This document shows, piece by piece, positions 1 to 27,927 of a stretch of DNA of 27,927 nt. How positions within the stretch are numbered: the stretch's first letter is position 1; every line of letters begins with the position of its first letter. The notes beneath the pieces are model-generated. The model saw nothing but the letters and a program-made list of their open reading frames with translations. It was not told the origin of the DNA and searched no databases. The translations under genes and the position numbers were made by a program. This stretch comes from a virus, in IMG/VR virus record IMGVR_UViG_3300030108_003601, positions 3,723 through 31,649 of that record; one strand, given 5' to 3'.

Positions 1-93
1 TTGCGGGACTTTCATCAAAAAGGTGGCAGTATACCTGCAGAGTTGTTCACATTGTTTGAAGGAAATCAAACAGAAATAAAAACCAAAAATTAA
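1..93 (+). CDS. C-terminal end of an unidentified gene (partial)
   Basis: The frame is open from the first base to a TAA at 91-93, giving 30 residues that end in a lysine-rich tail (IKTKN). The 5' part lies outside the window. It is followed after 33 nt by the ribosome binding site of the next gene on the same strand, so it is probably the preceding member of the same early operon. Nothing in the short tail identifies a family. Confidence 0.5.
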   Translation: MRDFHQKGGSIPAELFTLFEGNQTEIKTKN

Positions 94-126
94 ACTACTA
101 AACCAACAAACATTAAGGAGTAAATT

Positions 127-897
127 ATGGATAAACAAGTAGTAAAAAAGAATAGTGCAGGATCACTTGCAACTATAAATCTCAGAGGCGACGCTGGTAA
201 AGGCGCTGAAGAAATAAGATCGGATGATGTATCAACACCGATTTTAAAAATTCTTCATCAACTTTCACCGGAATGCAATGAGAGAGACCCAAAATATGTT
301 GAAGGTGCAAAACCTGGCATGATATATGCAGCAGGCTTCACGCAACTTATTAGCGGTAGTGAGGGGCTCAATGTGATTATAGCACATTCTCAAACTAGAT
401 ATCCGGAGTGGCAGGAGAGAGGCGATAGTGCTTCTGCTCCAGTCGGAACTCATATTGAGATTCCAGCGGATGCCGTGGAAGAGAAGAACGGTAGATACAG
501 ACTACCAAATGGAAACTATGTAGAGAAAACTGCATACTTCTACGTATTAGCATTGGTTGAGGGAGAACCGAGACCAGCAGTAATTGCTATGCGATCTTCA
601 AATCTTACACCAGCGAGAGAACTAAACAATCTTATTAAGAATCTAAGATTCTCTGATAAGGATGGTTCTTTCAATCCAGCTGCATACTCAGCGGTTTATA
701 ATTTAAAAACTGTGGGTAAAACAGCAGGCAGTAAAAGCTGGCATGTCTACAAACCATCAAGAGTTAGAAATCTTGATGTTAGTCTCGATGCAGATGCTGA
801 GTTATATGAAATAGCACAGCAACTTCAAAAGACCGTATCTAAAGGTGCAGCGAAACCAAAATACGAAGCGCCTAAAAATACTGGAGACATTGTATAA
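127..897 (+). CDS. Conserved phage early protein, possible ssDNA-binding protein
   Basis: This 256-residue protein has a clear start, with AAGGAG seven bases before the ATG. It has no signal peptide or membrane segment. The N-terminal half is a mixed, soluble domain, and the last 30 residues are low-complexity and Lys/Pro-rich. It lies directly upstream of the primase-helicase-polymerase operon and is separated from it by a hairpin terminator. That layout suits an abundant replication accessory protein such as a single-stranded DNA-binding protein. The assignment is inferred from size and position only. The C-terminus (ending GDIV) lacks the acidic DDIPF tail of cellular SSBs. It could equally be another abundant early protein. 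Confidence 0.5.
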   Translation: MDKQVVKKNSAGSLATINLRGDAGKGAEEIRSDDVSTPILKILHQLSPECNERDPKYVEGAKPGMIYAAGFTQLISGSEGLNVIIAHSQTRYPEWQERGDSASAPVGTHIEIPADAVEEKNGRYRLPNGNYVEKTAYFYVLALVEGEPRPAVIAMRSSNLTPARELNNLIKNLRFSDKDGSFNPAAYSAVYNLKTVGKTAGSKSWHVYKPSRVRNLDVSLDADAELYEIAQQLQKTVSKGAAKPKYEAPKNTGDIV

Positions 898-901
898 AAG
901 A

Positions 902-962
902 GTTACCGTGGGGTAACACTTGCGAGAAGGGGCGGGAAAGCGAGAGTGGAACCGCCCTTTAT
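902..962 (+). terminator. Tandem hairpins with terminator-like second stem
   Basis: Two hairpins follow the stop codon. The first is GTTACC (902-907), loop GTGG, GGTAAC (912-917). The second is GGGCGG (930-935) pairing with CCGCCC (952-957) across a 16-nt loop, followed by TTTATT. The second resembles an intrinsic terminator with an interrupted U tract. It would separate expression of the upstream protein from the primase operon starting at 969, or act as a partial attenuator. Confidence 0.55.
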
Positions 963-968
963 TACGTT

Positions 969-2597
969 ATGAAGGATTTTGAAAAGTATTTTACTGGATT
1001 AAAAAGAGACTTTGGTTTTTGCAATGTCAAGAACGGGTATCATGACCCCAAAACAAACAAACTTAAATTTGACCCAGGTGACTATGGCTGGGCTAAAAGA
1101 CCTATAACAGAAAAAGATTATCAAGATCATTTAACCGGACAAAAATCTATTGGCTTACAAGCATGTGATGATGAAAGCATGGCTAGCTTTGGTGCAATTG
1201 ATGTTGATCCTGACGATTATGAAAAATTTGATTTACAAAAATATTTAAAAGTTATTGATACTAAAAATTTACCAGTCATTCCAATCGAATCAAAAAGTGG
1301 TGGACTCCACATTTATGTATTTACAAAAGAAAAAGTACCTGCGTCTTTGATTAGAGAATTTTTATCTAATCTATTATTTTTATTTGGACTGCCAGCAAAG
1401 ACAGAAATATTTCCTAAACAAACTGCTCTTGGTAAAAATCAAAACGGAGAGAGAACCACTGGTAGTTTCATAAACCTTCCATATTTTAATGGTGACGAAC
1501 GTCAAGCATACAGACCTGACGGAAGTAAAATGGATCTAGATTATTTTTTAAAAGTAGTTGAAGCTAATTTACAAACAAAAGAAAGTTTACAAGAAGTTAG
1601 TAATAAAAAAATAAAAGAAGTATTAACTGGTGGACCTGAAGAGTTTGTTGATGGTCCTCCTTGTTTACAAATGATTTGCAAAGAGATACAGGAATCAGGC
1701 AACAAACTAAAAGATGAAAGAGATAGATTTTTATACAACTATATGGTTTTTGCTAAAAAGAAATTTAGTGAAAACTGGGAAAAGAAAGTTTTAGGAGCAG
1801 CTAGAAATTATATTTTGTATGATGAGATATGGGGTGATGGCAAAGTAGAAGAAAAAATTAAATATTGGAAGAAAGATACAGCGGGTTTTAAATGTAATGA
1901 TTTACCTATTTCATCTTATTGCGCGAGGGGAACGTGTCTTAAGAGAAAGTTTGGTATTGGTGGTCACTTTGATTCTCAATGGCCATCAGTATCAGGTTTA
2001 ATCAGAATTATGTACAAACCTAATCATGAATATTTTTTTAATGTAGAAGTTGCAGCAGATAAAATTGTACAAGTACACGCAACTAGTATAAAACAGTTTA
2101 ACGAAATGAAACAAATGCGTAGTCTAATCGCTGACCACACAACGACATATCCACCAAGCATCAAAGAAAAAGAATATCAAAATATATTAAATGGACTATG
2201 GGCAACCATGGAAACAATTCAACCACCCGCAGGCACAAACCCTGTAGACATGTTGAAGAAAGAATTATTTATGTATGTCAATGGACCTAAAGCTAGTTCT
2301 TATGCTGCTTTCAAAAGTGGTGCAGTCTTACATGAAGATAACAATTTTTATTTTGTGTACGATAAATTTTATGATGAATTAAAACGTGGAGATTGGAATC
2401 AAGAAAGAGCAAGAACAGCTACAATGATTAAACAATATTTTAAAGGTGAGTTTGATTGTCAAAAAAGATTTCCAAAAGGTGATAACGAAGAATCATTTCC
2501 ACCATTACGAGTTTTAAAGCTTCCTAAGGAAGGTTTAGAAAAAGAGGACATACCAGAAGAAATAATAGAAATAGAAGATAAGGAGAACATAGTATGA
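969..2597 (+). CDS. Archaeo-eukaryotic-type (AEP) DNA primase
   Basis: The 542-residue protein shows the three AEP catalytic motifs: GAIDVD with metal ligands D78 and D80, SKSGGLH with H114, and TEIFPK with E146. This form resembles the AEP domain of TOTE-type and phage primases. Around residues 315-330 a Cys-x4-Cys stretch followed by KRKFGIGG resembles the zinc-containing region seen downstream of such primase domains. The N-terminal 70 residues probably belong to the primase fold. It should lay down primers for the PolA encoded 2.5 kb downstream. It opens the replication operon and overlaps the next gene by 4 nt. No Shine-Dalgarno sequence is obvious before the ATG. Confidence 0.85.
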   Translation: MKDFEKYFTGLKRDFGFCNVKNGYHDPKTNKLKFDPGDYGWAKRPITEKDYQDHLTGQKSIGLQACDDESMASFGAIDVDPDDYEKFDLQKYLKVIDTKNLPVIPIESKSGGLHIYVFTKEKVPASLIREFLSNLLFLFGLPAKTEIFPKQTALGKNQNGERTTGSFINLPYFNGDERQAYRPDGSKMDLDYFLKVVEANLQTKESLQEVSNKKIKEVLTGGPEEFVDGPPCLQMICKEIQESGNKLKDERDRFLYNYMVFAKKKFSENWEKKVLGAARNYILYDEIWGDGKVEEKIKYWKKDTAGFKCNDLPISSYCARGTCLKRKFGIGGHFDSQWPSVSGLIRIMYKPNHEYFFNVEVAADKIVQVHATSIKQFNEMKQMRSLIADHTTTYPPSIKEKEYQNILNGLWATMETIQPPAGTNPVDMLKKELFMYVNGPKASSYAAFKSGAVLHEDNNFYFVYDKFYDELKRGDWNQERARTATMIKQYFKGEFDCQKRFPKGDNEESFPPLRVLKLPKEGLEKEDIPEEIIEIEDKENIV

Positions 2598-3295
2598 AGA
2601 AGCCACCTAAAGTTTATATATCAATGCCAACATATGATTTAATGCAAGTATCAACTTGTCTGTCATTGGTTAAACTATTTAACAAGTTTACGATCGCAAA
2701 GATACCTGCAGAGATAGGAACATTTAAGTGTCCTTACGTTGGTTATGGAAGAAACGTATTGACAGCAATGTTTTTAGAATCAGGTTTTGATTATCAATTG
2801 TTTGTAGATTCAGATTTAGAATTTGAACCTGATGTTGTTGGTCGTATGATAATAGCACAAAAGGATGCTATTTGTGTACCATACAGAAAAAAAACACAGG
2901 ACAATGTAGTTAAGTTTTCTGTAGAGTTTGATAATCCAACAGACATTCGTATAGATGAAAAAGGTATTGTGGAATTAAAAGCTGGCCCTGCAGGTTTAAC
3001 ATTAATACACAGAAAGGTTTATGAAAAATTAATGAAAGATAATCCACATCTTAAAATAAAACAAAAAGAAATAATATCTGAAAAAGCTAATTCTTATTTT
3101 TATAATTTTTGGGATACTACATTTAGTAAAGATGGAACATGGTGGGGAGAAGATGTAAACTTCTGTAATTTAATTAGAAAATCTGGTTTTAAATTTTATG
3201 GAATAGTTGATGGTAAAACCACGCATCATGGAAACTATGGATGGACTGGGTCTCTTGCAGATGGATTTAAAAAAGTAAATGGAAAAGATCAATAA
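2594..3295 (+). CDS. GT-A-type glycosyltransferase-like protein
   Basis: The 233-residue protein begins with VYISMPTYD, has GRNVLTAMFLESG followed by LFVDSDLEFEP (a DxD-type nucleotide-sugar/metal motif, about residues 72-82), then PYRKK. Near the C-terminus it has WWGEDVNFC and a late THHG histidine pair. This order (RN..A..FL, DSD, GED, HxG) is typical of small soluble GT-A glycosyltransferases found in phages. It overlaps both the primase (4 nt) and the helicase (17 nt), so it is translated with the replication proteins. The acceptor is unknown: modified DNA bases, a virion protein or a host surface glycan are all possible. No membrane segment is visible. Confidence 0.75.
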   Translation: MKKPPKVYISMPTYDLMQVSTCLSLVKLFNKFTIAKIPAEIGTFKCPYVGYGRNVLTAMFLESGFDYQLFVDSDLEFEPDVVGRMIIAQKDAICVPYRKKTQDNVVKFSVEFDNPTDIRIDEKGIVELKAGPAGLTLIHRKVYEKLMKDNPHLKIKQKEIISEKANSYFYNFWDTTFSKDGTWWGEDVNFCNLIRKSGFKFYGIVDGKTTHHGNYGWTGSLADGFKKVNGKDQ

Positions 3296-4706
3296 AATAT
3301 ACGGACCACCTGGAACAGGTAAAACGTTTAGATTAATTAAACGTGTGAAAGCTTATCAACGTAAAGGTGTACCACTGCATAAGATAGGTTACTTTGCATT
3401 TACAAGAAAAGCTGCAGAGGAAGCACGTAAAAGAATAAACGTATCTGAAAAAGAAGTTCCATACTTTCAAACCATACACGCATTTTGTTATCATTTACTT
3501 GGATTAAAAGAAGAAGATATTATGCAACCTTACCATTACGAAGATTTAGGTAAAAGATTAAATATAAGAGTTTCATTTACAGATAAATACAACGAAGAAG
3601 AAACACATTTCTTAACTTGCAACAATCCATATTTTCAAATGATTCAAAGAGCTATAAACAAAGACATAACTATTAGAAAAGAGTTTGATTTAAATGAACA
3701 TGATAAAAAAGAAATAGACTTTGATACTTTAAATCATATTTACAGAAACGCATTACTGTACAAAGCTAAAAATAATATTGTAGATTTTAATGACATCATA
3801 ACAGAAGTAATAAAATCAAATAAAATACCTAGATTCAAAGCCATATTTATTGATGAAGCACAAGATCTATCTCCTTTACAATGGAAACTTTACGACAAAT
3901 TAAAAGAACACTGTGATCAAATCTATTTAGCTGGAGATGACGACCAAGCTATCTATGCCTGGGCTGGAGCTGATGTTAATAGATTTATAAAAGAACCTGG
4001 TAAGGAGAGAGTGTTAAGAAAATCAAGACGTATTTCTAAAGCTGTTCAAGAACAATCTGCTATACCAGTGAGTCGTATATCAGGCATCAGGAAACATAAA
4101 AATTATTTAGCAAGAGATTATGAAGGTGAGTCGCATCATATATCTGATCTTAATCAGGTTGATCTAACGCAGGGTAGATGGTTAATTCTTACGCGAACTA
4201 AAAGTAATTTATTGGATATTATGAAAGATTTAAAAAGTAAAAATTTTTATTATCAAAGTAACAAAGGTAAAAGTTTTAAAGTGGGTATGTATGAAGCAGC
4301 TCAAGCTTATACCAAATGGATTAAAGAGGGATCCTTAGATGATAAAGAAATAGCTTCTGTAAAAGAATATATACCTACAGGTAATTGGGATCACAATGTA
4401 CCATGGTATGATAAGTTTGTGGCTGATCAAAAAGAAATTTTATATTTAAGAAACTTAATTGCATCAAAAGAAAATTTAAAAGATAAGGCAAGAATATGGC
4501 TGTCAACTATTCATGCAATAAAAGGTGGTGAAGAGGATAATGTAATATTATCTCTACATCAAGGTCGTACTGTACAGCAGGGAATCAAATCAAGTGTTGA
4601 CAAACAAGATGAAGAGCATAGAGTGTGGTATGTTGGAGTTACGAGAGCAAGAAATAATCTATACAAACTGAGAGCAAAAAAGAAATTAAGGGAGTATCAA
4701 CTATGA
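3279..4706 (+). CDS. UvrD/Rep-like superfamily 1 helicase
   Basis: The 475-residue protein has Walker A GPPGTGKT at residues 9-16, motif Ia AFTRKAA, TIHAF, motif II IDEAQD at 191-196, motif III GDDDQAIYAWAGA, LTRT, motif V STIHAIKGGEED and motif VI YVGVTRAR. All SF1A helicase motifs are therefore present. It is shorter than UvrD (about 720 residues), mostly through reduced 1B/2B subdomains, as in other phage SF1 helicases. It would unwind duplex DNA ahead of PolA or act in recombination. No DnaB-like replicative helicase is visible in the window, so this may be the fork helicase. It overlaps the next gene by 4 nt. Confidence 0.9.
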   Translation: MEKINKIYGPPGTGKTFRLIKRVKAYQRKGVPLHKIGYFAFTRKAAEEARKRINVSEKEVPYFQTIHAFCYHLLGLKEEDIMQPYHYEDLGKRLNIRVSFTDKYNEEETHFLTCNNPYFQMIQRAINKDITIRKEFDLNEHDKKEIDFDTLNHIYRNALLYKAKNNIVDFNDIITEVIKSNKIPRFKAIFIDEAQDLSPLQWKLYDKLKEHCDQIYLAGDDDQAIYAWAGADVNRFIKEPGKERVLRKSRRISKAVQEQSAIPVSRISGIRKHKNYLARDYEGESHHISDLNQVDLTQGRWLILTRTKSNLLDIMKDLKSKNFYYQSNKGKSFKVGMYEAAQAYTKWIKEGSLDDKEIASVKEYIPTGNWDHNVPWYDKFVADQKEILYLRNLIASKENLKDKARIWLSTIHAIKGGEEDNVILSLHQGRTVQQGIKSSVDKQDEEHRVWYVGVTRARNNLYKLRAKKKLREYQL

Positions 4707-4942
4707 CAAACAAAGATATGTTTAAGGGTGTCACCTACGATTCACTTGATAAACAGGTGGATGGAAATCATTATTCAAAAATGAAAATTCAACCTGCGTA
4801 TTTTATAAATGAAAACAACTTACCGTTTGCGGAGGGCAACGCTATAAAATATATTTGCAGGCACAAGTCGAAAGGCAAAGCAAAAGATATACAAAAAGCA
4901 ATACATTATTTAGAAATGATATTAGAAAGGGATTACTCATGA
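4703..4942 (+). CDS. DUF3310 family protein
   Basis: The 79-residue protein carries the family signature in order: QVDGNHYSKMKIQP, then FAEGNAIKYICRHKSKG, then DIQKAIHYLEMI. This small domain is widespread in phages and is sometimes annotated as a nucleotide kinase-like protein, but its biochemical activity is not established. Its place between helicase and polymerase genes fits a role in replication or nucleotide metabolism. ATG and stop codons overlap those of both neighbours (ATGA junctions). Confidence 0.88.
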   Translation: MTNKDMFKGVTYDSLDKQVDGNHYSKMKIQPAYFINENNLPFAEGNAIKYICRHKSKGKAKDIQKAIHYLEMILERDYS

Positions 4943-5076
4943 CACCTGGTTTTGGAATAGGAATGTTTTTTCTTGGTATGGGTTGTATAATAATAGGTGC
5001 TGTAATGGCATTTTTTATTATTAGACAAGTAATGAGAGAAAGGAAAGAACCCACAAGGTTCGACGACTTAGAATGA
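4939..5076 (+). CDS. Small single-pass membrane protein
   Basis: The chosen start is the ATG at 4939, which overlaps the previous stop codon (ATGA) and gives 45 residues. A longer frame opens at 4855 but would run inside the DUF3310 gene. Residues about 4-28 are strongly hydrophobic and glycine-rich (FGIGMFFLGMGCIIIGAVM), followed by a basic then acidic tail. It overlaps the polymerase start by 4 nt. It could tether replication to the membrane or simply be a small accessory protein; the function is unknown. Confidence 0.7.
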   Translation: MTPGFGIGMFFLGMGCIIIGAVMAFFIIRQVMRERKEPTRFDDLE

Positions 5077-7010
5077 TTTTACCTCAAACAGAATGGGTTC
5101 AACCTACAGAGTATCCTGATCTTAGATCTTACGACGAGATAGCTATTGACTTAGAAACTAGAGATCCAGATTTAAAATCAAAAGGGTCTGGTGCAGTTAT
5201 TGGTAATGGTGAGATAGTGGGTATATCTGTGGCCACGTACAATGACAAATGGTATTTTCCTATTGCTCATCAAGAAGGACCTAACATGGATAGGGCAAAA
5301 ACTATTGAATGGTTCAAAGATATTTTAGAGTGTCCGGCTACAAAAATATTTCATAATGCTATGTATGACGTGTGTTGGATACGTAGTTTAGGTCTGAAGA
5401 TAAATGGTCTAGTTGTAGATACAATGATTGCATCTTCTTTATTAGATGAAAATAGATTCTCATACACATTAAATACTTTGTCATGGCATTTTTTAAACGA
5501 AGGAAAAAACGAAAGAGCTTTATTAGAAGCTGCTAAATCAAGAGGGTTAGATGCAAAAGCTGATATGTGGAGATTACCTGCGCATGAAGTTGGAGCATAC
5601 GCTGAAAAAGATGCAGAGTTAACTTTTAAACTTTGGCAGCACGTAAAAAAATTAATGATTGAAAATGATTTAGAAAATATATTTAACCTTGAGACTGATC
5701 TTTTTCCTTGTCTAGTTGATATGCGTTACCTAGGGGTGCGGGTAGACGTGACAGCAGCCAATCAATTGAAAACAGAATTAAGCCAAAAAGAAGAATTATT
5801 GTTACACCAAGTAAAAAAAGAAACAGGAGTAGATACTCAGATATGGGCTGCAAGATCAATTGCCAAAGTTTTTGAAAAACTAAACCTGTCTTACGAACGT
5901 ACTGCGAAATCTGATGAACCTTCATTTACTAAAAATTTTCTCTCCAATCATGAGCATCCTACCATACAGAAGATAGCTGAAGCAAGAAGGATTAATAAAG
6001 TAAACACAACTTTTATAGATACAATACTTAAACATGAACACAAAGGTAGAATACACGCTGAGATAAATCAAATTAGATCTGATGATGGTGGCACAATCAC
6101 TGGACGTTTTTCATATTCTAATCCAAACCTACAACAAATACCTGCGCGTGATAAAGTTTTAGGTCCAATGATAAGAAGTTTATTTATACCTGAGGAAGGT
6201 TGTCAGTGGGGTTGCTTTGACTACTCGCAACAGGAACCAAGACTTGTTGCACACTATGCTTTACGTTATGGACTGCCATCAGTAAATACAATTGCAGATT
6301 CGTATGACACTGACCCTTCGACCGACTTTCACAAAATCGTTGCAGATATGGCAGAAATACCCCGGTCACAAGCAAAAGTGATCAATTTGGGTCTTTTTTA
6401 TGGTATGGGAAAAGCCAAACTACAAGCAGAGTTAGGTGTATCTAAATTCAAAGCTCAGGAATTATTTGACAAATATCACAGCAAAGTTCCTTTTGTAAAA
6501 CAATTAATGAATGAAGTTATGAAAGCAGGTTCTAAAAAAGGTCAGATTAAAACTTTGTTAGGTAGACGATGTAGATTTCCTAAGTATGAACCTATCCTTC
6601 GTGGGTCGGACTGGGGTAAATACATACCAGCCGAAGATGAAGAACGCATGCAGGATCTACAAAAGATGGGACCATATTTAAAAGATGATGAAGGTGAAGT
6701 ATTAAAAGATAGTGATGGTAATTTTAAAAAAAATTATTGGCATAACAATCCTACGCGTAGAGCTTTTACATACAAAGCATTAAATAAATTAATACAAGGA
6801 TCAGCTGCAGACATGACAAAGAAAGCTATGTTAGAATTGTACAAAGAGGGAATCACACCACATATTCAAGTGCACGATGAATTAGATATATCAGTTAAGG
6901 ATGAAGAAGAGGCTGCTAAAATAAGAGATGTGATGGAAAACGCAGTTGACTTGAAGATACCAAACAAGGTAGACTACGAGTCAGGTCCTAATTGGGGATC
7001 TATAAAATGA
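5073..7010 (+). CDS. polA: Family A DNA polymerase with 3'-5' exonuclease
   Basis: The 645-residue protein has an N-terminal proofreading domain with Exo I AIDLE, Exo II FHNAMYD and Exo III YAEKDAE. The polymerase domain has motif A FDYSQQEPR, motif B RSQAKVINLGLFYG and motif C IQVHDELD. All catalytic residues are intact. There is no 5'-3' exonuclease domain, and no DnaJ-type insertion like that of HMO-2011-like phages. L439 in motif B occupies the place of E. coli Pol I Phe762. This is the replicative polymerase, made with the primase and helicase of the same operon. The ATG overlaps the preceding stop by 4 nt. Confidence 0.96.
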   Translation: MILPQTEWVQPTEYPDLRSYDEIAIDLETRDPDLKSKGSGAVIGNGEIVGISVATYNDKWYFPIAHQEGPNMDRAKTIEWFKDILECPATKIFHNAMYDVCWIRSLGLKINGLVVDTMIASSLLDENRFSYTLNTLSWHFLNEGKNERALLEAAKSRGLDAKADMWRLPAHEVGAYAEKDAELTFKLWQHVKKLMIENDLENIFNLETDLFPCLVDMRYLGVRVDVTAANQLKTELSQKEELLLHQVKKETGVDTQIWAARSIAKVFEKLNLSYERTAKSDEPSFTKNFLSNHEHPTIQKIAEARRINKVNTTFIDTILKHEHKGRIHAEINQIRSDDGGTITGRFSYSNPNLQQIPARDKVLGPMIRSLFIPEEGCQWGCFDYSQQEPRLVAHYALRYGLPSVNTIADSYDTDPSTDFHKIVADMAEIPRSQAKVINLGLFYGMGKAKLQAELGVSKFKAQELFDKYHSKVPFVKQLMNEVMKAGSKKGQIKTLLGRRCRFPKYEPILRGSDWGKYIPAEDEERMQDLQKMGPYLKDDEGEVLKDSDGNFKKNYWHNNPTRRAFTYKALNKLIQGSAADMTKKAMLELYKEGITPHIQVHDELDISVKDEEEAAKIRDVMENAVDLKIPNKVDYESGPNWGSIK

Positions 7011-7013
7011 TTT

Positions 7014-7664
7014 ATGGCTTATCTAAATGCAAACATACCAGTAACCTATGCTCAAATAAGAAGGGAGTATCTATATGATTTACAAAAACATCATGGAGAA
7101 GTTGAAGACTGTATTATCTTTGGTCTTAGCGCTATTACAGGTCGTTCGATCTTGTTTCATGCCATCATGGAAAACGGTGCAATATTTTATCGCCTCCCGA
7201 TTAGCGCATTTATTCAACGTGGTTTTAAACCAGAAGAAGTTCCAAAGAGACGACTTGATGAACTTCAGCTCTGGAATTGTTTTAGCTATTATCCTTCTGT
7301 TCATTCTTTTGATATTCTAGACGGACAAGCAGGAAAATACATAGGTAAAGATAAAAAATGGCACCCAGGTAAATACTTATTTACAGTTGACTTTGCACAT
7401 CCAGAGAGTAACATATTAGATACTGATCATTCTGAGATCCCGCACGAACATAAGTGCGCACACATAATTGCATTAGACGATGGTAATTATGCAGCACAGC
7501 CAAACAATAGATGTATATGGGATATACCTTCTTTTACTGTAAAAGATAATATCCCTGATTGGAAAGTGCAGACTAACGAATGGAACGTAGAAGACACAAG
7601 TCAGTGGAGAACAGAAGATACTGATAAATTCTTTTACGAAATTGAGGAGAAAAAACATGATTGA
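7014..7664 (+). CDS. Conserved phage hypothetical protein after PolA
   Basis: The 216-residue soluble protein starts 4 nt after the polymerase stop. Distinct stretches are FGLSAITGRSILFHAIMENG, FYRLPISAF and a tryptophan-rich acidic C-terminus. I associate it with conserved hypothetical proteins found near replication genes in marine phages, but no catalytic motif is visible. Histidines at HPESN, HSEIPHEH and the CAH segment could bind metal. Its tight coupling to polA suggests a replication-related or early role. Confidence 0.7.
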   Translation: MAYLNANIPVTYAQIRREYLYDLQKHHGEVEDCIIFGLSAITGRSILFHAIMENGAIFYRLPISAFIQRGFKPEEVPKRRLDELQLWNCFSYYPSVHSFDILDGQAGKYIGKDKKWHPGKYLFTVDFAHPESNILDTDHSEIPHEHKCAHIIALDDGNYAAQPNNRCIWDIPSFTVKDNIPDWKVQTNEWNVEDTSQWRTEDTDKFFYEIEEKKHD

Positions 7665-7725
7665 AAAATGTAAAAGATTTTGTTGCAAAATTTGGGACAA
7701 AATTAAAAGTTGGATATGGGGATAA
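7657..7725 (+). CDS. 22-residue cationic amphipathic peptide
   Basis: This tiny ORF overlaps the end of the preceding gene by 8 nt and has GAGGAG eight bases upstream of its ATG. It encodes a peptide with three Cys, two Trp, seven Lys/Arg and a WIWG end, so it would form a short amphipathic, membrane-active helix. It opens the stretch leading to the endolysin. A membrane or lysis role is inferred; an untranslated or chance ORF is possible because it is so short. Confidence 0.5.
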   Translation: MIEKCKRFCCKIWDKIKSWIWG

Positions 7726-7743
7726 TTATGGGAGATAGCCAGG

Positions 7744-7830
7744 ATGGATTACAGATTCACAGCTATTCTAATAGTTTTATTATGCCTTCTGGCTATTTTC
7801 TTAGAACCGGGGTATATTCCAACTAGATGA
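7744..7830 (+). CDS. 28-residue single-span membrane peptide
   Basis: The ATG at 7744 is preceded by GGGAG and CAGG, and its stop overlaps the next ATG (ATGA at 7827-7830). Residues 5-20 are hydrophobic (FTAILIVLLCLLAIFL), preceded by MDYR and followed by a short EPGYIPTR tail. It lies three genes before the endolysin and may be part of a holin-like membrane set. The function is inferred from position only. Confidence 0.55.
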   Translation: MDYRFTAILIVLLCLLAIFLEPGYIPTR

Positions 7831-8249
7831 GTAAGAAACCATTAAATATATCTGAGGAAGCTGCAGTGCAGATGCCTATGAAGACGGTTGCTAGTTTGAT
7901 CGTCATTGTTGCTCTCGGCACCATGGGCTATTTTCAGATTGTTGAAAGATTAAATGTTGCAGACACTAGACTACAACTAATGGAAAAAGATTTAGAAGAG
8001 AACACAGAATTTAGAATCAAGTGGCCACGTGGACAACTAGGTTCATTGCCCGCCGATTCGGAACAATTCATGATGATCGAGGATCTTTATAAGTCGACTG
8101 ACAAGTTAAACAAACACATTGAAGACATGGCTTTGAACAAAGTCAACATAGAATTTTTAAGAAAACAAATGGACAAAGTATTGGTAGACATCGAAAAATT
8201 AAAAGATGCAAACAGAGAAATGAAATATACAAACGGTAACGGACAATGA
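7827..8249 (+). CDS. Membrane-anchored coiled-coil protein
   Basis: The 140-residue protein has one transmembrane segment near residues 19-38 (TVASLIVIVALGTMGYF), followed by a long charged helical region with heptad-like leucines (about 45-65 and 90-130). The topology, with a short cytoplasmic N-terminus, one membrane span and a periplasmic coiled coil, resembles inner-membrane spanins. The gene is near an M15 peptidase, so an i-spanin-like role is possible. It could also be a structural or regulatory membrane protein. It overlaps both neighbours by 4 nt. Confidence 0.65.
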   Translation: MSKKPLNISEEAAVQMPMKTVASLIVIVALGTMGYFQIVERLNVADTRLQLMEKDLEENTEFRIKWPRGQLGSLPADSEQFMMIEDLYKSTDKLNKHIEDMALNKVNIEFLRKQMDKVLVDIEKLKDANREMKYTNGNGQ

Positions 8250-8458
8250 TAGAAGCTGTAGTAGGATTACTAATGTTTATTAACGGAGAAATTAAAGAGG
8301 CACGACTGCAAGAAAATATGGCTGCGTGTCTGCGTGGTAAGCGTGAAGCTGAAAGAACATTTTCAGAATCTGTTACCTACAAATGCTGGAAGGGTCAGGC
8401 AGAATTAGAGGACAACATAGATGGCTCGAAATCAATCAAAAAACTCATTATTGAATAA
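8246..8458 (+). CDS. Small protein with hydrophobic N-terminus
   Basis: The 70-residue protein begins with a short hydrophobic stretch (EAVVGLLMFI) that could be a weak signal peptide. A charged region follows, with two cysteines (ACLRGK and YKCWKG) that could form a disulfide after export. It lies between the coiled-coil membrane protein and a basic small protein upstream of the endolysin. An o-spanin-like partner for the preceding gene is a possibility, but no lipobox cysteine is evident. Confidence 0.6.
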   Translation: MIEAVVGLLMFINGEIKEARLQENMAACLRGKREAERTFSESVTYKCWKGQAELEDNIDGSKSIKKLIIE

Positions 8459-8576
8459 ATTAAAAAAAATTAATAGGTTTGCACAAATGCTTAGAGATGA
8501 TAGATTTAGGCAACATAGAATAAACAGTAAAAAAATATATAACAGGATAAAATATAAAAATGAAACTATCACGTAA
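8421..8576 (+). CDS. 51-residue very basic small protein
   Basis: The ATG at 8421 lies inside the previous gene (38 nt overlap), and the ORF ends inside the start of the endolysin gene. The product is rich in Lys, Arg and Asn, with pI clearly high, and has no hydrophobic segment. It fills what would otherwise be a 100-nt gap between two genes. A nucleic-acid-binding role is possible. The evidence is the reading frame and gene packing only. Confidence 0.5.
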   Translation: MARNQSKNSLLNKLKKINRFAQMLRDDRFRQHRINSKKIYNRIKYKNETIT

Positions 8577-9033
8577 CTTTAGCCTCTCAGAGCTTATTAA
8601 ATCAGACACAGCCATCAGGTTGGGTATTGATAACAATCCTAATGCAGATCAAATAGAAAAATTAAAACTACTTTGTGAAAATATTCTACAGCCAGTGCGT
8701 GACCACTTCGGTAGAGTCACGGTGACCAGCTGCTTTCGTAGCCCTGAGTTGTGTGTAAAAATTGGTAGCAGTTTAAATTCGCAACATACCCGTGCGGAGG
8801 CGGCGGACTTCGAATGCCTGGGCACAAGCAACGCTGAAGTCTTTGATTGGATCAAAGCAAACCTTCCGTATGATCAAATGATATTAGAATTTTTTACTCC
8901 AGGTGAACCAAACTCGGGGTGGATCCACTGCAGCTATGTGTCTGACAAACCAAGAAAACAATTATTGAGAGCGTTTAAAGAGGATGGCAAAACTAAATAC
9001 AAACCAGTGATAGGAGATGCAGTAGATTTATAA
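8560..9033 (+). CDS. M15A family peptidase, probable endolysin
   Basis: The 157-residue protein begins LSRNFSLSELIKSDTA, typical of the M15A fold. It carries TSCFRSPE, then SQHTRAEAADFE with zinc ligands H76 and D83, then WIHCSY with H123. These match the D,D-/L,D-carboxypeptidase-type peptidases used by many phages to cleave peptidoglycan cross-links at lysis. There is no signal peptide, so release would need a holin, for which the small membrane proteins just upstream are candidates. The length is normal for a single-domain endolysin. A virion-associated use cannot be excluded. Confidence 0.87.
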   Translation: MKLSRNFSLSELIKSDTAIRLGIDNNPNADQIEKLKLLCENILQPVRDHFGRVTVTSCFRSPELCVKIGSSLNSQHTRAEAADFECLGTSNAEVFDWIKANLPYDQMILEFFTPGEPNSGWIHCSYVSDKPRKQLLRAFKEDGKTKYKPVIGDAVDL

Positions 9034-9045
9034 TAAGAAAGATAA

Positions 9046-9936
9046 ATGAGAAAGACATTAGGAATTAATATTTCACATCATTGTTCGTTTGCTTATTTTG
9101 AAGATGGCATTTTAAAAGAGTATTACGAAGAAGATAGATTTAATAAGATTAAAGGTTATCACCCTGATGATGATGAGTCTGGTAATTACACTTATCAATA
9201 TGAAGTTTTAAAAAAATTTAAAAATATTACTTTTGATGCTGTAGTGTTTGCATCTTTTGATAGAGGTAATTTACAATTAGAACTACCCATAATCAGACCT
9301 ATACTAGAACAAATTAAATTTAAAGAATACTATTTTAATATTGTAAACCATCACATTTATCATGCAACCTGCGGATATTTTTTTAGTAAATTTGACAAAG
9401 CAATTGCTTTAATTTCTGATGGAGGTGGAGAGATAGAAGTTGCAAGAGATTTTAGAACTTTGCAAAGTATATTTTTAATAGACAAAAAAGAAGTTGTACC
9501 TAAATATAAATATTATTCTAATAAAAAAACAGACTACTTTAATAATTTTGTCCCAACAGAAATACATGAAAAGAAAGACATAGATTATACAATGAGTAAC
9601 AAAGCTAAAGCTGGTCTTAAATATCTTTATTATCTTATGGATGCAGGTTTTAAAGAAGGAGAAGAAGGTCAAATGATGGGCTTTGCTCCTTACAATGACA
9701 TTGCTAATGAAGCTCAAAAAGAAACTCTCAAAGATGTCATAGAATTAATTGAAAGAGCAAAAGAATATTCGGATTGTAAGAATATAATATTGTCTGGCGG
9801 TTATCATTTAAATTGTTCTAACAATTTTAAATTAGTAAAACTTTACCCTGAATATAATTTTTTTGTAGATCCAATACCATATGATGGAGGCACTGCAGTA
9901 GGAGCTGTATGTTATTATGAAAATTATCACAGATAA
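9046..9936 (+). CDS. Carbamoyltransferase, N-terminal (Kae1-like) part
   Basis: The 296-residue protein has LGINISHHCS at the start, NHHIYHATCGYFFS with the metal-site histidines, ALISDGGGE, a GQMMGFAPY segment, and ILSGGYHLNCSNN followed by DPIPYDGGTAVGA. These are the landmarks of the N-terminal ASKHA-fold domain of NodU/CmcH/TobZ-like O-carbamoyltransferases, which carry out carbamoyl-adenylate chemistry. In typical members the chain continues into the C-terminal YrdC-like-fold domain. Here it stops at 9936, and that domain is encoded separately in another frame starting at 9917. The substrate is unknown. Confidence 0.88.
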   Translation: MRKTLGINISHHCSFAYFEDGILKEYYEEDRFNKIKGYHPDDDESGNYTYQYEVLKKFKNITFDAVVFASFDRGNLQLELPIIRPILEQIKFKEYYFNIVNHHIYHATCGYFFSKFDKAIALISDGGGEIEVARDFRTLQSIFLIDKKEVVPKYKYYSNKKTDYFNNFVPTEIHEKKDIDYTMSNKAKAGLKYLYYLMDAGFKEGEEGQMMGFAPYNDIANEAQKETLKDVIELIERAKEYSDCKNIILSGGYHLNCSNNFKLVKLYPEYNFFVDPIPYDGGTAVGAVCYYENYHR

Positions 9937-10444
9937 AAAAGAAGCTGTTGATTTATTATTACAACAAAAAGTTGTTGTGATATTTCAAGGACATTCTGAA
10001 TGGGGAGCACGTGCTCTAGGTAACCGATCAATGTTATTTGATCCTCGTAATAAAGATGCAAAAGAAATTGTAAACAAAATAAAAGGCAGACAATGGTGGA
10101 GACCCACAGCTGCTACAATACTTTATGAACACAGGCATGATTATCTAGATATGCACGGACTAGATGAGTCTCCATACATGACCTTTGCAATTGATGCTAA
10201 ACAAAAAGCGATTGATGAAGTGCCCGCGTGTGTACACGCAGATAACACGTGCAGGTTTCAAACTTTAAAACGTGAACAAAATAAAAACTATTATGATCTT
10301 ATAAAATTATTTTATGACAAAACAGGCGTGCCTTTGCTGCTTAATACGTCTTTTAATCTGAAAGGATACCCTATAGTTGAAACATTTGATGACGCTTTGT
10401 TGACTTTACAAAACAGTAAGATTGAGTATTTATATACTCCATGA
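9917..10444 (+). CDS. Carbamoyltransferase, C-terminal domain as a separate ORF
   Basis: The 175-residue protein contains FQGHSEWGARALGNRSML, VNKIKGRQWWRPTA, SPYMTFAID, ACVHADNTCRFQT and TGVPLLLNTSFNLKGYPIV. These are the conserved blocks of the carbamoyltransferase C-terminal domain that binds ATP and carbamoyl phosphate. Every block is present, so the protein looks functional rather than decayed. Its ATG lies 20 nt before the stop of the N-terminal ORF, in the +1 frame relative to it. GGAG lies 12 nt upstream. The two products probably assemble into one enzyme. Confidence 0.87.
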   Translation: MKIITDKKEAVDLLLQQKVVVIFQGHSEWGARALGNRSMLFDPRNKDAKEIVNKIKGRQWWRPTAATILYEHRHDYLDMHGLDESPYMTFAIDAKQKAIDEVPACVHADNTCRFQTLKREQNKNYYDLIKLFYDKTGVPLLLNTSFNLKGYPIVETFDDALLTLQNSKIEYLYTP

Positions 10445-10662
10445 GTAAAAAAGTAATTATACAAAAAGCATTTGCCAACATAGATACCGTTCACGGTTTT
10501 TGTGAACAGTGTGAAGAAGAAACAATCTTAATTGCAATTGTTCAAGATTATTATAGATGTACCAACTGTGGTCACGATACTAGACAACACATAAATGGTA
10601 GTATAAGATATTTAAAGATAAGTGAAAAAGATAAAGAATATATAAAGCAAGAAAATAAATGA
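10441..10662 (+). CDS. Zinc-ribbon-like small protein
   Basis: The 73-residue protein has a CEQC knuckle (about residues 21-24) and a CTNCG knuckle (about 40-44) around a short beta-rich segment, then DTRQHINGSIRYLKISEKDKEYI. Two CxxC pairs at this distance fit a zinc ribbon. It overlaps the carbamoyltransferase by 4 nt and the following oxygenase by 4 nt. Binding to nucleic acid or to RNA polymerase is plausible for such proteins, but no function is known. Confidence 0.72.
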   Translation: MSKKVIIQKAFANIDTVHGFCEQCEEETILIAIVQDYYRCTNCGHDTRQHINGSIRYLKISEKDKEYIKQENK

Positions 10663-11177
10663 GTTTAAATATTCAAATAGTAGATAATTTCTTTTCGAAG
10701 AAAGAATATGATATTTTAGTTAACAACTTAAATAAAATTGCTTACACCCCTGCAACCAATAGTCAGGGACTTTATGGTATGAATCACGATATTGAAGAAA
10801 CAAAAGAAAACAAATGGTTGTTTGATAAAATCAAAAATAAATTTACTCCGGGCTTTCCTGAAATAAAAGAATTAGAAATGGTATATGCTTCTTTTCAAAT
10901 GAGAGATAATAAAGGTGATATTAGTCCTCATAAAGATGAGGGTATAAAAGGTCATTACACATCTAAATATAATTGTTTAATATATTTAAAAGGAGAAGAA
11001 CTAACTTACAATGGAACTGGTTTTTATCATGATACTAATTTAAATACATACATAGGCTTTGTTAACAATAGAGCTATGTTTTTTAATGGACGTGATATTT
11101 ATCATACTTGTTTACAGGGTTTAGGAGAAAGCAGTGCACGATATACGTTAGGAGTATTTTATGGGAAAAAAAGCTAA
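10659..11177 (+). CDS. 2-oxoglutarate/Fe(II)-dependent oxygenase 1
   Basis: The 172-residue protein opens with QIVDNFFSKKEYDIL, typical of prolyl-4-hydroxylase-like (P4Hc) oxygenases. The iron triad is H91-x-D93 (SPHKDEG) and H149 (IYHTC), with R161 (ARYTLGVFY) as the likely 2-oxoglutarate carboxylate ligand. The whole double-stranded beta-helix appears present. It should couple oxidation of 2-oxoglutarate to hydroxylation of an unknown substrate. It overlaps the zinc-ribbon gene by 4 nt and the following basic protein by 17 nt. Confidence 0.85.
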   Translation: MSLNIQIVDNFFSKKEYDILVNNLNKIAYTPATNSQGLYGMNHDIEETKENKWLFDKIKNKFTPGFPEIKELEMVYASFQMRDNKGDISPHKDEGIKGHYTSKYNCLIYLKGEELTYNGTGFYHDTNLNTYIGFVNNRAMFFNGRDIYHTCLQGLGESSARYTLGVFYGKKS

Positions 11178-11283
11178 GTTTGGTTTAGTTACAGCTCCAC
11201 GTCAACGGCCTAGAAAGAGACCGGGCAGGCACAAAAAAAGTCCTAACAAACACGAAAAAAGAATGGGTAAATATAGAAGATAG
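11161..11283 (+). CDS. 40-residue Arg/Lys-rich protein
   Basis: The ATG at 11161 overlaps the oxygenase end, and the ORF closes 1 nt before the next gene. About 17 of 40 residues are Lys or Arg, with the stretch RPRKRPGRHKKSPNKHEKR. I recall similar short RPGRHKK-type proteins in marine myoviruses and pelagiphages, so it is probably a conserved small protein. DNA, RNA or virion-interior binding is possible. An AGGAG upstream supports translation. Confidence 0.65.
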   Translation: MGKKAKFGLVTAPRQRPRKRPGRHKKSPNKHEKRMGKYRR

Positions 11284-11284
11284 T

Positions 11285-11800
11285 ATGATAACAAAAATAA
11301 ATACAAACGTCCCTAAACAAACTAATCATAGAATCATAGATCTGTTGTACAAAGTTGGCACCTGGTCTTTTGGTTTTGATAATCATTTAAGTAAAAAATT
11401 AAACACAATAAATGCAGGTCTGACGTATGCATCTTTTCAGCCTGATAGATTTTATGTTAATCATGAAAGTTTAAATAGTTATGCTGTATTCATTCAAGAT
11501 CTTATAGAACAAAACTCTTATATGAAATTTAAAAAATTACATCGGGTATATTGGAACTGGTATTGCCCTGGTGCAATTATGGAGATGCACCAAGATGCAC
11601 CTACAGATAATTTTTATTCTATTATTTATAATCTACATACAAATGATGGTGGCACTGAATTTAAAGTAAACGATGAAATTAAATTTTATGAATCTGTAGA
11701 ATCTGAGGCTTTTCTTTTTCCTAGCAAATTGTATCACAGAGGAATTGCACCTAAGAAAGATCCAAATAGGTTTAATTTAAATATATTATTGGAGATATAA
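11285..11800 (+). CDS. 2-oxoglutarate/Fe(II)-dependent oxygenase 2
   Basis: The 171-residue protein has H102-x-D104 in MEMHQDAP, H151 in KLYHRGIAP and R162 in NRFNLNILL, giving a complete iron triad and 2-oxoglutarate-binding arginine. The strand pattern between them (YSIIYNLHTNDGGTEF, then EAFLFPS) is that of a P4Hc-like jelly roll. The sequence differs widely from oxygenase 1 outside these motifs, so this is not a recent duplicate. Its stop abuts the end of a minus-strand gene (convergent, no gap). Confidence 0.83.
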   Translation: MITKINTNVPKQTNHRIIDLLYKVGTWSFGFDNHLSKKLNTINAGLTYASFQPDRFYVNHESLNSYAVFIQDLIEQNSYMKFKKLHRVYWNWYCPGAIMEMHQDAPTDNFYSIIYNLHTNDGGTEFKVNDEIKFYESVESEAFLFPSKLYHRGIAPKKDPNRFNLNILLEI

Positions 11801-12043
11801 TTAAGCTGGGGTCTTTGGTTTAGGCGGTGGAACAATAGCTTCCTCGCATGTAAATTTAGGATACATTCTAAATTTTACTACATCTTGTTCCGAAAACTTG
11901 CCTTGATACAATATATCGTATGACTCAGAAAGCCCATTTCGAACACAATCATAATAGCTGTCCTGTGGCTTAGGATATGTAAGAGTAGTAACACAATTAC
12001 CCGCTATAGTTGAACAAATGTATACTGTTAAAAAAAATTTCAT
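11801..12043 (-). CDS. Small secreted protein with cysteines
   Basis: The start is set at the ATG at 12043, because AAGGAA lies eight bases upstream on the minus strand. A TTG two codons earlier is less likely. The 80-residue product starts MKFFLTVYICSTIAG, a short signal-peptide-like segment. It continues with cysteines in GNC, YDCVRNG and KFTCEE and ends in a proline-rich PPPKPKTPA tail. It is probably exported to the periplasm, where the cysteines could pair. It is the first minus-strand gene, divergent from the 12111 operon. The function is unknown; it could act in host takeover or superinfection exclusion. Confidence 0.7.
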   Translation of the reverse strand: MKFFLTVYICSTIAGNCVTTLTYPKPQDSYYDCVRNGLSESYDILYQGKFSEQDVVKFRMYPKFTCEEAIVPPPKPKTPA

Positions 12044-12071
12044 TGACAAGTTCCTTGTAAATTTATATAAA
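12043..12071 (+). promoter_or_regulatory. Sigma70-type promoter for the 12111 operon
   Basis: TTGACA (12043-12048), a 17-bp spacer and TATAAA (12066-12071) give a near-consensus promoter. The element TATCCTATAT follows at 12072-12081. The predicted transcript has a 30-nt leader with AGAAAGG before the ATG at 12111. The -35 box overlaps the start codon region of the divergent minus-strand gene. Confidence 0.75.
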
Positions 12072-12110
12072 TATCCTATATGTTTAGATATTACAGAAAG
12101 GATATACTAA

Positions 12111-12299
12111 ATGACAGACATAAGCAAATACAAAAGTCTCGCAGTTGATCATGACTGCTATGGTAAAATTGATAAGCTGACCAAGGTACTGGCACCAGGA
12201 ATCATTTTATCAAGAGCGCAGGTGATTAGAATGTTAGTAGACGAGAAAGCGAAGAAGTTAAATGGCAAAATCACAAAGCGTGTTTCCAAAGGCGATTAA
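12111..12299 (+). CDS. Putative ribbon-helix-helix DNA-binding protein
   Basis: The 62-residue protein has a short strand (YKSLAVDHD), a helix (YGKIDKLTKVLA), a turn (PGIILS) and a second helix (RAQVIRMLVDEKAKKL). That is the strand-helix-helix layout of Arc/CopG-type repressors. A basic tail follows. It is first in an operon driven by a promoter carrying the TATCCTATAT element, so it could autoregulate by binding that element. The fold assignment is by pattern only. AGAAAGG precedes the start by about 11 nt, and it overlaps the next gene by 38 nt. Confidence 0.6.
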   Translation: MTDISKYKSLAVDHDCYGKIDKLTKVLAPGIILSRAQVIRMLVDEKAKKLNGKITKRVSKGD

Positions 12300-12558
12300 C
12301 GTCATTGGAGACAGGAAGAATGCAGAGCAAAGTCTTTGGCGTAATGTGTTAATCGTAGCCCTGGAGGACGCATTGGGTTCACAATGGCGTAATAAAAATT
12401 ACGGTAACCCAGGCAATGATTATTTTACACAGACAGCTAGAAGTTATTTTCTAGAGCCTAATAGAGATTTTGCTTTGGTATGCCAGTACGCAGGGTTTGA
12501 CCATCAATACATAAGAATGAAAGCAAAGCAGTTTTTTAACAGAAAGGAGAACGCATGA
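12262..12558 (+). CDS. Conserved hypothetical protein
   Basis: The 98-residue basic soluble protein starts inside the preceding gene. It contains LWRNVLIVALEDALGSQWRN and a C-terminal block DFALVCQYAGFDHQYIRMKAKQFF that could form two or three helices, possibly a helix-turn-helix around YAGFDHQYIRMKA. I do not recognise a named family. It is in a chain of small early-type genes with 4-38 nt overlaps. Confidence 0.65.
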   Translation: MAKSQSVFPKAINVIGDRKNAEQSLWRNVLIVALEDALGSQWRNKNYGNPGNDYFTQTARSYFLEPNRDFALVCQYAGFDHQYIRMKAKQFFNRKENA

Positions 12559-12782
12559 TAAACATGTTGAAAGCAATCGTAAGCGAAATGAAAAGAGCTA
12601 ACGATATAAAAGAAAGAGAGCTGAAGTTGAGAGAAGAACAATGGGAGGATTCAAAAGCGTCTTGGTCTTTTAAACAAGATAGGTATCCACCACAATTTTG
12701 GATTGGTGGTACAACAACCTGTTGTCAAGATCCGCAAGCAACTAATAATTTTGCAAGTGGTCAAAGGTTTGGCAGATGGTAA
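12555..12782 (+). CDS. Small hypothetical protein with helical N-terminus
   Basis: The 75-residue protein has a charged helix (residues 5-35, ERELKLREEQWEDSK) followed by an aromatic, Gly/Thr-rich segment with CC. Its ATG overlaps the previous stop (ATGA), and AAAGGAG precedes it. The next ATG falls inside its last codons. No family is recognised. Confidence 0.6.
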   Translation: MINMLKAIVSEMKRANDIKERELKLREEQWEDSKASWSFKQDRYPPQFWIGGTTTCCQDPQATNNFASGQRFGRW

Positions 12783-12937
12783 AAAAAATATGCAAAGTTT
12801 GTAATGGCAACGGATTTGTACGAGTGCCATTTGATCAAGCTCAGGAGGAACAATGGGCTGACTGTGAATTTTGTAACAATCAAGGAGAAATAGAGGAGGA
12901 AGAAGACGATGATACTGTTCGGAAAATACAGCATTAA
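12776..12937 (+). CDS. Small DnaJ-type zinc-finger protein
   Basis: The 53-residue ORF has CKVCNGNG and CEFCNNQG, two CxxCxGxG-like repeats as in the central domain of DnaJ, followed by a highly acidic tail (EIEEEEDDD). The two cysteine pairs should bind one zinc ion. It overlaps both neighbours (7 and 29 nt). Phage single-finger proteins of this type are common and their function is not established. Confidence 0.65.
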   Translation: MVKKICKVCNGNGFVRVPFDQAQEEQWADCEFCNNQGEIEEEEDDDTVRKIQH

Positions 12938-13049
12938 TAATAAAAAATGGAGACAACAATTGTCTGCCTGGAGTTTATACTATCGAAGCGAGATAGTTTA
13001 TGCGTCGGTAGGTTTTATTGTTGGGTTTATATTGGGGGTAATAATATGA
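12909..13049 (+). CDS. Small membrane protein, C-terminal anchor
   Basis: The 46-residue ORF has a basic N-terminal half (NNKKWRQQLSAW) and a C-terminal hydrophobic segment (VYASVGFIVGFILGVII) ending at the stop codon. The next ATG overlaps its stop (ATGA at 13046-13049). GGAGGAAGAAGAC precedes the start. A peripheral or tail-anchored membrane protein is likely; the role is unknown. Confidence 0.6.
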   Translation: MILFGKYSINNKKWRQQLSAWSLYYRSEIVYASVGFIVGFILGVII

Positions 13050-13246
13050 GACAAGCTATACTGCAAGCGCTAGAAGATAAATACACTGCGCAAATATCAG
13101 AGGCAGATGCAACTATAAAAATCTATCTGGATAATTCTGTTGGCATTGGAGAACATCCACAGCACATAGAAGAGATAGATAAACTTATGCAAAAAATTGT
13201 AGATGCTCAAGAAAAATTAAAAGAACTACAGGCGTTTAAACTATGA
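13046..13246 (+). CDS. Small coiled-coil protein
   Basis: The start is set at the ATG at 13046, because it overlaps the previous stop (ATGA) and follows GGGGG. A longer frame from 12947 would overlap the membrane protein. The 66-residue product is almost entirely helical and charged, with leucine/isoleucine spacing (IDKLMQKIVDAQEKLKEL) that suggests a coiled coil. No function is assigned. Confidence 0.6.
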   Translation: MRQAILQALEDKYTAQISEADATIKIYLDNSVGIGEHPQHIEEIDKLMQKIVDAQEKLKELQAFKL

Positions 13247-13545
13247 TGACCAGTGATTTTATAGTGGCAACTAATTTAAAAACATTGGTTGGCCTGTATG
13301 GTTTGACTTACAAAAGATTAGCTAACGAGTTAAACATGGAACAATCCGTAGTCTTTAGAATTGTAAAAGGACAAAGAAAGGTAAGTTTAAAATTGTTAGA
13401 TAAACTTGCTGAAGTATTTAATTGTAACCCCAAAGATTTGTTAGACCCTGAGTTTGCATTAGGTGTGGGTTGGCAGTTGATGTTCAATAAAGATTTTAAA
13501 GTCAACGAAAAATTAATTAACAAAAAAATTTATAGAACGGCATGA
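13243..13545 (+). CDS. XRE/Cro-CI-type helix-turn-helix regulator
   Basis: The 100-residue protein has a classical five-helix XRE domain at about residues 10-68. GLTYKRLANELNMEQSVVFRI is helices 2-3, VSLKLLDKLAEVFN is helix 4, and NPKDLLD caps the domain. A short basic C-terminal region follows. It probably binds operator DNA as a dimer, and the inverted repeats at 22061-22089 or the TATCCTATAT sites are possible targets. Two ATGs (13243 and 13246) compete; either overlaps the preceding stop. Confidence 0.8.
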   Translation: MMTSDFIVATNLKTLVGLYGLTYKRLANELNMEQSVVFRIVKGQRKVSLKLLDKLAEVFNCNPKDLLDPEFALGVGWQLMFNKDFKVNEKLINKKIYRTA

Positions 13546-13649
13546 TAGATTTGTTAGTTTCGATAGCAGCAATACTATTAATATATGCGTTCGTAATAGG
13601 TTTGTTACGAATGTGGAACAAGGAGGACAATGATAATAGCAGACGGTAA
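13542..13649 (+). CDS. 35-residue single-span membrane protein
   Basis: The ATG overlaps the preceding stop (ATGA). Residues 3-22 are hydrophobic (DLLVSIAAILLIYAFVIGLL), followed by RMWNKEDND. The ORF ends 20 nt inside the next gene. It would insert with its charged C-terminus in the cytoplasm. The function is unknown. Confidence 0.6.
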   Translation: MIDLLVSIAAILLIYAFVIGLLRMWNKEDNDNSRR

Positions 13650-14139
13650 AGATTATGACTTACTTAAAAAATGGTCTCACAACTTTGATTGTGATGGATA
13701 CTACTCATGTGAGATTGGTGTAGGTAAAGGCATGGGATCTCAAATTATAATGGATAATGTTATTAACAATTATTTACATATCGGAATCGATTCTTATACG
13801 GACAACGTCAGAGATACTTTGGTTGAAGATCTTTTTGATTATTCTAACAAAGGAAGATTTAGATTAGCAAACATGACAGAAAGATTATTCATGTCTCATC
13901 CGGACCACCAGGACATGACGTTTGCATTTGTGCATTTTGATTGTTCAACAACATCACAAGATATAATGACACAAGCCGTGTGGTTTGCTGAAAGAGCAGC
14001 ACGTCACTCGCGGTTTATATTTAGTAATCACACTCAATATAAGTTTGATTTGATTTCGGAAGTAATGAAATTTTATAACTTTGAAATTCATGGAACAGGA
14101 GAAGCAAAATGTATGATGGCAAAGGCACCAAGAAGATGA
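13630..14139 (+). CDS. Class I methyltransferase-like protein
   Basis: The 169-residue protein has CEIGVGKGMGSQII (residues 27-40), matching the glycine-rich SAM-binding loop. LHIGIDSYTDN then gives the acidic ribose-binding residue, and FAFVHFDCST resembles motif IV. These suggest a compact Rossmann-type methyltransferase of the FkbM/CmcI-like kind rather than a DNA methyltransferase, because no DPPY/NPPY motif is seen. The substrate is unknown. AGGAGG lies 6 nt before the ATG. Confidence 0.6.
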   Translation: MIIADGKDYDLLKKWSHNFDCDGYYSCEIGVGKGMGSQIIMDNVINNYLHIGIDSYTDNVRDTLVEDLFDYSNKGRFRLANMTERLFMSHPDHQDMTFAFVHFDCSTTSQDIMTQAVWFAERAARHSRFIFSNHTQYKFDLISEVMKFYNFEIHGTGEAKCMMAKAPRR

Positions 14140-14570
14140 TAACAGAAACAGATAGAGCCTACATCGCTGGGCTATTCGATGGAGAAGGCAGCATCTATTT
14201 CGCAAAGCGTGCGGAGATGAAGAAAAAACATAATGGCAAAGGTTACAGAATATCTCTGTCACAACGTATTAGTATGGAAATAACTATGACGGATGAGTCT
14301 GTTATACGTTGGGTCCACGAAGTATTAGGACGCGGAACTGTCGTGCGTAAGCCACGCAAAGGCTTACGCAAAGACGGGACTAAATATTTAATGCAATGGA
14401 AGTGGCGTTGCACTTTTAGAGATGCGTACTATGTCTGCAAATTGCTATGGCCTTGGGCACACGTTAAGATGCCTAAGATCCAACAAGTGATAGATCATTA
14501 CAATATTAATAAAGACAATATTGTAGACTTAAAACAATACAAGATAGTAAATAAAGGAGCCCTAAAATGA
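14109..14570 (+). CDS. Free-standing LAGLIDADG homing endonuclease
   Basis: The 153-residue protein has one LAGLIDADG motif, YIAGLFDGEGSI, at residues 18-29. A single motif implies action as a homodimer. The basic beta-saddle region follows (RKPRKGLRKDG), then the conserved aromatic segment RDAYYVCKLLWPW. It is not inside an intron or intein that I can see, as both neighbours look intact. GGAGAA precedes the start at 14109; an ATG at 14136 overlapping the previous stop is a good alternative. It would cleave alleles lacking it and spread the segment. Confidence 0.85.
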   Translation: MYDGKGTKKMITETDRAYIAGLFDGEGSIYFAKRAEMKKKHNGKGYRISLSQRISMEITMTDESVIRWVHEVLGRGTVVRKPRKGLRKDGTKYLMQWKWRCTFRDAYYVCKLLWPWAHVKMPKIQQVIDHYNINKDNIVDLKQYKIVNKGALK

Positions 14571-15313
14571 TGAATGATGAGGATTTACGCGAGTTTCATA
14601 GCATCGGAAAAAAGAAAGTTATCTGGGATGGAAAGTCCAAATTTGATTACCAAACCATTAAAAGAGTAGACTCTGACTCTGGTCGAGTTTACGACATCAA
14701 CAACGAGAAGTTGCCATCTGTTACAACAATACTGGGTGCAACTAGATCGGAAGAATCGAAAGCAAAACTGGCAGCATGGAGGCAAAGAGAAGGCGAAATT
14801 AAGGCAGACAAAATACGTGATGATGCAGCCGCTCGAGGTACAATTATGCACCGAATATTAGAAGGATTTATAAAAGATGAAGGACACATGGATCTTACAA
14901 AATTAGGACAAGAGGCAGGCACCATGGCCCAAAACATCATCGATAAAGGCCATTTCGAGCCCTTAGAAGAGGTGTGGGGGCTAGAGATGCCCCTATGGTA
15001 CCCTGGATTGTATGCTGGGGCTTCTGACGTGGCTGGTTTGTACGACGGTCGGGAGTCTATCATAGATTTTAAGCAAAGCAATAAATACAAGAAGCGTGAA
15101 TGGATTGACGATTATTTTATACAATGTGCGGCTTACGCCGTGGCTCACAACTACGTGTATGGTACGAACATACAATCTGGAGTGATTCTAATTAGCGTTA
15201 AAGGTGGAGATGTTCTAAGGTACGTGTCACATGGTAAGGAATTTCAACACTTTATGTGGACTTGGCTAGGTAGAGTGGGTCAATACTACAAGCAACAGGC
15301 ATCAGGCACCTAG
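14567..15313 (+). CDS. RecB/Cas4-like PD-(D/E)XK exonuclease
   Basis: The 248-residue protein has the RecB-family nuclease series: H95 in GTIMHRILEG, E140 (WGLEMPL), D154 (GASDVAG), D167-x-K169 (IIDFKQS) and the QxxxY motif Q186-Y190 (FIQCAAY). This is a complete active site. It would degrade or process DNA ends in recombination-dependent replication or host DNA breakdown. It is the last gene of the chain that began at 12111, and it is followed by noncoding DNA with repeats. Confidence 0.87.
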   Translation: MMNDEDLREFHSIGKKKVIWDGKSKFDYQTIKRVDSDSGRVYDINNEKLPSVTTILGATRSEESKAKLAAWRQREGEIKADKIRDDAAARGTIMHRILEGFIKDEGHMDLTKLGQEAGTMAQNIIDKGHFEPLEEVWGLEMPLWYPGLYAGASDVAGLYDGRESIIDFKQSNKYKKREWIDDYFIQCAAYAVAHNYVYGTNIQSGVILISVKGGDVLRYVSHGKEFQHFMWTWLGRVGQYYKQQASGT

Positions 15314-15422
15314 GACCCATAGAGTATTCTGTATGAGATTTATGTTTGAGAAAAAAAATTTGAAAAACATAGTGATACAATGCTACAATGGACTTAAATC
15401 ATTGATATTATTGAATAAAGTA

Positions 15423-15455
15423 CTGCTACAATGCTGCTACAATGGTGTTACAATG
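15423..15455 (+). repeat. Three 11-bp tandem repeats (CTGCTACAATG)
   Basis: CTGCTACAATG occurs at 15423-15433 and 15434-15444, then as GTGTTACAATG at 15445-15455. Two further TACAATG cores lie upstream at 15376-15382 and 15384-15390. Spacing of 11 bp places the copies on roughly the same DNA face, as in protein-binding iterons. Confidence 0.7.
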
Positions 15456-15481
15456 TGCTTCAGGGAAATCCCTACGCGCGC

Positions 15482-15498
15482 GCGTGAAAACGCTTTTT
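15482..15498 (+). terminator. Weak terminator-like GNRA hairpin
   Basis: GCGT-GAAA-ACGC followed by TTTTT is a 4-bp stem with a stable GAAA loop and a U tract. It could end transcription from the exonuclease operon. An overlapping stem, GCTTTT-TAC-AAAAGC (492-506 of this thousand), competes with it. Confidence 0.35.
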
Positions 15499-15541
15499 AC
15501 AAAAGCAGTTTCTCATGTATAAAACTCTATGGAAGGAACGG

Positions 15542-16147
15542 ATGAGAGAAATAAAATATAACTTTTTACATTGGGGGCCATGGGTATGTCATTTTAGATT
15601 ATTACCCGAGGAGTTAGAAGCTTTTAATAAATTACAAGACGGAGTAAACTTTCAAAAAGGTTTAGCCGGTCATTTAAAAGACGAGTACGAGTTAGATAGA
15701 AACAGAGTCTTTACAATAATTTATCCGTATCTTAGTAGCTACGCGCAGGGTATTTACGATTATAGACAAGTTAAATTAAAACCAGGATTTGATTTAAGAT
15801 CCGCTTGGATCAACCGTCAAAAGAAAAATGAATTTAATCCACCACACACTCACGACGACGATTTATCTTTCGTGGCATATACAAAAATCCCTGAAGGATT
15901 AGAAAAAGAATGCAGAGAGGCTGTACACAATAGCCCTGGTCCAGGTTGTATCTCTTTTGATTTTAATATACCAGGCGGAAGTTTTAATAATTTATTTTTA
16001 AATACGCACGCTCACTTACCTAGTGTAGGTGACATGTTTATTTTTCCAGCTCAGTTACCACACTGGGTGTATCCATTTAAAACAACAGAAGGTGAAAGAG
16101 TTTCCATTTCTGGAAATATAAGATTGTATGACGGCCAAAAAAAGTAA
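15542..16147 (+). CDS. 2-oxoglutarate/Fe(II)-dependent oxygenase 3 (2OG-FeII_Oxy_5-like)
   Basis: The start is placed at 15542, because GGAAGGA lies 5-11 nt upstream; an ATG at 15515 has no such site. The 201-residue product has NPPHTHDDDLSFVAY with H104-x-D106 (or H102), then GDMFIFPAQLPHWVYPF with H174, and ERVSISGNI with R186. The layout matches the putative 2OG-Fe(II) oxygenase family of T4-like cyanophages and other marine phages. It begins a second cluster of oxygenases. The substrate is unknown. It overlaps the next gene by 20 nt. Confidence 0.85.
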   Translation: MREIKYNFLHWGPWVCHFRLLPEELEAFNKLQDGVNFQKGLAGHLKDEYELDRNRVFTIIYPYLSSYAQGIYDYRQVKLKPGFDLRSAWINRQKKNEFNPPHTHDDDLSFVAYTKIPEGLEKECREAVHNSPGPGCISFDFNIPGGSFNNLFLNTHAHLPSVGDMFIFPAQLPHWVYPFKTTEGERVSISGNIRLYDGQKK

Positions 16148-16412
16148 ATATAAATCGATAGTTATAAAGAAGAAAAGATATAACTTTTACAAAATTACCT
16201 GGGTCGATCCGACGGGCGATTCGGGGCACGCGACAGCCGAGGAGTTTGTAAAGTTTAAAGCTAGTGTTATGGTAACGCAAGCATATTTATTTAGTAAAGA
16301 TAAAAAGTTTATTAGAACGTTTGCATCCTATGAAGAAGGTGATGAATTATTCTCTGATCGAAATATATTTCCAAGAGGATGCGTTGTTAAGATGGAAAAG
16401 GTTCTTTTGTGA
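16128..16412 (+). CDS. Conserved marine phage hypothetical protein
   Basis: The 94-residue basic protein has the segments YKITWVDPTGDSGHATAEE, VTQAYLFSKDKKFIRTFASYEEG and RNIFPRGCVVKMEKV. It reads as a compact beta-rich domain, similar to what I recall as a conserved protein of marine phages, with no known activity. It lies between two oxygenase genes, overlapping one by 20 nt and the other by 4 nt, so it is translated with them. Confidence 0.65.
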   Translation: MTAKKSKYKSIVIKKKRYNFYKITWVDPTGDSGHATAEEFVKFKASVMVTQAYLFSKDKKFIRTFASYEEGDELFSDRNIFPRGCVVKMEKVLL

Positions 16413-16942
16413 TACAGATTTTAGACAACTTCTTTGAAGATGTGTTGTTTCAAAATATTAAAAACCACTGCGTAACTAAATTATATTACACACCCAAGTA
16501 TTACGACGACCCTGATGTAGCCGATATACGAGATAAGACTACACATTATGGCAGTAGATACATTTTAAATAATGATCCAAAGTTGTTAGATGTTTTTGTT
16601 CAACAGGCAAATAAAAAATTTAATATTAAAATAAAAAAACTTCATCCAGACTGTGGTGTTGATATGAGAAACTACGATAGATTTGTTCCTCACACAGACA
16701 CCGCGCTTGGAGCTAAAGTAAATGTTTTAGTAATGATAAGTGGACCAACAGCAGTAAACAATGGGACTGTTTTTTATAGTGGTGAAAAGGACAAGGAAGA
16801 GTTAGATATCCATGTAGGTTTTAGAGAAAACAGAGCCGTGTTATTTCCATCTGGTTGGATTCACTCTGCTCATTTAAGTAACGTTCCTAATTTAAGAAGA
16901 CATACTGCCACTTTGTTTATACAAGACTACGAAAGGATTTAA
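16409..16942 (+). CDS. 2-oxoglutarate/Fe(II)-dependent oxygenase 4
   Basis: The start is a GTG at 16409 that overlaps the previous stop (GTGA). The 177-residue protein has H95-x-D97 in VPHTDTAL, H152 or H155 in WIHSAHLSN, and R164 in RRHTATLFI. The N-terminus IQILDNFFEDVLF resembles that of oxygenase 1, and the central NNGTVFYSG...DIHVGFRENRAVLFPS block parallels it too. The two are therefore distant members of one subfamily. Its 3' end overlaps the convergent small terminase gene by 4 nt. Confidence 0.85.
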   Translation: MIQILDNFFEDVLFQNIKNHCVTKLYYTPKYYDDPDVADIRDKTTHYGSRYILNNDPKLLDVFVQQANKKFNIKIKKLHPDCGVDMRNYDRFVPHTDTALGAKVNVLVMISGPTAVNNGTVFYSGEKDKEELDIHVGFRENRAVLFPSGWIHSAHLSNVPNLRRHTATLFIQDYERI

Positions 16943-17454
16943 TCTGAATTATCTGATACCAGCTTTGGTTTTTCTTTTACTTTTTCTTTCAATTCTTCCT
17001 CACTTATACCATCTAGAATTGGAGAGTAGTCATCGATTATTCGTTTCATTCGTGATTCTAGTTCTTCTGTTGTTAGGTCTTCTAACTTGCCAGTTCGTAT
17101 TATCTTCTGTTCAATATATAGACCTGCAGCCTTTCCGCGTGCAACTTCTGCGTTGACAGCTGCTGACCAGGCTCCCTTTTTAAGAGCTTCTTTTCTGATC
17201 TGTCCCAACTCTGCAATATGTTTTTCATAAGTGACTTCATATTTTTTCTGCCACTCTTCTCTAAGTTCTCCAATGTATTTAACAACTAGCGGATACAATT
17301 TTGGATTCTGTAGTTTACTTGCGTATTGTCTTGCAGAGTCTTTTGCAAAGCCAGCATCAACCGCACACTCGGTTGCTGTTTTCCTGCCTTCGTTTGTAAC
17401 CAGCTCGTATGCGAATTTCATCTGTTGTTCAGTTAATTTCTTTGGTAAACCCAT
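16939..17454 (-). CDS. terS: Terminase small subunit (Terminase_2-like)
   Basis: The 171-residue protein begins KLTEQQMKFAYELVTNEGRK, then TATECAVDAGFAKDSARQYASKLQNPK, the DNA-binding helix-turn-helix of Terminase_2/XtmA-type small subunits. Long helices follow (residues 55-120) that would oligomerise, then an acidic tail for contact with the large subunit. It should recognise the packaging site. It lies on the strand opposite to terL and 5 kb away, between oxygenase genes. Upstream there is no clear Shine-Dalgarno sequence. Confidence 0.8.
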   Translation of the reverse strand: MGLPKKLTEQQMKFAYELVTNEGRKTATECAVDAGFAKDSARQYASKLQNPKLYPLVVKYIGELREEWQKKYEVTYEKHIAELGQIRKEALKKGAWSAAVNAEVARGKAAGLYIEQKIIRTGKLEDLTTEELESRMKRIIDDYSPILDGISEEELKEKVKEKPKLVSDNSD

Positions 17455-17456
17455 AC

Positions 17457-17485
17457 TTGATATTTAGTACAACTTAGTCTATAAA
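17457..17485 (+). promoter_or_regulatory. Sigma70-type promoter, possibly leaderless
   Basis: TTGATA (17457-17462), a 17-bp spacer and TATAAA (17480-17485). Exactly 7 nt later (17493) is the ATG of a six-codon mini-ORF (MFTGKL, stop at 17511-17513) directly joined to the ATG of the oxygenase at 17514. Transcription would begin at about that first ATG. Confidence 0.65.
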
Positions 17486-17491
17486 TCAACC

Positions 17492-17506
17492 TATGTTTAC
17501 TGGAAA
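17492..17506 (+). repeat. 15-bp direct repeat, upstream copy
   Basis: TATGTTTACTGGAAA here is identical to 18062-18076, where it forms the start (MFTG) of the next gene. The two copies are 570 bp apart and bound the oxygenase gene 17514-18059. Confidence 0.85.
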
Positions 17507-17513
17507 GTTATAA

Positions 17514-18059
17514 ATGAAAACAATATTGTTAGACGACATATTATCAGAGAAAGAGCTGTATTTTGTATACAATGAAATAATAGGTGCCTCTACTTGGTCT
17601 GTTGGTACTACTTCAGACTATGTTGAATATCCTTCCAACAAAAGATTTGCTGGTGGTGCTAAGTTTTTAGTGAAGCACGGAGATGGAACGGTCTTAAATT
17701 ACCCGCTTTATTTTTGGGGACAAACTTTAGTGCATAGAATGGCTAAAATATTAGAGCAGAAAAATATTGGAATGCATACAAAACTTAAACGAATGTGGTT
17801 TTTATCTACAACGACAGGGTCACCTTTACATTATCTGCATCCTGATGGAGAAGATAATACCCATTCTATTTTATTTTTTATAACTCCGGTTTGGAAAACT
17901 GGTTGGAGAGGATCTTTTTATGTGGACGGAGAAGAGTTTAAATTTAAACCTGGTAGTGCTGTAGTCTTTGATTCTAAAGAATATCACACAGGAGAGGATC
18001 CAATTTCTGAGACGTACAATTGGCAAAGAGTAACTTTAAATATGATAGTTGAAAGATAG
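17514..18059 (+). CDS. 2-oxoglutarate/Fe(II)-dependent oxygenase 5
   Basis: The 181-residue protein has H109-x-D111 in HYLHPDGED, H158 in EYHTGEDP and R172 in QRVTLNMIV. SILFFITPVWKTGWRGSFYV lies between as jelly-roll strands, so the active site is complete. It sits between two copies of a 15-bp repeat, and the upstream copy is a truncated start of the downstream gene, so it looks like a cassette inserted in front of that gene. It would be expressed from the promoter at 17457, with translation possibly coupled to the mini-ORF ending in TAA just before its ATG. The substrate is unknown. Confidence 0.84.
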   Translation: MKTILLDDILSEKELYFVYNEIIGASTWSVGTTSDYVEYPSNKRFAGGAKFLVKHGDGTVLNYPLYFWGQTLVHRMAKILEQKNIGMHTKLKRMWFLSTTTGSPLHYLHPDGEDNTHSILFFITPVWKTGWRGSFYVDGEEFKFKPGSAVVFDSKEYHTGEDPISETYNWQRVTLNMIVER

Positions 18060-18061
18060 AT

Positions 18062-18076
18062 TATGTTTACTGGAAA
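18062..18076 (+). repeat. 15-bp direct repeat, downstream copy
   Basis: Identical to 17492-17506. This copy covers the start codon and first codons of the gene at 18063. Confidence 0.85.
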
Positions 18077-18287
18077 AGTATTAAGAGCGGCATTAGATAA
18101 ATTTATGAAAGGCGAGGTAGCAGCCAATGCAAGAGTGCAAGTTATCCTGCCAAATGGTGAGTTTTATGACATCACGGGTGTGAAGTTATTAGAAAACAAA
18201 TTGATTGGTGTAAGAGAATCTCATAGACTGGCCATTACAATATCCCCTGAACAATGGAAAATGGGAAAGGTTATTAAAAAACTATGA
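18063..18287 (+). CDS. Conserved small phage protein
   Basis: The 74-residue basic protein has RAALDKFMKGEVAANARVQVILPNGEFYDITGVKLLENKLIG, an N-terminal helix followed by a small beta domain, and a SHRLAITI segment. I recall similar proteins in marine phages, function unknown. Its first five codons are duplicated at 17493, just after a promoter, suggesting that it was once the promoter-proximal gene before the oxygenase was placed in between. It overlaps the next gene by 4 nt. Confidence 0.68.
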   Translation: MFTGKVLRAALDKFMKGEVAANARVQVILPNGEFYDITGVKLLENKLIGVRESHRLAITISPEQWKMGKVIKKL

Positions 18288-18892
18288 GTTACGATCACAA
18301 AATAATAGATCAAAAGTATCACATGAAAGGTTTAATTACTAAAGATGTGTGTAAACAGCTGATACAATTTTACGAAGATAAAATACATATGGCCACGCCC
18401 GAGGAGAGTTATAAGTTTGAAGAAGATAAAACAATAACAGATACTTTTGGTTGCTTAAATATATCTCAACTTAGAGACACTGAAGGTTTTCAAGAGCCTT
18501 ACAAAATCATATTAAACTACCTTCGAATTGTTCTAACTAACTACGAATTGTTTGTTCGTAATACTTTCTGCCCTAGTTTTAAAAATATTTTCATGACAAA
18601 TACCAACAACATAAGAATCCTAAAGTACGATGTTGGACAATGTATTAAAGATCATTCTGATATTGATGGATTTACAAGAGGATCTTTGACAATCAATCTT
18701 AATGACGATTACGAAGGCGGTGAGTTTAGATTCTTTGGTGGACAAGAAAAGGTAAGATTGTCTGAAGGCGAGGCAATGCTTTTCCCTGCAGAGCCTATTT
18801 GGATTCATGGCACTGAGCCCGTAACGAAAGGCGCTCGTTATACAATTAATTGTTTCTTGAGATTGCCACCACAAACTAACGAAACCAAATGA
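18284..18892 (+). CDS. 2-oxoglutarate/Fe(II)-dependent oxygenase 6 (P4Hc-like)
   Basis: The 202-residue protein has H124-x-D126 in KDHSDIDG, then SLTINLNDDYEGGEFRFFGG, the strand pair typical of prolyl-4-hydroxylase-like enzymes. H175 follows in WIHGTEPV, and R185 in ARYTINCFLR. This is the most P4H-like of the seven. Such phage enzymes could hydroxylate protein side chains, nucleotides or small molecules; the sequence alone does not say which. It overlaps genes on both sides by 4 nt. Confidence 0.88.
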   Translation: MSYDHKIIDQKYHMKGLITKDVCKQLIQFYEDKIHMATPEESYKFEEDKTITDTFGCLNISQLRDTEGFQEPYKIILNYLRIVLTNYELFVRNTFCPSFKNIFMTNTNNIRILKYDVGQCIKDHSDIDGFTRGSLTINLNDDYEGGEFRFFGGQEKVRLSEGEAMLFPAEPIWIHGTEPVTKGARYTINCFLRLPPQTNETK

Positions 18893-19422
18893 AGTTATCT
18901 TTCTGTATCCCTGGAAAAGTATATTGGATAACTAATTTTTTAGACTATGGCTTATACAAAGGTATTCATGATGCCATTATCAAAGAAAGAAATAAGATCA
19001 ACCTGCATTCATCAGAAGGTAAATGGAGTGATGACTTGATTGCTAATATTGTACCCCCACTGAGAGTGGGTGTGAGTAAGTATCAACCCTTTGATCAGTT
19101 AAAAACATTGGTTAGACACAATGCTTTTTTTAAAATGGATGATCTAATCGAGATGAATACTAACATTCATTACATGAAGAAAGGTGCTGGTATAAACTGG
19201 CACGACGATGGAGGTTGGAAATATGGAGCAACCCTTTACATAAATCACAAATGGCATAGGCAATGGGGCGGTGAGTTTATGTTTACGGATAACGATGGCC
19301 ACGGCTGGATACCACCGGTTGGCAATTCTTTGGTTATAGTAAAAGCTCCGATAGCACATAAAGTTAACCCTGTACTGAGTCCGGTCATGCCCAGGATTTC
19401 TGTACAATTATTTATGAAATAG
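18889..19422 (+). CDS. 2-oxoglutarate/Fe(II)-dependent oxygenase 7
   Basis: The 177-residue protein has H105-x-D107 in NWHDDGGW, ATLYINHKWHRQWGGEFMF, H157 in PIAHKVNPV and R169 in PRISVQLF. The triad and the 2-oxoglutarate ligand are present. The WGGEF strand also fits small P4Hc-type enzymes. It ends the oxygenase run; a TTGACA 2 nt after its stop has no good -10 partner. Confidence 0.86.
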   Translation: MKLSFCIPGKVYWITNFLDYGLYKGIHDAIIKERNKINLHSSEGKWSDDLIANIVPPLRVGVSKYQPFDQLKTLVRHNAFFKMDDLIEMNTNIHYMKKGAGINWHDDGGWKYGATLYINHKWHRQWGGEFMFTDNDGHGWIPPVGNSLVIVKAPIAHKVNPVLSPVMPRISVQLFMK

Positions 19423-19447
19423 ATTGACAAACTGATGGAGTGTAGTA

Positions 19448-19822
19448 GTGAAACCAGAAAAGAAATTTTGGTATGAAATTAAAGCGTTCAATCTTAAAAA
19501 TAATTGCAAATTATCATTTACACGCGTGGAAAATACTGCTTCATGGGGGACTCCTGATATACTGGGCTATAATCTTTCTGGCAACTTTTTCACTATCGAA
19601 TTAAAAGTAACAAAGACCAACAAGGTACGCCTGTCTCCACATCAAATTGCGTTTCATGTGAAACATCCTAACAATACATTTATTCTAGTTAAGGCCCTCT
19701 CCCTTAACTCCATAAAACTTTATGAGGGAAGGTATATCAAGGATCTTGACGCTTGTGGCTTGAAGCTTGATGCTTGCGCCTCACAGCTTGAGGCTTGTTT
19801 CTCGAAGCTTGAGTCTCTGTAG
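19448..19822 (+). CDS. PD-(D/E)XK nuclease, resolvase/VRR-NUC-like
   Basis: The start is a GTG at 19448, with GGAG 7 nt upstream. Residues 24-70 carry FTRVENTASWGTPDILG (D37), FTIELKV (E51-x-K53) and SPHQIAF (Q66), the active site of small phage resolvase-like and VRR-NUC-type nucleases. It may resolve branched DNA before packaging. Residues 100-124 (DACGLKLDACASQLEAC) are translated from the GCTTG repeat array and are probably a late addition. Its 3' end overlaps the convergent minus-strand gene by 86 nt. Confidence 0.78.
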   Translation: MKPEKKFWYEIKAFNLKNNCKLSFTRVENTASWGTPDILGYNLSGNFFTIELKVTKTNKVRLSPHQIAFHVKHPNNTFILVKALSLNSIKLYEGRYIKDLDACGLKLDACASQLEACFSKLESL

Positions 19823-19928
19823 CTTGAGCCTCATCAGCTTGTTGCTTGTTCCTTGCAGCTTGCTCCTCAAACTCCTTCCGGATCTTTCGCATCTCTTTCC
19901 AGTAAAGCGGGGATTTAAATTCGAACAT
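19737..19928 (-). CDS. Small coiled-coil protein with repeat-encoded tail
   Basis: The ATG (19928-19926) overlaps the stop of the upstream minus-strand gene (TAATG). The 63-residue product starts FEFKSPLYWKEMRKIRKEFEEQ, a plausible helical protein. From about residue 24 the sequence is the Ala/Gln/Lys-rich translation of the GCTTG repeat array in antisense. The first 25 residues look genuinely protein-coding; the rest may vary between relatives. The function is unknown. Confidence 0.55.
   Translation of the reverse strand: MFEFKSPLYWKEMRKIRKEFEEQAARNKQQADEAQATETQASRNKPQAVRRKHQASSHKRQDP
19745..19866. repeat. Imperfect GCTTG-rich repeat array
   Basis: About a dozen CTTG cores spaced roughly 7-16 nt apart, with variants such as AGCTTGAGGCTTG and TTGCGCCTCA. 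It is richer in G and C than the surrounding DNA. It lies in the convergent 3' ends of two genes and encodes low-complexity C-termini in both. A related isolated unit is at 20597-20618. Confidence 0.75.
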
Positions 19929-20560
19929 TAGTGCTTGCCGTAAACTACGTTTGAAATTCTACCATCCCAACACGCGCGGCAATCTCCGCATTCGTTGTTT
20001 TGCTTTGGAGCTGGGCAAAAGTGACCTTCACTAGTGAACGTTTTATTTAAATCACTTGAGACGGTAGAAGTATTTCTCCAACCCTTGGGCGCCTTGTCTT
20101 TTGACTGGTCGACCATGGGAACAGAAAACCTGATTATTAAATTTTTAGGACACTCAGGCAAGAAGGCTTTGACCCATGCTTCTCGAGTTGGCATCCAGTG
20201 CTTAACTGTTGGCGTTAACTTTGCAACAGCAAAAATTTTCAATAAGTGTTCTTCGTCCTGGATGTCTCCGGAATCGTGCCATCTGAATACATTTGCTTTT
20301 TTAGAATTGATCAACATCGCCATTGCACCAACCCACAGCGGTGAACGGATGGCGTTCAACCTTCTGTACTGTGCAGCCTGTACAACTTTAAAAACATAGC
20401 AGCCTTTTAATGCATAGCAATTGTAACAGACAGAGCCTGGAATTTTTTGAAGCTTGCCGCCGGTCTTGCATTCCTTTGCAGGTAAACCGTAAGACCATCC
20501 AGGCATCTTGCTTGGTCTAGATAATCCGCCGACAATTTTTAACGCTTCTTCTGTTTTCAT
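19928..20560 (-). CDS. GP88-like cysteine-rich protein, possible iron-sulfur enzyme
   Basis: The 210-residue protein has GLSRPSKMPGWSYGLPAKEC, then GSVCYNCYALKGCYVFK and FRWHDSGDIQDEEHL. Late in the chain is a cysteine cluster, CPAPKQNNECGDCRACWDG. This resembles the phage 'gene product 88' family and, more distantly, Gp37/Gp68-type proteins with radical-SAM-like features, from which I infer an iron-sulfur cluster. The first block has CYNC rather than the canonical CxxxCxxC. The reaction is unknown. Its promoter places the transcript start at or next to the ATG. Confidence 0.68.
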   Translation of the reverse strand: MKTEEALKIVGGLSRPSKMPGWSYGLPAKECKTGGKLQKIPGSVCYNCYALKGCYVFKVVQAAQYRRLNAIRSPLWVGAMAMLINSKKANVFRWHDSGDIQDEEHLLKIFAVAKLTPTVKHWMPTREAWVKAFLPECPKNLIIRFSVPMVDQSKDKAPKGWRNTSTVSSDLNKTFTSEGHFCPAPKQNNECGDCRACWDGRISNVVYGKH

Positions 20561-20567
20561 AATATCC

Positions 20568-20596
20568 TATATAATCCTTTAGTAGTCATTTGTCAA
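20568..20596 (-). promoter_or_regulatory. Sigma70-type promoter, possibly leaderless
   Basis: On the minus strand TTGACA (20596-20591), a 17-bp spacer and TATATA (20573-20568) lie exactly 7 nt before the ATG at 20560. The predicted start of transcription falls on or just before the initiation codon. The TATCCTATAT element (20563-20572) covers the -10 box. Confidence 0.7.
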
Positions 20597-20618
20597 GCTT
20601 GAGGCTTGCGCCTCAAGC
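20597..20618. repeat. Perfect 9-bp inverted repeat, GCTTGAGGC unit
   Basis: GCTTGAGGC, loop TTGC, GCCTCAAGC. It abuts the -35 box of the minus-strand promoter and resembles units of the array at 19745-19866. It could be a mobile repeat unit or an upstream regulatory site. Confidence 0.75.
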
Positions 20619-20699
20619 GTCCAGTATTTTAGCCACAACCTATAGTTGTACAACTGCAAGTTGTATACAGGGTTTCTGTATCACCTGACCAGCAACGCG

Positions 20700-20724
20700 C
20701 CCGGTACTAGTATCGGGTCTTTTA
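20700..20724 (+). terminator. Hairpin followed by TCTTTTA
   Basis: CCCGGTAC (20700-20707) pairs with GTATCGGG (20710-20717) with one G-T wobble and a tight loop, then TCTTTTA. It is terminator-like for plus-strand transcription, but the U tract is short. Confidence 0.4.
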
Positions 20725-20746
20725 TCGGAAGCTATCCGCGTTCAAC

Positions 20747-20804
20747 TGATCTCAAGTCCTGCGAGTCCGCGCGCACCATAATTGCATCGCAGGACTAGAG
20801 ATCA
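20747..20804 (+). other. 18-bp-arm hairpin (17 of 18 pairs)
   Basis: TGATCTCAAGTCCTGCGA (20747-20764) pairs with 20787-20804 with one mismatch, around a 22-nt loop that includes GCGCGC. This is far longer than expected by chance. Its last five bases are shared with the next hairpin, so only one of the two can form fully. Confidence 0.8.
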
Positions 20805-20866
20805 GGGCGGGAAGAACGAGCCATGACGAGCTAAACCAACCCCGCCTGATCTTACTTATTTTTTCC
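20800..20866 (+). terminator. GC-rich hairpin with downstream T tract
   Basis: GATCAGG (20800-20806) pairs with CCTGATC (20845-20851), continuing after one bulged G with CGGG/CCCG. This is followed by TTACTTATTTTTT. It looks like an intrinsic terminator on the plus strand and is mutually exclusive with the base of the preceding hairpin. Confidence 0.55.
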
Positions 20867-20922
20867 GGTATAAGTCCCGTAAGTCAGTTATTATTATGGC
20901 TCATGACTCTGGAGCCCAATGC

Positions 20923-21081
20923 TTAGAAAGGTATATCGTCGTCCTTATCGTCCGACGGGATACTATCAAGCTCGGTATCAAGTGAATTTATTTCACTATC
21001 AATTTTGTTTCGTAAGTCTACCAATGCAAGTTTTTTTGCCTGTAGTATTACTCGCTCAACCATGTTGTTATCTTTGCTCAT
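20923..21081 (-). CDS. 52-residue protein with SSB-like C-terminal tail
   Basis: The ATG (21081-21079) overlaps the stop of the upstream minus-strand gene (ATGA). The product has a helical N-terminal part (ERVILQAKKLALVDLRNKIDSEINSLDTEL) and ends SIPSDDKDDDIPF. DDDIPF is the exact tip of bacterial SSB proteins, which docks onto partner enzymes such as exonuclease I, RecQ, PriA and RecO. There is no OB fold, so this is not an SSB. It may mimic the tail to recruit or block host repair proteins; that is inference from the motif. Confidence 0.68.
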   Translation of the reverse strand: MSKDNNMVERVILQAKKLALVDLRNKIDSEINSLDTELDSIPSDDKDDDIPF

Positions 21082-21272
21082 GTTCTTATGCTCCACGTTT
21101 TAGTTGCCGTTCTATAACCCCACTCATCAAGATCAAAGTAAGTATATAACAAGATGCCTTTTGCAGATGTCCAAACTTTGCATTTCTCATCATGCGTGCC
21201 TTGTCTCGTAATTACTTTTTTATGCTTCTTGGCATAGTAGGTAATTTTAAACGTTTTATTTATTTCTTTCAT
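21078..21272 (-). CDS. Small conserved hypothetical protein
   Basis: The 64-residue basic protein has FKITYYAKKHKKVITRQGTHDEKCKVWTSAKGILLYTYFDLDEWGYRTATKTWSIR, a beta-rich pattern with one HDEKC segment. It is followed by the SSB-tail protein with an ATGA overlap, so the two form a short minus-strand operon. TCCTATAAGAT lies about 10-20 nt upstream of the ATG and could be its -10 region. No function is known. Confidence 0.62.
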   Translation of the reverse strand: MKEINKTFKITYYAKKHKKVITRQGTHDEKCKVWTSAKGILLYTYFDLDEWGYRTATKTWSIRT

Positions 21273-21361
21273 GTTGAGATCTTATAGGACAATTACGGCA
21301 GAATTAAGGCAAAGACAAAAAAATATTTTTTTATTTGACCCATTGTGGACACCTTGATGGG

Positions 21362-21390
21362 TTGACTTCTCCCAGTTATTCCTATATAAT
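21362..21390 (+). promoter_or_regulatory. Strong sigma70-type promoter
   Basis: TTGACT (21362-21367), a 17-bp spacer and a perfect TATAAT (21385-21390), with TTCCTATATAAT at the -10. The leader to the gene at 21503 would be about 105 nt and contains two inverted repeats and a second promoter. Confidence 0.78.
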
Positions 21391-21450
21391 AGGGGTGGGA
21401 GGTCGGGATAGAATATCCAACGGATACAACTACAGGTTGTGGCGCAGGGG

Positions 21451-21479
21451 TTGACAAGTTATTAAATATAGGATAGTCT
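21451..21479 (+). promoter_or_regulatory. Second, weaker promoter before 21503
   Basis: TTGACA (21451-21456), a 17-bp spacer and TAGTCT (21474-21479). The -10 matches at only three positions. ATATAGGATA and TATAGGATAGTCTG overlap it; the latter recurs at 22077-22090. Confidence 0.5.
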
Positions 21480-21502
21480 GGGACCATAACAGAAAGGAAG
21501 AA

Positions 21503-22051
21503 ATGACAAAAACAATGACAAAGTACCAACTGGAACACTACAAAGACAAAGTGAAACGCCAGTTTGACCCAATGATTGACGAACAGGAATTATTGGTTAA
21601 GCAATATAAAACGGAGGCAACTGACAAAGCTGTTGATAAGCTGTCCAAAAAGATTGGGGCAGATAAAATTATCACTAAGTTTAGGCAGGCGGAAAAAATG
21701 TTAGCGGAAGCAAGAGCAAGCGCGCTGACATTTTTTGAGAAGAAGAAGCCGAAGGATCAAGAGTTAGATTATAACTTTAGAAATCCTGACAGGTATAAAG
21801 ATGAGTTAAGTTTGTCTGATTGCGAAAGTCAATTAAGGTCTTGGGCCGAGAACCTAGCACAAAGAGAAATAGAGCGAAGGCCTGAAGGACTTAAACTCAA
21901 ACAGCTTAAAGATTTAAAAGTTAAGGCGATTGATACAGTTATGGAGGCAGGCGCCCCAGAACAATTATCAATGGCACTTGATAAAGTATCTCAAAAGATT
22001 GGTTTGAGGTGGGATCAGGATTTACAAGCTATCCCAAACTTTAAGAAATAA
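21503..22051 (+). CDS. Helical hypothetical phage protein
   Basis: The 182-residue protein is highly charged and almost entirely helical (for example KYQLEHYKDKVKRQFDPMIDEQELLVKQ, then QLRSWAENLAQREIERR), with no membrane segment and no recognised catalytic motif. AGAAAGGAAG lies just upstream of the start, the same leader style as at 12111 and 22108. It is expressed from one or two promoters with operator-like repeats, so it is probably an early or strongly regulated product. A coiled-coil scaffold or host-interaction protein is possible. Confidence 0.65.
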   Translation: MTKTMTKYQLEHYKDKVKRQFDPMIDEQELLVKQYKTEATDKAVDKLSKKIGADKIITKFRQAEKMLAEARASALTFFEKKKPKDQELDYNFRNPDRYKDELSLSDCESQLRSWAENLAQREIERRPEGLKLKQLKDLKVKAIDTVMEAGAPEQLSMALDKVSQKIGLRWDQDLQAIPNFKK

Positions 22052-22055
22052 ACAC

Positions 22056-22089
22056 TTGACAGACTATCCTATTTAGTATAGGATAGTCT
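22056..22089 (+). promoter_or_regulatory. Promoter with embedded 11-bp inverted-repeat operator
   Basis: TTGACA (22056-22061), a 17-bp spacer and TAGGAT (22079-22084). AGACTATCCTA (22061-22071) and TAGGATAGTCT (22079-22089) form a perfect inverted repeat with a 7-nt centre spanning the spacer and -10. A dimeric repressor bound here would block RNA polymerase. Confidence 0.78.
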
Positions 22090-22107
22090 GTATAACGAAA
22101 GGATTTT

Positions 22108-22179
22108 ATGTTTTTAGATTTAGTACTAATAGTCGGTGGCTCCCTACTATGTTACATAATCTTGTGGCGTAGAATATAA
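22108..22179 (+). CDS. 23-residue membrane peptide
   Basis: The ATG follows CGAAAGG by about 6 nt and comes 18 nt after the operator. The product is a single hydrophobic span (LDLVLIVGGSLLCYIILW) closed by RRI. It has its own near-consensus promoter and operator, so it is unlikely to be a chance ORF. The size and form resemble small phage or type I toxin-like membrane peptides. A role in membrane depolarisation, superinfection exclusion or regulation is conjecture. Confidence 0.6.
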   Translation: MFLDLVLIVGGSLLCYIILWRRI

Positions 22180-22189
22180 TCGACTCTAA

Positions 22190-22270
22190 GTTGTATGCAA
22201 TAAACGCATCAACTACAGGTTGTATGCAATATGAACATCAACCACAGGTTGTGGCGCCAGGCGCCACAGC
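22190..22270. repeat. Two 29-bp tandem repeats ending in a GC palindrome
   Basis: The units 22190-22218 and 22219-22247 both start GTTGTATGCAATA, contain CATCAAC and end ACAG. A third start, GTTGTGG, leads into TGGCGCC-A-GGCGCCA (22252-22266). Each CAAC-N5-GTTG junction is itself an inverted repeat. GGTCCCAGA occurs twice further on (22282-22290 and 22344-22352). It lies directly upstream of the large terminase gene. Confidence 0.75.
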
Positions 22271-22387
22271 CATCGCATAGTGGTCCCAGAACCAATCTGA
22301 ATTTTGCAAAGTTTAAAAAAATCGTTTGGGGTACTAGACTAGGGGTCCCAGACAGACACGTATATATGCGTGACAAATAAATAGATA

Positions 22388-23923
22388 ATGGTAAAATACT
22401 TTCCGAGTTTTCAAAATACTCCTGAAAAAATTTTGCGGAAAATTTTTATGAATGAAAAATTTATACAGAACTTAGATAAACTACCTGCTGATGTTAGAAG
22501 AGAATTTGCACTGCTAGCAAATAAATACGGTGAAAAGAAAAAACAATCTAATATACAAAATGATTTTTTATCTTTTGTAAAACACGTATGGCCTGATTTT
22601 ATTGAAGGATCTCATCACAAAAGAATAGCAGATAAGTTTAATAAACTTGCATCCGGAGAGATCAAAAGATTAATTATTAATATGCCACCGAGGCATACTA
22701 AATCAGAGTTTGGATCTTATCTTTTGCCTGCGTGGATGGTAGGTAGAAATCCTAAACTAAAAATTATTCAATCTACAAATACAACTGAATTGTCTGTAAG
22801 GTTTGGTCGTAAAGCTAAAGCTTTGATTGATTCCCCTGAATATCAAAAAGTATTTAAGACAGCACTCAAAGAAGATTCACAAGCTGCAGGTAAATGGGAA
22901 ACAGCTCAAGGCGGTGAATATTATGCAGCTGGTGTAGGATCTGCTATCACAGGAAGAGGTGCGGATCTTTTAATTATTGATGACCCGCATTCTGAACAAG
23001 ACTCCATGAACTCACAAGCATTAGATAGAACATACGAATGGTACACATCAGGACCAAGACAACGTCTTCAACCTGGTGGAGCTATAATTGTAATTATGAC
23101 TCGTTGGAATGAGAAAGATTTAACAGGCAGATTATTAAGTGCACAAAAAGAAGTTAAAGCAGATCAGTGGGAGATCGTAGAGTTTCCTGCAATACTTCCA
23201 TCAGGTAAACCTGTTTGGCCAGAGTATTGGAATCTTGAAGACTTGGAAGGTGTAAAAGCCTCCATACCTTTGTCAAAATGGAATGCACAATACATGCAGA
23301 ACCCAACTTCAGAAGAAGGAGCACTTATAAAACGAGAGTGGTGGAAAGCTTGGGAAGACGATGAACTTCCACCTTTGCAACATGTGATACAATCTTATGA
23401 TACAGCTTTCATGAAAAAAGAATCTGCTGACTATAGTGCAATTACAACTTGGGGTGTATTTCGTGAAACCGAAGATAGCCCACCTAATTTAATTTTAGTA
23501 GATGCATTAAAAGGTAGATACGAATTTCCTGAGCTGCGTAGAATCGCGCTTGAACAATACGGCTACTGGAATCCAGAAACAGTTATTGTTGAATCTAAAG
23601 CATCTGGTCTGCCACTAACTTATGAGTTGCGTAAGATGGGGATACCTGTTATAAATTTTACACCTAGTAAAGGCAACGATAAGCATACTAGAGTAAACGC
23701 AGTGTCACCGCTCTTTGAGTCGGGACTGATATGGGCGCCCAAAGAAATGGAATTTGCACAGGAAGTTATCGAAGAATGTGCTGCTTTCCCTTACGGAGAT
23801 CATGACGATTTAGTCGATTCTATGACCCAAGCGTTAATGAGGTTCAGACAAGGTGGGTTGATTTCTCACCCTGAAGACTATATAGATGAACCAACTATTA
23901 AAAAACAGAGGACATACTACTAA
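22388..23923 (+). CDS. terL: Terminase large subunit
   Basis: The 511-residue protein has Walker A MPPRHTKSE (99-107), Walker B LLIIDDPH (194-201), a coupling motif IVIMTRWNEKDL, and the RNase H-like nuclease domain with QSYDTAF, VESKASG and YGDHDDLVDSM. It is therefore an ATP-driven packaging motor and headful/site nuclease of Terminase_6 type. The start at 22388 has a poor ribosome binding site. An ATG at 22448 (MNEKFIQNLDKLPADV) follows GCGGAAAA and may be the true start. It is the first gene of the head module and overlaps the next by 1 nt. Confidence 0.95.
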   Translation: MVKYFPSFQNTPEKILRKIFMNEKFIQNLDKLPADVRREFALLANKYGEKKKQSNIQNDFLSFVKHVWPDFIEGSHHKRIADKFNKLASGEIKRLIINMPPRHTKSEFGSYLLPAWMVGRNPKLKIIQSTNTTELSVRFGRKAKALIDSPEYQKVFKTALKEDSQAAGKWETAQGGEYYAAGVGSAITGRGADLLIIDDPHSEQDSMNSQALDRTYEWYTSGPRQRLQPGGAIIVIMTRWNEKDLTGRLLSAQKEVKADQWEIVEFPAILPSGKPVWPEYWNLEDLEGVKASIPLSKWNAQYMQNPTSEEGALIKREWWKAWEDDELPPLQHVIQSYDTAFMKKESADYSAITTWGVFRETEDSPPNLILVDALKGRYEFPELRRIALEQYGYWNPETVIVESKASGLPLTYELRKMGIPVINFTPSKGNDKHTRVNAVSPLFESGLIWAPKEMEFAQEVIEECAAFPYGDHDDLVDSMTQALMRFRQGGLISHPEDYIDEPTIKKQRTYY

Positions 23924-24414
23924 TGGAAGAAGAATCATACGCAGACGTTATTGACGCTTACGAATCTGGTGTAGGAGTTTTGGAAGGAGAATCCTTGACT
24001 GACTACATAAAAAGAAATAACATACAGATCAAAGATTTAACAGGAAGTAGACCTATGGAAAACGAAGGCATCATGCAAGCCTCAACAAGAACTATTGATC
24101 CCACAGTTACAATGGAAGAAATTGTAATGGAATTCATCAAAGAAAAGGGAAGAAAACCAAATAGCATTGATGAACTAAAAGAATTTTATTTTGAAAAAAC
24201 AGGTGCTACAGAAAATGTAAATCCATCAATGGCCTCTGCTTCAGGTTCATACTCTGATGACGAACTTCAAATGTACGAGCAGTACAAATACGACATGAAC
24301 GAACAAAGACCTGGAATGCCTATCATGGAAATAGATGACTTCTTAAGAATGGAATTAGGCGGCGCGAGACTGGGTGTTCAAGCTGGAGGATTACCAGGTA
24401 TCTTAGGAGTTTAA
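23923..24414 (+). CDS. Hypothetical head-module protein
   Basis: The 163-residue acidic protein starts on the last base of the terL stop (TAATG). It is Asp/Glu-rich, with a helical centre (TMEEIVMEFIKEKGRKPNSIDELKEFYFEKTG), and ends in a glycine-rich GGARLGVQAGGLPGILGV tail. The tail resembles the RAGF/GGLPG-type motifs common in structural proteins of marine phages. Its position between terminase and portal suggests a virion or assembly role. No family is recognised. Confidence 0.6.
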   Translation: MEEESYADVIDAYESGVGVLEGESLTDYIKRNNIQIKDLTGSRPMENEGIMQASTRTIDPTVTMEEIVMEFIKEKGRKPNSIDELKEFYFEKTGATENVNPSMASASGSYSDDELQMYEQYKYDMNEQRPGMPIMEIDDFLRMELGGARLGVQAGGLPGILGV

Positions 24415-24415
24415 A

Positions 24416-26746
24416 TTGAAGCTCCATCATTACAACGAAGCCTACGCATGGATGGTTAGGCGAGAAAAATTCGCTAACGGTACACCCGAACCAAAACCTG
24501 AACGAACTTTTGCTGACAAACTTAGAACATTAAAAGAAGTTTCAAAAGGCATTGCCCCTGAATCCAGACTCCGGTTGCTAGATTATTTTCTCCAAGAAGC
24601 TTTAGAAAAAAAACAAATCACCAAGGATCAGGCATCAGGAATCTATGAACAACTTTCACAAGACAAAGATAAAATTAGAGAACAGATTGATGCTTATGAT
24701 AGAGTAAATTTTTCAGAAGGTAGTAAAGACGAACAAAGAAAAATAGCTGATGATGAATATTACGCTAGTCTACAAAAAATTATAGAAAGAGATCCAGCGG
24801 CTAAAAAATTTTTTAATCCAGACGACATTACTTATCCAGCAATGGATAGATCAGGTGAGTACAATTACAGAGGTGTTCAAGTGCAAACATCAGACTTAGA
24901 TAAGTTTAAAAAATATGCAGAGAAAAGAGGACTAGATCAAATACTATCGCCAGAATCTACCTTTGAAAGAAAAATAGAAAAGGGTCAGTTTCCAGTGGGC
25001 TTATTTACAGAACCTGTTCAAACGGGAAGTGAGCCTGGAGATCTAGATAAGATATCAACTATGCTTCACGAAGCTAGACACAGAGTTTTAATGAATCCTG
25101 AGTTTAGTAAAATAATAGATCAATACGGTTTGGATGAAGAAATATTTGTAAGATACTTAGATAAAGAATTTTTTCCTGAGTTAGAGCAACAGCTTATGCC
25201 TCCTAGTTATCGTAAGTTAACTAAAGATGAACAAAAATATTTTGATATGGCATATGGAATGGCTGTTAAAGATTATAAAAAGAAATTTAAAAGAGACGAC
25301 TTAAAAGAAAAATTTGTAGCAAAAGTAAAAAGCTTTTTTGCAGATGGTGGAAGAGCAGGGTTTAAAGATGGAACAGAAACTAAATTAACTGAATTTGTAA
25401 AAACATTTAAAGAAACAAATAATAGAGCTCCTACAATTATGGAAGTGGCAAAGGGTTCAAAATCCTCAACAGCCTCTGTTAAAAAATATTTAGAAGAGGG
25501 AGTTGATTTTACAAAAACAGATTTATCCGAAGTAGGAAAAGCCGGAGGAACCGCATCTGGTGCAGGTAAAAAAACTGGAGTTACAAAACTAGACAACAAA
25601 GCTTATAAAGAATTACAGGGCACGAGAATTAAAGGTATTAGTTTTGGAGTAAATACAGGAGTTGGAGGAAGTAAAAGTGTTCAACTTGTAATTCAAAATC
25701 CAAAAGTACGGGATGCTTTTCTTAAAGGTAGCAAAACACTGTCTGTTCCAGCAAATGCTAAAGGTATTGGTCAATTAAAAGATTTAGTTGAACAAATAGC
25801 AGTTAGTGATGTTTATTCTAACAACGTTCTTCCGTTTCAAACAGATGAGTACAAGAGAAAAATAAAAAGATTAAAAGAAGCTCAATACAGGAAAAAAGAT
25901 CCTTTTGGAGTTTATAAAGCTTTACAAAAATATAAAACAGAAGTCTTTCCAGGAGATTATTCTAAGCGAGTTCAAATACAACACGGCGATGCAAAATTTA
26001 CTGCACAAACTTTAAGTAAAATGGGTTTGATAGATGCGGCAGCTAATATATCACCTGAAGTAGAAAAAGCTGAAAGACTTCGTAACAATGCTTTGAAAAA
26101 AACTCTGGCTACCTTAGATAACCCTAATGCTTCTGTCGCTGCTAAAAAAGCTGCAGCAGACGAATTCAATTCTATTGCAAAAGGTTTAAGAGGACAATTA
26201 AAAGGAACGCCAGGTCAAGGGTTTGTTAACTTTCAATTATTAGAAGTAGATGATTCTGGTAATTATAAAAAATTAAAAGATATTTCATTTGATCCTAAAA
26301 AAGGTTTAATTGATTCAGATTTAGATTTGTCCAAGATTACAAAAGAGCAAGCTGATGATCTTATTGCTAGAGGTAAAAAGAAATTAGATGTAGAAGCGGT
26401 AAAATTAAAAACAGGTTTAAATTTAAAAACAGCAAGTCAAGCACCAGAACCTGAAAAATCTAAAACTAGAAATATGTTTAAGAAATTTGGTAAATATGCA
26501 AAACAAATCGCTGGTCCTACAATAAAAGTTGGATCAAGAATTGTTGGTCCTTTTGTTCCTGTTTTAGGATATGGAGCTGTGGGTCTAGGTGCAATGGACA
26601 CAGCAAAAGCAGCAGAACAAGGATTTACAGATCCTGATGAATTAGCATTAGCTTATCTAGCGGGACCAGAAGCTGCAAAAGGATTAGATTCGTTAAAAGA
26701 TAGAGTAAGAGGACAAATAGATGAAACAGAAGAATTCGTACCCTAA
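24416..26746 (+). CDS. Large multidomain virion-type protein with HEXXH motif
   Basis: The start is a TTG at 24416, with AGGAG 6 nt upstream. The 776-residue protein has a helical N-terminus and TMLHEARHRVL with H218-E219-x-x-H222, a zinc-peptidase-like motif. FADGGRAGFKDGT follows (309-320), a motif I recall from pelagiphage structural proteins, then a helix-turn-helix-like KTFKETNNRAPTIMEVAKGSKSSTASVKKYL. Near the C-terminus a hydrophobic glycine-rich stretch (SRIVGPFVPVLGYGAVGLGAM) could insert in a membrane. Its place beside terL and portal suggests an internal, possibly ejected, virion protein. Peptidase activity is inferred only. Confidence 0.62.
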   Translation: MKLHHYNEAYAWMVRREKFANGTPEPKPERTFADKLRTLKEVSKGIAPESRLRLLDYFLQEALEKKQITKDQASGIYEQLSQDKDKIREQIDAYDRVNFSEGSKDEQRKIADDEYYASLQKIIERDPAAKKFFNPDDITYPAMDRSGEYNYRGVQVQTSDLDKFKKYAEKRGLDQILSPESTFERKIEKGQFPVGLFTEPVQTGSEPGDLDKISTMLHEARHRVLMNPEFSKIIDQYGLDEEIFVRYLDKEFFPELEQQLMPPSYRKLTKDEQKYFDMAYGMAVKDYKKKFKRDDLKEKFVAKVKSFFADGGRAGFKDGTETKLTEFVKTFKETNNRAPTIMEVAKGSKSSTASVKKYLEEGVDFTKTDLSEVGKAGGTASGAGKKTGVTKLDNKAYKELQGTRIKGISFGVNTGVGGSKSVQLVIQNPKVRDAFLKGSKTLSVPANAKGIGQLKDLVEQIAVSDVYSNNVLPFQTDEYKRKIKRLKEAQYRKKDPFGVYKALQKYKTEVFPGDYSKRVQIQHGDAKFTAQTLSKMGLIDAAANISPEVEKAERLRNNALKKTLATLDNPNASVAAKKAAADEFNSIAKGLRGQLKGTPGQGFVNFQLLEVDDSGNYKKLKDISFDPKKGLIDSDLDLSKITKEQADDLIARGKKKLDVEAVKLKTGLNLKTASQAPEPEKSKTRNMFKKFGKYAKQIAGPTIKVGSRIVGPFVPVLGYGAVGLGAMDTAKAAEQGFTDPDELALAYLAGPEAAKGLDSLKDRVRGQIDETEEFVP

Positions 26747-26891
26747 GACTGATTTGTTGCCACCCAAATCTGGACCAACACCTCAGGGCTTGAATATTAA
26801 TTATAATACTGTTAGAACAGTCAAATTGGAGAAAATAAATGGCAGACAAAATAGACAAGTCCTTGACGCAAGGTCCGAGAAGCAGCGTTAA
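26721..26891 (+). CDS. Conserved 56-residue basic protein before portal
   Basis: The ATG lies in the end of the preceding gene (26-nt overlap), and the ORF runs 53 nt into the portal gene. The product has YPKTDLLPPKSGPTPQGLN, a proline-rich motif I recall from small proteins placed between terminase and portal in pelagiphages, then a basic tail. A role in portal or head assembly is likely from position only. Confidence 0.6.
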   Translation: MKQKNSYPKTDLLPPKSGPTPQGLNINYNTVRTVKLEKINGRQNRQVLDARSEKQR

Positions 26892-27927
26892 TATTCCAAA
26901 CGAGGAACAAGTAACCGAAGCTTTTGAACAAGAAATAGTATCACAAGAAGGTACAAAAGAACCTGTTGAAACTTCAGAAAACGAAGATGGATCCGTTACA
27001 ATTGACTTTGACCCTAGTGCAGCTCAACCCGAAGGTGGTGATGAGCACTACGCAAACTTAGCAGAATTTTTACCAGACGAAGTATTAGACGAGTTAGGTT
27101 CTAACTTAACTCAAAAATATAATGATTACAACGCGTCAAGAAAAGATTGGGAACAATCTTATACAAAAGGTTTAGACTTACTTGGTTTCAAATACGATAT
27201 GCGAACAGAACCATTTCAAGGAGCTTCAGGTGCAACACACCCAGTGTTAGCAGAAGCAGTTACACAGTTTCAATCTTTAGCTTATAAAGAATTATTACCA
27301 GCAAATGGACCGGTCAGAACGCAAGTCGTTGGTGCACCAAGTCCAGAAAAAACACAACAAGCAGAACGTGTTAAAGATTACATGAATTACGAGCTCATGG
27401 AAAAAATGTCAGACTATGAGCCGGACTTTGACTCACTGCTCTTTTACCTCCCTCTTGCAGGTTCAGCGTTTAAAAAAGTTTATTACGATGAACTAGAAAA
27501 AAGAGCTACGTCAAAGTTTGTTCCGGCAGATGATTTGATTGTCCCTTATTCAGCTACCTCATTGGCTGATGCAGAGGCAGTCATTCACCGGATTAAGATG
27601 TCAAAAAATGATTTAAGAAAACAACAAGTAAGTGGTTTTTATTTAGATATAGAGTTAGGTACACCTGGCTATCAAGAAAACGATGTTGAGAAAAAAGAGA
27701 GAGAATTAGAGGGAACTAAAAAAACACAAGATGAAGATATTTATACTTTGATTGAGTGTCACGTAAATTTAGACTTAGAAGGATTTGAAGATTCAGATCC
27801 TGACACAGGCGAGCCTTCAGGAATAAAAATTCCATACATTGTTACAATAGAATTAGCTACTAGAAAAATTTTATCTATTAGACGAAATTACGAAATTGGA
27901 GATCCGGACAAAAATAAAATAGATTAC
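26839..27927 (+). CDS. Portal protein, N-terminal part (runs off window)
   Basis: The frame is open from the ATG at 26839 (GGAG 9 nt upstream) to the last base, giving 363 residues without a stop. After an acidic N-terminal segment it has DLLGFKYDMRTEPFQGASGATHPVLAEAV, then FQSLAYKELLPANGPVRTQVVG and FYLPLAGSAFKKVYYDE, FVPADDLIVPYSATSL. These are portal blocks of marine podo- and siphovirus-like phages. It should form the dodecameric DNA channel at the head vertex that docks the terminase. The C-terminal part lies beyond the window. Confidence 0.85.
   Translation, partial: MADKIDKSLTQGPRSSVNIPNEEQVTEAFEQEIVSQEGTKEPVETSENEDGSVTIDFDPSAAQPEGGDEHYANLAEFLPDEVLDELGSNLTQKYNDYNASRKDWEQSYTKGLDLLGFKYDMRTEPFQGASGATHPVLAEAVTQFQSLAYKELLPANGPVRTQVVGAPSPEKTQQAERVKDYMNYELMEKMSDYEPDFDSLLFYLPLAGSAFKKVYYDELEKRATSKFVPADDLIVPYSATSLADAEAVIHRIKMSKNDLRKQQVSGFYLDIELGTPGYQENDVEKKERELEGTKKTQDEDIYTLIECHVNLDLEGFEDSDPDTGEPSGIKIPYIVTIELATRKILSIRRNYEIGDPDKNKIDY

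Follow-up and report, generated by a model that had tools for sequence, protein, structure and literature searches.

Seven predicted 2-oxoglutarate/Fe(II) oxygenases of a SAR11 phage and their relatives in a variable island of the tail module

In marine viruses, 2-oxoglutarate (2OG) oxygenases were repeatedly reported as auxiliary metabolic genes with no known substrate. The closest described case is that of the HTVC023P-type pelagiphages, in which eight nonorthologous 2OG-Fe(II) oxygenase genes were found, often nearby and in variable gene order; they were termed "not adjacent" and were described as partnered by a "ferrochelatase" (PMC9599517, mSystems 2022). In T4-like cyanophages (PMC3037559) and the pelagimyophage Mosig, too, a genome has several 2OG genes that are diverged from each other (families phrog_61 and phrog_81), but these lie scattered among head, tail-completion and recombination genes, and no tail-island array was seen in the stretches examined. 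A phage carbamoyltransferase of the NodU/TobZ type that caps a hydroxyl is also known, namely the MetaGPA 5hmC carbamoyltransferase (PMC8670742), which is paired with a thymidylate-synthase homologue, whereas in the phages considered here the corresponding enzyme is found with P4H-type oxygenases and is often split into two ORFs.

The window, i.e., the whole stretch of 27,927 nucleotides that was analysed, belongs to an IMG/VR record of 31,649 bp (IMGVR_UViG_3300030108_003601) and comes from a marine phage of the same lineage. In the window 23 non-oxygenase genes match the isolate HTVC027P with their order kept, so that backbone and synteny identify an HTVC023P-type SAR11 phage, and a SAR11 single-cell assembly contains a relative contig. 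The presence of multiple nonorthologous 2OG genes in such phages is already published (PMC9599517); what differs here is that up to eight genes stand in contiguous arrays, that the address in the tail module is fixed, that each family has slots of its own and that partners of a capping type occur.

Table 1. Oxygenase, carbamoyltransferase and neighbouring backbone genes in the window
Feature	Coordinates	Strand	Assignment	Slot or position	Remarks
Carbamoyltransferase, N-terminal half	9046..9936	+	NodU/TobZ-type, Kae1-like half	M15-Zn	PF02543 7e-12
Carbamoyltransferase, C-terminal half	9917..10444	+			PF16861 8e-56
Zn-ribbon-like small protein	10441..10662	+	backbone gene (HTVC027P gp18)	slot border	outside system
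OG1	10659..11177	+	P4H-type 2OG/Fe(II) oxygenase	Zn-g11801	phrog_274 1e-12; AF2 model PHD2/vCPH-like
OG2	11285..11800	+	2OG/Fe(II) oxygenase	Zn-g11801 (same as OG1)	phrog_274 1e-16
Methyltransferase-like protein	13630..14139	+	backbone gene (HTVC027P gp24)		outside system
OG3	15542..16147	+	2OG-FeII_Oxy_5 family (PF13759)	exo-g16128	phrog_81 2e-30; solved relatives 2rg4, 3bvc
OG4	16409..16942	+	2OG/Fe(II) oxygenase	g16128-terS	GTG start; OG1 paralogue
Terminase small subunit	16939..17454	-	backbone gene	separates slots	
OG5	17514..18059	+	2OG/Fe(II) oxygenase	terS-g18063	
OG6	18284..18892	+	2OG-FeII_Oxy_3 (PF13640)	g18063-Hjc	first of OG6-OG7 pair
OG7	18889..19422	+	2OG-FeII_Oxy_3 (PF13640)		4-nt overlap with OG6; AF2 model prolyl-hydroxylase fold

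The seven intact oxygenase ORFs that the first-pass annotation had recognised were all confirmed (Table 1; OG3 has an alternative start at 15515, 27 nt longer), and each is under purifying selection (14 of 14 dN/dS estimates, 0.03-0.44). Judged by sequence, all seven are members of the 2OG/Fe(II) oxygenase superfamily. OG3, OG6 and OG7 matched their Pfam families above cut-off (2.4e-12, 6e-10 and 3e-9, respectively), OG4 and OG5 matched PF13640 below it, and the Pfam search of OG1 and OG2 gave no relevant match. Family profiles of OG1 and OG4 were linked by hhalign at 99.9%, and the profile of OG6 was reached from OG2 at 95%, OG5 at 88%, OG4 at 87%, OG3 at 82% and OG7 at 53%. In alignments of 14-87 relatives per family the putative active-site residues are invariant or nearly so: H91xD93..H149..R161 in OG1, H102xD104..H151..R162 in OG2, H95xD97..H152..R164 in OG4, H109xD111..H158..R172 in OG5, H124xD126..H175..R185 in OG6 and H105xD107..H157..R169 in OG7. 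An HxD...H triad with the 2OG arginine had been ascribed to all seven; the arginine, at +10 to +14 after the distal histidine, is indeed conserved in 7/7 families, but HxD holds for six, since OG3 reads H102-x-H104..H174..R186, the same in 26/26 relatives.

The expected jelly roll is present in the AlphaFold2 models of OG1 (pLDDT 91.5) and OG7 (pLDDT 93.6), the two that were modelled, and is assigned to OG2-OG6 by profile linkage (hhalign). Foldseek matched both models to solved prolyl hydroxylases (E 2e-7 for OG1 and 5e-11 for OG7), the top matches being PHD/P4H enzymes with a TM of about 0.6-0.78 on the query, and where modelled the oxygenases thus appear to be of the prolyl-hydroxylase type. 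The nearest solved folds are peptide prolyl hydroxylases, i.e., PHD2, P. putida P4H bound to EF-Tu, and PBCV-1 vCPH, at an identity of only 11-19%, at which the substrate is not transferable. Sequence-profile searches of the PDB were uninformative for OG1, OG2, OG4, OG5 and A8, found two uncharacterised solved proteins for OG3, and gave weak matches for OG6 (to PiuC, P4H and LH3) and OG7.

Pairwise identity between the seven is 21-33%, and only OG1 and OG4 are recognisable as paralogues by sequence, while the best relative of each gene, in another phage, is 91-99% identical. This agrees with the earlier suggestion of separate acquisition or old duplication: the genes are distinct and anciently diverged, with closest relatives in other phages and not among their neighbours. 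No match to OG1, OG2, OG5 or OG7 was obtained by tblastn in 50,697 isolate phage records, and a scan of bacterial genomes for OG7 relatives returned only partial matches apart from one phage contig of a SAR11 single cell. An eighth oxygenase member lies upstream of the window, at positions 2396-2902 of the record.

The 9-kb cluster does not constitute an operon. Its genes are distributed over five variable slots, which are kept apart by backbone genes such as those for exonuclease, HNH and the terminase small subunit and which hold from zero to seven oxygenases across 26 nonredundant relatives; HTVC027P has none there, and the window phage has the most filled slots among the relatives compared. 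Slots are filled mostly independently: among 15 uncorrected co-occurrence tests, only two linked a pair of slots, at p 0.003 for exo-terS and g18063-Hjc and at p 0.046 for Zn-g11801 and exo-terS, and the carbamoyltransferase was not associated with any slot in the same 26 relatives (Fisher p 0.27-0.58). The co-localisation had been taken as a sign of one multi-step pathway, a reading that this mostly independent filling does not support; its presumed methyltransferase and zinc-protein partners (13630 and 10441) are backbone genes that HTVC027P has as well. In relatives the genes are not scattered at random without shared neighbours. The only conserved, overlapping pair is OG6-OG7, whose order was seen 28 times against 11.6 expected (five were reversed); the two genes overlap both in islands and in slots.

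All seven families have a second address, an island of the tail module that is bordered by the collar/gp71 genes on one side and by gp75 (stabilisation-protein homologue) on the other. Among IMG/VR loci with both flanks, which were collected by oxygenase queries, 70/70 hold two to eight oxygenases in the island, up to eight of them contiguous and in shifting combinations. Island oxygenases were present in 10/10 long IMG/VR relatives mapped and in HTVC027P, making the island the one pool address filled in every relative with an examinable tail locus. In these genomes the island and the tail genes mostly run on opposite strands, and the island has a promoter-like site; HTVC023P and 023Pt_psg01 have a contiguous array within the same tail module, co-directional with it. 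The cultured examples (HTVC027P gp72-gp74; HTVC023P gp65-gp67 and gp71) are shorter and partly annotated: in HTVC027P, gp73 is labelled 2OG, and gp72 and gp74 are hypothetical. The gp73 family is restricted to the island (98 island, 0 slot), whereas the seven window families occur at both addresses, with at least 4-8 changes between island and slot per tree. As far as sequence comparison tells, the seven genes belong to a pool of small oxygenases with a single domain that is both mobile and combinatorial in HTVC023P-type SAR11 phages.

Some islands, a minority, also contain a carbamoyltransferase, sulfotransferase-like proteins (phrog_3347; PF03567 above cut-off once) or methyltransferases. 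In the window, the carbamoyltransferase carries Carbam_trans_N and Carbam_trans_C domains over cut-off on two overlapping ORFs, which places it in the NodU/TobZ family; the split is natural, since several relatives share it (which rules out a sequencing error), and a fused form occurs elsewhere.

Because relatives line up their oxygenases inside a tail-gene module, the decorated target may be a protein, perhaps the phage tail itself. Tentatively, and with somewhat less than even confidence, we favour as the best overall explanation a shuffling pool of hydroxylases that modify protein, plausibly tail, some hydroxyls being then capped. Each enzyme would bind Fe(II) and 2OG and hydroxylate its own residue or site in a target protein, the likeliest candidate being a tail protein encoded beside the island; the hydroxyls so made could, in certain phages, be capped by carbamoyl- or sulfotransferases (and by methyltransferases), and turnover of oxygenase genes would diversify the modified surface, e.g., for adsorption. 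A more elaborate version, which we consider somewhat unlikely, is that a swapped array of up to eight hydroxylases and capping transferases gives a changeable hydroxylated, carbamoylated or sulfated receptor-facing tail, so that adsorption is diversified chemically and not by sequence. The modification idea of the first-pass annotation thus does not follow from the 9-kb cluster but survives on account of the island, in which members of these families adjoin one another and carbamoyl-, sulfo- and methyltransferases occur at the same locus. The composition of the island correlates weakly with the collar protein (Mantel r 0.21, p 0.002; 0.19, p 0.004 allowing for gp75), to which sampling by oxygenase queries may contribute, and does not follow gp71, which is physically nearer. 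No GXY runs were found in the tail proteins, which rules out a collagen-like tail substrate and therefore leaves no obvious prolyl substrate. Also counting against a tail target, the window copies lie outside the tail module, relatives in T4-like marine phages sit between head or recombination genes, and the mostly opposite-strand island with its promoter-like site might be no more than a site permissive for morons. The near-fixed address, the array structure and the capping enzymes raise a specific question: are virion tail proteins hydroxylated in cultured HTVC027P or HTVC023P?

Moron-like strand and promoter, together with variable presence, would suit enzymes that act on the host, hydroxylating translation factors, ribosomal or envelope proteins, with different sets fitting different SAR11 ecotypes. 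P. putida P4H in complex with EF-Tu is among the solved fold relatives of OG7, and one island (L168) holds a JmjC_2 gene of the ribosomal-oxygenase type; however, P4H fold similarity is generic and the constant position between the same two tail genes is left unexplained, which makes host takeover unlikely. Sugars are common substrates of carbamoyl- and sulfotransferases, and the oxygenases and transferases might instead decorate an oligosaccharide, a lipid or a peptide-like metabolite, such as a virion or envelope glycan. Consistent with this, phrog_3347 is named galactose-3-O-sulfotransferase, a GT80 glycosyltransferase lies within the same tail module, and the natural-product oxygenases PolD and PasI are among the OG7 fold matches; yet no sugar-nucleotide or biosynthetic core genes were noted in the island and the transferase partners are confined to a minority of islands, so that we regard such tailoring as likewise unlikely.

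Hypermodification of DNA, by which an oxygenase-made hydroxylated base would be capped by the carbamoyltransferase as in 5-carbamoyloxymethyl-dC, has a precedent in the phage 5hmC enzyme (PMC8670742), and the replication-side slots are close to polymerase and exonuclease. However, the thymidylate-synthase homologue of the known system is absent from G000 and 16/17 other records searched, Tet_JBP exceeded the cut-off in 0/18 records and is not among the Pfam matches of the seven genes, the modelled folds of OG1 and OG7 resemble prolyl hydroxylases, and most array carriers lack a carbamoyltransferase. With no thymidylate synthase/dCMP-hydroxymethylase and no Tet_JBP, this was ruled out as first choice and is very unlikely. 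A role as bulk 2OG sinks or in DNA repair, as proposed for cyanophages (PMC3037559), or in iron metabolism (iron genes are up in HTVC027P infection; PMC12753301), is hardly credible, as it would require neither so large a number of diverged families, each with its own strongly conserved active-site surroundings, nor a tail-module address.

The published "ferrochelatase" itself has an H-x-D...H motif and is probably a further oxygenase family: no ferrochelatase Pfam domain was detected in HTVC023P gp67, URG13120, 11 phrog_2954-like members or the ACG-2014f protein, and the last, also called "ferrochelatase", matches PF13640 at 4.5e-17. The PHROG labels "ferrochelatase" (phrog_3531, phrog_2954) and "DNA endonuclease V" (phrog_274) may thus denote oxygenases, and such labels underlie published ecological claims (e.g., PMC11561400, PMC9599517).

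All seven genes that the first-pass annotation had read as 2-oxoglutarate (2OG)/Fe(II) oxygenases (OG1–OG7) are intact, and Pfam, motif alignments, profile links and two AlphaFold2 models bore out the superfamily; at the sequence level it is established, as are the triads and gene anatomy. Pfam matched three ORFs above and two below the cut-off, the relevant match being absent for 2/7. The proposed HxD...H triad and Arg held for six families, where HxD...H...R is invariant or near-invariant (alignments of 14–87 relatives), but not for OG3, which has HxH...H...R, the His at the second metal-ligand position being invariant in 26 relatives. A three-His iron site is possible in OG3 and its PF13759 relatives; gp72 and gp74 of phage HTVC027P are likewise HxH. 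Profile–profile comparison linked all seven, mostly via OG6, the weakest link being OG7 (53%). The AlphaFold2 models of OG7 (pLDDT 93.6) and OG1 (pLDDT 91.5) were matched by Foldseek to solved prolyl hydroxylases (E 5e-11 and 2e-7, respectively), and dN/dS of the seven genes is 0.03–0.44. Their strong mutual divergence was confirmed (21–33% identity), and the nearest relative of each was found in another phage; OG5, for example, is 93% identical in phage L027, whose exonuclease is 70% identical, a comparison which indicates horizontal exchange of the oxygenase genes.

Coordinates of the oxygenase genes and of other features (window positions unless a record or locus is named)
Feature	Position	Slot	Remarks
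OG1	start 10659	Zn–g11801	intact ORF
OG2	start 11285	Zn–g11801	intact ORF
OG3	15542-16147	exo–g16128	intact ORF; PF13759-type
OG4	start 16409	g16128–terS	intact ORF
OG5	start 17514	terS–g18063	intact ORF
OG6	start 18284	g18063–Hjc	intact ORF
OG7	start 18889	g18063–Hjc	intact ORF
Carbamoyltransferase	9046-10444	M15–Zn	naturally split, the Kae1-like and the YrdC-like half each on its own ORF, the two overlapping; identical split in L007, L010-L013, L029, L096, L165-L167, L259; fused in L092, L198, L203
Glycosyltransferase-like backbone gene	2594-3295		phrog_1574, weak PF00535; counterpart HTVC027P gp05
Eighth 2OG-oxygenase-like gene	G000 (whole record) 2396-2902 (L292)		upstream of window, between SF2 helicase and g127; 168 aa, OG1/OG4 type, HxD...H present
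Sigma-70-like promoter match	L273:15794-15821, minus strand		11 of 12; immediately upstream of gp74, first gene of HTVC027P tail array
Island family, ~181 aa	L209:5791-6336		three further relatives; conserved NID.HHDF motif; no Pfam or PHROG match
Marine-phage 'ferrochelatases' (phrog_3531/phrog_2954)	L305:1754-2842, L331:1802-2422, L332:3939-4595		2OG domain or HxD...H motif; ferrochelatase domain absent

The IMG/VR record comprises 31,649 bases, 27,927 of them in the window, whose closest public isolate is Pelagibacter phage HTVC027P (77% DNA identity across 29% of query; host SAR11 strain HTCC1062). Since 23 non-oxygenase window genes have HTVC027P counterparts in conserved order, the window phage is HTVC023P-type. 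HTVC027P carries three 2OG genes between gp71 and gp75, on the strand opposite to the tail genes, all with Pfam matches above cut-off (gp72 and gp74 PF13759, gp73 PF13640). Oxygenases occupy this tail island in 10/10 long IMG/VR relatives mapped, usually in the orientation opposite to the tail genes; exceptions are G005 (co-directional) and G003 (mixed). All 70 fetched loci showing both flanks hold 2–8 (two genes in 12 loci, three in 9, four in 18, five in 14, six in 9, seven in 5, eight in 3); the window's own record lacks that region. Many loci were fetched by oxygenase queries, the unbiased set being the exonuclease-anchor long relatives and isolates. A SAR11 single-cell contig shares this tail backbone, and OG4-OG6-OG7 lie there between gp71 and gp75; in HTVC023P and 023Pt_psg01 the array is again in the tail module, where it runs in the direction of the tail genes. 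No oxygenase was found beside the gp75 relatives of non-SAR11 DSL-LC04 and Roseobacter CRP-901. Eight nonorthologous 2OG-Fe(II) genes were already reported in this lineage, 'frequently nearby (although not adjacent)' and with ferrochelatase partners (PMC9599517), whereas unbroken island runs here reach eight genes (L094, L215, L216); cyanophages carry several such genes each (PMC3037559).

All seven window families also occur in the island of other phages. Movement between island and replication-side slots is demonstrated at the sequence level, the trees requiring at least eight changes for OG7, five for OG5 and four each for OG4 and OG1; the gp73 family was seen in the island only (98 against 0). 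Families keep preferred slots: g18063–Hjc holds OG7 33 times and OG6 21 times, exo–g16128 holds OG3 22 times. Among 26 nonredundant relatives showing the whole stretch, slots contain 0 to 7 oxygenases, the window being fullest and nine, including HTVC027P, having none; 2/15 pairwise co-occurrence tests gave <0.05, uncorrected. Because the slots are separate, variably occupied and mostly independent, clustering in the window alone does not imply the single pathway that had been suggested. The exception is OG6-OG7, whose order is kept 28 times against 11.6 expected (5 reversed), shared descent adding to the count; the genes overlap (4 nt in the window) and are paired in islands and slots alike.

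We infer catalytic activity and substrate. The modelled folds resemble prolyl hydroxylases, which makes a protein or peptide a likelier substrate than DNA. A tail protein is favoured by the tail-module address and by array composition, which correlates weakly with the collar protein (Mantel r 0.21, p 0.002); gp70 carries a tail collar domain, and gp75 is a homologue of phage stabilisation proteins. Hydroxyls would then be capped by carbamoyl- and sulfotransferases, and the island partners fit: carbamoyltransferases in four loci, a sulfotransferase-like family (weak PF03567) in nine and a single sulfotransferase with clear PF03567/phrog_3347 assignment. The island also holds two methyltransferase families, a ParB-like gene and one JmjC_2 protein. 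Against this count the absence of any collagen-like substrate and the myophage relatives, which are located elsewhere; a moron island could also account for the address. Protein hydroxylation, with the tail as the likeliest target, is proposed tentatively.

A 177-residue island family (twelve loci) is phrog_2954, labelled ferrochelatase (3e-40). Its HxD...H is invariant, it aligns to OG4 at 72% (reversed control 0.2%) and Pfam gave no ferrochelatase match. Although the downstream Arg is missing from its expected position, this is probably, though not provenly, a 2OG oxygenase family. The proteins deposited as 'putative ferrochelatase' for HTVC023P (gp67) and 023Pt_psg01 show the same pattern, and the ACG-2014f 'ferrochelatase' contains a clear PF13640 domain (4.5e-17). 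Published claims depend on the phrog_3531/phrog_2954 label, and one ecological claim rests on PHROG 2OG and ferrochelatase categories (PMC11561400). This correction, the array, its near-fixed address, the slots and the capping-type partners appear new, no description being found in the open-access literature searched.

The eighth gene weakly matches phrog_274 ('DNA endonuclease V') and phrog_1644 ('minor coat protein'). Both also match window oxygenases, one of them modelled with a prolyl-hydroxylase fold, and both labels look wrong for these proteins.
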